A stretch of DNA of 51,135 nucleotides from assembly GCA_020356025.1 (NCBI GenBank), contig CP070630.1:1400278-1451412 (forward strand). The letters run 5' to 3'. The DNA is from Dehalococcoidia bacterium (GTDB lineage Bacteria > Chloroflexota > Dehalococcoidia > SM23-28-2). Below are positions 1 through 51,135 of the stretch, in pieces; position 1 is the stretch's first letter, and each line of letters opens with the position of its first letter. The notes beneath the pieces are model-generated. The model saw nothing but the letters and a program-made list of their open reading frames with translations, had not been told where the DNA came from and did not search any database. The position numbers and the translations under genes are program-made.

Positions 1-573
1 GAGGATGATGAGCATGGGAACGATGGTGGCTCGTGCCCAGGAGGCGAACTCGTAGATGTTGAGGGGGAACCAGGAGGGGAGGAGCATGAACTCTGGTGGC
101 AGGACGGGCACGCCTCGCCAGTCCCACTGGTCGAAGAGGGCCAGCCAGACCTTGGTGAAGATGCGGACCTTGGGTACGCCACCACGCGACAGTACGAACC
201 GGCGGGCCTTGGCCATGGCTGGCTCCTCGGGGGAGACGCCAGCCAGCTTGAGGGCGAAGTAGGCCTCGACGGTAGCGTTGAGATCGCTGGGGCCGCCATG
301 GTAGATGCTCCAGGTGCCGTCGGGGAGCTGTTGGCGACGCAGGTAGTTGATGATCTTGTCCCAACGGCGACGGTCGGCCGCACCCAGGAAGTGAGTCAGC
401 AGAAGGTATTCGGCGGCCATGCAGACATTGGTCTCCAGCTCCGCCCACCAGTAGCCCTCTGGGTACTGGATGCTCAGCAAGTAGTCCTGGGCACGCTGGA
501 TGGCCACTCCCACGGCTTCAGAGATATCGGCAGTGCTTTTCTTAACGGCGGTTTTCGGTTGAGTCTCTTTCAT
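1..573 (-). CDS. shc: Squalene-hopene cyclase, N-terminal part (cut by window edge)
   Basis: The first 191 codons of a squalene-hopene cyclase, the membrane-associated enzyme that cyclises squalene to hopene or hopanol. The family is usually 630-660 residues, so the catalytic DxDD motif lies outside the window. What is visible is the typical N-terminal alpha/alpha-barrel start: an alpha helix beginning near residue 22, a WWAELE stretch, the first QW-like repeat (QLPDGTWSIY, about residues 81-90) and the SDLNATVEAYFALK segment conserved in bacterial cyclases. The ATG at 573 has a GGGAG seven bases upstream. It overlaps the end of the hpnG gene by 32 bp, so it is the last visible gene of the hopanoid operon and is probably translationally coupled. 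Identification is firm; only the rest of the gene is unseen. Confidence 0.9.
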   Translation of the reverse strand, partial: MKETQPKTAVKKSTADISEAVGVAIQRAQDYLLSIQYPEGYWWAELETNVCMAAEYLLLTHFLGAADRRRWDKIINYLRRQQLPDGTWSIYHGGPSDLNATVEAYFALKLAGVSPEEPAMAKARRFVLSRGGVPKVRIFTKVWLALFDQWDWRGVPVLPPEFMLLPSWFPLNIYEFASWARATIVPMLIIL

Positions 574-1357
574 TTTTGACTCCCGGGATAATGCGAGGCG
601 GCCAGGATCCCACGAAGGCTTCAGCGAAGACGGCCAGCCTCTGGCTCGCCCGGCGGGTGTTGACGGCCAGGCGGACGAGGGCTGGTATCTGCCCTGGTCG
701 CGAGAGGAGATGGCGCAAGGCCCGACTCCTGGCGATGGCTCCGGTCTCGTCGACTGTGTTGGGCAGGTCGGGCAGGCGGTCGCCAAGTTCATCCAGGATG
801 ACTCGCACGATCAAGAAGGGGATGCCCTGATCGGCGGCAACGCGGCCCACCCAATAGCTCTCCATCTCCACCATCTCGACCGGTAGGCTGTCTCCAATTC
901 GCCGCTTGACTTCGGGCTGGTCGATCACCTGGGGGACGGTGAGAGAGACGCCCTCACGGAAGGCCAGCCTCCTCTGTCGAGCCGCCGCCACGGCCAGTTC
1001 CACCAGTGCAGGGTCGCAGGCTAGCCCATTGGACGCTGCCAGTGGACCCTCATGGAAGGGTTCATGCAGGGCATATACCTGGCGAGCGATGACTAGATGG
1101 CCGACCCGGAGTTCGTCCGTCAGAGAGCCGGCGAGTCCAATCGAAAGGATGGCCTCTGGGCTGTGGTGCTGTATCAGAGCGGAGGTGGCCTCCTGTGCGC
1201 GGGCGGAGCCCATCCCCGTCCGCGCTACGAGGACCTGCCTTCCAGCGAGCGTCCCTTCGCGTGTGGGCGGCCAAGGAGGCGAAGGGCAACGTTTGGCCTT
1301 GGCCCTTCTTTCCAGGGGCGAGAGCTCTACGTCCAGGGCGGCGATGATGGCGATCAT
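542..1357 (-). CDS. hpnG: Hopanoid-associated nucleosidase/phosphorylase HpnG
   Basis: A 271-residue member of the purine-nucleoside phosphorylase / MTA-SAH nucleosidase superfamily. It starts with the hydrophobic strand MIAIIAALDVEL and has the glycine-rich SIGLAGSL turn near residue 75 and a VEMESYWVG stretch near residue 165, matching the MExE substrate-binding region of this fold. In the hopanoid pathway HpnG removes adenine from adenosylhopane to give ribosylhopane or its phosphate. The function is assigned from the family and from its place directly after hpnH (10 bp gap). The start ATG has AGGAG seven bases upstream. The C-terminus overlaps the cyclase gene by 32 bp. A generic nucleosidase role is the only real alternative, and the operon argues against it. 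Confidence 0.85.
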   Translation of the reverse strand: MIAIIAALDVELSPLERRAKAKRCPSPPWPPTREGTLAGRQVLVARTGMGSARAQEATSALIQHHSPEAILSIGLAGSLTDELRVGHLVIARQVYALHEPFHEGPLAASNGLACDPALVELAVAAARQRRLAFREGVSLTVPQVIDQPEVKRRIGDSLPVEMVEMESYWVGRVAADQGIPFLIVRVILDELGDRLPDLPNTVDETGAIARSRALRHLLSRPGQIPALVRLAVNTRRASQRLAVFAEAFVGSWPPRIIPGVKNERDSTENRR

Positions 1358-1367
1358 CGTCTCACTC

Positions 1368-2384
1368 CTATCTGGGGGAGAAGAGCGCTCGCCGCGCCAT
1401 CTCCCAAGCCGCTGCCGGTTTCTCCAGGGCCTCCAGAATGGCTGCGCCTTCGTAGCCGCAGTGCATCATGCAGCTGGCACAGCGAGGGTCTCGGCCGAAG
1501 CCGTAGCTGGACCAGGGGGTGCGCCTCATAAGCTCAGCGAACGTGCTCACGTGCTGGTCGGCGATGAGATAGCAGGGCTGACGCCAGCCCAGGGGCGTCC
1601 GGGTGGGGACCGTCCACGGACTGCACTGGTAATGGCGCTTGCCCTGAAGGAAATCCAGATAGAGAGGGTTGTTGTAGAAGCGGGTACCGTTTCGGCATCC
1701 TTCAAAGATGGACTGAAAGAACGCGATGGCCTGCTGACGGGCCAAGAAAATGTCCTTCGTAGCGACCTCCTCAAATCGGAACCCGGGCGAGACCATGATC
1801 CCCTCGACGCCCATTCTGGTGAGCATGGCGAACAGTGTCTGAAACTCCTGCGGCTGGACTCCGTTGTAGAGGGTGGTGTTGGTGCAGACTCGGAAGCCGG
1901 TCCGGCGGGCCAACCGAATAGCCGTGACCGCCACGTCGTAGACGCCCTGGCGGCCCACCGAGCGGTTATGGGTTTCGCGCAGGCCATCGAGATGGACGAC
2001 AAAGCTGAGGTAAGGGGAAGGGTTCAAGCTGCTCAACGCGCGCTTCATGAGGAGGGCATTGGTGCACAGGTAGACGAAGCGCCTCTGGCGGACGATGCTT
2101 TCCACGATCTGGTCGATATCGGGGTGCATCAGGGGCTCGCCCCCAGCGATGGAGACCACCGGTGCGCCGCACTCCTCCACGGCAGTCAGGCACTCTTCCA
2201 CTGTCATCATCCGATCGATGACCGGCTCGTACTCTAGAATGCGGCCGCAGCCCTCACAGGCCAGATTGCACTTCTCCAGAGGCTCGAGGATCATAGTGAG
2301 GGGAAAGCGGCGCCGTCCTCGGATCTTGTTCTCGACAAGATAGCGGGTCAGCTTCAGGGCTAGCTCCACAGGTTGTCCGGCCAT
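1368..2384 (-). CDS. hpnH: Radical SAM adenosylhopane synthase HpnH
   Basis: A 338-residue radical SAM protein. The CxxxCxxC cluster motif is Cys39, Cys43 and Cys46, followed by the SAM-binding SIAGGEPL segment near residue 98. Length, the N-terminal segment before the cysteines, and the Cys pair near the C-terminus (CASCMMHCG) match HpnH. HpnH adds a 5'-deoxyadenosyl radical to diploptene to make adenosylhopane, the first step in building the hopanoid side chain. The ATG has GAGGGGAG about five bases upstream. It lies 36 bp after the prenyl synthase gene and 10 bp before hpnG, in the usual hpnH-hpnG order. Confidence 0.92.
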   Translation of the reverse strand: MAGQPVELALKLTRYLVENKIRGRRRFPLTMILEPLEKCNLACEGCGRILEYEPVIDRMMTVEECLTAVEECGAPVVSIAGGEPLMHPDIDQIVESIVRQRRFVYLCTNALLMKRALSSLNPSPYLSFVVHLDGLRETHNRSVGRQGVYDVAVTAIRLARRTGFRVCTNTTLYNGVQPQEFQTLFAMLTRMGVEGIMVSPGFRFEEVATKDIFLARQQAIAFFQSIFEGCRNGTRFYNNPLYLDFLQGKRHYQCSPWTVPTRTPLGWRQPCYLIADQHVSTFAELMRRTPWSSYGFGRDPRCASCMMHCGYEGAAILEALEKPAAAWEMARRALFSPR

Positions 2385-2420
2385 GCAACTCCCCTCTATG
2401 TCGGCGGGCTCGCCACGCTC

Positions 2421-3449
2421 CTAGAATTCCCGCCCCAAGACGAACTTGGCCACCGCCTCAAGCTCGTTTCGAGCTGTTGACTCCATGTCTACCGGAGCCA
2501 GTTCCTCCAGGGCTTGCTCGATACGCTCTTGAGCCATCTGCTGGCAGTAGTCGTAGGCTCTGTGGCTGTCCAATAGCTGGAGCACAGTGCCCACGTCCTC
2601 GTCACTTGGCGTCCCCTGGCTGTAGACCCGGAGCAACTGCTCGCGCTCCTTAGCCTGGGCCACGGCCATAGCGTAGACCACCGGTAGACACTTCTTGCGG
2701 CGGCGAATATCGGCCGCGACTGGCTTGCCGGTGACGTCGGCAGCGCCCCACACGCCCAGAATGTCATCGCGGATCTGGAAGGCCAGGCCGAGAAGGTGGC
2801 CGCAACGGGCAAAGCGGCTCACCGTCGGCTCGTCATCGACGGCCACGAGAGCGCCCAGGTGAAGGGACGCTCCCAGGAGAGCGCCGGTCTTCTTAGCGAT
2901 CATGTCCAGGTAGGCCTCCACACTCACCTCCCGCTCACCTTCGAAGCCTATATCTAGACACTGTCCTTTGATCATCGTCAGGCAGGCCTCGTCCAGCACG
3001 CGACAGGCCTCGATGACCTTGGCCGGAGCTACGTCTCGCTCCTCCAGTCGCAGCATGACAAGATGGCCTAGGATCAACAGACTATCGCCCGCATTGATGG
3101 CCTGGGGCTGGCCCCACAGGCTCCAGACGGTCGGTCGATGGCGCCGCTCCTTGTCGCCATCCTGGATATCGTCATGCACGAGGGAGAAATTGTGTGCCAG
3201 TTCCAGGGCAGCGGCCGCCGGCAGGGCCGTTCGCCAGTCACCGCCCATTGCCTGGCAGGCCCAGAGACAAAGGGTGGGACGGAGAGCTTTCCCCGCGCCC
3301 TCGGTCAGAGGACGGCCCTGCTGGTCCTCCCAGCCGAGGTGGTAGCGCATCATGCGGTAGAGGAGCGCCGGGCTCTCCTGTGGGAGCGCCGAACGGAGAT
3401 ACTCGTCCAGCTCGGTACGATAACGGGCGAAGAGGTCCGGCAGTTCCAC
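2421..3449 (-). CDS. Polyprenyl diphosphate synthase (FPP/GGPP synthase family)
   Basis: A 342-residue all-alpha trans-prenyltransferase. The first Asp-rich motif reads DDIQD with the flanking HRPTVW segment, and the second reads IRDDILG followed by GKPVAADIRRRKK, so both diphosphate-Mg sites are intact. The first motif has no two-residue insertion and carries Phe five positions before it. That is the pattern of short-chain archaeal-type GGPP synthases, but the surrounding squalene genes call for farnesyl diphosphate, so the chain length (C15 or C20) cannot be settled from sequence. Translation starts at a GTG with GGGAG about six bases upstream, one base after the ispH/yjbQ stop. Its position in the operon indicates supply of prenyl diphosphate to HpnC and HpnD. 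Confidence 0.9.
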   Translation of the reverse strand: MELPDLFARYRTELDEYLRSALPQESPALLYRMMRYHLGWEDQQGRPLTEGAGKALRPTLCLWACQAMGGDWRTALPAAAALELAHNFSLVHDDIQDGDKERRHRPTVWSLWGQPQAINAGDSLLILGHLVMLRLEERDVAPAKVIEACRVLDEACLTMIKGQCLDIGFEGEREVSVEAYLDMIAKKTGALLGASLHLGALVAVDDEPTVSRFARCGHLLGLAFQIRDDILGVWGAADVTGKPVAADIRRRKKCLPVVYAMAVAQAKEREQLLRVYSQGTPSDEDVGTVLQLLDSHRAYDYCQQMAQERIEQALEELAPVDMESTARNELEAVAKFVLGREF

Positions 3450-3450
3450 C

Positions 3451-4782
3451 TTACTCTCCCACCAGCTGAACCACGACCTCCCGCTCTCGGCCCCGGTCGA
3501 GCTCTATCAGGAAGAGACGTTGCCACTGGCCTAAGAGGAGCTGGCCAGCGACTATAGGGATGGCTTCGCTCGCTCCCAGGAGGAGCTGCTGGCAGTGAGA
3601 GTGGCCGTTGGGCTGCTCGCCGTCGCTCATGTTGGCGGTGCGACGGCTGAAGTCATTGTGGCTGTAGTAGATATGGGCGGGAGCGACCTTCCTCAGGAAC
3701 TCTTCCATGTCACGCAAGAGCATGGGCTCGTTCTCGTTGATGCGAACGGCTGCCGTCGTGTGGCGAGTGAAGGCGATGGCGAACCCGTTGCGGATGTTTG
3801 ACTCTTGGGCGAGGCCAGCCACCCGATCGGTGATGTCGATGAACTGGGGGCCCTTGTCCGTGCGAATCAAAAGGCGGCGGAAGGAGAACTTCACACTGGG
3901 CAAGGCTTCGCCCTGTCCGCTCAGGGCTCGCAGGCGCTGACTGGCCAGATCCTGAAGGTGCTGCACAACTTGGTCGATGGACTCGTCGGGGGTGGAAGCG
4001 CCGGCGGTCACCCCGACCGAGTCTTTGTCCATCAGCCAAGCAGGATCGATCTCGCTAGCCGTCTCCACCTGATGGGACTCCACGCCCGTAGCAGCGCAGG
4101 TGTCGGTTAGCTTGCGGGTGTTGGCGCTGTTCCTGCCCCCCACAACTATAAGGAGGTCGCATTCCTTGGCCAACTCGCGTGCGGCCTGGTAGCGCTCCTC
4201 GGTCTCGGGACAGGTGGTATTGATGATCCGCAGTTCGTTTATGCTGCCGATGCGTTTGGTCATGAACTTGGCCACGAAAGCAGTGAAGGATTCCTCGCTT
4301 TTTGTGGTTTGGGATAGGAGGGCTACCTTGCGTTGGCGAATCGCCAGAGGTGCCTCCGGGTCTTGCAAGGCAGAGCCATCACCATTGGTCCAGGCCAGGA
4401 CGGCCCGCACCTCCGGGTGATCCTCGTCACCGTAGATCAAGACCTGGAAGCCATCGGCCTGCAGGCGCTGGGCCATCTTCTGCAACTTGCGCACGATGGG
4501 GCAGGTGGCATCGATCACGCACAGCCCTCGCGCCGCCGCCTCCTGCATCACCTCGGGTCTAGTTCCGTGGGCGGTGATGGCGACGGTGGCATTCTTAACA
4601 TGCTCCAACCCGTTCACAACGTCAACACCCTTGACAGCCAGGCGTTTGACCACCTCCGGGTTGTGCACTATTGAGCCGAGGCTGTCGATGGGCCCGTACT
4701 CCTCCGCCCCTCGCTCCACTACCTCGATAGCCCGGCGCACTCCGAAGCAGAAACCTAGAGCTTTGGCTTTCTTGATCTTCAT
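3451..4782 (-). CDS. ispH: IspH (HMBPP reductase) fused to a C-terminal YjbQ/UPF0047 domain
   Basis: A 443-residue two-domain protein. Residues 1 to about 290 are 4-hydroxy-3-methylbut-2-enyl diphosphate reductase, the last enzyme of the MEP pathway, making IPP and DMAPP. The three 4Fe-4S cysteines are Cys12 (GFCFGV), Cys94 (DATCP) and Cys191 (NTTCPETEER); the substrate His residues (His40, His72, His122) and the catalytic Glu124 of the HPEV motif are present. Residues 297-443 form a complete YjbQ-type domain with its RHTTAAVRINENEP and NGHSHCQQLLLG motifs. YjbQ proteins have been linked to thiamine-phosphate synthase-like activity, but their main role is unclear. The reading frame is continuous, with no internal stop or restart. 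The ATG has AGGAG six bases upstream and overlaps the hpnE stop by 4 bp. IspH is normally 280-320 residues, so the fusion is clear. Confidence 0.93.
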   Translation of the reverse strand: MKIKKAKALGFCFGVRRAIEVVERGAEEYGPIDSLGSIVHNPEVVKRLAVKGVDVVNGLEHVKNATVAITAHGTRPEVMQEAAARGLCVIDATCPIVRKLQKMAQRLQADGFQVLIYGDEDHPEVRAVLAWTNGDGSALQDPEAPLAIRQRKVALLSQTTKSEESFTAFVAKFMTKRIGSINELRIINTTCPETEERYQAARELAKECDLLIVVGGRNSANTRKLTDTCAATGVESHQVETASEIDPAWLMDKDSVGVTAGASTPDESIDQVVQHLQDLASQRLRALSGQGEALPSVKFSFRRLLIRTDKGPQFIDITDRVAGLAQESNIRNGFAIAFTRHTTAAVRINENEPMLLRDMEEFLRKVAPAHIYYSHNDFSRRTANMSDGEQPNGHSHCQQLLLGASEAIPIVAGQLLLGQWQRLFLIELDRGREREVVVQLVGE

Positions 4783-6230
4783 GCCTTGCTCCTAACGGAT
4801 GACAGATGAAGATTGCCTCCTAAGCAGGTCTCGGTAGGTGTCTCAATAGTCTCTTGGCGACCTCCTTTCTGCACGGAACGGGGTGCGAGGCGAAGTATCT
4901 CCCTGGCGCAGGCAAGGCCGCTCCGGACGGCGCCCTCCATGGTGGCTGGCCATCCCGTAGCCGTCCAATCGCCAGCTAGGAAGAGGTTTTCGATGGGTGT
5001 ACGACAAGGGAGCCGATACTTGGAGGAGCCTGGCACGGGCGCGAAGGTAGCCTGCGGCTGCTTCACCACTAGGCAGCGCTCTATCTGTGCCCGGCGAGCC
5101 TTGGGGAACAGCTTGCGAAGCTCGCGGGTGAAGCGCTCGATGATCTCCTCGTTGGACAGGTCGATGTAGTGCCGCGCTCCGCTGAGGGAGATGTCTAGGT
5201 ACTGGCCGTCGTCGGCCAGATCCCACATCTTGCTCTTGTTGAACACCCATTGCGCTTCGCTGTTGATGAAGGCGGCGAAGTCGAGATCCATGACCGGCCG
5301 GTCGTACCACAGGTGGATGTTGACGATGGAGCTCGTGGTGAGCTTGCTTGCTCGTCCAAAGAAGGGATCGGCGCGAAGATCGGGCGGAATGACGGCGAGG
5401 AGCATCTGGTGGGGTACCGCGCAGACGTACCACTCTCCCCGCAGGACGCTGCCGTCGGCGAGCCTGACGCCTGCTATGCGTTCTTCTTCTAGCAAGAGAT
5501 CTTCCGTTTTCTGGCCCAGGAGGACACGGCCGCCTCGCTCCTCAATGTAGCGGCGGGCCTCCGTGCCGACAAGGCTCGTGAGCCCCACCGCGGCGTAGCC
5601 AACGTTGGCCCCGTTTGCCCGCTTCAGGAAGCCCTCCTGAAAGACCATCATCGCCAGGTCGGCGCTGACCTTTCGGACGTTGTCGTTGAGGGTGGCGAGA
5701 CCGATCAGGTTCCAGAAGCGGTCGATGGCCGCCTCGGTCTGACCATGATCCTTAAGCCAGCGATAGAAGCTGATGGAATCGAGATTGCTGTTCTTCGTTC
5801 GATCAGTGAAAAGGATGGAGAGCATGGCGTAGGCCGCCCGCACCTTGTCCAAAGGAGAGAGGTGGCGGAAGCGCAGGAAGGAGGGTAAGAGATGGAAAGG
5901 AGCGGGGAGAGAGGAGCCCTCAAGGGTGCTGGCTCCCGCGCGGGGATCGATGACGGTCACCCGCAGTCGCTTCTGCAGGCGGGTCTTGTCCCAAACGCCC
6001 AGCCTCTGGAGGAAGCGGATGTAATAGGTGCAGCATTTCAGGAACACATGCTGGCCATTGTCTACTTCGCCCTGTCCCTGAGGGTCGGCGAAGGAGTAAG
6101 CGCGCCCGCTCAGCGAGGATCGCCGCTCAGCGAGGATGACTTTGTACCCGTGATCCGCCAGCTCACAGGCCGCCGACAAGCCAGCCAGGCCGCCGCCGAT
6201 GATGATTGCCTGGGGCTTCTCCTCGGTCAC
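4779..6230 (-). CDS. hpnE: Hydroxysqualene reductase HpnE (FAD-dependent desaturase family)
   Basis: A 483-residue FAD-dependent amine-oxidase/phytoene-desaturase-type protein. The N-terminal dinucleotide-binding motif is IIGGGLAGLSAACELADHG followed by the acidic strand end (LAER), and the C-terminal FAD motif is LFLAGDWTATGWPATMEGAVRSG. This matches squalene-associated HpnE, which reduces hydroxysqualene to squalene in the HpnCDE route. It starts at a GTG overlapping the hpnD stop by 4 bp and ends overlapping the ispH start by 4 bp. A carotenoid desaturase is the alternative by homology, but the flanking hpnC and hpnD favour HpnE. Confidence 0.9.
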   Translation of the reverse strand: MTEEKPQAIIIGGGLAGLSAACELADHGYKVILAERRSSLSGRAYSFADPQGQGEVDNGQHVFLKCCTYYIRFLQRLGVWDKTRLQKRLRVTVIDPRAGASTLEGSSLPAPFHLLPSFLRFRHLSPLDKVRAAYAMLSILFTDRTKNSNLDSISFYRWLKDHGQTEAAIDRFWNLIGLATLNDNVRKVSADLAMMVFQEGFLKRANGANVGYAAVGLTSLVGTEARRYIEERGGRVLLGQKTEDLLLEEERIAGVRLADGSVLRGEWYVCAVPHQMLLAVIPPDLRADPFFGRASKLTTSSIVNIHLWYDRPVMDLDFAAFINSEAQWVFNKSKMWDLADDGQYLDISLSGARHYIDLSNEEIIERFTRELRKLFPKARRAQIERCLVVKQPQATFAPVPGSSKYRLPCRTPIENLFLAGDWTATGWPATMEGAVRSGLACAREILRLAPRSVQKGGRQETIETPTETCLGGNLHLSSVRSKA

Positions 6231-7087
6231 GTCACCAGGCTCCGAACAAGCTCTCGGCCGGCCAGGGCCAGTTTCTGGCTGCCACTTAGACTCACTCTCT
6301 CTCGCAACACAGCGGACGGCCGAGCCTCGATACGCTCCAAGATCCTGCCGTAGATTGCCTGCAGGACGGCTGTGCAGGCTCGGGAGCGGCGTGGGAGAAG
6401 AGGCAGCAGCTTTCGCCCCCGCTCGAAGTACTCGCGCGCCCGCTCCACCTGGAACTGCATGAGATGCAGGGACGCTTCATTGGCGATGCCGCCAAGAATA
6501 TCGGCTTCTGAATAGCGGAAGCGCTCCATTTCATCCTGGGGAATGTAGATGCGATCCCTCTCAGCGTCCTCGCGGATATCCCGCAGGATATTTGTAAGCT
6601 GCAGGGCAATGCCCAGATCTTCAGCGTGTTGGCGGGCTTGCTGGCCGTCCCGGTAGCCGAAGATCTCGATGGAGATGAGGCCTACGGTGGAGGCAACGCC
6701 GTAGCAGTAGCGGCGCAGGTCAGCGAAGGTGGGATAACGGCGCACGTTCAGGTCCATCTCCACACCGTCGATGAGCTGCCAGAAGTACTCGGGCGGGATG
6801 CGATAGCGAAGGATGGTGTCCTGCAAAGCCAGGAAGATGGGACCGGAGGGGTAGCCGTGCAGGCATTGCTCCAACCGGCTGCGATATTCGGCCAGTTGTC
6901 GGGCCTTCTCCTCGGGCTCCAGGTCGTTGTCCACAATGTCGTCGCAGCGGCGGGCGAACGCGTAGCTGGCGTAGATAGCCTGTCTCTTTGGAGCTGGCAG
7001 GAGAATAAAGCCGTAGTAGAAGTTCTTCGCCTCTTGCTTGGCTAGCTCTTGGCAATATCGGTAGGCTGCCTGCAATGATCCTTCCAC
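6227..7087 (-). CDS. hpnD: Presqualene diphosphate synthase HpnD
   Basis: A 286-residue squalene/phytoene synthase-family enzyme. The first Asp motif is CDDIVDN (near residue 48) and the second is ILRDIREDAERDRIYIPQDE (near residue 170), the two sites that bind prenyl diphosphates through Mg. HpnD condenses two farnesyl diphosphates to presqualene diphosphate. It is told apart from the neighbouring paralogue by the NFYYGFILLP start, typical of HpnD. The GTG start has a GAGGTGAG ribosome site just upstream, which overlaps the end of hpnC (3 bp gap). Assignment of HpnD versus HpnC follows these family signatures and the gene order. Confidence 0.9.
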   Translation of the reverse strand: MEGSLQAAYRYCQELAKQEAKNFYYGFILLPAPKRQAIYASYAFARRCDDIVDNDLEPEEKARQLAEYRSRLEQCLHGYPSGPIFLALQDTILRYRIPPEYFWQLIDGVEMDLNVRRYPTFADLRRYCYGVASTVGLISIEIFGYRDGQQARQHAEDLGIALQLTNILRDIREDAERDRIYIPQDEMERFRYSEADILGGIANEASLHLMQFQVERAREYFERGRKLLPLLPRRSRACTAVLQAIYGRILERIEARPSAVLRERVSLSGSQKLALAGRELVRSLVT

Positions 7088-7090
7088 AAC

Positions 7091-8002
7091 TCACCTCTTG
7101 CCGGTATTCACTCTTGGTCGGCCGGGCAGAAGGCCACGGATGAAGAGCGCAGCCTTCTGCCGGCGCGACAGCTGCGGCCGTCGGCGAAAGACGTCGTAGC
7201 CGTTCCTTTCGAGGGCCTTCAGGACAGTCATGCCGCCCAGGCTGAACAGCTTCAGGTCCACCTTCAGGCGGCCATCCACCATGTCTAGAAGTCCCAACCC
7301 TTCGGCGAACAGTTCCCGTGTTCGGCCGATCTCGAAGGCCAGAAGAGCACGGAAGGCAGCGTTCACGATGCCTTGCTTCAGCTCCTCCTCGGAGTAGCGA
7401 AAGCGGGTCACATCTTCCTGTGGTATGTACACGCGGCCTTTGCCTAGATCGACAGCGATATCCTGCCAGAAGTTGGTGAGCTGTAAGGCGGTGCAGGTGG
7501 CATCGGCGAGACCCTGGCGTTCGGCGTCCGCATAGCCAAACAGGTAGAGGAACAGGTGGCCGACGGGGTTTGCGGAATGATCGCAGTAGTGGAGGAGTTC
7601 CTCGAAGGTGCGGTAGCGGCTTGTCCGTTGATCCATGCGGTTGGCCTCGATAAGCTTCAGGAATGGCTGTGGCGGGATGGCAAAACGGCGAATGGTCTCC
7701 TGGAGGGCGACGAAGACGGGATGACTGGGCGTCGAGTCGTAGCAGCGCTCCAGGTCAGCTTGCCAATCGTCCAGCAGGCTCAGTCGGTCGCCCGGCGCTT
7801 CATCGCCCAGGTCGTCCACGTGGCGGCAGAAGGCGTAGACAGCATAGACATGCCGCCGGAGTGTCCTGGGAAGAAGCCAGGAGCCCACGGTGAAGTTCTC
7901 GTAGTGGCTCAGAGCGAGCCGCTGACAGTAGACAAGCGCCTCAGCGGTGGTGCAAGCATTCGCTGGTTGTCGTTCCAGCGGTCGCCTCCTTGTGGGCGGC
8001 AA
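7091..8002 (-). CDS. hpnC: Hydroxysqualene synthase HpnC
   Basis: A 303-residue squalene/phytoene synthase paralogue that starts the hopanoid operon. Asp motifs are CRHVDDLGDE and NFWQDIAVDLGKGRVYIPQED. The HYENFTVGSWLLP segment near residue 35 is characteristic of HpnC, which converts presqualene diphosphate to hydroxysqualene. The start is odd: the longest frame opens with TTG at 8002 with no good ribosome site close by. A perfect AAGGAGG lies inside the frame (7994-7988) and is followed six bases later by an in-frame CTG at 7978, with no ATG or GTG nearby. Either codon could be the true start. A promoter-like site lies about 260 bp upstream. Confidence 0.9.
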   Translation of the reverse strand: MPPTRRRPLERQPANACTTAEALVYCQRLALSHYENFTVGSWLLPRTLRRHVYAVYAFCRHVDDLGDEAPGDRLSLLDDWQADLERCYDSTPSHPVFVALQETIRRFAIPPQPFLKLIEANRMDQRTSRYRTFEELLHYCDHSANPVGHLFLYLFGYADAERQGLADATCTALQLTNFWQDIAVDLGKGRVYIPQEDVTRFRYSEEELKQGIVNAAFRALLAFEIGRTRELFAEGLGLLDMVDGRLKVDLKLFSLGGMTVLKALERNGYDVFRRRPQLSRRQKAALFIRGLLPGRPRVNTGKR

Positions 8003-8265
8003 GTAAACACAGATGCCACCCGTCCGACAGCCGAATGGTGGAGGTCAACGACTCGGCTCTTCCGGCGAAAGCAAGGAGGAACTCGGTACGTCTCTAGGAG
8101 GCACTTCGGGGATTAGATCGACAACAAAAAACGATAGCGACTGATTTTCCCTCTGCGCCGCCCAAGGACGGGCCCGACCCTTTCAGCCTCCGCCCTAGCC
8201 TGTGTGACGAGCAGCGAAATGCGAACTTGCCTGTACAATCCCTCCTCTCGTCTTCCTTGGGCAAC

Positions 8266-8293
8266 ATCTTATCGCTGGTGGGTTTGGTGTCAA
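8266..8293 (-). promoter_or_regulatory. Candidate sigma-70 promoter of the hopanoid operon
   Basis: Read on the minus strand there is a perfect -35 box TTGACA (8293-8288), a 16-base spacer and a -10 box TAAGAT (8271-8266, four of six consensus bases). Transcription would begin near 8259 and give a leader of about 255 bases before hpnC. No other sequence of this quality was found in the gap on this strand. Confidence 0.5.
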
Positions 8294-8402
8294 TAGAAAA
8301 TCGTTGCCAGAAATCTCTCGCATGCTCGATGCGCCCGGCCAGCCGAGCTGCCCTGCATGATCAGAATGTGCGTCGGCCGCGGCTCCAGCACTTCAGGACT
8401 TC

Positions 8403-8431
8403 TTGCCTGACCAAGTGGCGCCCGTTAGAAT
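8403..8431 (+). promoter_or_regulatory. Candidate sigma-70 promoter for the LarA-like gene
   Basis: TTGCCT (8403-8408), a 17-base spacer and TAGAAT (8426-8431, five of six consensus bases). Transcription would begin near 8438. This rules out the upstream in-frame GTG at 8435 as the start codon and supports the ATG at 8459. Confidence 0.6.
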
Positions 8432-8458
8432 CGGGTGCAGAGCGAGAGGAGCGGGGTG

Positions 8459-9835
8459 ATGATCGAAGAGTCGCTGTTCTTTGGTGACACGAGCATAAAG
8501 GTGAGCCTTCCCGACCGCACGCGACTGGTGGGCGGCGATGGCGGGGGCCCCCGGCTGGAGCCGGTGGCGGATCAAGAGGCGGCCGTTCGCGCTGCGCTGG
8601 CAGAACCGCTCGGTTTGCCCCGCGTGGGCAAGCTGGTTCGGCTCGGGGCACGGGTGCTCATTGCCTTCGACGATCCGTCAGCTCCGTCGTTCGGCCCCAT
8701 CAGGCGGTTGGCCATAGAAGCGATCCTGGAGGAGTTGGCGGACGCCGGTGTGCCCGAGGAGAACGTGTCGCTGGTTTGCGCCAATGGGCTTCACCGCAAG
8801 TGGACGCACGAGGAACTGGCGTCCATCCTGGGGCAGGAGCTCGTGCAGCGCTTCGGATCGCGTCTGACCTGCCACGATGCCGAAGACCCGGACAACCTCA
8901 CGTACATGGGGACAACGGCCAACGGATATGACGTTGAGGTTCACCGCCTGGTGAAGGACTCGGATCTGACCGTGTACATCAACGCCGCCTGCTACCTGGG
9001 CTTCAACGGCGGCTGGAAATCGGTCTGCGTTGGCCTGTCCACTTGGCGCTCCATTCGCTGGACGCACACGCCGGACGGCATGACGATGTCCGTGCGAGGC
9101 AACCGGATGCACGACGTCTTCGATGAGATGGGCCAGCATCTGGAGTCTAAGCTGGGCCGCCGGGTGTTCAAGGTGGAGACGTTGCTGGCCAATCCTGCGA
9201 CCATCGGGCGTGTGTTTGCGGGCGGTGTGGACGAGGCGCGGGCCGCAGCGCTCGAGGTGCAGGCTTCGCTGTACCAGCCGCGGCGCGCCGAAACCGAGCC
9301 CGCCGACGTGGTGATCTACGGGCTTCCAGCCTGGAGCCCATATGCCACCTTCGCGCGCATGAACCCCATCCTGACTCTGATCTCCTCCGGGCTTGGCTAC
9401 CTGGGGGGCTACATCCAGGCTCTGGGCAAGCCAGGCTGCTCTGTGATCATGGCGACGCCCTGCCCAGAGGACTGGGATCTGGAGCACCACCCCTCGTACC
9501 CGGAGGTGTGGAACCGGGTGCTGCCGGAGACCCTTGATCCGTACGAGATCAGTGCTCGCTTCATGGACGAGTTCGCCAGTCGAGCCGACTACATCGAGCG
9601 CTATCGCAACGGGTACGCGTTCCATCCAGTGCATGGGATACTGGCGACGCATCCATTGAAGCGCCTGCGACACGCGGCTCGCGTGTTCGTGGCCGGGGCA
9701 GAGGACCCGGCGGTGCCACGACACGTGGGCTTCATCCCGACCGCGAGCGTCGAAGAAGCGATAGCCGAGGCAGAGCGCATCCACGGTCACGACTGCTCCA
9801 TCGTCTGCATCAAGCAGTTCACGGGGATGATGTAG
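8459..9835 (+). CDS. LarA-like (DUF2088) protein lacking one nickel-ligand His
   Basis: A 458-residue homologue of the nickel-pincer lactate racemase LarA. Recognisable parts are the FDDPSAP segment (position of LarA Asp72), GLHRKWTHEE (position of His108), the GFNGGWK loop with Lys187 (the lysine that holds the NPN cofactor, Lys184 in LarA) and His203 (His200 in LarA, by the conserved +16 spacing). The residue ten positions before the lysine, His174 in LarA, is Ala177 here. Substrate and activity are therefore unknown. I chose the ATG at 8459 because AGAGGAG lies seven bases upstream and the longer frame would begin before the predicted transcript. No other lar accessory genes are adjacent. 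A second, canonical LarA-like gene lies at 17328-18563. Confidence 0.8.
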   Translation: MIEESLFFGDTSIKVSLPDRTRLVGGDGGGPRLEPVADQEAAVRAALAEPLGLPRVGKLVRLGARVLIAFDDPSAPSFGPIRRLAIEAILEELADAGVPEENVSLVCANGLHRKWTHEELASILGQELVQRFGSRLTCHDAEDPDNLTYMGTTANGYDVEVHRLVKDSDLTVYINAACYLGFNGGWKSVCVGLSTWRSIRWTHTPDGMTMSVRGNRMHDVFDEMGQHLESKLGRRVFKVETLLANPATIGRVFAGGVDEARAAALEVQASLYQPRRAETEPADVVIYGLPAWSPYATFARMNPILTLISSGLGYLGGYIQALGKPGCSVIMATPCPEDWDLEHHPSYPEVWNRVLPETLDPYEISARFMDEFASRADYIERYRNGYAFHPVHGILATHPLKRLRHAARVFVAGAEDPAVPRHVGFIPTASVEEAIAEAERIHGHDCSIVCIKQFTGMM

Positions 9836-9871
9836 GACGCTGCCTCTTAGTATGGTGAGCGTAGCTGGCGC

Positions 9872-12800
9872 CTAGACCTCGCGCAGGAGCGCTTCCGCCA
9901 TCTCGACGTGCTTGGGCATGCCAATCTGGCCGTACATGGCGACGGCTTCCGTGAGCAGCTCGCGGGCCTTCTCGCGATCCCCCGGCTCATCGCGCTCGAC
10001 TAGCATGCGGGCGTACCAGCGCCGCACCTCCGGCTGCTCTAGGACGATCGGCAGTTCGTGGGCCTGGCGCAGGGCCGTCTGGTAGTGCTCCTCCGCTACG
10101 TCCCACTGCCCACCGGCCGCTGCCGCCATGCCGGCGACGGACTGAAATAGTCTGCCGTTAGCCCAGTTCGTAAGGACGCCGGTATCGATGGCTTCCAAGA
10201 CCAGAGGGTAGAGCTTTGCGGCCTCCTCCTGTTCAGCGAGAACGGCCAGCCCTTCGACCACCCCGGAGAGCATCGGCCAGGCGCCGAGGGTATTGGGCTG
10301 GCCGAGGCGGGGGAGCTTGTCGCACCGCTGCTCCAGCATGGCCAGGGCTGCCTCCCTGTCGCCGGCATAGGCCCTCCACAAGAAGAGCAAGGACCAGCCT
10401 CCGCCAGCAATGAAGCCCGGGGGCTCCAGTTTCACGGCTTGTTGGGAATGCTCCAGCGCCTCCTCCCACCGGCCCCGCCAGAAATGCGCCAGGCCGAGCC
10501 AGGAGTAGGACAGGGAGATCCAGGGCATGTCAGCGCTGCGGCACAGCTCCAGGTCGCCTCTGGCGAACTCCTCAGTGCTATCGATGTCCGCGGTGACCAT
10601 GAGGTCACGCACGGCCCGGACCCGCCTGGCGATCAGGAGGGCCCCCAGATGGCCCAGGCGGCTGGCCAAGGGCTCGAGTTCCTCGCCGATCTCAACGGTC
10701 TCGTCTAGGCGACCAAGGAACAACAAGGCCCACTGGATGTACCAAAGCACACTGGCGAGTCTCCAAAGATCCCCTGTCGAGCGCAGCAGTCCCTCCGTCC
10801 GCCGGCCGGTATCGACCACCTCGCGGAGTTGCATGTAGGCGTAATGATGGCCGGTCTTGTAGCGGCGGGCCTCCCCCAGCAGGCGCTCGTCGCCCAGTTC
10901 CTGGGCCAGGGCCACGGCCTGGGTGATCATTCCGTCCCCGGCCGTGTAGTAGCCGGCCATGCTGAGGGTCATGCCGCCGCAGCCCAGGAGGCGGCAGCGG
11001 TCGGTGCTTACGCGCTCTCCCAGGGCGACGAGCCCGCGGCGGCTGATCTGCAGCGCTTCCACGTAACGGGCGCCCCACAACAGTTGCACAGTGATGTCAG
11101 ACGAGACGCCGCCGACCGCCTCGGCGTCGCCCAGTTCCTCGTAGGCAGTCAGGGCCTCCCGCCAGTCGGCCAGCGCCTCCTCCCAGCGGCCCAGGCTGCG
11201 CTGGGTCATTCCTCGCTTGTGCAGCAACTCGGCACACCCTCGCCGGTCCTCGGCCGGCTGCAGGGAGAGGGCGCTGTCGTACAGGCGCAGGGCGTCCTCG
11301 AATGCCGCGGCACCAAAGGCACGCTCGGCGGCGAGCGCCAGGTAGTGGGCGGTCTTCTGCGGGTCGGCGGCGCTCCCCGCCTGGTACAGGTGGTGGGCCA
11401 GGTCGGCGGCCCGTTCTTCCAGGGCGCGGGCGTAGACCCGCTCCATCGCCTCGGCCACCCGCAGGTGCAGCCGCTGCCTGCGAGGCAGAGACAGGCCGCT
11501 GAGCAGGGTCTGGCGGATCAGCTCGTGGGCGAAGGTGAAACGGGCCTCGGGGCCGTCGCCGGCGGAGGTAATAAGGTGGGCCCGCTCCCCCTCGTCGACG
11601 GCGTCCAGTAGCACGTCGGCCTCCACCTCACCCAGCGCCTCGAGCAACTCGAAGCCAAAGCCTCGGCCGATGACGGCGGCCGTCGTGAGGACGTGACGGC
11701 AGTCCTCGCTCACCCGCTCCAGCCGACGGCTGACAACCAGACGGACGCCTTCCGGCACCTCCAGCTCACTGATGCTGAGGTCGGATCGCCAGCGCCCCTG
11801 CGCGTCGAACAGCCTGCCCTCTTCGGCAAGGTGCTTGAACACCTCCTCCACGAAGAACGGGTTGCCCTCGGTTTCGCTATAGACTGCCTGCACGAGGGAG
11901 GTCGGCGGCTCCTGGCCGCTAAGGGCCTGGAGCATCGCTGCTACGCTGGCCTCGGGGAGACGTCTGACGGCTAGACGGTGGGCCAGTCGCTGGCGGAGGA
12001 GCTCCTCCAGGGCCCTGGCCAGAGGACGGGCCACATCAAGTTCCACATCCCGATAGGTGCCGAGAATGAGAAGGGGCATCTCACTGAGCCGCTGGGCGAT
12101 GTGCTGGAGCAGGAGCATGGTGGAATCGTCGGCCCAGTGCAGGTCTTCCAGGGTCAAGACGAGCGGTTGGGCGCGGCCAGCCCGCTCCAAGAACTCTTGC
12201 ACGCTGTTGAATAGGTAGCGGCGCTCCTGCTCTGGCGGCAGCTCTAGAGGCGCCGCGATGTCGGGGAAGAGGCGGCGCAGCTCCGGCATCAGCCTGGCTA
12301 CCTCCGGCGCCGATTCGCCCAAAGCCTCCCGCAGAGCTTCCCGCGGGACAATCCGAGCTGTCGCTTCCAGCATCTCCACGAAGGGGATGTAGGGTGGTGC
12401 CCCCTCCATCTCGTAGCTTTGGCCGGTCAGGGTCAGCAGCCCGCGCTGGCGGGCCTCCACTGCCAGTTCCTCCGCCAGACGGGTCTTGCCCACGCCGGGC
12501 TCGCCGCCGATCATGACCAGGGCACCCTTGCCGCGTGCAGCCTGGTCGAGGCAGCGGCGTAGCTCAGCCTGCTCCGCCTCCCGGCCGACAAAGGGCGTCC
12601 GCTCCAGAAGGGCCGGAGCCGCTGCCGTCTCCTCCTGCCAGACGACCTCGAAAAGCCGCCAGCGCTCGGGAAAGCCCTTGAGCCGGAAGCGACCCCGGTC
12701 GACTAACTCGACGTCTTTGACCCGGCCCATGACAGCCTTGACGGCATCAGACGCCAGTATCTGGCCGCCCTCGGCCTTGGCAGCGATGCGCGCAGCGGCA

Positions 12801-13201
12801 TTCACCGCCTCGCCGAACAGGTCCGCCTCCTCCTGGATCACCTCACCCGTGTTCAGGCCGATGCGCACCCGCACCTGCTGGTCAAGAGGCTGGCGGCTGT
12901 TGTGCTCTGCCAGCGCCCGCTGGATGCCCGCGGCGCAGGCCACCGCCCTCCGCGCCGAGGCGAAGGCTACCATGAATCCATCGCCCAGGGACTTCACCTC
13001 GTGGCCGCTGTGCTCCTCGACCTGCTGGCGCACCAGCTCCCGCTGGGCGCGCAGTATCTCCTGCGCGGCTTCGTCGCCCCGGCGGGTCGTCAGGTCGGTG
13101 GAGCCTTCGACGTCAGTGAACAGAACGGTGACGGTGCCTTCGGGAAGATCCTGGGTCACGGCAGCCAACCCCTCCTCCGAACGTTGTAGATTATTCCTCA
13201 T
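9872..13201 (-). CDS. Class III nucleotide cyclase - AAA ATPase - TPR regulator
   Basis: A 1109-residue, probably cytoplasmic, multidomain protein. Residues 20-190 are a class III adenylate/guanylate cyclase domain with metal Asp residues at 30 (LFTDVEGST) and 74 (SLGDGF) and the VNAAAR transition-state Asn/Arg pair. Residues about 200-450 are an AAA/STAND-type ATPase with Walker A GEPGVGKT (near 232-240) and Walker B LTLEDLHWAD. The rest, to the C-terminus, is helical TPR-like repeats. The architecture matches large cyclase/ATPase signal proteins common in Actinobacteria and Chloroflexota; the signal is unknown. The start is uncertain: the ATG at 13201 has only a weak ribosome site, and a GTG at codon 16 with GGAGG upstream is an alternative. 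It is transcribed alone, divergently from the DinB-like gene. Confidence 0.88.
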   Translation of the reverse strand: MRNNLQRSEEGLAAVTQDLPEGTVTVLFTDVEGSTDLTTRRGDEAAQEILRAQRELVRQQVEEHSGHEVKSLGDGFMVAFASARRAVACAAGIQRALAEHNSRQPLDQQVRVRIGLNTGEVIQEEADLFGEAVNAAARIAAKAEGGQILASDAVKAVMGRVKDVELVDRGRFRLKGFPERWRLFEVVWQEETAAAPALLERTPFVGREAEQAELRRCLDQAARGKGALVMIGGEPGVGKTRLAEELAVEARQRGLLTLTGQSYEMEGAPPYIPFVEMLEATARIVPREALREALGESAPEVARLMPELRRLFPDIAAPLELPPEQERRYLFNSVQEFLERAGRAQPLVLTLEDLHWADDSTMLLLQHIAQRLSEMPLLILGTYRDVELDVARPLARALEELLRQRLAHRLAVRRLPEASVAAMLQALSGQEPPTSLVQAVYSETEGNPFFVEEVFKHLAEEGRLFDAQGRWRSDLSISELEVPEGVRLVVSRRLERVSEDCRHVLTTAAVIGRGFGFELLEALGEVEADVLLDAVDEGERAHLITSAGDGPEARFTFAHELIRQTLLSGLSLPRRQRLHLRVAEAMERVYARALEERAADLAHHLYQAGSAADPQKTAHYLALAAERAFGAAAFEDALRLYDSALSLQPAEDRRGCAELLHKRGMTQRSLGRWEEALADWREALTAYEELGDAEAVGGVSSDITVQLLWGARYVEALQISRRGLVALGERVSTDRCRLLGCGGMTLSMAGYYTAGDGMITQAVALAQELGDERLLGEARRYKTGHHYAYMQLREVVDTGRRTEGLLRSTGDLWRLASVLWYIQWALLFLGRLDETVEIGEELEPLASRLGHLGALLIARRVRAVRDLMVTADIDSTEEFARGDLELCRSADMPWISLSYSWLGLAHFWRGRWEEALEHSQQAVKLEPPGFIAGGGWSLLFLWRAYAGDREAALAMLEQRCDKLPRLGQPNTLGAWPMLSGVVEGLAVLAEQEEAAKLYPLVLEAIDTGVLTNWANGRLFQSVAGMAAAAGGQWDVAEEHYQTALRQAHELPIVLEQPEVRRWYARMLVERDEPGDREKARELLTEAVAMYGQIGMPKHVEMAEALLREV

Positions 13202-13341
13202 TCGTCAGGAATAGTCAAAGCGTAGCGACGGTGCCTCGTCAAGAGCTCTCGGAATCTGGATGAGCAGTCCTTGGTGGGCCCCTGAAGGCTTGCTCGCGCT
13301 CCTCAGAAGGCCGCAGGGTATCGTCACCAGAGAGGAGAAGG

Positions 13342-13370
13342 TTGACACGAGATTGAGCGGGAAGTAGCAT
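13342..13370 (+). promoter_or_regulatory. Sigma-70-like promoter for the DinB-like gene
   Basis: Perfect -35 TTGACA (13342-13347), a 17-base spacer and -10 TAGCAT (13365-13370, four of six). Expected start near 13377, giving a leader of about 30 bases that includes the strong AGGAGG at 13397-13402. Confidence 0.65.
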
Positions 13371-13408
13371 ACCGTCCGTTGGGAGCGGTGCCTATCAGGA
13401 GGCATAGC

Positions 13409-13894
13409 ATGGTTACCACCAAACAGGACATCGTGAAGGCTGTAAACGCCTTTGCGGACAGGGCGGGAAGCATAGCGGACAGCCTCTCCCCCGCCGACTG
13501 GCAGAAGACCGTCTACGAGGGTGGCTGGAACGTCAAGCAGGCCTACTGCCACTTGGCCGCAATGGCCGGGGGCGCGGCCTTCGTCATCAACTTGGCGGCC
13601 AACCCGCCCTCTTCCGGCGGCGGTGGCCAAGGCGGCTTCGACGTCGATGCCTGGAATGCGCGCGAGGTGTGCGCCCGCGAGGACAAGCCCGTCGAGGAGA
13701 TCCTCGCTGAACTGAAGTCGGGCTGCGCCGCCAGCATCAGCGCCATCGAGGCGACCAGCGACGAGTTGCTGGCTAAGGAGGCGACCATGCCCTGGGGTGT
13801 CTCCGGCACCATCGCTGAGATCCTCGCGACCTCGGTCACCGGCCACAACGCCGAGCACTTAGACGACATCGAGAGGGCAGTGCGAGGGAGCTAG
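13409..13894 (+). CDS. DinB/YfiT-like four-helix-bundle protein
   Basis: A 161-residue protein resembling the DinB / mycothiol-dependent maleylpyruvate-isomerase-N superfamily of metal-binding four-helix bundles. Candidate metal ligands are His48 in the NVKQAYCHLA helix and His146/His150 in the C-terminal GHNAEHLDDI helix, the spacing expected for this fold. Such proteins often act as thiol-dependent transferases, but no substrate can be read from sequence or neighbours. The ATG at 13409 is chosen over an upstream in-frame start because AGGAGG lies six bases before it and a good promoter lies at 13342-13370. It is monocistronic. Confidence 0.75.
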   Translation: MVTTKQDIVKAVNAFADRAGSIADSLSPADWQKTVYEGGWNVKQAYCHLAAMAGGAAFVINLAANPPSSGGGGQGGFDVDAWNAREVCAREDKPVEEILAELKSGCAASISAIEATSDELLAKEATMPWGVSGTIAEILATSVTGHNAEHLDDIERAVRGS

Positions 13895-13911
13895 GGGCTC
13901 GGCGAGTCCCC
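13894..13911 (+). terminator. Weak hairpin after the DinB-like gene
   Basis: GGGG-CTC pairs with GAG-(T)-CCCC around a 3-base loop, directly at the stop codon. It gives a short stem with one bulged base, followed by only two T residues. It may help end transcription, but it is not a classic intrinsic terminator. Confidence 0.25.
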
Positions 13912-14026
13912 TTGGCCAGCAACTGCTTCAGGCGACAGACCTGCCGCACATGGCACAGGCCGCGCTCGGCCAGTTCGCGAGCGGTCTGGGCGATGCTCAG
14001 CGATAGTCTTCGGTATACGGCCTAGC

Positions 14027-16321
14027 ATGAGACGGTCAGTCCTGACGGCCTGGGTCGCGGCACTAGCTCTCGCCAGCCTCACGCTGTTGGCGACGGGGAT
14101 CGCTGCTCAGGCCGAGACTGCCTATCCCGAAGAAGCAGCCGCAGTGACCGCGCTGACCCTCGAGCCCGATGGCTCCCAGCCTGTGGCTTTGGCGGTCAAC
14201 TCCAGTACCAGCCGCATCTACGCGGCAAACGCCGGAAGCGATAACGTATCGGTCATTGACGGTGCCAGCGGCACTGTCATCGCCACCATCGCCGTCGGTC
14301 CTGCTCCTCGTGGCATAGCCGTTGATGCGAAAGCGAACAGGGTCTACGTCGCCAGCAGCGCGAGCAACGAGGTGACGGTGATAGACGGGGGAAGCAATGA
14401 GGTCGTCGCCACGCTCTCCACGGGCAAGGAACCTTGGGGCATAGCAGCCGACTCTAGTACGGGGCGTGTTTTCATCAGTAATCGCGGTGACGGCACTGTC
14501 TCGGTCATCGATGGCCGCCACAATCTTCGCATAGCCACGGTAACTGTGGGGAATCTGCCGACAGCGGTGGCGGTGAACCCTGACACGGGCCGCGTCTACG
14601 TGACCAGTGACGGCAGCGGCGATCTTTGGGTGATCGATGGGAGATCTAACCTCCTGATTGACACCTTGTCCCTGGCCAGCGATTCGTCTGTTGAGGCTTG
14701 GGATGTTGCGGTAGATAGCAGTGCCAATCGAGTGTACGTCGCCACCTCTGCTGAGGAGGCGAGTGACGCTGATGGCGGGACTGTTTTGGTGATCGACGGC
14801 AGCAACAACTCGCTCGTCAACTCTGTCGCCATTCCCAGTTCGGTCGAAGCGCTGGCGGCTGACTCCACGAGCGGTCGCGTCTATGGGGGTAGCAGCTCTG
14901 ACGATCGCATGTGGGTGATTGACGACCGCGCTGGCGTACTGATGTCCGCGGTTGGCCTTGAGGGAGGCCTGTCGGCGGTTGACGTCGACTCGGCCAGCGG
15001 CCGCGTCTACGTAGCCCACGGCGACAGCAACAGCATCTCCATCGTTTACTGGCTGCCCGGTGTCACGCTGGCTCCCGGCTGGACGTACGTCTGCTACTTC
15101 GGCGATGAGCGGCTGCTGGCGGACGCTCTGGCAGACACTCGAGACCATGTCTTGGCTGTCTACCGGCCAGGGCCTGACGAGGGGTATGACCGCTGGTTCC
15201 CCGACCGACCGGACTTGAGTACCATTCGCACCGTTCGCCCCGGTGATGCGCTGTTCGTCCTGGCGAACGAGTACACGCCCTGGGTCCAGGAGCCATCGCA
15301 GGACGGAGGCGATCTGGTCCTGGCGCCTGGCTGGAACAGCATATGCTACTGGGGGGAGAGCGAGAAAGCCACCGTGGCTGTAGGGGAAATGAGTGACCAG
15401 ATTGCTGTGGGTTATGGCTTGGGTGCCGACGGCACCTGGCGACGGTACGTTCCCGCAAGGCCTGATCTTACGACCATGGCTTACGTGCGGGGCTTCTCGC
15501 CACTGATCCTGCTGATTCCGCCTGAGCCTGAGTCGGCCGCAGAGTATTTCTCAGAGGAGGTGTCGGAGGAGTTCCTGGCCCTGCAGGCAGATCTTGAGAA
15601 CAGGATCCGCAACTACTACGGCGACGTGGCCATTTGCGTGGCCGACCTTCAGACGAACGAACAGATCTGTGTCAATGGCGATGCACTGCACAGTACGGGT
15701 TGCACGCTTAACATGTTCACCTTGTTCATGGTGATGGAGGAGTTCATAGCCGGGAGGGCGAGAGCCGAGGATTGGGCCTACTGGATAAAGATCGGCATTG
15801 GCCACAGCTCTCCGCCACAGGTGGCTGTCTTTGTCCGGGGCATCAAAGGATCGCTGGAGGAAGGCACGAGAAGAGCAGACGAACTAATGCGGAGCTGGGG
15901 AATGAAGGAGTCCGTTTATGGCTACGTGCCAGGCTATCCGGGGCAGGATTGGCGGCCGAACATCCTGACTGCCAGCGAAACAAACATGATCCTGGCCAAG
16001 CTCTATCGAGAGGAGCTGTTCTCGCCTGAGTGGACTGCCTATGCCATCGATCGACTCCTCGATATCAAGCCTGGGTTGAACTATGTGTTGCCGCTTTTTC
16101 TTCCGGCGGGGGTGAGGGTCGCTCACAAGATCGGCTACTTCCAGGGCTGGAATGGCTGGGTCTACAACGACGTCGGGATCGTGATGATGACACGGGGCGA
16201 CAGGCAGATAGCCTACGCGATCTCCTACCTGTCGCAGCTGATGCCTACCGAGTATGCGGCATATATCTTCGGGGCAGAGCTGTCGAAAGCCGTCTACGAT
16301 TGGTTTGATCAGCGGTACTGA
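14027..16321 (+). CDS. Exported YVTN beta-propeller protein with beta-lactamase-like C-terminal domain
   Basis: A 764-residue protein. A signal peptide spans residues 1 to about 29 (twin Arg, hydrophobic core, AQA cleavage site). Residues about 40-345 are tandem blades of about 42 residues with the SGRVYV..YVTN-like pattern (strand, then VIDG), forming a YncE-type propeller. Residues about 351-414 and 435-497 are two copies of a module that begins GW and has an RP-D-L-S/T-T core; a third copy occurs in the gene at 22013-23404. Residues about 515-764 resemble the class A beta-lactamase / serine-hydrolase fold, including a KIG box near the end, but the SxxK site reads Cys559-Thr-Leu-Asn562, so hydrolase activity is doubtful. 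The ATG has no clear ribosome site. A cell-surface binding or envelope role is the best guess. Confidence 0.8.
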   Translation: MRRSVLTAWVAALALASLTLLATGIAAQAETAYPEEAAAVTALTLEPDGSQPVALAVNSSTSRIYAANAGSDNVSVIDGASGTVIATIAVGPAPRGIAVDAKANRVYVASSASNEVTVIDGGSNEVVATLSTGKEPWGIAADSSTGRVFISNRGDGTVSVIDGRHNLRIATVTVGNLPTAVAVNPDTGRVYVTSDGSGDLWVIDGRSNLLIDTLSLASDSSVEAWDVAVDSSANRVYVATSAEEASDADGGTVLVIDGSNNSLVNSVAIPSSVEALAADSTSGRVYGGSSSDDRMWVIDDRAGVLMSAVGLEGGLSAVDVDSASGRVYVAHGDSNSISIVYWLPGVTLAPGWTYVCYFGDERLLADALADTRDHVLAVYRPGPDEGYDRWFPDRPDLSTIRTVRPGDALFVLANEYTPWVQEPSQDGGDLVLAPGWNSICYWGESEKATVAVGEMSDQIAVGYGLGADGTWRRYVPARPDLTTMAYVRGFSPLILLIPPEPESAAEYFSEEVSEEFLALQADLENRIRNYYGDVAICVADLQTNEQICVNGDALHSTGCTLNMFTLFMVMEEFIAGRARAEDWAYWIKIGIGHSSPPQVAVFVRGIKGSLEEGTRRADELMRSWGMKESVYGYVPGYPGQDWRPNILTASETNMILAKLYREELFSPEWTAYAIDRLLDIKPGLNYVLPLFLPAGVRVAHKIGYFQGWNGWVYNDVGIVMMTRGDRQIAYAISYLSQLMPTEYAAYIFGAELSKAVYDWFDQRY
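15077..15268 (+). repeat. GW...RPDLST module, copy A
   Basis: Codes for residues 351-414 of the beta-propeller protein. Pattern: GW then VCYFG, an Ala/Leu-rich helix, LAVY, then RWFPDRPDLSTI and ALFVL. It aligns with copy B in the same gene and with copy C in the exported esterase at 23066-23266. Confidence 0.65.
15329..15517 (+). repeat. GW...RPDLTT module, copy B
   Basis: Codes for residues 435-497. Pattern: GWNSICYWG, helix, IAVGY, then RRYVPARPDLTTM and LILL. The spacing of the conserved GW, Y, RP and T positions is the same as in copy A. Confidence 0.65.
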
Positions 16322-16424
16322 GCGAAGCACAAGTTAACAGCCGAAGGGAGGCCATCGCGGAACCGCTGGAGACGCAGGTGGTCGTACATGCACGGGGGGA
16401 CCCAATCTTCCTTCCCGTCTGTCC

Positions 16425-17069
16425 TCATTCGCCAAGGAGGGCTGTGAGCACTCCAGCTGCAGCGGCGCCAGCGGCTGCGAGCAAAGGGAGAAGCAACTGC
16501 AGACTAAACCTTGCCGGATCGGTGCGGAATGCTTCTCTCACCTGCTCCGCAGGGGTTTCAAGTCGCCCAACTTGCTTTAGGCGACACGGTGGCTTCTCTA
16601 CGCTTATCGCGACCTCACCGGGGTCCGTGTCCGCGGCTAGGAAGGTTATCGAAAATCGATCGCGCGGCAGAACGTGGTCCAGGTCGCATTGGAAGCTCTT
16701 TGGATCGCCGACAGGTCTCAAGCGGTGCTTGCCAAGCTGGACAGCCTGGGGTACATCGAGCTCGGGCCTGAATAGTTTCCCCTGTCCGGGTACCACAAAC
16801 GATAGTCTTACACCAGTCAATATCTGATTGCCAGTATTCCTGAAGGCGGCGCTGCAGACATGGAGACTCTTCACAGGGGTACCTTCGTATGTGATTTGGA
16901 TCCGGCGCCGTAGTCTTCCTAACGCCCTTGCCGTTATGGCGTGGGTGGACTGAAAGACAAAAGCCAGGCAGGGATTCGGCGCACGGAGGCGTGTGCCGAG
17001 CCAAGTTAGAAGAATACCAGCAACGAGGCCACCGACAGCACTAATTATCGCCGCAACTATCGTTTCCAT
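16425..17069 (-). CDS. Hypothetical membrane protein with two terminal membrane helices
   Basis: A 214-residue protein I do not recognise. A hydrophobic helix lies at residues about 4-24 (TIVAAIISAVGGLVAGILLTWLG) and another at the C-terminus (LQLLLPLLAAAGAAAAGVLTALLG). The central 150 residues are polar with strand-like segments and a possible immunoglobulin-like character (FRNTGNQILTGVRLSFVV). The start is taken at the ATG at 17069, ten codons inside the longest frame, because GGAAG lies seven bases upstream and the membrane helix begins directly after it. It stands alone between convergent and divergent neighbours. Base composition is slightly lower in GC than the flanking genes. Confidence 0.6.
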   Translation of the reverse strand: METIVAAIISAVGGLVAGILLTWLGTRLRAPNPCLAFVFQSTHAITARALGRLRRRIQITYEGTPVKSLHVCSAAFRNTGNQILTGVRLSFVVPGQGKLFRPELDVPQAVQLGKHRLRPVGDPKSFQCDLDHVLPRDRFSITFLAADTDPGEVAISVEKPPCRLKQVGRLETPAEQVREAFRTDPARFSLQLLLPLLAAAGAAAAGVLTALLGE

Positions 17070-17327
17070 CCGTGCTTCCGGGCGACGACCGCGGGGCATA
17101 TGTTACTACGCTTTCGAGTATTTTGGAAGCTCAAGCGTCAACCTCACCGCGGACGGCGGCTTCTGCTCGCTGGCGGCTCGCTGGGATGATCCCCGTGCGC
17201 GGCGTCAAGTCTTGGAATGTGGGCAGCCCTTTCTTTCGGACCGGCCAACATGGCAGGATACAGCGCCCAAGGCAATTACTATGACTGACTCAGAATTAGC
17301 GCCAGGGGAGAACGAGAAGCGGCGCTG

Positions 17328-18563
17328 CTAGGCGGGCTTGCTGCTCGCCAGGTACTGCATGGTGCCGTCGGGGTACACGGCCACCTTGGCTCCATCTGGA
17401 TGACTGGCGCGTAGCTCGTCCATCACCTCGCCCCAGTCCTTCGCCCAGGTGACCGACTGGGCGTCGCCGAACAGGTCCACGCAGGTCAAGTCCTTCAGAG
17501 GGTTCAGCACGATGACCTTGAATGCGGCGGGTATCGTCCGCTGGGTGTATTGTCTGCCGCCGTAGGTCTTCCCGAAGCTACGGAGCAAGTAGTGAGTGAT
17601 CTGGCCCTCCGGCGCGTTGATGATCATCACTATGGTGCCCCCCGGTAGCTTGATGGAGCGTATGGCAGCAAAGATGGAGATGGCCGCCTCATTCGACTTG
17701 GCGAAGGCGTTGGTCACCGCTATGTCCGCGCCCGAGATCCCTTCAGTTGCGTAGACCTCCTTGGCCAGCTTCACTCCTTCTCGATGCTCCAGCACCGGAT
17801 CGCCCACGAACAGGGCTGAGAACTCACCCCGCAGGTTCAGCAAGCCGTCGATTGTCATATCGAGACCGGCCAGCTTGGCGGCCTCCTCGACCTCAAAGCG
17901 CATGACGTTTTCGTCGTAGTTGCCCATTCCCGTGGTCTGGGGGGCCATGCCCATCACTTTGCCATGGAAATAGTCGATGCTATCGATGTGGGATACGCCC
18001 GGCAGGATGATCTTGCCTCCGCCGCCGAAGCCAACCTGAGGGTGGGGGATGATGCAGCCGATGCCGATTTTGAGGTCGCAGTTCATGACTTCTCGGTTGA
18101 CCGCCAGGGGCGTTCCGCGGCTGGTCTTGCCCACCGGCGTGCAGTTCTCCCAGGGGTTGTGGTTGTAGACGGGGAAGCGTTCCAGCGTCTCCTGGCCCAG
18201 CTTCTTGCGCAGGGCGTGGTTGTCGTGGGCGCCGTGGGTGCCTACGGCTGCAATGAGACGAATCTGAGCGTCGGTGATGCCTGCCTGCTCCAGTTCCCGC
18301 AGGACGTAGGGGAGGATCTCATAGGTCCGCGTGGGGCGAGTGATGTCGTCGAAGAGAATGACCACCTCTTTCTTGCCCCGAGCCAGGTCGCGGATGCGTT
18401 GCGTGCCGATGGGATTGTCGAATGCCTGCTCTATCTGCTGAGGCGTCAGCTTTGGGCGGTCGTGGCCCTTGGGGGGCAAGAAGTGAACGTCCCAGGAGTC
18501 AGGGAAATCCAGCTCCAGCTCCGTGTTGTCGTACCAGTAAAGCTGCGGCACCTTGAGTTTCAT
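17328..18563 (-). CDS. larA: LarA-family nickel-pincer racemase (lactate racemase-like)
   Basis: A 411-residue LarA homologue with every catalytic position present at the same numbering as the Lactiplantibacillus enzyme: Asp72 in FDDITRPT, a His in the VGTHGAH motif (residue 110), His174 in PHPQVGFGGGGK, Lys184 (NPN cofactor attachment) and His200. It should interconvert the enantiomers of lactate or a related 2-hydroxy acid through a Ni-pincer cofactor; LarB, LarC and LarE are not in the window. The ATG has AGGAGAG about six bases upstream. The gene is divergent from an HpcH/HpaI aldolase and a 2-hydroxy-acid dehydrogenase gene, which suggests a hydroxy-acid catabolic set. Many LarA homologues act on other hydroxy acids, so the substrate is open. 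Confidence 0.88.
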   Translation of the reverse strand: MKLKVPQLYWYDNTELELDFPDSWDVHFLPPKGHDRPKLTPQQIEQAFDNPIGTQRIRDLARGKKEVVILFDDITRPTRTYEILPYVLRELEQAGITDAQIRLIAAVGTHGAHDNHALRKKLGQETLERFPVYNHNPWENCTPVGKTSRGTPLAVNREVMNCDLKIGIGCIIPHPQVGFGGGGKIILPGVSHIDSIDYFHGKVMGMAPQTTGMGNYDENVMRFEVEEAAKLAGLDMTIDGLLNLRGEFSALFVGDPVLEHREGVKLAKEVYATEGISGADIAVTNAFAKSNEAAISIFAAIRSIKLPGGTIVMIINAPEGQITHYLLRSFGKTYGGRQYTQRTIPAAFKVIVLNPLKDLTCVDLFGDAQSVTWAKDWGEVMDELRASHPDGAKVAVYPDGTMQYLASSKPA

Positions 18564-18621
18564 GGTTTCTCTCCTGCGACTCCCAATTCTCCTGGGAACT
18601 GACTAGTGAGCTACGTCTGAG

Positions 18622-18627
18622 ATTATA
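18622..18627 (-). promoter_or_regulatory. Candidate -10 box for the larA-like gene
   Basis: A perfect TATAAT on the minus strand about 60 bases upstream of the start codon, preceded at 17 bases by only a poor -35 (TTCCTG). Transcription would begin near 18615. Confidence 0.4.
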
Positions 18628-18763
18628 CACTGGCGCCCGCGTACCAGGAAGACGCGCGCTCTGGATAGGCGGGCTCTGGCGGTGTCGCGGACTGGAGTTG
18701 ACAGCGGTTCACTAGGGTGCTAAGGAATGAGCAGTTATTTGCGGTTCAGTGGGGGCAGGAAAC

Positions 18764-19555
18764 ATGCGCGAGAATGCAGTGAAACGGCTCTGGCAGCAGG
18801 ACCGGCCGGCGCTCGGTGGCTGGCTCATGATGCCGAGCGGCTTTTCGGCCGAGGTGATGGCTCACCAGGACCTGGACTGGCTGTGCATCGACATGCAGCA
18901 CGGACTCATCGACTACGGCATGGCCTTAGCTATGCTTCAGGCCATCTCTACCACGGCGACAACCCCTTTCGTGCGGGTGCCCTGGAACCATTCGGATATC
19001 ATCATGAAGATGCTGGACGCAGGGGCCTACGGAGTGATAGTGCCCATGGTGAACAGTCGGGCAGAGGCCGAGGCAGCCGTCGCCGCCTGTCGCTATCCGC
19101 CTCAGGGGATTCGCAGCTTCGGTCCCATTCGCGCTGTCTATTACGCTGGCCTGGACTACTTCGTCTATGCCAACCAGGAGGTGTGCTGCATACCGCAGAT
19201 AGAGACGACGGCCGCGCTGGAGAACCTGGACGATATTCTCAGCGTGGAGGGCGTTGACGCAGTTTACATCGGGCCGATGGACCTGAGCATCTCCCTCGGC
19301 GTGCCGCCGCAGATGGACGGCGACCTGCCTGCCTATGCCGAGGCGCGCCAGCGCATCCTGGAGGCATGCCAGCGCCACAACGTTGTGGCTGGCGTCAACT
19401 CCAGCGCTGCGACGGCCCCCAAGCGCATCGCTGAGGGATTTCGCATGGTTCTGGTCTCCTCCGATTCCGGCGCCATGACCCGAGCGGTCGGGGAAGACGT
19501 GCGGGCGGTTCGCCGGACTGAAACCGGGGCCGCCGGCGGTCCTGCGTACCAGTAG
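18764..19555 (+). CDS. HpcH/HpaI-type class II pyruvate aldolase
   Basis: A 263-residue TIM-barrel aldolase of the HpcH/HpaI (citrate-lyase beta-like) family. The general-base His46 sits in DMQHGLID, the metal ligands are the Glu in PQIETT and the Asp in GPMDLSISLG, and the substrate loop GIRSFGP carries the usual Arg. These enzymes cleave or form 4-hydroxy-2-oxo acids with pyruvate as one partner, needing a divalent metal. I chose the ATG at 18764, five codons inside the longest frame that opens with GTG at 18749; ribosome sites are mediocre for both. It is followed 35 bases later by a hydroxy-acid dehydrogenase gene and probably shares its transcript. The exact substrate is unknown. Confidence 0.85.
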   Translation: MRENAVKRLWQQDRPALGGWLMMPSGFSAEVMAHQDLDWLCIDMQHGLIDYGMALAMLQAISTTATTPFVRVPWNHSDIIMKMLDAGAYGVIVPMVNSRAEAEAAVAACRYPPQGIRSFGPIRAVYYAGLDYFVYANQEVCCIPQIETTAALENLDDILSVEGVDAVYIGPMDLSISLGVPPQMDGDLPAYAEARQRILEACQRHNVVAGVNSSAATAPKRIAEGFRMVLVSSDSGAMTRAVGEDVRAVRRTETGAAGGPAYQ

Positions 19556-19590
19556 CGCGGTATGCGCAGCTAGCCAAAGGAGCAAGCCCG

Positions 19591-20679
19591 GTGTCTGATC
19601 AGCAGCGATTCTCCGCCGCCGGTCTGAGCGACTTCGTCGACCAGGCCCTGCAGCGAATGGATGTGCCGCCCGACGACGCGCGCCTGGCGGCAAAGATCCT
19701 GGTAGAGGCCGACCTGATGGGTATCGAGTCCCACGGCGTCGCCCACCTTATGGTTCATCCGAGCTACGTGCTGGGATTTAAGCAGGGGTTGGTCAACCCT
19801 CGCCCCGACATCCGGGTTGTGCATGAGACCCCTTCGACGGCCCTGGTGGACGGCGACGGCGGCTTGGGTGCTGTCGTCGGCTATCGGGCGATGTCCATCG
19901 CCATCCAGAAGGCGGGGGAGTGCGGGATGGGCATGGTGGCCGTGACCAGGAGTCGCCACTACGGTGCTGCCGGGTACTACGCGCTGATGGCCGTTCCTCA
20001 CGACATGATCGGTCTGGCCACCACCAACAGCCCTCCCTTGGTGGCGCCCACCTTCGGGCGAGGGCGCATGCTCGGCACCAACCCCATTGCCGTGGCCGCA
20101 CCTGTCGCCAGCGGTTATCCTTTCTTGCTGGACATGGCCACCAGCGCCGCTGCCCACGGGAAATTCGAGATAGCGAGGAAGGAGGGTAAGCCCATCCCTC
20201 CTACCTGGGGGGCAGATGAGGAGGGCAACCCGTCAACTGACATCACGCGGATCATGAGCAAGGGCTGGCTGCTGCCTCTGGGCTCGACGCCTGAGGCCGC
20301 CTCCTACAAGGGTTACGATTTGGCGATGGTGGTGGATATCCTCTCTGGCGTTCTCCCGGGGCTCGGTTACAGCCTCCACATCGATTACATCAAGCACGAG
20401 GTGGGGCATTTCTTCGGTGCCCTACGGGTCGACGGCTTTCGCCCGGTGGACGAGTTCAAGGCAATGATGGACGAGATGCTGCAGGCGTTTCGCAGTGCGC
20501 CTACTGTGGCGGGGGAAGAACGGGTGCTGGTCGCTGGCCAGCGGGAATTCGAGGCGCGTGAGGAGCGGCTGGCCAAGGGCATCCCCCTCCATCCGCCGGT
20601 GGTGAGCATGCTGAAGCGGCTGGCGGATGAACTCGGCCTGGCCATGCCGGAGGCGCTGCCCGCAGGCCCGTCGTCGTAG
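19591..20679 (+). CDS. Ldh2/malate-lactate dehydrogenase family oxidoreductase
   Basis: A 362-residue NAD(P)-dependent oxidoreductase of the type-2 malate/L-lactate dehydrogenase family (with YiaK, ComC and AllD). Family signatures are IESHGVAHL near the N-terminus, the catalytic His in SRHYGAAGYY, the LGTNPIAVAAP strand and LDMATSAAAHGK. Members reduce 2-oxo acids or oxidise 2-hydroxy acids. The start GTG has AAAGGAG about ten bases upstream. It lies directly downstream of the aldolase and near a LarA racemase, so the three may interconvert and degrade a 2-hydroxy acid. Substrate cannot be read from sequence. Confidence 0.88.
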   Translation: MSDQQRFSAAGLSDFVDQALQRMDVPPDDARLAAKILVEADLMGIESHGVAHLMVHPSYVLGFKQGLVNPRPDIRVVHETPSTALVDGDGGLGAVVGYRAMSIAIQKAGECGMGMVAVTRSRHYGAAGYYALMAVPHDMIGLATTNSPPLVAPTFGRGRMLGTNPIAVAAPVASGYPFLLDMATSAAAHGKFEIARKEGKPIPPTWGADEEGNPSTDITRIMSKGWLLPLGSTPEAASYKGYDLAMVVDILSGVLPGLGYSLHIDYIKHEVGHFFGALRVDGFRPVDEFKAMMDEMLQAFRSAPTVAGEERVLVAGQREFEAREERLAKGIPLHPPVVSMLKRLADELGLAMPEALPAGPSS

Positions 20680-20724
20680 GTCTGTCTGGGGACAGGGGCT
20701 TTGCCCGCGAGAGTGGCGAGGCTA

Positions 20725-21876
20725 CTATTGCGCCTCGGGGTCGGTCTCGCAGTCCGTACACATCACGTCGTCCCACGCCTCGTCGTCGTTGACCATGTCG
20801 TCGACCCAGTCGTGAAGCTTGACTCCCTCCACCTCGCGGCTGTAGAAGATGTCGTCGCCGGTCATGCAGTGGATCTCGCCCGGGGCGATGTAGGCGTGGA
20901 AATTGGGGGCGCCGTCCTGGATCTCCTGGATGCTGGCGAGCATGAGTTCGCCCCAGTCGTCGCCGCCACCCATAGCCGTGAAGAAGAACCCCTGGATTTC
21001 GTCATGGGCCGTGTTGTATTGCGACCAGCGGTCGTTGGGGTAGTAGTTTGCCAGCGCGATGTAGAGGTCGGCCAGCGAGGAAACCTCGTCCCAGGAGCTG
21101 CCTGGCGCTGGGACCCAGTCCGGCATGCTGTCCGCGACGTTCCAGTTCGGGTAGCCTTTCTGGAGAAAATCGCTCGTGCTCACGCCGGCGCCTGAGTCGC
21201 CAAGCTGGTAGAGGGGCGTGTCGGGATAGAGTTCGTGGATGTGGGCCGCGCCCATGATCGAGCCGTAGCTTCCCGCGCTGCAGCCGGACACGAAGATCTT
21301 CTCCGGTTCCTCGAAGTTATCCGCTATCCAGTCCAGAGCTGCACTGACGTTCACAAACCCTTTGTGATGGATGACGACGTCCTCACCCCCTGACGTGTAG
21401 GTGTGAGTGTTGTTCCCCCAATGGATGTCTCCTGTGCAATAGGGGATGAAGACGAATAACCAGTCCTTGAAGGGGTTGTCCGGGTTCTCCAAATCGAAGA
21501 TCCCTTCCGCCGCCTGGCCCGGGTTGTCGCCGTCGCCTGCGGCCGCCTTGAAGATCCCGCCGAGCGAGCAGCTCCTGTCATCCCAGCAAGCGCCACCGCC
21601 TTGGAAATAGACCACTAGGCGGTTGACCGTGCCCGGATGCACGAAGTAGACGAACGGCGTGCCGTGCGAGCAGATGGTGTCGCCGCCTGGCTCGATCTTC
21701 GTCCAGCCTGGCGCGAGGTCCGGAGTCTTCGCCGACTCTGCGGTCGCTCCCGGCGATGGCGCCTCGGCCGTCGTGGGCGTGGCGGTCGCTTCGCTCTCTT
21801 CCTCTTCATCTCCTTGACAGGCCGCGCCGAACAGAGCCACGCTAAGGACCAGAATCATCGTCAGGAGCCAACGCAT
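20725..21876 (-). CDS. Exported pectinacetylesterase-like hydrolase, paralogue 1 (putative lipoprotein)
   Basis: A 383-residue protein of the pectinacetylesterase/Notum alpha-beta hydrolase family. The oxyanion segment is YFQGGGACW, the nucleophile elbow is GCSAGSYGS, and a C-terminal His follows in GEIHC. The N-terminus is a signal sequence ending GAAC with Cys20, a plausible though not ideal lipobox, followed by an acidic/Thr-Pro linker. Several Cys pairs suggest disulfides. The ATG at 21876 is chosen because GGAGG lies seven bases upstream, rather than the longer frame. It is closely related to the next gene upstream, with near-identical C-terminal segments (GVKLHDWVDDMVNDDEAWD). The substrate is probably an acylated saccharide or other ester, and is unproven. 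Confidence 0.82.
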   Translation of the reverse strand: MRWLLTMILVLSVALFGAACQGDEEEESEATATPTTAEAPSPGATAESAKTPDLAPGWTKIEPGGDTICSHGTPFVYFVHPGTVNRLVVYFQGGGACWDDRSCSLGGIFKAAAGDGDNPGQAAEGIFDLENPDNPFKDWLFVFIPYCTGDIHWGNNTHTYTSGGEDVVIHHKGFVNVSAALDWIADNFEEPEKIFVSGCSAGSYGSIMGAAHIHELYPDTPLYQLGDSGAGVSTSDFLQKGYPNWNVADSMPDWVPAPGSSWDEVSSLADLYIALANYYPNDRWSQYNTAHDEIQGFFFTAMGGGDDWGELMLASIQEIQDGAPNFHAYIAPGEIHCMTGDDIFYSREVEGVKLHDWVDDMVNDDEAWDDVMCTDCETDPEAQ

Positions 21877-21942
21877 GGCCACACCTCCTTTTGGCCCGTT
21901 CCAGAGGGCGGTGTCGATCGGCTTGGTCACCAGTTCGCCGCA

Positions 21943-21969
21943 GGCGCCGCTCCCCGGGGGAGCGGCGCC
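21943..21969 (-). terminator. Perfect 12-bp GC hairpin between the two esterase genes
   Basis: GGCGCCGCTCCC pairs with GGGAGCGGCGCC around a 3-base loop. It follows the stop codon of the upstream paralogue by about 45 bases. There is no T run after it, so it may be a partial terminator or an mRNA-stability element that sets different expression of the two genes. Confidence 0.45.
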
Positions 21970-22012
21970 CAGCGTAGGTCAAGCTTATCGAGATTCGAGA
22001 GGCGTCTGGTTA

Positions 22013-23404
22013 TTATGGTGCCAAGGGATCGGTCTCACAGTCCGTACACATCACCTCGTCCCACGCCTCGTCGTCGTTGACCATGTCGTCGACCCAGTCG
22101 TGAAGCTTGACGCCCTCCACCTCGCGGGTGTAGAAGATGTCGTCGCCGGTGATGCAGTGGATCTCGCCCGGGGCGATGTAGGCGTGGAAATTGGAGGCGC
22201 TGGTCTGAATTTCCTGGATGCTGGCGAGCATCAAGTCGCTCCAGTCGGCAGCGGTACCGCCCATAGCGCCGTAGAAGAATATCTGGTCTACGTCGTAGGC
22301 GGTGTTGTACTGCGACCAGCGGTCCTCAGAGTAGTAGTTTGCCAGCGCGATGTACCATTTGGCCATCGTAATCTCGGTCCAGGGAATGTCCAGCGCCGGA
22401 ATCCAGTCCGGGATGTTTGCCACTGCGCCCCAGTTCGGGAAGCCGCTCGCGAAGAAATCGTCGGTGATTACGCCAGCGCCAGCGTCGCCGAGCTGGTAAA
22501 GGGGCACGTCGGGATAGAGCTCGTGGATGTAGGGTGCGCCCATGGCCGATCCGTAGCTTCCCGCGCTGCAGCCAGACACGAAGATCTTCTCCGGCTCTTC
22601 GAAGTTGGTCTCTATCCAGTCCAGAACTGTACTGGCGTTCACAAAGCCCTTGTGGTAGACGGTGGTCTCCTCGCCGCCTATCGTGTAGGTCTGGGTGTTG
22701 TCTCCCCAGTGGATGTCTGCCGTGCAATAGGGGATGAAGACGAAGAACCAGTCCTTGAAGGGGTTATCTGGATTGTCCAGGTCGAAGATCCCCGCTGCCT
22801 CGTCCGGATCGCCACTGTCGTCCGCGGTGTCGTTATAGTACGAGCCCGGGTCCGAGCAGGTGAAGTCGTTCCAGCAGGCGCCGCCGCCTGAGAAGTAGAC
22901 CACCAGGCGGTTCACCGTGCCCGGATGCACCCAGTAGTGGTACGGCGTGCCCTGCGAGCAGGTGGTGTCGCCGCCAGGCTCGATCTTCGTCCAGCCCGCT
23001 GCCAGGTCGGGCACCGCCGGCGTAGCCGTGGGGCTGGGTGTTGGCGAAGTGGGGGCTCCTGCGCTGCCAAGGGCTAACACGCCCTGCATGTCGTCCAGGG
23101 TGGCCAGGGTGCTAATTTCGGGCCGGTCGGCGAACCAGCGCGACCACTGCTGCGTGTCGGCGTCGATGCTGTAGGCGACCGCGACGCCACTTGCGTTGCA
23201 GGTGGCAAGAGCATCGTCGACGTCGGTGCCATCATCGCCGCTCCAGACGGATATCGCCCACTTGCCTGCCTGGGGGCAGTTCTGCATGGTGCCTTCGTCG
23301 GCCTCTGACGAGCCGATCCCCATGGCCCAGACCAAGGCCAACAGGCCCAGGGCAAGCATGCCTGCGGGGAGCAAGAGAGCAAGTTTCCTCCCCGGGTTAC
23401 GCAT
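22013..23404 (-). CDS. Exported pectinacetylesterase-like hydrolase, paralogue 2, with N-terminal module
   Basis: A 463-residue paralogue of the gene at 20725-21876. A membrane/signal helix covers residues about 8-29. Residues 47-113 are a copy of the W...RPEIST module also found twice in the beta-propeller protein at 14027. A Pro/Thr linker follows, and the hydrolase domain carries YFSGGGACW, GCSAGSYGS and GEIHC. The module is missing from the paralogue. The ATG has GGAGG six bases upstream and a strong promoter at 23437-23465. The gene leads a two-gene minus-strand unit, separated from its copy by a GC hairpin. Function is as for the paralogue; the extra module may bind a surface polymer, which is speculation. 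Confidence 0.83.
   Translation of the reverse strand: MRNPGRKLALLLPAGMLALGLLALVWAMGIGSSEADEGTMQNCPQAGKWAISVWSGDDGTDVDDALATCNASGVAVAYSIDADTQQWSRWFADRPEISTLATLDDMQGVLALGSAGAPTSPTPSPTATPAVPDLAAGWTKIEPGGDTTCSQGTPYHYWVHPGTVNRLVVYFSGGGACWNDFTCSDPGSYYNDTADDSGDPDEAAGIFDLDNPDNPFKDWFFVFIPYCTADIHWGDNTQTYTIGGEETTVYHKGFVNASTVLDWIETNFEEPEKIFVSGCSAGSYGSAMGAPYIHELYPDVPLYQLGDAGAGVITDDFFASGFPNWGAVANIPDWIPALDIPWTEITMAKWYIALANYYSEDRWSQYNTAYDVDQIFFYGAMGGTAADWSDLMLASIQEIQTSASNFHAYIAPGEIHCITGDDIFYTREVEGVKLHDWVDDMVNDDEAWDEVMCTDCETDPLAP
23066..23266 (-). repeat. W...RPEIST module, copy C
   Basis: Codes for residues 47-113 of the second esterase paralogue. Pattern: KWAISVWSG, Ala/Leu helix, VAVAY, then SRWFADRPEISTL and VLAL. 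Matches copies A and B in the beta-propeller protein in order and spacing of the conserved positions. Confidence 0.6.
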
Positions 23405-23436
23405 GGCTGACCTCCTTAGCTAAAGTTTGCGGACTC

Positions 23437-23465
23437 ATTGTACTCGCGGGTGGAAGAGGTGGCAA
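23437..23465 (-). promoter_or_regulatory. Sigma-70-like promoter of the esterase pair
   Basis: Minus strand: TTGCCA (23465-23460, five of six), a 17-base spacer and TACAAT (23442-23437, five of six). Start expected near 23430, giving a leader of about 26 bases with a good GGAGG before the ATG at 23404. Confidence 0.65.
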
Positions 23466-23569
23466 GCACATACGTGGAATGCGGAATTGTCACGCTGCGG
23501 TCAAAATGGGATAGCCCCTGTTCCTGCCTCGACGACAATGTGGGGTGAGGCGTTATTGGTCATGCCATC

Positions 23570-23596
23570 TTGACAAGCAGGCGCTCAGTCTGTAAT
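23570..23596 (+). promoter_or_regulatory. Candidate promoter for asd
   Basis: Perfect TTGACA (23570-23575), a short 15-base spacer and TGTAAT (23591-23596, five of six). The leader to the asd start would be about 130 bases. The short spacer lowers confidence. Confidence 0.4.
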
Positions 23597-23734
23597 GCTT
23601 CACGTAGGCGGAGCAGCGGCGGGCCTAACGCAAGCTGTTGCGCTTTTATTGTTCAGTGAGGGAGAATTGGGTTAAGTCTTGGGACAGGTTCTCACGAGCA
23701 GTGAGATTCGCTGTGCCTGTTCAGGGAGGTCAGG

Positions 23735-24796
23735 ATGGCGCTAAAAGTCACCGTTGTGGGTGTGGGCATGGTGGGAGAGCAAATCGTCTCCATTTTGCGA
23801 GAACGTGACTTTCCTATGGAATGGCCCCCACGGATCTGTGCGACAAGGGCACGCAGCGAAACGCTTGCCGGCGAAGGCTTCAAGGTAGAGGAGACCGGCG
23901 AAGAGGCTTTCGATGGTGCGGAGGTTGTCTTCTTCGCAGGGAAGGAAGGAGGCAAAGGGGCAAGCGTCCAATGGGGCGAGAAGGCGGTGAAAGCAGGTGC
24001 CATCTGCGTGGACAATGGAGGCGACTTCCGTATGGACCCCACCGTCCCGCTGGTGGTGCCGGAAGTGAACCTTGACGCGGTGACGCCCGACAAGAGCTTC
24101 ATCGCCAGTCCCAACTGCTCCACCATCCAGATGGTTTTGGTACTCAATGCGATACACCAGGTTACCAGGATCCGCAGGGTGGTCGTATCCACCTATCAGA
24201 GCGTCTCGGGATGGGGGGTGCAGGCGGAGCAGGAGCTTCTGAACCAGATTCCTCATGCGCTCAAGTCTCTGGACGATATCCCCTTCGATCCGATGGTGTT
24301 CGCTAGTCCAATAGCGTTCAACCTCTTTCCTCACATCGATAAGTTCACTGAGGACGGTTACACCAAGGAAGAAATGAAGATGGTGTGGGAGACGCAGAAG
24401 ATCATGGGGGATGACACCATCAAGATAAGTCCTACCACTGTGCGGGTGGCGGTCATGGTAGGGCATGGCGAAAGCATCAACATCGAGACGGAGAGGAAGC
24501 TGACTGCCGCGGAGGCTCGGGAGATTCTCTCGAATGCGCCGGGCGTCGTTGTCATCGATGAACCGAACACCAACAGCCCCCGACCTGACCCGCTTGAACG
24601 CACCTATCCTGTGCCCCTTGACGTCCGAAAGCCCGAATATCGGGACATGGTGCTGGTGGGGCGGATCCGGGAAGATCCAACCATCGGAAACGGGCTGAAC
24701 CTGTGGTGTGTGGCGGACAACCTGCGAAAGGGCGCTGCACTGAACGTGGTTCAGATTGCTGAGGGGCTCATCGAGCGGGGAAGACTCAACCCGTAG
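23735..24796 (+). CDS. asd: Aspartate-semialdehyde dehydrogenase
   Basis: A 353-residue enzyme that reduces aspartyl-4-phosphate to aspartate semialdehyde with NADPH, the branch point to lysine/diaminopimelate, threonine and methionine. Visible are the N-terminal nucleotide-binding VGVGMVGEQI motif, the catalytic Cys128 in SPNCSTIQ, the STYQSVSGWG loop and the conserved VRVAVMVGHGESI segment near residue 240. Length is normal for the family. The ATG has GGAGG six bases upstream. There is no lysA or dap gene next to it, so it stands apart from its pathway. Confidence 0.95.
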   Translation: MALKVTVVGVGMVGEQIVSILRERDFPMEWPPRICATRARSETLAGEGFKVEETGEEAFDGAEVVFFAGKEGGKGASVQWGEKAVKAGAICVDNGGDFRMDPTVPLVVPEVNLDAVTPDKSFIASPNCSTIQMVLVLNAIHQVTRIRRVVVSTYQSVSGWGVQAEQELLNQIPHALKSLDDIPFDPMVFASPIAFNLFPHIDKFTEDGYTKEEMKMVWETQKIMGDDTIKISPTTVRVAVMVGHGESINIETERKLTAAEAREILSNAPGVVVIDEPNTNSPRPDPLERTYPVPLDVRKPEYRDMVLVGRIREDPTIGNGLNLWCVADNLRKGAALNVVQIAEGLIERGRLNP

Positions 24797-24984
24797 GACA
24801 GTCGAAGGGCGGGATCGGACATTTGCCTATCGTGACGCCCTCGCAACTACCCGTGCGACTGACCGCTTAGAGCTGACGAGGTGTTTTCCACTCCGGGACC
24901 CCTGGCTGCGCCGGCCAACTGCGTTTGTCATCGCCGAGACTCGAGCAGGGAGGAGTTCCTATATACCTTGGGTGGAGGGCGACC

Positions 24985-26826
24985 TTGAACGGTGTGGCTT
25001 CGTCGCTGCTGGCTGCGCTACAGGGGCGCAGCCGACGAGAAGCACGCCGACGGATGGCTGCTCTTCTCATCGTGGTGGTGACCGTTGCCTTCTCCCTGTT
25101 CGTGTGGGGCGTGGAGCCCTTCCAGACCTGGGAGTGGGGCCTCACTGACCGCCTCTTCCGCCACCAGGACGCCTCGCCCAATATCGTGGTGGCGGGCATC
25201 GATGACAAGACGCTGGAGGAGCACGGGCGCGTCTTCGACTGGCCGCGCTCTCTGCACGCCGATGCGCTGGAGAACCTGCGAGAGGCCGGCGTCAAGGGCG
25301 TGGCCATGGACATCCTCTTCATCGAGGAGTCTGAGGAGGATGAGGAGCTGGCCGGCGCCCTTTCCGGCATGCCTGTCATACTGGCGACGAAGCCCGAGAA
25401 TTTCGTGGGCTCGGGCGGCGGGGTGCCGACCTTCGAGGCCGTCTCAGCTCCGCCAGCGTCTCTGCAGGCGGCCGATCCCTACCTGGCCCATGCCCACTTC
25501 CCGGAGGACAGTGACGGCGTGGCGCGGCGAGTGCCGGTGGCCGTCCGCGATGCCGACGGCCAAGAGTATCCTGCTCTGTCACTGGCTGCCCTGTACCTGT
25601 TCTTCCTCCAGGAGCCGCCCGAGCAGCTATCACTGGATGGTGGGAGCCTGGAAGTGCTGGGCCGGGAGGTGCCCCTGGGCGAGTCCGCGAGCATGCGCAT
25701 CAACTTCGTTGGCGGCTCTGACCGCTTTTCCTTTGTTTCCTACGGGGAGGTCATCAGCGGCCAGTTCGACCCGGCCGCCGTCCGTAACAAGGTGGTGCTG
25801 GTGGGCGAGACGGCTAGTGGCACCGGCGACCGCCACCAGACGCCAGTATCCAGTGCTCCTCTGCCAGGACTCTACCTGCACGCCAACACGCTCGATACTC
25901 TCCTGCGGGCGCGCTTCCTTCAAGAGGTGGGTGGAGTGGGGACGCTCCTGAGCATGCTGGCGCTGGGAGCCATCGCGGCGTTGGCGCTACCCCGCATCAA
26001 TCTTCGCTGGGGCCTGGTGGCAACGCTGGTTCTGGCCTTCGCCTACGCGCTCAGTGTGTGGACGGCCTTCGACCGCGGCTGGGTGCTGGCGATGCTGAAT
26101 CCCCTTGTCTTGGTGGCTTTGGTATTCGTGGTCAACCTGTCTCACCGCGTTACTTCGGAGGCCATGGCGCGTCGGGAGGTGCGGGACCTGTTCGGCCGCT
26201 ACATCTCGCACGAGGTCGCGACGGAGCTTGTGGAGCGAGCCGACCGTGGCGACTTGCGACTGGGCGGCGAGTTGCGCCAGATCACTGTTCTCTTCGCCGA
26301 CCTGCGGGGATTCACCTCCCTCTCCGAGCAGCGGTCAGCCTCGGATGTGGTGGACTATCTGAACCGCTGTTTCGGTATCATCATCGGTCATGTGGTGGCC
26401 CATCGGGGCATGGTGAACAAGTTCGGCGGCGACGCTATCGTTGCCATATGGAACGCGCCGCAAGAGTGCCCGGACCACGCCCTGGAAGCCTGCCGGGCTG
26501 CACTCGCCTCGGTGGAGGAGTTGGACCATCTGGCCGATCCCGACCCTTCGCTGGCTGGGGCTCGCTTTGGCTTCGGTATCAACACGGGGGAGGCGGTGGT
26601 CGGCAACGTTGGCTCTCTCGGGCGATTGGAGTACACGGCCATCGGCGACTCGGTGAACCTGGCGGCGCGAATCTGCGGTGTGGCTCCCGGGGGCGAGGTG
26701 TGGATCGGCCCGACCACGCAAGAACTCGTCGCCGAACGGATCTCCGCGGAACATCTGGGCTCCTTCAGCCTGAAGGGCAAGGAGGAGGCGGTGCCTCTCT
26801 TCCGCCTGCGACTGAGCCCGCCCTAG
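24985..26826 (+). CDS. CHASE2-domain membrane class III adenylate/guanylate cyclase
   Basis: A protein of about 613 residues. A first membrane helix lies near residues 24-45, then an extracytoplasmic CHASE2 sensor domain to about residue 325 (with the IDDKTLEEHG and GVAMDILF motifs of the family), then three closely spaced membrane helices to about 410, and a C-terminal class III cyclase domain. The cyclase has both metal Asp residues (LFADLRGFTSL and KFGGDAIVAIW), the Lys and Asp that select adenine (NKFGGD and AIGDSVN) and the NLAAR Asn/Arg pair, so it should be active, probably making cAMP. The start is uncertain. I chose the TTG at 24985 because GGAGG lies six bases upstream, over a TTG at 24925 without a ribosome site. 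It lies 188 bases after asd. Confidence 0.85.
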   Translation: MNGVASSLLAALQGRSRREARRRMAALLIVVVTVAFSLFVWGVEPFQTWEWGLTDRLFRHQDASPNIVVAGIDDKTLEEHGRVFDWPRSLHADALENLREAGVKGVAMDILFIEESEEDEELAGALSGMPVILATKPENFVGSGGGVPTFEAVSAPPASLQAADPYLAHAHFPEDSDGVARRVPVAVRDADGQEYPALSLAALYLFFLQEPPEQLSLDGGSLEVLGREVPLGESASMRINFVGGSDRFSFVSYGEVISGQFDPAAVRNKVVLVGETASGTGDRHQTPVSSAPLPGLYLHANTLDTLLRARFLQEVGGVGTLLSMLALGAIAALALPRINLRWGLVATLVLAFAYALSVWTAFDRGWVLAMLNPLVLVALVFVVNLSHRVTSEAMARREVRDLFGRYISHEVATELVERADRGDLRLGGELRQITVLFADLRGFTSLSEQRSASDVVDYLNRCFGIIIGHVVAHRGMVNKFGGDAIVAIWNAPQECPDHALEACRAALASVEELDHLADPDPSLAGARFGFGINTGEAVVGNVGSLGRLEYTAIGDSVNLAARICGVAPGGEVWIGPTTQELVAERISAEHLGSFSLKGKEEAVPLFRLRLSPP

Positions 26827-27223
26827 GCCACCGTCAGGTCTATCCGCCTTGCCAGCCCCCCAGCTACATCGACGCTGCCGTGATTTGGTGAGCTTCGGCG
26901 AGGAATGAAAGCTAAGAAGTACTCACACTTGGTTTGCTCTGCTTGACAATATTTGCCCATGCGCTAGAATAGGCGTAAGTCACTGCAGTTGCATATGCGA
27001 CTTCCATATTGGCGGTCGTGTCGACCAGTGATGTGGAACCGTCGGTAGGGGCGGCTGGTGCCGCGATGGGCTTTGTTTGCCTGGTGCTCACTGCCTGGCG
27101 ACACCGGTACGCGCCTCGTTTGTTTAGGGCTTGCTGAGGGAGGGCGCTCGCGGGCGAACTGTTAGGGCAGAGCCTGGGGCATGCTCTCTGGCAGGGGTTC
27201 TGATTTTGGGGCGAGGCCAAAGA
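26827..27223 (+). other. Intergenic region and long leader before the transhydrogenase gene
   Basis: 397 bp without a convincing gene. A strong promoter-like site at 26943-26970 would give a leader of nearly 250 bases before the ATG at 27224. GC-rich self-complementary stretches occur (for example around 27115-27195), but I could not match them to a known riboswitch. A 17-codon frame opening at an ATG near 26994 has no ribosome site and was not called. Confidence 0.45.
26943..26970 (+). promoter_or_regulatory. Sigma-70-like promoter upstream of sthA
   Basis: Perfect TTGACA (26943-26948), a 16-base spacer and TAGAAT (26965-26970, five of six). Start expected near 26977. Confidence 0.65.
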
Positions 27224-28660
27224 ATGGCTCTGGCTGATAAGCAGAACATGGAAGCCTATGATCTCGTGGTTATCGGGTCAGGGCCCGCCGGCGAGAAGGG
27301 GGCGGCCCAAGCTGCCTACTTTGGCAAGAGGGTGGCAATCGTCGAGAAGGGAAACGTGGGAGGCGCTGTCGTCAACACGGGCACTCTGCCCAGCAAAACG
27401 CTGAGGGAGACAGCGCTGTATCTTTCCGGGCTGAAGCAGCGTGGTCTCTATGGGGTGGATTACTCCCTCAACAAGAAGATCACTGTGGACGATCTCTTCT
27501 ACCGCAAGCAGTGCGTCGTCGACAGTCATCTAGATCTGGTCAGGGATAATATCGCGCGGCACAAGATTGAGCTCTTTCAGGGCGTCGCCGCCATCGAGGA
27601 CCCCTTCACGGTTCGGGTGAACAGGGGCGATGGGGACTCGTTCTCGCTGAGAGGAAAGTACATCCTGATCAGCACCGGCTCTCGACCCCACCGACCTGCA
27701 CACGTTCCCTTTGACGGAGAGTATGTCTACGACTCGGACAGCATCCTGAACCTCGAGCGCATCCCCTCTTCCCTCGTGGTGATCGGAGCAGGGGTCATCG
27801 GCAGCGAGTACACCACTGTTTTCGCCGCCCTGGGGATGCGAGTTACCCTGGTGGACGGAGGAGAGAGGCTTCTGCCCTTTCTGGATCGGGACATCGCCGC
27901 CGTCCTTCTTGACCAGATACAGGCCCTGGGAGTGCGAGTGATGTTCGGCCGTCAGGTGGAAGGGATAAAGGTCAAACACAACGAGAAGTGTGTCAGCATC
28001 TCCCTGGACGGCGATGAGGAGGTGCGGGCAGAGGCTGCCCTTTTCTGCGGTGGCCGCAGTGGCAACACGCAGGAGCTTGGCCTGGAGAAGGTGGGAGTGA
28101 AGACGGGGCGGAGGGGTACGATTGAGGTGAATGAGTACTTCCAGACCAGCGTCCCCAGCATCTATGCCGCTGGCGATGTCATCGGCTTTCCGGCCCTGGC
28201 CTCGACCTCGATGGAACAGGGCCGGGTGGCGGCTTGCCATGCCTTCAGCCTGGACTACAAGCAGTGTGTCTCCCCCCTTGTTCCGTATGGGGTGTACACA
28301 ATTCCCGAGATCTCTATGGTGGGGGAGTCGGAGGATTCCCTGAGCCAGAAGGGTCAGGAATACCTCGTAGGGCGGGCTTCCTACGGAAGCAACCCGCGGG
28401 GACAGATCATGGGCGACACTGCCGGGCTGGTGAAGCTACTCTTCAGCCCGGAGGACCAGAAGCTGCTGGGGGTGCACATCATCGGGGAGCGGGCGTCAGA
28501 GCTGATTCACATCGGGCAGGCCTGCATGTACTTCGATGGGACCCTAGACTTTTTCATCCAGAACGTTTTCAACTTTCCTACGCTCTCCGATGTCTACAAG
28601 TATGCTGCCTACGATGGCTTGGGAAATCTTCAGCGTTCCAGGGAGAGGCAGAAGGTTTGA
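27224..28660 (+). CDS. sthA: Soluble pyridine nucleotide transhydrogenase-like flavoprotein
   Basis: A 478-residue FAD flavoprotein of the pyridine nucleotide-disulfide oxidoreductase family. The FAD motif is VIGSGPAGEKGA near residue 17, the NAD(P) motif is VIGAGVIGSEY in the middle, the second FAD motif is IYAAGDVIGFP, and a C-terminal dimerisation domain ends the protein. The redox-active Cys pair of true disulfide reductases is absent: the site reads GGAVVNTGTLPSK, with Val49 and Thr54 where the Cys residues would be. Together with the SKTLRETALYLSG segment this fits soluble transhydrogenase, which moves hydride between NADPH and NAD. Escherichia coli SthA keeps one Cys here, so this copy is more divergent. 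The ATG at 27224 is supported by GGGGCGAGG about eight bases upstream. Confidence 0.82.
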   Translation: MALADKQNMEAYDLVVIGSGPAGEKGAAQAAYFGKRVAIVEKGNVGGAVVNTGTLPSKTLRETALYLSGLKQRGLYGVDYSLNKKITVDDLFYRKQCVVDSHLDLVRDNIARHKIELFQGVAAIEDPFTVRVNRGDGDSFSLRGKYILISTGSRPHRPAHVPFDGEYVYDSDSILNLERIPSSLVVIGAGVIGSEYTTVFAALGMRVTLVDGGERLLPFLDRDIAAVLLDQIQALGVRVMFGRQVEGIKVKHNEKCVSISLDGDEEVRAEAALFCGGRSGNTQELGLEKVGVKTGRRGTIEVNEYFQTSVPSIYAAGDVIGFPALASTSMEQGRVAACHAFSLDYKQCVSPLVPYGVYTIPEISMVGESEDSLSQKGQEYLVGRASYGSNPRGQIMGDTAGLVKLLFSPEDQKLLGVHIIGERASELIHIGQACMYFDGTLDFFIQNVFNFPTLSDVYKYAAYDGLGNLQRSRERQKV

Positions 28661-28771
28661 AGCACGAGGTATTCCATCTGCAAGTCGACTCGGCTGCCTT
28701 CCCAGGCTGGGACGGAGCGGCCCTTCTTGGCAAGGGTGAAGAGTGGGGCCTTCACCGATGGGGGTGTACCA

Positions 28772-31027
28772 ATGTTTAGTGGACGTGGACTGCTCTCCGG
28801 CCTGGTTATAGCCGTGGCCATCGCTCTGGCTGCTGTGCTAGTTGTGAGGTTCGTGTTGCTCGGCCCTTCTGCCGTCCAGGCCTCTTTCACTACTCTCTCT
28901 GTCATATCGGGTACGGTGGAGGTTCGGGATGAAGGCGCAGGCGAGTTTCGAGCGGCTGAGGACGGCGAGACCCTGGATGTGGGGGATACCGTGCGCACGG
29001 CGGCGGACTCCCGTGCACTGATCACTTTCTTCGAGGGCAGCACCCTCGAGATGGAGCCGGAGACCGAGGTGAGTCTGGAGAAACTGGAGGGAGAGGAGGA
29101 AGGTGGCTTCTTCACCAGGATCGGCCAGTCGATTGGCGTGACCTGGCATCGGGTGGTCGAGTTCACAGACCCTCGCTCTGCCTACGAGGTGGAAACACCC
29201 GCCGGCGTCGCTGCGGTTCGAGGCACTCTCTTTCAGACTGTGGTGGCGCCCGACGGGACTTTCAACGCGGACGTTCTCAAGGGACTGCTGGCTGTACGTG
29301 GGGGAGGCGTCCAGAGGACAGTAGAGGCAGGTTGGGGCACGCTAGTGAAGCCTGGACAGACGCCCGTGGAGTCGTTCCGGTTACCCCCGCCGCCGAGTAC
29401 GCTGGAGCTGAGGCTGAGCGGGCCTGCTGATCTCTTGGCGGTGACCCCCCTCCTGACCGGCGTGGGCTACTACAATGGCTATCCCATCAACCAGGAGCCT
29501 GGTACAACGATGACTGAGCCGGGCGAGGAGCCTCAGGTAGTGCTGTTCCGACGGGTGATCGATGGCACTTACGAGGTGTTCTTGTTTGGCATAGCGCAAG
29601 GCGATTACGATCTGTACGTCAAAGGGCGGACGGATGGAAACGTGGTCTGCCACAGACACATCGAGGGCGACATCGAGGAAGACTGGCGGTTGGTGGTTGA
29701 TGTTGACATGGAGGTCGATGAGGAAGGGCGGATACTAGGGTGCACCATCGGCGAGCCTCGCCGAACCAGCCGTGAGCCGATGGTTGCGCTGGTGGTGCGG
29801 GAATCCCTACAGGCCCGCCTCCCGACGCGGTTCGTCGCCGCACTCTCGCCTACGCCGATACCCACACCCATGACCACGGCGACCTCGCCCAGCCGTTCAC
29901 CCACACCCACGCCGACGCTCGTGCCACAGGTGCTGGCTGTGGTGGCGGGACCTACTGTTATCCCATCGCCCACGCCTACACCCACGCCTACACCTACACC
30001 CACTCCCGCACGCACACCAACGGGCGAATCCCTGGTCACACCTACACCCGCATTCACGTTCAAGCCTACGCCCGCGGCGACCGCCACGCCTACGCCCACG
30101 CCTACACCGACACCCACGCCTACACCCACACCCACTCCTGCACGCACACCAACAGGCGGATCCGACGACACGCCTACACCGACACCCACACCGACACCTA
30201 CGCCTACACCCACACCTACACCCACACCCACACCTACGCCTACGCCCACGCCCACACCCATACCCGTGGCCGACGTCAGGATCGACAGCCAGCAACTGGT
30301 CGGCCCGCCCACGGACATTGATGTGTGCGAGGACTTGGTGGTCTCGGTGATGAAGGTTCTCCACAACAATGGACCCTACGGCCCCGTCGACGTCAGCATC
30401 TCTGCCAGTGCCTCCGCTCCAGCCGACTGCACAGCCGCTCCAGGTGCTGGCAACCTCACGTCGGCCAGCCTGCCTGTCAGCGCCAACGTGGTCGTCGATG
30501 AGACCTGGACCATTCACTGCGACGCTCGCTCCCAGCACGTCTTCTCCTTCGATAATCAGATAGCCACCGAGGATCCCGGGGTGATCGACCCGAATCTGGG
30601 TAACAACTTCGCCTCCACTCAACTGGCCGTTGACGTGTGGGCTCTGGCCGACCTGAACATGCTCAATCAGTATGTGGATTACCCGCCGGACGGGAGCACG
30701 ATACCCGCGAGAGAGAACGTGGAGGTTATGGTGCTAACCGTGATCCGGAACGATGGGCCCTTCGGCCCAGTCAACGCAGTGGCGCAGACCATCGTGACGT
30801 GGCCGGGCGCTTGTCAGGTCAGTCCTCCGGACGGCCATACGGAGCAGATCTCGGGTCTGCCGGTAGGCGTGAACGTTACTCTGAAAGCGCCATTCATTGT
30901 CTTGTGCGAGCCTGGCCAGCACAAGTTCGAGTTCGACAACACGATGGACGTCGAGATGCAGCACGTGCGCGATCCGGACGCTGGGAACAACACGGCTCAC
31001 ACGGAGCTGACGGTGACGGCGTCCTGA
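28772..31027 (+). CDS. Membrane-anchored FecR-domain protein with Thr-Pro linker and two C-terminal repeats
   Basis: A 751-residue envelope protein. An uncleaved membrane helix or signal lies at residues about 8-30. A FecR-type domain follows at about 45-175 ([41 protein letters not shown]). Residues to about 350 are unassigned beta-rich sequence, then a linker of about 140 residues made mostly of Thr-Pro repeats. The C-terminus holds two tandem domains of about 125 residues, each with an HNNGP(Y)GPV or RNDGPFGPV core and a GNN end, resembling CARDB/DUF11 adhesin-like beta domains. No sigma or TonB gene is adjacent, so a FecIR system is not implied. The ATG at 28772 begins just before the membrane helix; the ribosome site is weak. 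A surface-stalk role is inferred. Confidence 0.78.
29847..30265 (+). repeat. Low-complexity Thr-Pro coding repeat
   Basis: About 420 bp of imperfect six-base units of the form ACNCCN coding for Thr-Pro, broken by short ARTPTG spacers that occur twice. It is an intragenic linker. On the opposite strand it reads as an artificial Gly-Val repeat frame. Confidence 0.9.
30266..31024 (+). repeat. Two tandem beta-domain repeats in the FecR-domain protein
   Basis: Two units of about 125 codons, 30266-30640 and 30641-31024. Each runs from an ADxxxxxQ strand through NNGPYGPV or NDGPFGPV, a Cys-containing strand, a GLPVxxNV strand, a CxxxxQHxFxFDN strand and a final D-GNN-T. They are diverged copies at protein level. 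Confidence 0.7.
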
Positions 31028-31051
31028 AAACCTAGGGCTCTTGATACACGA

Positions 31052-31078
31052 GGCCGCCCGGTGTTCAGCCGGGCGGCC
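31052..31078 (+). terminator. Strong hairpin terminator after the FecR-domain gene
   Basis: A perfect 10-bp stem, GGCCGCCCGG with CCGGGCGGCC, around a 7-base loop, 25 bases after the stop codon and followed by TGACGTTTGT. It lies between convergent genes, so it may serve both strands. Confidence 0.75.
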
Positions 31079-31132
31079 TGACGTTTGTGGAGTAGAGGCG
31101 CTACTGCCGGAATGGGATTGGGGAAGTGCCTG

Positions 31133-31624
31133 TTACCAGCCGCCCCAGTGCACCAGTTCCTCCAGTGGGATGCGGGGCGTGCCTTTGGGCCCAGGCGCCG
31201 AAGGCGGCGGGTAGCCGAAAGCGAGAACGATGGAGACCCGGTGGCCTTGGGGGATCCCCAGGACACGCAGCGCGCAATCGCCGTCATGCATTGTGACCGG
31301 ACACGAGGTGATACCCTCCGCCCAAGCGGCCAGCATCATGTTCTGGGCGCAGCGGCCGGCGTCGAATTCACGGCCGTCCTGCGGTAGCACGATGGCTACC
31401 ACGAGCGGCGCCGATGGCGTGTGCTGGGCGAACTGGCCGCAGGTCGCGAGCTCATTCTTCTTCGGAGTGTCCTGAAGGACGACGAAGCGGCAGAGTTGCA
31501 GGTTCTTGGCGCTGCCCGCCATTCGCCCAGCCTGGAGGATGCGCTGCAGCGATTGCTCAGGAATGGGCCTGTCCTGATAGACCCTGGTGTCTCGTTTGGT
31601 GCGAATGCAGGTGTAGGCGTCCAT
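31133..31624 (-). CDS. Nitroreductase-family flavoprotein
   Basis: A 163-residue short member of the FMN-dependent nitroreductase family. The RTKRDTRVYQDRPIP start with the conserved basic FMN-binding residues, the GSAKNLQLCRFVVLQD segment and the GIPQGHRVSIVLAFGYP end are typical. Members reduce nitro groups, quinones, flavins or enones, and a physiological substrate cannot be inferred. The ATG has AAGGAGGAG just upstream. It is convergent with the FecR-domain gene, which ends in a strong hairpin between them, and divergent from acetyl-CoA synthetase. Confidence 0.85.
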   Translation of the reverse strand: MDAYTCIRTKRDTRVYQDRPIPEQSLQRILQAGRMAGSAKNLQLCRFVVLQDTPKKNELATCGQFAQHTPSAPLVVAIVLPQDGREFDAGRCAQNMMLAAWAEGITSCPVTMHDGDCALRVLGIPQGHRVSIVLAFGYPPPSAPGPKGTPRIPLEELVHWGGW

Positions 31625-31824
31625 TGCTCCTCCTTAAGCTTCATCACTAAGTCTACCCTGAGGCGTCGGTCTTGAACACTGCGGGTTATGCTTCCGCATG
31701 CCAAGATTTTCCTGGCGTCTGTTCTTCGCGTCACTTAGGTGATTGTATACACGGGGTTCGTCCAGGGCCATTGCCGAGTCGTGTCTTCCTCGTGATAGAC
31801 TGTAGCCATGGGAGGTGCTTCTGC

Positions 31825-33744
31825 ATGACTGGCTCTATCGCTCCGGAGTCCAAGTACTGGCCGCGAAAGAGGTATTTTGAACTGTACGATGAATCTGTTC
31901 GGCATCCTGAAGAGTTCTGGGCGGAAGAGGCCCGCCAGTTGGACTGGTTCCGTACGTGGGACAAGGTGTTGGAGTGGGATCTGCCCTTCGCTCGTTGGTT
32001 TGTGGGAGGCGAGCTCAACGCCAGCTATCTCTGCGTCGACCGCCACATCGCGACCGCGAGGAAGAACAAAGTGGCCCTCTATTGGGAGGGGGAGCCCGGC
32101 GACACCCGCGTCCTGAGCTACGCCACCCTGTATCGAGAGGTCAATCGCTGTGCCTCGGTGCTGAAGAACCTGGGCGTGGTCAAAGGCGATAAGGTGGCGC
32201 TCTATCTGCCGATGATCCCGGAACTCCCCATCTTCATGCTGGCCTGTGGCCGAATCGGTGCCACCTTCACCGTGGTGTTCTCCGGCTTCACCGCCCAGGC
32301 GCTGGCCGATCGGATCAACGACCTCCAGGCGAAGGTCCTGGTTACGGCCGATGCTGGCTATCGCCGGGGCTCGCCTGTGCCCCTGAAGCGGACAACCGAC
32401 GAGGCGATGGACCTTTCGCCCTCCGTCGAGAAAGCGGTGGTGGTGAACCGGGCTGGCCTCGACGTGGAGATGAAGTCGGGGAGGGACTTCTGGTATCATC
32501 ACTTGCTCTCCGAGGCGTCAGACCATGTGGATCCGGAACCGGTGGAGGCCAGCCATCCTCTGTACGTCCTCTACACCTCTGGCACCACGGGGAAGCCCAA
32601 GGGTGTCGTTCACAGTACGGGCGGCTACATGGTGTATAACCACTCCGCCTTCAAGTGGGTGTTCGATGCCAAAGAAGAGAGCGTATTCTGGTGCACGGCG
32701 GACATTGGCTGGGTTACCGGCCACAGCTACATCGTGTATGCTCCGCTGGCTTTCGGTGCCACCAGCGTCATGTACGAGGGTGCGCCCAACTACCCGGATC
32801 TGGGCCGCTGGTGGGATATCATCCAGACCTATCGAGTCAACATCCTTTACACCTCGCCCACGGCCATTCGCATGTTCATGCAGGCCGGTGAGGAGTGGTC
32901 AGCAAAGCATGACCTGAGCAGCCTCGACCTGCTGGGATCGGTGGGAGAGCCGATCAATCCTGAGGCATGGCTCTGGTACTTCAAGCACATCGGGGGCGAG
33001 CGTTGCCCGATCGTAGACACCTGGTGGCAGACCGAGACTGGCGGTATTCTCATCGCTCAGGCCCCGGCCATCGAGCTGCCGCCCCTCAAGCCCGGGTCCG
33101 CGAGCTTCGCCCTGCCTGGCATCGACCCGCAGGTGGTGAACGAGAAAGGCGAGCCCACCGCCCCTGGCGAGCGAGGGCTGCTGATCATCAAGAAACCTTG
33201 GCCTGGGATGCTTATGACCCTTTACGGCGATCCCGAGCGGTACAAGGAGGTATACTGGAGTCGCTTCCCCGGCAGCTATTACACTGGCGACTACGCCATC
33301 CAGGACGAGGAGGGCTATTTCTGGCTCCTTGGGCGGGCCGACGAGGTGCTCAAGGTGGCCGGACACCGTCTGGGAACGCTGGAGCTAGAGAACGCCGCTG
33401 TCGCCTTCGGGCCCGTCGCGGAGGCGGCGGCCGTCAGCAAGCCCGATCCGGTGAAAGGCGAGGCCATCGTCATCTTCGCTATTCTCCGGGAGGGACACGA
33501 GCCTTCGTCCGCGCTCGAGAAGGAGCTCAACGCTCACATCCGCAGCACCGTCGGGCCGATCGCGACGCCAGAGCGAGTGTTCTTCGTGAAAAAACTGCCC
33601 AAGACCCGAAGCGGCAAGATCATGCGGCGACTGCTCAAGGCAGTGGCCACCGAGGCAGTCATCGGCGACGTCACGACTCTAGAGGACGGAGCCTCTATGG
33701 ACGAGGTGAAGGCTGCCTACGAGGCGCTGCGGAAGGAGATCTAG
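31825..33744 (+). CDS. acs: Acetyl-CoA synthetase (AMP-forming)
   Basis: A 639-residue AMP-forming acetate-CoA ligase. The nucleotide loop YTSGTTGKPKGV lies near residue 250, the DTWWQTETGG motif near 400, and the C-terminal hinge and catalytic region ends in PKTRSGKIMRR. In that motif Lys598 is the conserved adenylation lysine, which is also the usual site of regulation by reversible acetylation. All core motifs are intact, so it should activate acetate or propionate. I chose the ATG at 31825 because GGAGG lies nine bases upstream, not the longer frame beginning 153 bp earlier. It lies 42 bp before a second AMP-ligase gene, probably in the same transcript. Confidence 0.93.
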   Translation: MTGSIAPESKYWPRKRYFELYDESVRHPEEFWAEEARQLDWFRTWDKVLEWDLPFARWFVGGELNASYLCVDRHIATARKNKVALYWEGEPGDTRVLSYATLYREVNRCASVLKNLGVVKGDKVALYLPMIPELPIFMLACGRIGATFTVVFSGFTAQALADRINDLQAKVLVTADAGYRRGSPVPLKRTTDEAMDLSPSVEKAVVVNRAGLDVEMKSGRDFWYHHLLSEASDHVDPEPVEASHPLYVLYTSGTTGKPKGVVHSTGGYMVYNHSAFKWVFDAKEESVFWCTADIGWVTGHSYIVYAPLAFGATSVMYEGAPNYPDLGRWWDIIQTYRVNILYTSPTAIRMFMQAGEEWSAKHDLSSLDLLGSVGEPINPEAWLWYFKHIGGERCPIVDTWWQTETGGILIAQAPAIELPPLKPGSASFALPGIDPQVVNEKGEPTAPGERGLLIIKKPWPGMLMTLYGDPERYKEVYWSRFPGSYYTGDYAIQDEEGYFWLLGRADEVLKVAGHRLGTLELENAAVAFGPVAEAAAVSKPDPVKGEAIVIFAILREGHEPSSALEKELNAHIRSTVGPIATPERVFFVKKLPKTRSGKIMRRLLKAVATEAVIGDVTTLEDGASMDEVKAAYEALRKEI

Positions 33745-33786
33745 TCGCCTGCGCAGTGAGCGAGAACAAGCCCAGGGAGGTATGAG

Positions 33787-35358
33787 ATGACGATCACTAG
33801 CCCGTGGCCCAGCCAGGCGCCCTACCCCACGCGAGACCTCTCCGACTGCCTGCGAGAACACGCTGACCAAGAACCCGATAAGACGGCTCTGATCGGCCCT
33901 GACGAGAGCTTCCACAGCTTCGGGGACGTTTGGGATGCTTCCCGTCGTATCGCCCGAGTGCTGCAGGAGGAAGTCGGCGTAACCAAGGGAGAGGTGGTGG
34001 CCATCCACGCGTTCAACTGCCCGGAGTACGTGGTGGCTGTGCATGGCATTCTGCTGGCCGGCGGCGTGGTCACGCCGGTGAACCCGCTGTTCAAACAGCA
34101 GGAGTTGGTTCACCAGCTCAGCGATTCCGGCACCGTCGCTCTGTTCGGCCTGCGTTCGCTGTTGCCTCTGGTGGACATGGTGAAGGATAGACTTCCGGCG
34201 CTTCGCCGCACCTACGCCATCGTTGACATCTGGGACATGGCGGCCGAGGCGGGTGGTTACGCCGAACCCGTGGACATCGACTCGGAGAAGGATCTAGCAG
34301 CCCTTCCCTATTCCAGCGGCACTACCGCTCTGCCCAAGGGTGTTATGCTTACCCATCGCAACCTCTGTGCTAACGTCCGTCAGATCCGCGCCACCGACGT
34401 GGTGCGGCCGGGCGCTGTCAGCCTGGACTTTCTCCCCTTTCATCAAACGTATGGGCTTGTACGAGTGATGAGTGTGGGCTTGGCTAGTGGTGCCGTCCAG
34501 GTGATCATCCCCCGGTTCGACGCGCACCTGATCCTCTACTTGATCCACAAATACAGTGTCACGGATCTATTTGTGGTGCCGCCCGCCTTGCGCAGCCTCG
34601 TGGACTTGGCGGAACAAGGCCAGAAGTACGACACTTCTTCCCTACGCTTCATAATGTCCGGCGGCGCCCCCCTGCTGCGGCGTACCGTGGAAGCGGCTGA
34701 GCGCCTGTTCTCCTGCCCCGTCATTCAAGGCTATGGTCTCACTGAGGCCAGCGCGATCGCTAACGAAACGCCCCTGGGCCAACCGAAGCTCGACGCTGTG
34801 GGGCCGCCCGTCAGCGACGCGACGGAGAAGGTGGTGAGCACGGAGACAGGTAGAGAGCTGGGCGTCGGCGAGGTTGGCGAACTGCTCATCCAGGGGCCCC
34901 AGGTCATGCAGGGTTATCGGAACCAGCCTGAGGCCACTGCCGAAGCCTTCACTGCCGATGGCTGGCTGCGGACTGGTGACATCTGCCGTTTCGACGAGGA
35001 CGGTTACGTGTATGTGCTGGATCGCAAGAAAGACACCATAAACTACAAGGGCTATCAGGTCGCTCCCGTCGAATTGGAGACTGTCCTCCGTCAGCACCCC
35101 TCCGTTCTGGATGCCGCTGTCATCCCCAAGAGCGATGTCATAGCCGGGGAGGTCCCTAAGGCCTATGTGGTCGCCCGGCCGGGCCAGCGCCCCACCACCA
35201 GGGACATCATACAGTTTGTGGAGGACCGAGTGGCGCCCCACAAGCGGGTCAGGGAAGTGGAGTTCGTGTGGGAGATACCTAAGACAGACACTGGGGAGAT
35301 CCTGAGGCGCGAACTCATTGAGCGGGAGCGGGCTCAGAGTCAAGAGTCGATCGAGTGA
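33787..35358 (+). CDS. AMP-dependent acyl-CoA ligase-like protein with Lys-to-Glu at the catalytic site
   Basis: A 523-residue member of the ANL superfamily, closest in style to 4-coumarate/medium-chain acyl-CoA ligases. The phosphate loop PYSSGTTALPKGV, the QGYGLTEAS motif and the hinge LDRKKDTINYKGYQVAP are well kept. The final A10 motif, normally PKTxSGKILRREL, reads PKTDTGEILRREL: the invariant adenylation lysine is Glu504 (codon GAG at 35296-35298). A single G-to-A change would restore Lys. Adenylation should be badly impaired, although thioester formation can survive in such mutants of related enzymes. It starts at an ATG with AGGGAGG close upstream, 42 bp after acs. It may be a recent loss-of-function, a partial-reaction enzyme or a sequence error. 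Confidence 0.85.
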   Translation: MTITSPWPSQAPYPTRDLSDCLREHADQEPDKTALIGPDESFHSFGDVWDASRRIARVLQEEVGVTKGEVVAIHAFNCPEYVVAVHGILLAGGVVTPVNPLFKQQELVHQLSDSGTVALFGLRSLLPLVDMVKDRLPALRRTYAIVDIWDMAAEAGGYAEPVDIDSEKDLAALPYSSGTTALPKGVMLTHRNLCANVRQIRATDVVRPGAVSLDFLPFHQTYGLVRVMSVGLASGAVQVIIPRFDAHLILYLIHKYSVTDLFVVPPALRSLVDLAEQGQKYDTSSLRFIMSGGAPLLRRTVEAAERLFSCPVIQGYGLTEASAIANETPLGQPKLDAVGPPVSDATEKVVSTETGRELGVGEVGELLIQGPQVMQGYRNQPEATAEAFTADGWLRTGDICRFDEDGYVYVLDRKKDTINYKGYQVAPVELETVLRQHPSVLDAAVIPKSDVIAGEVPKAYVVARPGQRPTTRDIIQFVEDRVAPHKRVREVEFVWEIPKTDTGEILRRELIERERAQSQESIE

Positions 35359-35399
35359 CTTGAGCTTGGGAGATGCCTGGCAAGTGGTAAGTCGGGAAG

Positions 35400-36143
35400 A
35401 TGGTGGAGGTTGCGGCACGCTACTACATGACGCGGAGCAGGCTGGAACGCTGGCTGGCCGAGCTGGAGCAGCCGGAGGGCGAAAGCATTGCTCTGTACGT
35501 CAAGCCGGGCCAGTTGTCCCCTTACCTGGAATCGATAGAGCGCGAATATGGCAGCTGGCTGCACGAAATGGGGGAGCTTCCCGCTAACCTTGCTGAGTCC
35601 GAAACGGGCCTTGTCCTATTCTGGAGCGATGACCCCAAGTATGTGCTCTTGCCGCCTTTTCCCATAGACCTGAACCAGTTCTTTCCGGCCTGGGATGCTT
35701 CCTATCTGCGGACCCTGCTGGACAAGAGATACCTACTGGGGGTCGTACTTCTGAGGCTGGGAGGGTACTCGGTCGGCGTCTTTGAGGGCGACCGGCTGCT
35801 CACGTCGAAGACGGGCACCAGGTTCGTGAAAGGGAGGCATAGGGCCGGCGGCCAGTCGCAGCGGCGCTTCGAGCGGAGGAGGGAAGAGCAGAGCCGGGAG
35901 TTGTTTGACAAGGCGTGCTCGGTTGTGACAGCCAAGTTCGCCGATTACGAAAAGCGGCTCGACTACGTCTTCCTGGGCGGCGACAAGCTGACCCTGCGCT
36001 CCTTCTTCAAGAGATGCGAATACCTGCAGGGGCTTGCCGACAAGACGTTGGGCAGAGTCCTGAACGTGGCCAAGCCCAGGTACGAGGCTCTGCAAAACGC
36101 TCCCTCGCTGATCTGGAAGACGCGGGTGTTCGTACTTCGGTGA
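35400..36143 (+). CDS. VLRF1-type (Vms1/eRF1-like) peptidyl-tRNA hydrolase
   Basis: A 247-residue protein resembling bacterial Vms1-like release factors of the eRF1 superfamily (acVLRF1 type). The signature is the RFVKGRHRAGGQSQRRFERR stretch, where Gly150-Gly151-Gln152-Ser153 sits at the position of the eRF1 GGQ catalytic tip, within the RNase-H-like core. The basic region that follows and the YVFLGGDKLTLRSFF strand also fit. These proteins release nascent chains from peptidyl-tRNA on split large ribosomal subunits during ribosome rescue. The ATG at 35400 has only a weak site (GGGAAG directly before it). It lies 41 bp after the acyl ligase gene. There is no RqcH or other rescue gene nearby. 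Confidence 0.78.
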   Translation: MVEVAARYYMTRSRLERWLAELEQPEGESIALYVKPGQLSPYLESIEREYGSWLHEMGELPANLAESETGLVLFWSDDPKYVLLPPFPIDLNQFFPAWDASYLRTLLDKRYLLGVVLLRLGGYSVGVFEGDRLLTSKTGTRFVKGRHRAGGQSQRRFERRREEQSRELFDKACSVVTAKFADYEKRLDYVFLGGDKLTLRSFFKRCEYLQGLADKTLGRVLNVAKPRYEALQNAPSLIWKTRVFVLR

Positions 36144-36289
36144 ATCTACCCGGAAGCCGGACGGCCGGGAAAGAACACTACGGCCACCCCTGGGCGACGA
36201 CGAACCAGACGACGGCGTTGGCCACCGGCAGGACGAGCAGGGGTCTCGATGAGGGGCGACGCGTCGAATGATATGGCTGGGTACCTTTG

Positions 36290-37030
36290 TCAGTACCTTT
36301 CCCAGTCAGCGAACGGTGCCGTGTCGGGGCTCAGCAGTTCCTCAGCGAGGACATCCGCCCGCTCCATGCCTCTAATCACCCAGCGGCCCTCGACGTACTG
36401 GAAGAAGATGGCCCGCACCGTCCGAGCGCCCTTGCTGGCTCCCCCTCCGCGGCGGCCGGTGATGGCCGTTAGGATGGCCGCCTTATAGGCTCGCTCGGGG
36501 TCGGTCCACTGCGTTACGCCAATGGCGTAGAGCCGGACGGCGCCAGTCCCATATTCATCGTTCTCCTCCGGCAGGGCACTAGCGAAGTAGCTTTCAATCG
36601 CCGTCACAAGGGCCTCGGGCTGACTCAACCCGCATTCAGAGGCCCAGGTGCATTGCATCACCACCTCGAGCTGTTGACCCACCTCCTGGCAGACACTCTT
36701 CCTGTCATAGATTCCCTCACCGTAGACGTCGGCCTCGCTGCACGTGTAGGTTGTACCTCTCACCCGACCGGCGAAAAAGGCCGTGTCCTGCTCCGCCGCC
36801 GCACCGGCAACGAAGTCAGCGAACTCCCCGAAATCTTCGGGATCAGTGACGCGTGGCGCTGCTGTCGCTGTCGGGCTCGGCCCAGGCGTGGCGGTCTCGC
36901 TGATCGGCACAGAATCGACGCTCGTTCCTCCATCATCGCCAAGCAGGGCAAAGGCGATCACGGCTAGCAGGGCCACTATGGCGACTCCAATAGCGCCCAA
37001 GCCCCAGATCCGCCACGCCTTGACAACCAT
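36290..37030 (-). CDS. Hypothetical exported or membrane-anchored protein with Thr/Pro linker
   Basis: A 246-residue protein I cannot assign. A single membrane helix spans residues about 8-30 (LGAIGVAIVALLAVIAFALL), then comes a Ser/Thr/Pro linker (residues 43-59) and a globular domain of about 185 residues containing four Cys (TYTCSE, SVCQE, MQCTW, SECGL), likely to form disulfides outside the cell. A C-terminal FFQYVEGRWVIRGMERAD strand pair looks like an NTF2/SnoaL-style edge, but this is weak. A near-consensus promoter ends so close that the mRNA would have almost no leader. It is monocistronic and converges with the VLRF1 gene. Confidence 0.7.
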   Translation of the reverse strand: MVVKAWRIWGLGAIGVAIVALLAVIAFALLGDDGGTSVDSVPISETATPGPSPTATAAPRVTDPEDFGEFADFVAGAAAEQDTAFFAGRVRGTTYTCSEADVYGEGIYDRKSVCQEVGQQLEVVMQCTWASECGLSQPEALVTAIESYFASALPEENDEYGTGAVRLYAIGVTQWTDPERAYKAAILTAITGRRGGGASKGARTVRAIFFQYVEGRWVIRGMERADVLAEELLSPDTAPFADWERY

Positions 37031-37039
37031 GGCGGCGTC

Positions 37040-37068
37040 ATTCTACTCGCAGCCGCGAGGGCTGGCAA
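37040..37068 (-). promoter_or_regulatory. Sigma-70-like promoter giving a nearly leaderless mRNA
   Basis: Minus strand: TTGCCA (37068-37063), a 17-base spacer and TAGAAT (37045-37040). The start point would fall near 37033, only three or four bases before the ATG at 37030. Confidence 0.65.
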
Positions 37069-37108
37069 GGGGAGAAGCAGGCGACGCTTGGGAGGATGCG
37101 CTGGTCCG

Positions 37109-39424
37109 CTACCCGCCGAGCCCCGCGAAAGCCGCCTCCGCGGCCCGGATCGTCCGTTCGATGTCCTGCTCGCTGTGGGCCAGCGAGAGGAATCCCGCCT
37201 CGAACTGCGAGGGCGCCAGGTAGACGCCGTTCTCCAGCATCGCCCGGAAGAAGCGCGCGTACTTGTTGCTGTCGGACCTCTTGGCTGAGGCGTGGTCGAT
37301 GACCCTCTCGGCGCTGAAGAAGGTGCAGAACATGGAGCCAACGCGGGTCTGAAAGACGGGCGTCCCGGCAGCCTCGGCCGCAGCGCGCAGGCCATTCGCC
37401 AGCCGCGCCGACTTCTCCTCGAGGCGCTCGTAGACCCCGGGCTGAGCGAGCAGCTTGAGGGTCTCGATGCCAGCGGTCATGGCCAGGGGGTTGCCGGAGA
37501 GGGTGCCCGCCTGATACACGGGGCCCAGAGGTGCCACCATCTCCATGATCTCCCTGCGGCCACCGTAGGCTCCGACCGGAAGGCCGCCGCCGATGACTTT
37601 ACCCAGACAGGTTAAGTCGGGCGTTACGCCATACAGGGCCTGGGCTCCACCATAGGCCAGCCGGAAGCCGGTGATCACTTCGTCGAAGACAAGGAGTGCT
37701 CCCTCCGCCTTGGTCATCTCTCGCATGCCCTCCAGGAAGCCAGGCTCGGGCGGTATCACCCCCATGTTCCCTGCCACGGGCTCGACGATCACGGCGGCGA
37801 TCTCACCGCGGTTCTCGCTGAACAGCCTGTCAACCGCCTGCAGGTCGTTGTAGGGGGCTACTAGCGTGTCCTGGGCGGCAGCCTCTGGCACGCCGGCGCT
37901 GTCAGGCAGGCCGAGGGTGGTCAGCCCGGAGCCCGCCCGAGCCAAGAGGAAGTCGGCATGTCCGTGGTAGCAGCCCTCGAACTTGACGATCTTGCTCCTG
38001 CCTGTGAAGGCGCGGGCCAGGCGCAGGGCGCTCATGGTGGCCTCGGTGCCCGAGCTGACGAAGCGCACCATTTCGATGGAGGGCACTGCCTCCACCACTC
38101 GTTTGGCCAGTTCGGTCTCCAGCGCGGTGGGGGCGCCGTAGCTGATCCCTCGCTCCGCGGCCTCTTTTAGAGCGCCTACCACCTGCGGATGGGCGTGGCT
38201 CAGGATCAGGGCACCCCAGGACAGCATGTAGTCAATGTAGCGCCGGTCGTCCGCGTCGTAGATATAGGGACCCTCCCCTCTGGTAATGAAGAGCGGCTCT
38301 CCTCCCACGGCACGAAAAGCCCTTACGGGGCTGTTGACGCCGCCAGGCATGTACCTTTGGGCCTCGGAGTGGAGGCTCTGCGACCTGCTTGTCGTTATCT
38401 CTTCGGCTGGGGCGAAGTACGTGGGTCGCGTCTTCTTGTATTCCTTGGTGCTGAACAGGATGATGTAGTCGCTGACACCTGTCTCCTGAGAGATCTCCCG
38501 GGCGATGGCCCGGCAGTTCTCTCTGCTTCTGGCGTGGATCATCGTGAAGAGGTTGTAGGGCCAGTCGGGATAGGTGAGGCGCTGGTAGCAGTGGCTGACC
38601 TGGGGCAGAGAGGCGGCGAACGTCGCGATTCTCTCGATGCTGCCGTCCGGCACCCGCCAGGCAACCATGCCATTGGCGACATAACCTGCCTCACGGTGGT
38701 GCAGGATGGCGGCAAAGCGACGCAGCCAGCCGGCGGCCTTGGCCTCTTGCAGCCAGGCAAGCACTTCGTCCTGGCTTACCCGCAGGCGATCGGCCACGCC
38801 CGCGAAGGGCTGAGGGACGATTTCGATATCCTCCTGCAGTTCGCGGATGAAGGCCCTATCGCGGGCGTTGGGGATGGGGGCAGGGCTGGGCCGAGTCCCT
38901 TGGGCGGGCCCGGCGGGCAAAATGTCTCCCGCACTCTCCATATCCAACTGCATGCCGATCTTGAAGACCCGCAGCGCCGGAAATGGGCGGTAGGGATGGC
39001 TGCCTGCCTGGTCAACCAGCGCCTCGACAGTAGCCTCCAGATCCTCGTGTGGGGGCACGGCCAGGGTGAACCAGAGGTTCCAGGTGTGGTCGCGCTGGTA
39101 GTTGTGGCTGACCCCTGGATGGCGGTTGATCGCGGCCGCTGCTCGATCGACCTCGTCCTGAGGGGCCTGCATGGCCACCAGAGTACTCTTGTAGCCCAAG
39201 GCGGCCGTGTCAAAGATGGCGCTGATCTGGCGGATGAGCCGGTTCTTCCCGGGGTTTTTGAGACGTCGCACGCGCGCCAGCACTTCTTCCTCGGGCAGTC
39301 CGAGCTTCTCGCCGATCGCTGCGAAGGGCCGCGCGGTTGGGGGGAGGTCCTGCTGCAGGATGTCGAGCAGGCGGCGATCAACGATGTCCATCTGCTCAGC
39401 GGTCGTCTCTTCGGCTTTTGCCAT
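37109..39424 (-). CDS. hemL: AhbA-AhbB siroheme decarboxylase fused to HemL (GSA aminomutase)
   Basis: A 771-residue three-part fusion. Residues about 12-160 and 186-337 are two Lrp/AsnC-type siroheme decarboxylase halves (AhbA- and AhbB-like, as in NirDL proteins). Each has a winged-helix start and the signature [13 protein letters not shown] (His107) or [16 protein letters not shown] (His278). They remove the C12 and C18 acetate carboxyls of siroheme. Residues about 345-771 are full-length glutamate-1-semialdehyde 2,1-aminomutase, with [10 protein letters not shown] at its start and the PLP lysine in [13 protein letters not shown]. It makes 5-aminolevulinate. The frame is continuous. The ATG at 39424 with GAGGAG nine bases upstream is preferred to a longer frame that overlaps ahbC. 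It is the last gene of the heme operon, joining its first and a late step in one chain. Confidence 0.92.
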
Positions 39425-39426
39425 CG

Positions 39427-40713
39427 TCAGCGTCTCCTCGGAGCGGGGAATAATTGGGACGGCCCCGCTGATTCCTCCTGTACCGGCACCGGCCATTTGG
39501 CCGCCTCCTCGGCTGCCGGCGTCCCCGGCGCAATGCCGATCTCCTCGTCGGTCAGGTAGCAGGCCGGGTCAGGAGCCAGGGAATCGCCGAAGTAGCGCTC
39601 GGCCCGCACCCGCAGGTTGCCGTTGCACACGTCCAGCCATTTGCAGACCCGGCAGCGCCCCTTGAGGTGCGACTTGCGGACTTTCAGCACGCGCATCACC
39701 GGATCGCTGGTATCGCTCCAGATTTCGGCGAAGGGGCGCTGGCGAACGTCCCCCAGGGAGTGGTGCCAGGAGAACTGGTCGACGTGGAGGTGCCCCAGCG
39801 GATCGATGCTGGAGACGGCGATCCCCGATTGGTTCCCGCCATTCCAGAGCAGCATCTGATGGACCTCCTCCGCTCGCCGGGGCTGCTCCTTGTGCACCCG
39901 CATGTAGAGGTAGGCGTTATCGGCGTGGTTGTCCACGGTGAGGATGTCCTTCTCGATACCCCGCGCGTGGAGGTCTTGGGAGCGCTGGAAGATGTAGTCC
40001 ACCACCGCCCGTGTCTGGCTGGGCTGCAGGTCGAAGCGGCGCATCTTATCGCCTCGCCCGGCATAGGCGAGGTGATAGACGCAGACGCGGGGGATTCCCT
40101 CCTCCTCCGTCAAGTCGAATATGCCTGGCAGCTCGTCGACATTCATTGCGTGGACGGTGAAACGCAGGCCGACGGCGATGCCTGCATCCTGGCAGTAGCG
40201 GATGCCCTGCAAGGCCTGCTCGAAGGCCCCCTTCTTGCCCCGGATCTTGTCGTGCGTTGCCCCCACGCCGTCCAGACTGACGCCCACGTAGGAGAGGCCT
40301 GCCTCCTTGATCCGCTCTGCCATCTCCGGGGTGATCAGGGTGCCGTTGGTAGAGAGGACGCAGCGAATTCCCTTGCTCACGGCGTGGGCCGCTAGGTCGA
40401 ACAGGTCCTCCCGCATGAGGGGCTCGCCGCCGGAGAAGAGGAGGACGGGCACCTCGAAGTCGCCCAAGTCGTCGATCAGCCGCTTGCCCTCGGCTGTGGT
40501 CATCTCCCCTGATAGGGGCTTGTCTGTGGCGTCGGCGTAGCAGTGGGCGCAGTACAGGTTGCAGCGGCGGGTCAGGTTCCAGACCACGATGGGCTTCTTG
40601 TCCTGCGAGTAGTGAAGCAGGTGAGATGGCCCCTCGGACGTGAGGCGGCCGTAGCGCAGGGGGTCGCCGGGGGTGACCGTGCCGCTCAGCAGACGGGAGA
40701 CAGCGAGCATCAA
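39427..40713 (-). CDS. ahbC: AhbC-type radical SAM 12,18-didecarboxysiroheme deacetylase
   Basis: A 428-residue radical SAM/SPASM-like protein. The CxxxCxxC motif is Cys51, Cys55 and Cys58 ([15 protein letters not shown]), followed by [13 protein letters not shown]-terminal Cys set ([14 protein letters not shown] and a later Cys) binds an auxiliary cluster. The sequence fits AhbC, which removes the C2 and C7 acetate groups of didecarboxysiroheme to give iron-coproporphyrin III. NirJ of heme d1 synthesis is the closest alternative, but no nir genes are present and ahbD is adjacent. It starts in a 4-bp overlap with ahbD and ends two bases before the ahbAB-hemL start. Confidence 0.9.
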
Positions 40714-41816
40714 CCGCTCTCCTTCAGACGAGCCGCTTGTGGCAGAGGCGGCGGCTCGTAGACGCAGGAGGGCTCTTCATCCAGAAAGTCGCTGGTCATG
40801 CCGTACGCTCTCGCCCGACAGCCGCCGCAGACGCGCTTGAATTCGCAGCGGCCGCACTTGCCCTGGAGAAGCTCGGGGTCTCGCAAGGCGCTGAAGACCT
40901 TCGCGCCTTCCCAGATCTCCTGAAGCGGTTGCTCCCGCACGTTCCCCGCTACCAGCGGCAGGTAGCCGCAGGGGAAGACCTCGCCCTTGTGCGAGATGAA
41001 GCAGACCCCGGTTCCGCCCAGGCATCCCTTGGTCATGGCGTAAAGGTCGCTGGCTCGCTGGCGCTCCTGGCTGGGCGGCGCTTGTCGCTTCTCAGCCACC
41101 GTCCGCTGGCGGACGATGCGGAAGTAGTGAGGGGCGCAGGTGGCCTTCAGCTCCAGCAGCCCTTCCTGGTCCTTGTCGTAGAACCAGTTGAGCACCTCCT
41201 CGTACTGGTGGGGGGAGATCATCTGCTCGTCGGCGATCTCCACGCCGCAGCCGACGGGCACCAGGAGGAAGATGTGGAGGGCATCGGCTCCCAGGGAGAG
41301 GGCCAGGTCTAGAATCTGGGGCAGTTCATCGATGTTGTGGCGGGCCACGGTGGTGTTGATCTGCACGCTCATCCCCTGGCTGCGCAGGTGGCGGATGCCC
41401 TCCAGCGTCTGAGCAAAGGAGCCGGGGAGAGCGCGGAAGGTGTCGTGAGTCTCTGCTGTAGCCCCGTCCAGGCTGATCGCCACCCGCCGAATACCCGCAT
41501 CCACGATGCGCTGCGCCATTGGCTCATCGATGAGGGTGCCGTTGGTCGCCAGGGCGACGCGCAGTCCGCTGGCCACCGCATACTCAGCGATCTCGAAGAT
41601 ATCGGGCCGGATCAGAGGCTCGCCGCCCGAGAGGATAAGAATAGGATTGCAGAAGGCCACAATCTGGTCGATGAGTCCTTTCGATTCGGCGATGGTCAGG
41701 TCATCCGGCACCAGCTCGTCGGCCACGTCGATGCGGCGGCAGTGGACGCAGCGCAGGTTGCAGCCTGCGGTTGTCTCCCAGAAGATGAGACGAGGCAGGA
41801 ATTCCGGCATCATCAT
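40710..41816 (-). CDS. ahbD: AhbD-type radical SAM heme synthase
   Basis: A 368-residue radical SAM protein with Cys19, Cys23 and Cys26 (TAGCNLRCVHCRRI), the LILSGGEPLIRPD motif, and a SPASM-type C-terminus (CLGGTGVCFISHKGEVFPCGY, GKCGRCEFKRVCGGCRA and a final Cys). AhbD converts iron-coproporphyrin III to heme b by oxidative decarboxylation of two propionates. The start is one of three consecutive ATG codons (41816, 41813, 41810), four to ten bases after the hemB stop; a longer frame from 41846 would overlap hemB. It overlaps the ahbC start by 4 bp. Confidence 0.9.
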   Translation of the reverse strand: MMMPEFLPRLIFWETTAGCNLRCVHCRRIDVADELVPDDLTIAESKGLIDQIVAFCNPILILSGGEPLIRPDIFEIAEYAVASGLRVALATNGTLIDEPMAQRIVDAGIRRVAISLDGATAETHDTFRALPGSFAQTLEGIRHLRSQGMSVQINTTVARHNIDELPQILDLALSLGADALHIFLLVPVGCGVEIADEQMISPHQYEEVLNWFYDKDQEGLLELKATCAPHYFRIVRQRTVAEKRQAPPSQERQRASDLYAMTKGCLGGTGVCFISHKGEVFPCGYLPLVAGNVREQPLQEIWEGAKVFSALRDPELLQGKCGRCEFKRVCGGCRARAYGMTSDFLDEEPSCVYEPPPLPQAARLKESG

Positions 41817-41820
41817 CCCT

Positions 41821-42864
41821 TTACTCGCCCAGCCAGCGGGCGACATCCCTGGCGAAGTAGGTGAGGATCATATCTGCCCCCGCCCGTTTGATAGCGGTGA
41901 GAAGCTCGAGAGTCACCCGCCTCTCGTCGATCCAGCCGCGCTGGGCTGCCGCCTTGACCATGGCGTACTCACCGCTAACGCTGAAGGCGGCCAGGGGGTA
42001 GTCGAAGGCCTCGCGCACCTGGCGGATGATGTCCAGGTAGGCCAGGGCAGGCTTGACCATCACCATGTCCGCGCCTTCGTCGATGTCCAGGGCCACCTCT
42101 CGCAGGGCCTCGCGGGCATTGGCCGGGTCCATCTGATAGCCCTGCCGGTCGCCGAACTGAGGGGTCGACTCAGCCGCCTCGCGGAAGGGGCCGTAGAAGG
42201 CGGAGGCGTACTTGGCAGCGTAGGAGAGGATGGCCACCTGGGTGAAGCCGGCCGCATCCAGTGCCATACGGATGGCGGCCACCTGGCCGTCCATCATCGC
42301 GCTGGGGGCCACCACGTCGGCCCCGGCGGAGGCGTGGGAGACAGCCACCCGCGCCAGGACCTCCAGCGTCTCGTCGTTGAGCACGCGGTCGTCCTCCACG
42401 ATGCCGCAGTGGCCGTGGTCGGTGTACTGACACATGCAGATGTCGGTGATCACCGCCAGCTCCGGCACAGCCTTCTTGATGGTTCGGATCGCCTGTTGGA
42501 CGATGCCGTGCTCGTCGAAGTTCTCGCTGCCGATAGCGTCCTTGACAGCGGGGATGCCGAAGAGGATCACGCCTGGGATGCCCAGGCGGGCGACCTCCTC
42601 CGCCTCGGCCGGGAGAAGGTCAAGCGACCAGTGGTAGGTGCCGGGCATGGAGTCGATTTCCTCTCTGATCCCCTGGCCGTGAACGACGAACAGCGGATAG
42701 ATGAGATCGTCGGCGGCAAGACGGGTCTCCCGTACCAGGCGGCGCACGCTAGCGAGCCGCCGCAGCCGGCGGGGCCGGTGGAGAAGTGCAGCCGCCATGT
42801 CTTCGGCCTCCTCCGTCTCCTTGCGAAGCCGGAGCCTGTTAACAGTCTGCTCAGCGCTCATCAT
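41821..42864 (-). CDS. hemB: Porphobilinogen synthase (5-aminolevulinate dehydratase)
   Basis: A 347-residue TIM-barrel enzyme joining two 5-aminolevulinates to porphobilinogen. The zinc-type site [14 protein letters not shown] with its three Cys is present, as are the Schiff-base lysines in [17 protein letters not shown] and [12 protein letters not shown]. The N-terminus is about 20 residues longer than usual; an internal ATG (codon 23, before [12 protein letters not shown]) could be the real start. As written, the start overlaps the cobA/hemD stop by 14 bp. It lies just upstream of ahbD. Confidence 0.95.
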
Positions 42865-44386
42865 CTCGCTCTCTTTCGGTCACAGCGGTGGCAATGGCTT
42901 CTACCAGCCCGGCGATGGTGTGCTCCCTGGCCACCACATCCACGCGGATGCCCAGCCGCTTCGCTGTCCTGGCCGTGACCGGCCCGATGCAGGCCACCAG
43001 GCAGCGTGACAAGACGTTGTCTGGTGTTGTGCCTTGGAGGCCGGCCACCAGATTCCGTACCGTCGACGAGCTGGTGAAGGTGACGATATCGATCTGGCCG
43101 TCCTCAAGCAGGGCTTTCAGTTCGTCCGGCGCGCCGACGGCCAGCGTTCGGTAGGCGGTGACCTCATCGACCGCTGCTCCCTTGTCTCGCAGGGCCTTTG
43201 TTAGTTGCTTTGACGCCCGCTCGACCCGAGGGAGAAGGATGCGTTGGCCTGCCACATCACCGATCCCGGTCGCGATCTCTTCCGCCAGGTAGACCTGGGG
43301 CATGTAGTCGACCCGAAGGCCGTATCGCTGGAGGGCCTGGGCGGTGGCCGGGCCGATGGCGGCGATTTTCGGTCTCGCCAGGGCCTCGATATCCGTTCCC
43401 TTTTCGCTCATTCTGTCCACAAGAGCGCGCACTCCGTTGGCGCTGGTGAAGACCAGCCAGTCGTAGGTGGGAAGCTTGGCGATGGCGTCGTCCAGTGAGG
43501 TCATATCCTTGGGCGGGGCGATCTCGATGGCAGGGTACTCCAGCGGCTCTGCCCCCATCTCCCGCAATCGCTCGGAGAGGGCGCTCGCTTGCTCCCTCGA
43601 GCGGGTGACCAGAACTCGCTTGCCGAACAGTGGCTTTGTATCGAACCAGCGTAGCTTCTCCCGCAGAGCCACCACCTCGCCAACGACCGTCACCGCTGGC
43701 GGCTTGATGTCGGCCCCTCGCGCCTTTTCGACGATGTCGGCCAGGGTGCCGGTCACCGTCTTCTGGCGCGCTTCTGTTCCCTCTTGGACGATGGCTACCG
43801 GCGTGTGAGGGTCTCGCCCGTGCTCGATCAGCTTGGCGACGATCTTGGGCAGATTGCCGACGCCCATAAGGATGACCAGGGTGCCCACGCCTGTGGCCAG
43901 CTTCTGCCAGTCTAGGCTGGAATCGGCCTTGGTGGGGTCCTCGTGGCCGGTGACCACGGCGAAGGAACTGGTCTGATCACGATGGGTGACGGGTATGCCG
44001 GCGTAGGCCGGGGCGGCGATGGCACTGGTCACTCCCGGCACTATCTCGAAGGGCACTCCTGCCTCCGCCAGGGCTTCTGCTTCCTCGCCGCCGCGGCCAA
44101 AGAGGAAAGGGTCGCCTCCTTTCAGGCGCACCACGACCTTGCCGGCGAGCGCCTTTTCCGCCAGGAGGGCGTTGATCTCCTTCTGGGGGAGGGTGTGCCT
44201 TCTAGGCCTCTTACCAACGTCGATCATCTCGCATTCCTGCGGGGCCTGCCTGAGCAGGGCCGGGCTGACCAGCCGGTCGTAGACGACCACATCGGCCTTC
44301 TCTAGGCAGGCCAAGCCCTTCACCGTGATCAGCCCCGGGTCGCCGGGGCCGGCTCCCACCAGGTAGACCAGACCCTTACTGCCCAC
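42851..44386 (-). CDS. cobA-hemD: Uroporphyrinogen-III C-methyltransferase / uroporphyrinogen-III synthase fusion
   Basis: A 511-residue fusion. Residues 1 to about 245 are the SAM-dependent methyltransferase CobA/SUMT, with [15 protein letters not shown] at the N-terminus and the [13 protein letters not shown] motif near residue 85. Residues about 252-505 are HemD, beginning [15 protein letters not shown] and containing the TSANGVRAL and [10 protein letters not shown] segments. HemD makes uroporphyrinogen III and CobA methylates it at C2 and C7 to precorrin-2, committing the tetrapyrrole to siroheme. The CobA-HemD fusion is known in several phyla. It overlaps hemC by 11 bp and hemB by 14 bp. 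Confidence 0.95.
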
Positions 44387-45317
44387 CTGTCACCTCGCGC
44401 AGAATCTGGGCCGCGCCCTGGCTCAGCATCTTGTCTGCCAGGCGTCGACCGATGCCTTCGGCTTGACGAGGAGAGCCGCTCATGCTGTCGCCGATCACCC
44501 TCGTGCCGTCTGGATCTGCCACCATGCCCTGGAGATTCAGGCGTCCATCGGATACTGCCGCGTGAGCGGCGACGGGCACGGCGCAGCCGCCGCCCAGAGC
44601 GGAGAGGAAGGCTCGCTCGGCTCTGACGGCTCTCTCAGTGGGGGAGTGATTCAATGGCTGGATCAGTCCTATCACCTCTTCGTCGTTCTCCCTCACCTCG
44701 ACTGCCAGGGCTCCCTGCCCCACGGCGGGCAGCATGAGCGCCGGCGGCAGGTACTGGCTGATGGCCGAGGTGTGGTGGAGACGTATGAGCGCCGCCGCAG
44801 CCAGAACCAAGGCGTCATAGCCTCCGCTCTTCAGCTTCCTCAGGCGGGTGTCGACGTTGCCCCGAACATTCTGAATCACCAGATCGCTACGATGGGCCAG
44901 AAGCTGAGCCCGCCTGCGCGTGCTTCCGGTTCCGACGACGGCTCCTGCTGGAAGATCGTCCAGTGTTGGGCCGGAACGCGAGACCAGCGCGTCTCTGGCG
45001 TCCTCACGGCGAAGGACAGCTCCTATCTTCAGGCCCGTTGTCAGTCGTGTCGGCATGTCCTTCAGGCTGTGCACGGCCAGGTCGATCTCGGCCGCCAGGA
45101 GCTTCTCCTCGAGCGCTTTGACGAAAACACCCTGGCCGCCGATGGTGGCCAGGCTAGCATTGGGCTGGACATCGCCCTCGCTTCGTATTTCCCGTAGCAG
45201 CCACGCTCTGTCTGGATGAAGGGAAGAGAGCATCTCTTGCACTGTCTTGGCCTGTATCCTGGCCAGTCGGCTACCGCGTGTGCCGATGAGCAGGGTGTGC
45301 CGGTTTGCCGTCAACAT
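44376..45317 (-). CDS. hemC: Hydroxymethylbilane synthase
   Basis: A 313-residue porphobilinogen deaminase that links four porphobilinogens into hydroxymethylbilane. The N-terminal LLIGTRGSRLARIQA, the AVHSLKDMPT loop, GTGSTRRRAQLLAHR and the cofactor Cys in LGGGCAVPVAAHA are all present. The start is taken at the ATG at 45317, which matches the usual family N-terminus; a frame from 45350 adds eleven residues and overlaps the upstream gene. It overlaps cobA/hemD by 11 bp at its end. Confidence 0.94.
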   Translation of the reverse strand: MLTANRHTLLIGTRGSRLARIQAKTVQEMLSSLHPDRAWLLREIRSEGDVQPNASLATIGGQGVFVKALEEKLLAAEIDLAVHSLKDMPTRLTTGLKIGAVLRREDARDALVSRSGPTLDDLPAGAVVGTGSTRRRAQLLAHRSDLVIQNVRGNVDTRLRKLKSGGYDALVLAAAALIRLHHTSAISQYLPPALMLPAVGQGALAVEVRENDEEVIGLIQPLNHSPTERAVRAERAFLSALGGGCAVPVAAHAAVSDGRLNLQGMVADPDGTRVIGDSMSGSPRQAEGIGRRLADKMLSQGAAQILREVTGGQ

Positions 45318-45330
45318 CCCTCCTCGGCCG

Positions 45331-46032
45331 TCACGCTTCGCTCTGCTCATCCTGGAGGGACGGGCTCTTCCGCCGCCCGTGGCCTCTAGTCTTCAGGGCA
45401 TGAGCGGCGAGGATGTCGTTTGCCAGTCGTTCCGCCTCTCGCCGTTTCCCTTGTTTGAGCAAGGTCAGTATTTCTGAGTCGGCCAGGGCTTGCCAGAAGC
45501 GGAGGCGGGCCCGACCCGCAAGCTCTCTGCCGACGCGGTCTCTGAGACCTCCTGCTATCTCCAGGAAAGCGCCATATTCGCGGCCAAAGCGGGGCTCGAG
45601 TTCCTGGCGCAGGCGAGCCGAAAGGGCGGGGTCTTGCCCGCCAGTGCAGACGCTGATCGTCAGGTCGCCCCTTCGCACCACAGAGGGCACGAAGAAGTTG
45701 CAGCGATGGGGATCGTCGACCACATTGATCAGAAGGCTTCTCTCTTGGGCCTCCTGCCACACGTCTCTATTCACATCTGGGTCGCCCGTTGCGGCGACGA
45801 CAACAAAAGCGCCCTCCAGGTCTCCCTGGTGGTAGCCTCGAGGGCGGTGTTCGATCCGGTTCGCTTGCAGGAGCGCCCTTAGCTTATGAGTCAGGCGAGG
45901 GCTGATCACCACTACTCGCTCCGCGCCTGCCTCCAAGAGGGACTCCACCTTGCGCTGCGCTACCTCGCCTCCTCCGACCACGACACAGCGTCTGGCTGCC
46001 AGGCCGACCAGGTTGATGGGATATGACCTCAA
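45331..46032 (-). CDS. sirC: Precorrin-2 dehydrogenase / sirohydrochlorin ferrochelatase-type protein
   Basis: A 233-residue protein like the N-terminal part of CysG, yeast Met8 and SirC. The NAD site is VVVGGGEVAQRKVESLL. The conserved NVVDDPHRCNFFVPS and TGGQDPALSARLR segments follow. It oxidises precorrin-2 to sirohydrochlorin and may also insert iron, which cannot be decided from sequence. It opens with TTG at 46032, and no ATG or GTG gives a full N-terminus; similar proteins start just before this position. It is the first gene of the heme operon. The C-terminal tail is short, basic and unlike a methyltransferase. Confidence 0.92.
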   Translation of the reverse strand: MRSYPINLVGLAARRCVVVGGGEVAQRKVESLLEAGAERVVVISPRLTHKLRALLQANRIEHRPRGYHQGDLEGAFVVVAATGDPDVNRDVWQEAQERSLLINVVDDPHRCNFFVPSVVRRGDLTISVCTGGQDPALSARLRQELEPRFGREYGAFLEIAGGLRDRVGRELAGRARLRFWQALADSEILTLLKQGKRREAERLANDILAAHALKTRGHGRRKSPSLQDEQSEA

Positions 46033-46276
46033 AGGAAATCCGTTCCTTGTGCTTGTGGGGGCCGTTTGCCCTAGCTTGCCACTAGTACCAGGCTACCATT
46101 GCGAAAGCGATGTTTATAGGGGGGAAGCCGGGAACTTCCTAAAAAATCTCTCGGAAATTGCTACCGATTCTCACTAAATCTTCCATTTCATAGCGATGGC
46201 CGCCATCCAGCGGTCGCTTCGGGGGTGCTCTTCATGGAAGCGTGCTCTAGAATGAACTGTGGGGAGATGCAGTACC
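46033..46276. other. Divergent gap between heme operon and radical SAM gene
   Basis: 244 bp with a distinctly AT-rich core (46130-46200). On the minus strand a TATAAA lies at 46118-46113 with no fitting -35 box, and on the plus strand a TAGAAT at 46248-46253 has only a poor -35. Control of the heme operon is expected here, but no known operator could be identified by eye. Confidence 0.4.
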
Positions 46277-47209
46277 GTGCCGTATGAATTGCCGCCGATC
46301 AGGCCTCCTAGCGAAGCCTATTCGCTGCTAATAAGGGTCATGAGGGGATGTCCCTGGAACTATTGCACGTTCTGTGCGGTCTACAAGGGCTATCCCCGCA
46401 AGGACACCATCCGCTCGGTCGCTGGGGTTAAGGGGGACATTGATGAGCTAAGGGCTACGATAGACCATCTCCATCTCCAGGGACACGAAGGCGAACCGAC
46501 GACGGCGTTCCTGGCGGACTCCAACGCCATCGTGATCAAGACGGACGGCTTGACTGAGATAGTCCGCTATCTGTATGAGGTATTCCCATCGCTGGAGCGG
46601 GTCACGTCCTACGGACGGGCGAAGACCGTTCTGAGCAAGAAGCCGGACGAACTGAGACGATTGAGAGATGTCGGCCTCACCAGGTTGCACCTGGGCCTGG
46701 AGACTGGCGACGATGATCTGCTAGGGCGGGTGAGGAAGGGTGCAACCGCACAGGAGATGATAGAAGCGGGCAGGAAGGCCAAGGAAGCGGGATTTGAGCT
46801 GTCTGAGTATGTGATGCCCGGCCTGGGAGGCAAGGGCGCGTCGCGACAGCACGTGCAGGGAACGGCGGGGGTGCTGAACGCCATCGATCCGCACTACATC
46901 AGGATGCGGTCCCTCATGCTCATCCCCGGCACGCCGTTGTGGGACGAATATGTGGCAGGGGAGTTTGAACCATTATCGCGCTACAAGGTTGTGGCGGAAA
47001 TCGGCGCCTTGATCGATGGTCTGGACGTGACCTCCAGGGTCTGTTTCGACCACATGGCCAACCCACCGATATTCAGGCAGGACTGGGAAGGGTACAAGTT
47101 CCCAGAGGAGAAGGCCGCCGTCCTCGACCTCGTGGAGCGCGCGCTCAAGTCGGCGAGACAGCAGGGAGTCGAAGCTACCATGCACAATGGGCCTTTGCCC
47201 TCGATGTAG
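46277..47209 (+). CDS. Radical SAM protein with CX4CX2C cluster motif
   Basis: A protein of about 310 residues with a radical SAM barrel. The cluster cysteines are Cys25, Cys30 and Cys33 in RGCPWNYCTFCAVYKGYPR, a CX4CX2C spacing instead of the common CX3CX2C. The later TRLHLGLETGDDDLL and SEYVMPGLGGKG segments match the Elp3/HemN-like SAM-binding strands. The product is unknown. The start GTG at 46277 is favoured by GGGGAG ten bases upstream; an earlier GTG at 46259 is possible. It is divergent from the heme operon and convergent with the QueG-like gene. Confidence 0.8.
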   Translation: MPYELPPIRPPSEAYSLLIRVMRGCPWNYCTFCAVYKGYPRKDTIRSVAGVKGDIDELRATIDHLHLQGHEGEPTTAFLADSNAIVIKTDGLTEIVRYLYEVFPSLERVTSYGRAKTVLSKKPDELRRLRDVGLTRLHLGLETGDDDLLGRVRKGATAQEMIEAGRKAKEAGFELSEYVMPGLGGKGASRQHVQGTAGVLNAIDPHYIRMRSLMLIPGTPLWDEYVAGEFEPLSRYKVVAEIGALIDGLDVTSRVCFDHMANPPIFRQDWEGYKFPEEKAAVLDLVERALKSARQQGVEATMHNGPLPSM

Positions 47210-47258
47210 GGCGTGCAGCCTATTGCGACCTGGCACAGGAAAGGGCGCCGGGCACGGC

Positions 47259-48314
47259 TTAGACCTCCTCGTAGCAGGCTCGCTGCTCCGGACTCATCTC
47301 GGCCAAGTGCTTCTCGGCGATCTCGGGCGACACGGCCTTGAGTGAGCCGTCCGCCATCTGCACGACGACGCCGCTCTTGGTTAGCAGCTTGTAGCGGCGC
47401 TCGCGCTCCTCGCGGTCGGGGTGACAGATGAGCTGGCAGTTGCCGCAGGTGAAGTTGAGCTTTCGGTGGCCCGGCATCGCCGGGTGGTGGAGGCCGCCCT
47501 CGATCTCAGGCCGAGCCCACGAACTCATGACCGCCTTGCGCAACGCCGGCAGAAACTCCTCTTCTTTCTGCGGGATCGGGAAGCGGCCCGGCGACCACGT
47601 GGACCATTTGCCGTTCTTGGCCAGTCCGGTGAAGCCGCCGCACACGAGATCGCAACGGTGATAGGTCCGCCGCTTCGAGTAGCTGAACTCCACCCCGCCC
47701 ATTGTCACGGTCGTCAGCTCCTTCTTATGCATCAGGCCCGACAGGCAGGACGCTATGCAGAACCGACACTCGTCGCAGTACTTCTCCTCGGGAGGAAGCG
47801 GCTCGGTGGGCTCGAGGTCGGCTGTCGTGACCACGGAGCCGAGGATCACGGCCGCACCGTGGGTCTTGGTGATAACGTTGCCCGAGAGCCCGAACCAGCC
47901 GACGCCGGAGCGGACGGCCAGGTAGCGGTGCGAGATATCGGGCATGAAGTCGAGCATGCCTCCCGGGGTGTCCTTGCGATAGCTCGTGTTCGCAACCACC
48001 GTGAAGGAGGGGTATCCGTGCTGGTCGAGGTAGGAGGCGAGGCCGACGGCTATGCCGGACGCCAGCAGGTTGGTCTGGATGTTGTCTTTCTGATGGCTGG
48101 CATGGTCCTGCTTGCTCAAATAGCGCTCAATTTTCTCTGCGTCGAGCGGGATGGCAAACGTCACCGCGGATCTCGCGCCCGGCAGCACGTACTGGAGGTC
48201 GGTCGACGGAGGGCCGCCGGCCAGCGTGTCGGTAGTCGCGATCCCCGCGACACAGGCGCCCTGGGTCATCACGAAGTCGATAGCGAACCGTGTGAGTTCC
48301 TTCCTGTCGTTCAT
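47259..48314 (-). CDS. QueG / reductive-dehalogenase-like Fe-S protein
   Basis: A 351-residue protein related to epoxyqueuosine reductase QueG and the cobalamin-dependent reductive dehalogenase fold. It carries two Cys-rich segments for 4Fe-4S clusters: YCDECRFCIASC near residue 205 and FTCGNCQLICHPD near residue 308, plus a CDLVCGG pair. The N-terminal half resembles the cobalamin-binding NADPH-nitroreductase-like region (ARSAVTFAIPLD, GWFGLSGNVITKTHGAAVILG). The real substrate is unknown, and true QueG is usually shorter in the C-terminus and has HEAT repeats or a plain end. The ATG at 48314 has AGGAG four bases upstream. It follows hypB by 22 bp and so probably belongs to the hypA-hypB unit. 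Confidence 0.78.
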   Translation of the reverse strand: MNDRKELTRFAIDFVMTQGACVAGIATTDTLAGGPPSTDLQYVLPGARSAVTFAIPLDAEKIERYLSKQDHASHQKDNIQTNLLASGIAVGLASYLDQHGYPSFTVVANTSYRKDTPGGMLDFMPDISHRYLAVRSGVGWFGLSGNVITKTHGAAVILGSVVTTADLEPTEPLPPEEKYCDECRFCIASCLSGLMHKKELTTVTMGGVEFSYSKRRTYHRCDLVCGGFTGLAKNGKWSTWSPGRFPIPQKEEEFLPALRKAVMSSWARPEIEGGLHHPAMPGHRKLNFTCGNCQLICHPDREERERRYKLLTKSGVVVQMADGSLKAVSPEIAEKHLAEMSPEQRACYEEV

Positions 48315-48336
48315 TGCTCTCCTTGTATGCACAGCG

Positions 48337-49002
48337 TCAAGACTTGCTCTTCACCTTTTCCTTCAGCCATTCCAGCCACGGGGCAAAGCCTTCGGCGGTC
48401 CGAGCGGAAATCTCAAAGATCGGCATACCCTGGTCTATCGCGCGAATGTTGGCGATGATGGCTTCCCTGTCAAAATCGAGATGCGGGATCAGGTCGATCT
48501 TGTTCAGCAAGGCGACATCGCAGACGCGGAACATCAGCGGGTACTTCAGCGGCTTGTCCTCCCCTTCGGTCACGCTTAACACCACGCAACGAATGTCCTC
48601 GCCGATGTCGAACTCGGCCGGGCAGACCAGGTTGCCGACGTTTTCGACCACCAGCAGGCGTGCTCCGCTCAGGTCCAGTCTCGACACCGCCTCGGCCACC
48701 ACATGGGCCGCCAGGTGGCAATCGCCGCCGAACTCGTCCGTGTTTATCTGCACAACGGGCGCCCCCGTGCGCGCCAGGCGGTCGGCATCATTGGTGGTGC
48801 AGATGTCGCCGACGATTACGGCGCTTGGTATTTCCCCTCCGATCTCCACCAATGTCCTTTCCAGTACGGCGGTTTTTCCCGAGCCCGGCGAACTCATCAC
48901 GTTTATGACGAACAGCCCCTTTTCCGCGAAGAGTTTGCGGTTCTGCGCGGCCACCGTATCGTTGGCGTCGAGTACCTTGCGGACGACCTTGATCTCCGTC
49001 AT
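48337..49002 (-). CDS. hypB: Hydrogenase/urease nickel-insertion GTPase HypB
   Basis: A 221-residue SIMIBI-class GTPase. P-loop SSPGSGKTAVLE, the metal-site CHL motif in GGDCHLAAH, ENVGNLVCPAEFD, and the base-specific NKIDL are present. It lacks a His-rich N-terminal nickel store. HypB works with HypA to deliver nickel to [NiFe] hydrogenase and sometimes urease. Its start directly abuts the hypA stop. No hydrogenase structural gene or other hyp gene (hypC-F) is in the window. Confidence 0.94.
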   Translation of the reverse strand: MTEIKVVRKVLDANDTVAAQNRKLFAEKGLFVINVMSSPGSGKTAVLERTLVEIGGEIPSAVIVGDICTTNDADRLARTGAPVVQINTDEFGGDCHLAAHVVAEAVSRLDLSGARLLVVENVGNLVCPAEFDIGEDIRCVVLSVTEGEDKPLKYPLMFRVCDVALLNKIDLIPHLDFDREAIIANIRAIDQGMPIFEISARTAEGFAPWLEWLKEKVKSKS

Positions 49003-49380
49003 TTATTCCCTTCCCTCGACCGCCTCCACTTCGGGATCGGCCACTTCGATCGAGAGGATGTCGAGCTCACGGCCGGAAACGACAGTCACCTTACCGCCGC
49101 CGCACTCGCTACAGGCGAACGGCGGCCGCTCGATCGTCGTTTCCGCGCCACACTCGCCGCACTCGATCACGATCGGCGTCTCCTCTATCTCGAGCGAGGC
49201 GCTGGCCAGCGGCGTATCGCTGCTGGCGATGTTGAAGCAGAAGCGCAGGCTTTCCGGCACGACGGCCGTCAGCCTTCCGACCTTCAGGTTGACTCTCTCG
49301 ATCCGTGCGTCCTCAATGTCCGGCGGTATCGCCGAGATCGCTATCTCGACGATCCGTATTGCGATCCCCATCTCGTGCAT
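49003..49380 (-). CDS. hypA: Nickel metallochaperone HypA
   Basis: A 125-residue HypA. The N-terminus MHEMGIA supplies the nickel ligands (Met1, His2), and the zinc ribbon is formed by CGECGAETTIERPPFACSECGG, two CxxC pairs as in the family. It works with the adjacent hypB. The tail is extended by an acidic stretch rich in Glu. It is the first gene of a hypA-hypB-queG-like unit, 65 bp after the TetR gene. Confidence 0.93.
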   Translation of the reverse strand: MHEMGIAIRIVEIAISAIPPDIEDARIERVNLKVGRLTAVVPESLRFCFNIASSDTPLASASLEIEETPIVIECGECGAETTIERPPFACSECGGGKVTVVSGRELDILSIEVADPEVEAVEGRE

Positions 49381-49445
49381 GAACTGCTGTTATCCTCATC
49401 CAGAGAAACAAGGCCAGCTTTTCTAATCTCTTAGCGTTTCAACCT

Positions 49446-50063
49446 TCACGGCTGGACGTCCGTTTCCCGCTGCTTTCCGGCCGGCGGCGCCAGGAGACGA
49501 TCGAAAATCATGTGGTGGAAAGCCTTTCTGGAGTATCCGCTCTTGGCGACCTTCATCTGGATAAGCACTCCCTGCCAGGCGCTCAGAATACAGTCTGCGG
49601 TTTCGCGTGGTTCCAGAGCAGGGTCGATCTCACCGGCTTTTTGAGCTGCTGTTAGGACCTCGGCGACCCGGTCTCTTAGTCGAGAGAAGATGTCTTGCAG
49701 CTTTTCGCGAAAACGGTCGTTCCTATCCGCCATCTCCTGGGAGAGGTTTCCAAAAGGGCACCCTCCCTGATACCCATTGGCCTCCATGTAGTCGCCCTGC
49801 CAGTCCAGGTAGCGCTTCAGGCGTTCCAGGTACGTGCCGTCTTCGGCATCTGACATTTCGTCCGCCTTGTTCAGGAAGAAGCCCGCGTAATAGTCAATAA
49901 GCTGAAGGCCGAAGTCCTCTTTGCTCTTGAAATAGAAGTAAAAAGAACCCTTTGGCACCTGCGCTTCCTCCAGGATTTCCTGAAGCCCAGCGTCATTGAA
50001 GCCCTTTTGGTGGACTATTCTTGCCCCTGTCCGCAATAGCCGTGTCTTTGCGTCTGCTCTCAT
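49446..50063 (-). CDS. TetR/AcrR-family transcriptional regulator
   Basis: A 205-residue TetR-type repressor. The N-terminal helix-turn-helix covers residues about 10-55 (ARIVHQKGFNDAGLQEI, then VPKGSFYFYFKSKEDF), which is the standard TetR recognition region. The C-terminal ligand domain contains YQGGCPFGNLSQEMAD, common in a TetR subgroup near YcdC/AcrR. The ATG at 50063 is used because the longer frame would run into the upstream Fe-S gene; the gap is then ten bases. It probably controls its own unit, and the ligand is unknown. Confidence 0.88.
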   Translation of the reverse strand: MRADAKTRLLRTGARIVHQKGFNDAGLQEILEEAQVPKGSFYFYFKSKEDFGLQLIDYYAGFFLNKADEMSDAEDGTYLERLKRYLDWQGDYMEANGYQGGCPFGNLSQEMADRNDRFREKLQDIFSRLRDRVAEVLTAAQKAGEIDPALEPRETADCILSAWQGVLIQMKVAKSGYSRKAFHHMIFDRLLAPPAGKQRETDVQP

Positions 50064-50073
50064 ACCGATCCTA

Positions 50074-51135
50074 TCAGGCTGTCTTGAAACGCGCCGCAAG
50101 CATTTCCTCCGAAGTCGGCGGAGGTGTGACCTCGCCCCGCAATACAAGTTCCATAGCCTCAAATTCGCAGACGCCCGTGCACACGCCGCAGCCGATGCAG
50201 CGCGATTCGTCGACCACGGCAATGCCCTCGTCGTTGATGGTGACGGCGTTCATGGGGCAGGGTTCCTCACAGATGCCGCAGCCCACACATGTATCTGCGT
50301 CGACCTGGGAAACGTAGTTGGAAGGCGACAGCGTGTGAATCCCCATCAGCTTCTTCGTCTGAATATGAACACAGCAGCAGCCGCAACAGTTGCAGATGGT
50401 ATCCAAACGGCCTTGAATGTTGTCCGCTATATGCACCAGGCCTTCCTTGTGGGCCGCCTCCAATATCTGTAACGTTTCTTCAACAGTGATTTCTCTAGCC
50501 ATGCCGTGCTCGACCATGTATCTCCCCATGCTGCCGAAATGCAGGCAGTTATCCAGGGAGTGGTCACATCCCAGGCCAGCGTATCGCGTTATTTGTCGGC
50601 AGGGGCACTTGGCCACGGCTCTGTAAGAAGTGGCTTCGATCATAGGTCTCAATGCGTCGAAGGGAAGCACCTCGCGCGGGTCCTCTATTGTCTTGGAAAC
50701 AGGCAGAACCCGCATAATCGGCATTCCGCCTCTTCCCATTTCCTCTCCGAAGGCCTCTCCATGGTACCGGATCCATAGTGGTGCCAGCTTGCGGGCTTCC
50801 GGCGTGTCCTTACCTCCCCAGTAAGGTGTCTCAGCCCAGCCAACAACTGAGGGCAACAACCGGTACTTTCGCTCCTGACCGGGGTGCTGGCTGGTGAAGA
50901 CCGTGCCCCGCCTAGCCATGCGGTTCAACACATCTTCGATGTCAGGCTTATTCGGGAAAAGGTCCTTCAACTGAGAAAGAGGCGTGTCAAGCATGGGGAT
51001 GTGGAGCGCGACCTCTGCCTCTTCTGACGGGAAGAGTACCTTTAGGATCTCGATCAACGCGGGAGATTCGGGCGCACCAACCACGCCTTGGTCAAGGTGT
51101 TCGGCCAGTTGGTCATACAGTTCGGACTCATCCAT
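50074..51135 (-). CDS. Polyferredoxin-like 4Fe-4S protein (starts at window edge)
   Basis: A protein of 353 residues or more whose ATG is exactly at the last bases of the window, so a longer N-terminus cannot be excluded. The first 90 residues look like a winged-helix segment (IEDVLNRMARRGTVF). The middle has Cys clusters KCPCRQ, CDHSLDNCLHF and CNCCGCCC. The C-terminus carries two ferredoxin motifs, CVGCGICEEPCP and CIGCGVCTGVCEF, the second lacking the usual final Pro. Such proteins are found in anaerobes and are thought to pass electrons to a partner that is not known. It is followed ten bases later by a TetR gene. Confidence 0.75.
   Translation of the reverse strand: MDESELYDQLAEHLDQGVVGAPESPALIEILKVLFPSEEAEVALHIPMLDTPLSQLKDLFPNKPDIEDVLNRMARRGTVFTSQHPGQERKYRLLPSVVGWAETPYWGGKDTPEARKLAPLWIRYHGEAFGEEMGRGGMPIMRVLPVSKTIEDPREVLPFDALRPMIEATSYRAVAKCPCRQITRYAGLGCDHSLDNCLHFGSMGRYMVEHGMAREITVEETLQILEAAHKEGLVHIADNIQGRLDTICNCCGCCCVHIQTKKLMGIHTLSPSNYVSQVDADTCVGCGICEEPCPMNAVTINDEGIAVVDESRCIGCGVCTGVCEFEAMELVLRGEVTPPPTSEEMLAARFKTA

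Follow-up and report, generated by a model that had tools for sequence, protein, structure and literature searches.

The question raised by this locus is why a gene for IspH (HMBPP reductase) should run on, in frame, into a YjbQ (UPF0047) domain in the middle of a hopanoid operon. YjbQ proteins span E. coli to archaea, their physiological role is unsettled, and the activities reported for them are side activities. The window, the whole stretch of DNA that was analysed (51,135 nt from a Dehalococcoidia bacterium, GCA_020356025.1), is exactly one contig with 100 N at both sides. The "one-contig" genome that holds it consists of contigs joined by 100-N runs, and its reading as a single closed chromosome was rejected.

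The fused ispH::yjbQ frame (3451-4782, minus strand) has an ATG start, no internal stop and a product of 443 amino acids. Pfam matched LYTB to residues 3-277 (E = 5e-85) and UPF0047 to residues 316-439 (E = 4e-33; PF01894, 114.6 bits against a cut-off of 27), both over the full profile. Two NCBIfam models were likewise matched at full length and over cut-off: TIGR00216 (ispH_lytB) with 259.6 bits (cut-off 187.85) and TIGR00149_YjbQ with 109.1 bits (cut-off 67.75). The IspH half keeps C12, C94, C191, H40, H72, H122, E124, T159 and the N218-S219 and GAST motifs; in IspH the three cysteines are the [4Fe-4S] cluster ligands, and the histidines and glutamate are substrate residues. The original prediction, a complete IspH part with Cys12, Cys94 and Cys191 followed in frame by a complete YjbQ domain, is borne out on both counts, and the YjbQ domain is placed here at residues 300-443. 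The frame was shown to encode a real two-domain protein, in which a predicted IspH carries a YjbQ domain of a separate subfamily, one whose genes share operons with isoprenoid genes in Dehalococcoidia and Bipolaricaulota.

Table 1. Parts of the ispH::yjbQ gene and genes of the surrounding operon, in window positions.
Feature	Position	Strand	Evidence
IspH (HMBPP reductase) domain, residues 1-282	3937..4782	-	PF02401 full-length; TIGR00216 over cut-off; Cys12/94/191 intact; dN/dS 0.19 vs G174
Interdomain linker, residues 283-299	3886..3936	-	Poorly conserved; 4-codon indel; dN/dS 0.48 vs G174
YjbQ/UPF0047 domain, residues 300-443 and stop codon	3451..3885	-	PF01894 full-length; TIGR00149 over cut-off; AF2 pLDDT 95.7; Foldseek 1vph rmsd 1.1 A; dN/dS 0.18
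hpnC (squalene synthase HpnC), first gene of the operon	7091..8002	-	TIGR03464, 335 bits, over cut-off
hpnD (presqualene diphosphate synthase)	6227..7087	-	TIGR03465, 305 bits, over cut-off
hpnE (hydroxysqualene dehydroxylase); 4-nt overlap with ispH::yjbQ start	4779..6230	-	TIGR03467, 430 bits, over cut-off
Polyprenyl (farnesyl/GGPP-type) diphosphate synthase (PPS); start 1 nt past the fusion stop codon	2421..3449	-	PF00348, 204 bits
hpnH (adenosyl-hopene transferase)	1368..2384	-	TIGR03470, 452 bits, over cut-off
hpnG-like phosphorylase	542..1357	-	PF01048; best NCBIfam TIGR03468 HpnG, 117 bits, below 187 cut-off
Squalene-hopene cyclase, N-terminal part, truncated by contig end	1..600	-	86% identity to residues 7-206 of G174 cyclase; 100-N gap just outside the window

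The operon reads hpnC-hpnD-hpnE-[ispH::yjbQ]-polyprenyl synthase-hpnH-hpnG-shc, and it was assigned to the hopanoid clusters on hpnC, hpnD, hpnE and hpnH, all over cut-off, together with the cyclase N-terminus at the contig edge. A C-terminal part of the cyclase was found on the contig placed after the window; the apparent inversion splitting this gene was rejected as biology and is a contig edge. The best NCBIfam match of the polyprenyl synthase was NF041169 (cargo of family 2 encapsulins), at 349 bits, below the cut-off of 450. Divergent beside hpnC lies a homologue of LarA-type NPN-dependent hydroxyacid isomerases (8435-9835, plus strand), closest to the LarAH14/15/16 family and below cut-off.

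Two further features of the window, both on the minus strand, were recorded. One ORF (37109-39496), in a run of heme/siroheme genes (37109-46032), encodes two siroheme-decarboxylase-like NirD/NirL (AsnC-type) domains and, in the same protein, a class-III aminotransferase resembling glutamate-1-semialdehyde aminotransferase (HemL). The frames 20725-21930 and 22013-23404 encode tandem, similar pectinacetylesterase-family proteins, both with a conserved C-terminal stretch.

A genome that is a collection of contigs joined by N invites the suspicion that the fusion is an assembly or binning artefact. This is almost certainly not the case: the fusion is flanked on both sides by the conserved operon within a single contig, and an independent MAG, the second of the genus (Dehalococcoidia bacterium SM23_28_2; G174, locus L056), has the same junction, with 83% protein identity over the full length and no stop. 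The architecture is therefore neither chance nor an assembly product, and it is not limited to one genome. The dN/dS ratios against G174 (Table 1; the linker comprises 17 codons) indicate that purifying selection holds both halves equally and leaves the joint loose.

A third species of the genus, CSMAG_2713 (G243), has yjbQ and the PPS gene adjacent and has lost hpnCDE and most of ispH; no cyclase match was found in it. The frame ahead of its yjbQ can still be aligned to residues 271-296 in the IspH half of the fusion (VVQHFQKL versus VVQHLQDL), and we read these ~26 residues as the relic of a fused gene. The window, G174 and G243 are united in a tree (support 99/90). Most likely, the fusion arose once in the ancestor of the genus and was later undone in one species. 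Because G243 keeps yjbQ beside the PPS gene after the loss of ispH and hpnCDE, the YjbQ domain appears to be useful by itself there. The genus was sampled by two genomes besides the focal one, and the fusion is restricted to it (two genomes fused, one with a relic).

The original prediction had also asked whether the two parts separate in relatives. They do, as separate adjacent genes in the order's other families and in Bipolaricaulota. Eight genomes of these other families have the same operon with ispH and yjbQ as neighbours and a stop between them. In one (G061) the two genes share a frame with a single TGA between, and it was rejected as a fusion. The ispH-yjbQ pair adjoins the cyclase in three genomes of family f21, where the sequence can be read as a yjbQ GTG start overlapping the ispH stop. 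Another candidate, G331, was rejected because its 462-residue open frame around yjbQ is not in the frame of ispH. No further ispH::yjbQ fusion was found in a phylum sample of 400.

Scanning the YjbQ alignment against 84,980 species genomes gave 219 relatives, and the loci of the best 80 were read. These 80 belong to Chloroflexota (mainly Dehalococcoidia, SAR202 included) and to Bipolaricaulota/Acetothermia. In 38 of the best 80, from two phyla, ispH lies directly upstream of yjbQ on the same strand, and it is fused in only one. Recurrent neighbours of yjbQ, judged by cluster and Pfam, were polyprenyl synthase, squalene-hopene cyclase, HpnG, HpnC/D, HpnH, HpnE, an HpnA-like epimerase and IspG. 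The typical order is PPS-hpnH-hpnG-hpnA-ispG-ispH-yjbQ-hpnC-hpnD-hpnE in Bipolaricaulota and PPS-hpnH-hpnG-hpnA-shc-yjbQ-hpnC-hpnD-hpnE in the SAR202 type; other lineages retain only yjbQ-PPS. The pairing of ispH and yjbQ is the real finding, and the fusion itself is rare and a genus-level event. Another recurrent gene encodes a DUF116 protein; it adjoins yjbQ or the cyclase both in Bipolaricaulota and in a number of hopanoid operons of Dehalococcoidia (L063, L064, L068, L123, L133, L148, L149).

These distributions bear on a deflationary explanation, in which a stop codon between neighbours was lost by chance and the fusion means nothing beyond co-transcription. Its restriction to one genus, the blank result in the phylum sample and the later loss of the IspH half in G243 all agree with such an accident, as does the closeness of the two genes in the nearest unfused relatives, G061 being a single TGA from fusion. 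Set against this are the equal constraint on both halves after fusing and the conservation of the separate-gene pairing in two phyla, and we consider a purely fortuitous fusion somewhat unlikely. It concerns the fusion and not the association, and is compatible with an explanation of the association by isoprenoid-precursor (C5) supply.

Whether the neighbourhood is a property of YjbQ in general was addressed in a class sample of 294 genomes, in which YjbQ profile scores form two groups, above ~150 bits and below ~120 bits. We read 83 upper-group and 20 lower-group loci, the latter joined by the focal genome's three other YjbQ paralogues (C1:265588, C1:532520, C1:2021540; all outside isoprenoid neighbourhoods) to give 23 canonical loci. 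An isoprenoid or hopanoid gene lay within 5 kb of 50 of the 83 subfamily genes versus none of the 23 canonical ones (Fisher p = 3e-8; this and the other genome counts given here, the family-level test excepted, treat relatives as independent). The proportion was 30/33 among subfamily members scoring at least 205 bits and 71/80 among the best named loci. The isoprenoid link is thus a property of one subfamily and not of all YjbQ. Even in that subfamily, roughly one member in three of the class sample had no isoprenoid neighbour, some members adjoining a transglutaminase-like protein and a MidA-type methyltransferase. The focal genome (G000) also has a second, stand-alone IspH (C1:1647794).

Subfamily YjbQ tends to be found together with the cyclase (both in 52 genomes, Fisher p = 5e-11). 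Strict hopanoid specificity was rejected, 51 of the 103 genomes with a subfamily-level match having no cyclase match. The common denominator is better described as precursor and prenyl supply than as the hopane skeleton, and we speak of isoprenoid supply rather than of hopanoids because several lineages keep yjbQ and polyprenyl synthase without hopanoid genes. The earlier suggestion that linkage to isoprenoid and hopanoid genes is a clue to YjbQ function is supported for this subfamily, with the emphasis moved to isoprenoid supply; the neighbourhood analysis that it had called for, near ispH or hpn genes, was strongly positive for the subfamily and negative for the canonical proteins. The literature searches made found no report linking YjbQ with hopanoids or IspH.

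Other genes recur around these loci. A PPS-hpnG-yjbQ run with no cyclase found nearby adjoins a class II aldolase, a nucleoside hydrolase and siroheme/heme genes (L082, L088, L090, L092, L093, L112, L118). Behind many hopanoid operons of Dehalococcoidia (L120, L128, L131, L144, L149, L156, L158, L160) come genes for a 2-hydroxyacid dehydrogenase, an FGGY-type kinase and a class II aldolase; the substrate of this sugar cassette might be the side chain of the hopanoid or a nucleoside product.

The YjbQ domain modelled by itself (pLDDT in Table 1) has the YjbQ fold, with 1vph found by Foldseek (E = 4e-16, TM 0.88); the search returned other YjbQ proteins only, and no other enzyme fold or isomerase matched significantly. 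The model of the whole fusion reached a pLDDT of 76.9 only, too low to place the domains, probably because the mixed alignment placed the IspH rows badly. E350, D358, Y373, H375, N392, H396, Q421, D429 and R434 are common to canonical YjbQ, and almost every one of the 163 subfamily members and 23 canonical proteins has the whole set. The subfamily carries an NGHxHCQ-type motif, and H341, N376, H394 and E427 are invariant in it and variable in canonical members. C397 was rejected as a marker of isoprenoid context, being present in 38/42 members without such neighbours versus 112/121 with them.

The retention of every residue common to canonical YjbQ means that the chemistry may be ancestral, and the family is known for weak side activities, among them a thiamin-phosphate condensation (PMC5613172) and the rescue of a pdxB mutant by yjbQ in multicopy, by an unresolved route (PMC7954711). 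Both points suit an enzyme that deals with metabolite damage or overflow late in the MEP pathway, clearing or recycling a diphosphate that is toxic or off the path (HMBPP, a prenyl phosphate or an IspH side product) and performing no IPP isomerisation. The genomic evidence for such an enzyme is the same as for C5 supply; by itself, however, it leaves unexplained the occurrence of a type 2 isopentenyl-diphosphate isomerase (IDI-2) in the slot beside polyprenyl synthase, described below. We regard it as rather unlikely, if the more serious of the alternatives on function.

The one activity in the family's name, TIGR00149 being the secondary thiamine-phosphate synthase enzyme, and the deposition of 1vmj as a putative thiamin phosphate synthase suggest another purpose for the pairing, in which YjbQ would supply thiamin diphosphate to DXS, the first MEP enzyme. 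A ThiE/TenI-family (TMP-TENI) gene is present in 23/25 genomes of the order, with three matches in the focal genome (the family includes TenI), and none of the annotated recurrent neighbours is a thiamin gene. For these two reasons thiamin is very improbable as the reason for the pairing.

A further alternative is that YjbQ supports the pathway's [4Fe-4S] enzymes, perhaps by helping to assemble or protect them. In its favour, three of the recurrent neighbours (IspG, IspH, HpnH) are iron-sulfur enzymes, and suf genes lie within ~5 kb of yjbQ in several lineages (sufB/sufC/sufD at L081, L084, L126, L139, L193, L196 and L225). Several loci, however, pair yjbQ only with polyprenyl synthase, which has no cluster. 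We also counted against Fe-S support that no suf, IspG, IspH or HpnH match lay near the 23 canonical loci, and hold it to be improbable.

The distribution of isopentenyl-diphosphate isomerases was then set beside that of the subfamily. Neither IDI-1 nor IDI-2 over cut-off was found in the 25 genomes of the focal order. In the class sample, subfamily YjbQ occurred in 103 genomes, IDI-2 in 16 and both in none (hypergeometric p = 8e-4); by family the figures were 24/85, 13/85 and no family shared (p = 0.009), and the exclusion also appeared among cyclase carriers (p = 0.012). At seven loci without subfamily YjbQ, IDI-2 lies directly beside polyprenyl synthase: L147 and L149 read PPS-IDI2-hpnH-hpnG-hpnA-shc, L148, L150, L151 and L152 are close variants, and L163 is PPS-IDI2. 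Such a pattern is what one would see if one gene had taken the place of another, unrelated one with a similar use. Against this, 23 cyclase-positive genomes of the class sample have neither subfamily YjbQ nor IDI-2, and some complete-looking hopanoid operons lack both. IDI-2 is absent in 100/100 genomes of Bipolaricaulota and subfamily YjbQ present in 58/100; as the phylum does without IDI-2 regardless of YjbQ, the exclusion is uninformative there. No IDI profile in Pfam or NCBIfam matched the fusion, which belongs to neither the IDI-1 nor the IDI-2 family.

Taken from sequence and gene neighbourhood, a role of subfamily YjbQ in isoprenoid-precursor (C5) supply is probable, and we hold it with moderate confidence. 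An ancestral ispH-yjbQ-polyprenyl synthase operon would have lost the ispH stop codon to give the fused gene. The subfamily protein would act between IspH and the prenyl synthase, on C5 diphosphates (IPP, DMAPP, HMBPP) or short prenyl diphosphates. The likeliest step would be the tuning of IPP:DMAPP supply, in which the invariant Glu/Asp/His/Asn/Arg set of the domain would act on an allylic diphosphate by acid-base or metal-assisted chemistry. Farnesyl diphosphate takes IPP and DMAPP in a 2:1 ratio. E. coli IspH releases IPP and DMAPP at ~6:1 (PMC12447371). Tuning would fit the chemistry because of the difference between these two ratios. A point against it is that MEP-pathway bacteria can live without an isomerase. 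That the isomerase step itself is the activity, making YjbQ an IPP/DMAPP isomerase analogue, is an unlikely version. More doubtful as a full proposal is that the subfamily adds a third kind of IPP/DMAPP isomerase, unrelated to the other two, or else a partner of IspH that generates DMAPP, and so replaces IDI-2 in hopanoid and polyprenyl operons, the focal protein then being a bifunctional IspH-isomerase with a balanced C5 pool from one polypeptide.

The worth of the fusion lies in where it pointed: to an ispH-yjbQ-PPS association that is conserved in two phyla and specific to one YjbQ subfamily, and to the proposal that this subfamily supplies C5 units from the place that IDI-2 takes in related operons. 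Fusion and operon pairing together tie one branch of YjbQ to isoprenoid precursor supply, which leaves a short list of substrates. Should the isomerase version hold, lipid metabolism would have a new type of enzyme at one of its central branch points, and terpenoid engineering would gain a tool.

Compared with stand-alone IspH/LytB (TIGR00216), the focal protein keeps the full domain, the cluster ligands and the substrate motifs; it differs in its added C-terminal YjbQ and is a second copy in its genome, 46% identical to the stand-alone IspH. The fusion of IspH with ribosomal protein S1, cited as the known precedent in the original prediction, exists as NCBIfam family PRK00087. There too IspH forms the N-terminal of two parts, but the focal partner is YjbQ with no S1 domain, and the match to PRK00087 (298 bits) falls below the cut-off of 624. 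With YjbQ/UPF0047 proteins (TIGR00149, PF01894; 1vph, 1vmj, 2p6h) the focal domain shares the fold and the Glu/Asp/His/Asn/Arg set, and it is set apart by the motif and the four invariant residues of its subfamily and by the isoprenoid neighbourhood. Type 2 isopentenyl-diphosphate isomerase (TIGR02151) resembles it in position, holding the place beside polyprenyl synthase in related hopanoid operons; the two are unrelated in sequence and fold, and their functional equivalence is only inferred.

Follow-up and report, generated by a model that had tools for sequence, protein, structure and literature searches.

Introduction

Fusions of ahbAB, the genes for siroheme decarboxylase, have been described in Archaea, and in five Methanomicrobia assemblies an ahbAB-ahbD fusion likewise joins an extra heme enzyme to ahbAB (PMC11237513, available portion). 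The same portion of text records HemA-HemB, HemC-CobA-HemD and CobA-HemD, which are heme-pathway fusions too but with other partners, and its account of fusions does not name an ahbAB-hemL fusion. In the available portion of PMC3004389, hem and ahb-nir genes share clusters and ahb-nirDH is fused. In AhbA/B of Desulfovibrio desulfuricans, the residues of the HXYXR motif line the central cavity and have been placed at substrate binding and catalysis, and the R102A variant of AhbB is inactive (PMC4145669, available portion). Among the papers listed by searches of the open-licence literature, none described an Ahb-HemL fusion. A complex of HemA with HemL is reportedly the subject of one study.

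Here we describe a gene of a Dehalococcoidia bacterium in which AhbA, AhbB and HemL are encoded in one frame. The window analyzed is a stretch of 51,135 nucleotides (GCA_020356025.1, contig CP070630.1, positions 1,400,278 to 1,451,412); its own genome is called G000, and two congeners, G001 (a second species, represented by a metagenome assembly) and G002, were used for comparison.

Results

The fusion gene is located at 37109..39424 on the minus strand of the window and comprises 771 codons that are open throughout, with a predicted product of 84 kDa. A sequence-only reading of this DNA had proposed a continuous 771-codon AhbA-AhbB-HemL frame without naming its strand, and this was borne out: no stop interrupts the frame, and all three domains score over their NCBIfam cut-offs. 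The AhbA half occupies residues 16-162 (38939..39379, minus; NF040708, 257.3 bits against a cut-off of 140), the AhbB half residues 193-335 (38420..38848, minus; NF040707, 250.8 bits against 125), and the HemL domain residues 345-767 (37124..38392, minus), for which both TIGR00713 and NF000818 were over cut-off and GSAM structures could be aligned. The HemL domain had also been called full-length, in agreement with an equivalog match to TIGR00713 (NCBIfam) that spans residues 348-767 at 634 bits against 527.3. In the Pfam scan of the fusion, Aminotran_3 comes after two NirdL-like HTH stretches and two AsnC-like ligand-binding stretches, and no additional domain was revealed; a NirD, NirL, NirG or NirH model was not among the 25 matches listed for the fusion. 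In G000, the second-best HemL-like match is 42% identical and scores 265 bits, versus 1733 bits for the fusion.

Both signatures named in that reading were found, HNYQR in the AhbA half at residues 107-111 (39106-39092) and HCYQR in the AhbB half at residues 278-282 (38593-38579), and across 16 aligned AhbAB sequences neither HXYXR motif varies at its H, Y or R. In the HemL half, the motif LGK609VIGGG (K609 at 37600-37598) aligned to GSAM, and the gating-loop sequence aligned with solved GSAM; K609 is presumably the PLP lysine, and we take the loop to have its GSAM role. Judged by these motifs, both enzymes look catalytically intact. AlphaFold gave ten-residue pLDDT means of mostly 79-96 over the AhbAB half, except at the N-terminus and the linker between the halves, while pLDDT in the HemL half was mostly below 50, the alignment holding two HemL rows; because the HemL half is poorly modelled, the model is uninformative on the packing of the parts and on junction geometry. 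The fold was built from alignment A3; alignment A2, made of AhbAB-only and HemL-only rows, was set aside, as it misplaced AhbB under HemL.

The list of open reading frames extends the frame to 795 amino acids, with an alternative ATG at 39496. The start at 39424 is the better choice, because the ahbC TGA (39429-39427) is 2 nt ahead of it, a Shine-Dalgarno-like GAGGAG (39434..39439, minus) is found 9 nt 5' of the ATG within the 3' end of ahbC, and G001 and G002 have comparable starts at the equivalent position after ahbC. The G002 contig ends 28 codons into this AhbA-like frame.

That the fusion would be confined to a single assembly had been named as grounds for rejecting it, and this was not the case. 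The closest relative, G001 (Dehalococcoidia bacterium isolate CSMAG_2713, JAUWYP010000004.1), carries a frame of the same 771 codons, aligned without gaps at 84% identity. The dN/dS between G000 and G001 is 0.24 over the whole gene, and by domain it is 0.28 for AhbA, 0.26 for AhbB and 0.20 for HemL, which is thus the most strongly constrained of the three. The junction has a value of 0.13 (just 21 codons, with few sites) and the AhbA-AhbB linker one of 0.98 (27 codons, likewise with few sites). The junction itself is about nine residues long (residues 336-344; 38393..38419, minus). In-frame ATG, GTG and TTG codons are absent between residues 325 and 358 in both species, and codon 343 is ATA in G000 and GTC in G001. 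An AGGAGG precedes codon 345 (ACA) by 5 nt in G001 and may, we infer, be left over from the ribosome-binding site of hemL. Taken together, these data demonstrate that the triple fusion is genuine and conserved across two species.

The genes 5' of the fusion, all on the minus strand, encode an AhbC-like radical SAM enzyme (39427..40713), an AhbD-like radical SAM enzyme (40710..41846), HemB (41821..42864; Pfam, NCBIfam), a CobA-HemD fusion (42851..44386; Pfam, NCBIfam), HemC (44376..45350; Pfam, NCBIfam) and a precorrin-2 dehydrogenase resembling the CysG N-terminal part (45331..46032; NCBIfam). AhbC is the best model for the first of these, at 563.6 bits against 521.5 for NirJ1 and 425 for NirJ, although below its own cut-off of 650, and AhbD is the best model for the second, at 492 bits just below a cut-off of 500. 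The context of a siroheme decarboxylase is therefore present, with ahbC-like and ahbD-like genes, precorrin-2 dehydrogenase and SUMT. A promoter and terminator scan returned one promoter-like site where 1.1 were expected and eight terminator-like sites where 3.8 were expected, and none was used. Beside the heme operon, in G001 as well, is a gene for an acVLRF1-type release-factor homolog (window 35400-36143), and a FecR-domain protein with long threonine-proline repeats is encoded elsewhere in the window (28727-31027).

Searches for proteins combining Ahb and HemL found the unbroken fusion in G000 and G001 only, among the genomes sampled and the matches listed. Unbroken full-length matches were obtained in 2 of 61 relatives, in 2 of 393 sampled genomes of the class and in 1 of 400 genomes of the phylum (the window's own), the latter two counts being among the matches listed. 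There were none in the 26 genomes behind the named loci, nor in 299 genomes of Bacillota, the phylum of Paenactinomyces guangxiensis. These genome samples overlap, and the class, phylum and Bacillota searches scored two or three candidates per genome. Among 80 named AhbAB loci, the best 80 of at least 592 confirmed in a search with an AhbAB alignment, HemL shares the AhbAB frame in one (L117, which is G001). Matches spanning both domains in 13 of the 299 Bacillota genomes were considered as further AhbB-HemL or AhbAB-HemL fusions and rejected; their frames are long but contain 1-4 stops, as do the near end-to-end matches in G935, G855 and G850. A separate HemL ORF is present in all 20 translated Bacillota-search loci (the 13 spanning ones and seven more), of which G935, with one TAA, comes nearest to a fusion. 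Long frames in G155 (806 aa), G061 (970 aa) and G248 (734 aa) proved not to be AhbAB fusions. These data indicate that the AhbAB-HemL fusion is rare. At another locus (L226 4562-6022, G792), ahbD and ahbA matches fall in one 487-codon frame, a possible ahbD-ahbA fusion.

The choice of HemL as partner had been thought odd, and gene order in other genomes contradicts this. In the mapped loci of the class, ahbAB is mostly a single gene and hemL is often behind hemB or elsewhere. An ahbA-ahbB-hemL string nonetheless recurs: in 19 of 20 Bacillota-search loci, selected because they span both domains (13) or have a high score or long frame (seven) so that the count is not a frequency, ahbB is immediately 5' of hemL on one strand, with ahbD before ahbA, and two Chloroflexota genomes have the string as well. 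Since the string recurs, hemL is simply the next gene. In one of the Chloroflexota genomes (G060), fused ahbAB is followed by TAG, an A and then the hemL ATG, and in the other, of a different class (G410), ahbA, ahbB and hemL are separate genes with the ahbB TGA in frame with hemL. The Bacillota-search locus G935 has a one-frame ahbAB, its single TAA and then an in-frame hemL. Comparison of these arrangements suggests that the fusion most likely arose through loss of the ahbAB stop and the hemL start between genes that were already neighbors.

A quick HemL tree was calculated from 97 rows, after removal of four duplicate loci, of sequences identical to others and of HemL matches below 400 bits or 90% coverage. 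The fused pair groups with L138 (phylum unknown) and seven rows that belong to its phylum but not to its class, at an SH-aLRT of 83, which is below the mark of 95, while its own order lies elsewhere. Because the pair groups away from its own order, the history of its HemL may not be vertical descent and may involve transfer or deep divergence.

The sequence-only reading was also correct that the operon has no hemA, but it treated HemL as the entry step of the pathway; HemL catalyzes the second step of the C5 route, and HemA is the entry. No HemA over the cut-off of 209.55 bits was found anywhere in G000 (best 17.7 bits) or G001 (best 27.6 bits), the HemA of G002 used as query gave no match at E 0.01 in either genome, and a search of seven genomes, both of these among them, found no ALA synthase at E 1e-20. 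The congener G002 has the order cysG-like, hemA, hemC, cobA-hemD, hemB, ahbD, ahbC and the start of the AhbA-like frame, and hemA is likewise between the cysG-like gene and hemC in L109, L110, L112, L128, L131, L133 and L137. Where G002 has hemA, the cysG-like gene of G000 and G001 overlaps hemC, in the window by 20 nt (45331-45350). A hemA is also missing from this position in L173, L174 and L180; the genome of L180 (G312) has it adjoining hemL instead, and relocation of hemA therefore occurs in the class. Completeness is 82.7% for G000 and 92% for G001, and incomplete assembly is a possible reason for the missing hemA.

A strong HemL, taken as a match at E 1e-125 or better, is present in 135 genomes of the class that are at least 90% complete, and a strong HemA, for which the threshold was E 1e-40, is missing from 22 of them. 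Family f38 accounts for 19 of the 22; outside it, 3 of 114 genomes lack a strong HemA, including G001. In the f38 genomes concerned, HemA matches are weak and range from E 1e-8 to 1e-24, the poorest of them at background level, which suggests that some of these genomes encode a glutamyl-tRNA reductase of divergent sequence; one HemA match in this family, at G057:C1:601219-602094, is 31% over query residues 95-417. G003 (L200, L201), a genome of the window's own family, has two hemA genes over cut-off. G029 (L050), which is 80% complete, has ahbAB and hem genes, and no HemA over cut-off, HemL-like match above 45% identity or ALA synthase match was found in it. In G000, the segment G000:C1:1170373-1170474 matches HisH residues 168-201 only, at 82% identity, and a full hisH is present at the contig end.

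Discussion

We consider it probable, at roughly three in four, that stop and start loss produced a bifunctional AhbAB-HemL protein in which each half is active and the two are tethered without channelling. The AhbAB half would carry out its usual reaction, from siroheme to 12,18-didecarboxysiroheme, and the HemL half would convert GSA to ALA as usual. In an operon with hemL directly 3' of fused ahbAB, the stop of the one and the start of the other would have been lost, and the tether would fix expression at 1:1 and co-localize the halves. Because HemB, HemC, CobA-HemD and the CysG-like enzyme act between the two reactions, no shared intermediate would be channelled; the reactions are not consecutive, and co-expression and tethering are therefore favored, tethering for co-expression being the simplest function. 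Enzyme activity, the order of events and the benefit of tethering are what we infer here from the genes. Counting against the bifunctional reading, AhbC and AhbD are below their equivalog cut-offs, and hemA was found in neither fusion genome.

The foremost alternative, albeit an unlikely one, is a regulatory fusion, in which the Lrp/RAM-like AhbAB would respond to siroheme, didecarboxysiroheme or heme by changing the activity of HemL, so that a late intermediate sets the ALA supply. It would suit the short junction and the absence of a second strong HemL from G000. Some AhbA/B proteins copurify with heme or product, and the activity of M. barkeri AhbA/B shifts with the redox state of bound heme; however, the Desulfovibrio enzymes are unaffected by reducing agents (PMC4145669, available portion). 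No regulatory reason is needed when the fused genes recur as operon neighbors, and the fusion has no additional Pfam domain, nor was HemA, the usual control point of the pathway, found.

Two further explanations are each somewhat less probable. One is that the frame yields ordinary AhbAB and HemL as two proteins, by cleavage or from an internal HemL start. The AGGAGG of G001 could be read as pointing to such a start, but neither species offers an in-frame start codon around the junction, the ATA at codon 343 is replaced by GTC in G001, and initiation at ATG359 would truncate the conserved MPGG region. The other is that the HemL half is fed by a GluTR-independent source of GSA or another C5 precursor, for which 4,5-dioxovalerate is a candidate related compound, and that the fusion is part of a rewired heme entry.

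It is quite improbable that the HemL domain no longer acts as a GSAM or has taken on a different role, as a scaffold or in another aminotransferase reaction. This would account for the missing hemA, as neither G000 nor G001 has a hemA over cut-off or an ALA synthase match at E 1e-20, but the domain scores far over its equivalog cut-off, retains the PLP-lysine motif and is under stronger constraint than the two others. An assembly or sequencing artefact is very unlikely as the source of the fusion and can be given almost no weight, since the frame, even if G001 is a metagenome assembly, is repeated in two species at 84% identity with equal length, the same junction lacking a start codon, and purifying selection (dN/dS 0.24).

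The bifunctional protein is thus a fusion of known enzymes that is accounted for by gene order. The joining of a siroheme decarboxylase to GSAM adds a domain architecture that did not appear among the papers listed by the open-licence literature searches, and its likely formation steps are on display across genomes, with separate genes first, then genes divided by an in-frame stop and finally a single frame. Since HemL stays constrained, the fused HemL is presumably in use, and this leaves a gap open to testing, because neither GluTR nor ALA synthase was detected in the two genomes of the genus that carry it. The ahbA-ahbB-hemL string of the Bacillota-search loci and some Chloroflexota has the same genes in the same order, but with hemL separate and stops between. 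Compared with the fused AhbAB/NirD-like siroheme decarboxylase (4ch7, 4czc), residues 18-339 of the fusion align to residues 7-322 of a 342-residue chain (E 3e-71), but that protein lacks the C-terminal HemL. Compared with HemL/GSAM (2gsa, 3fqa), the match is full-length (E about 1e-172 to 1e-171) with the catalytic motifs kept, and the fusion adds about 345 AhbAB residues N-terminal to GSAM. In the Methanomicrobia fusion, the partner of ahbAB is the heme synthase AhbD and the proteins are archaeal (PMC11237513, available portion), whereas here the partner is HemL.
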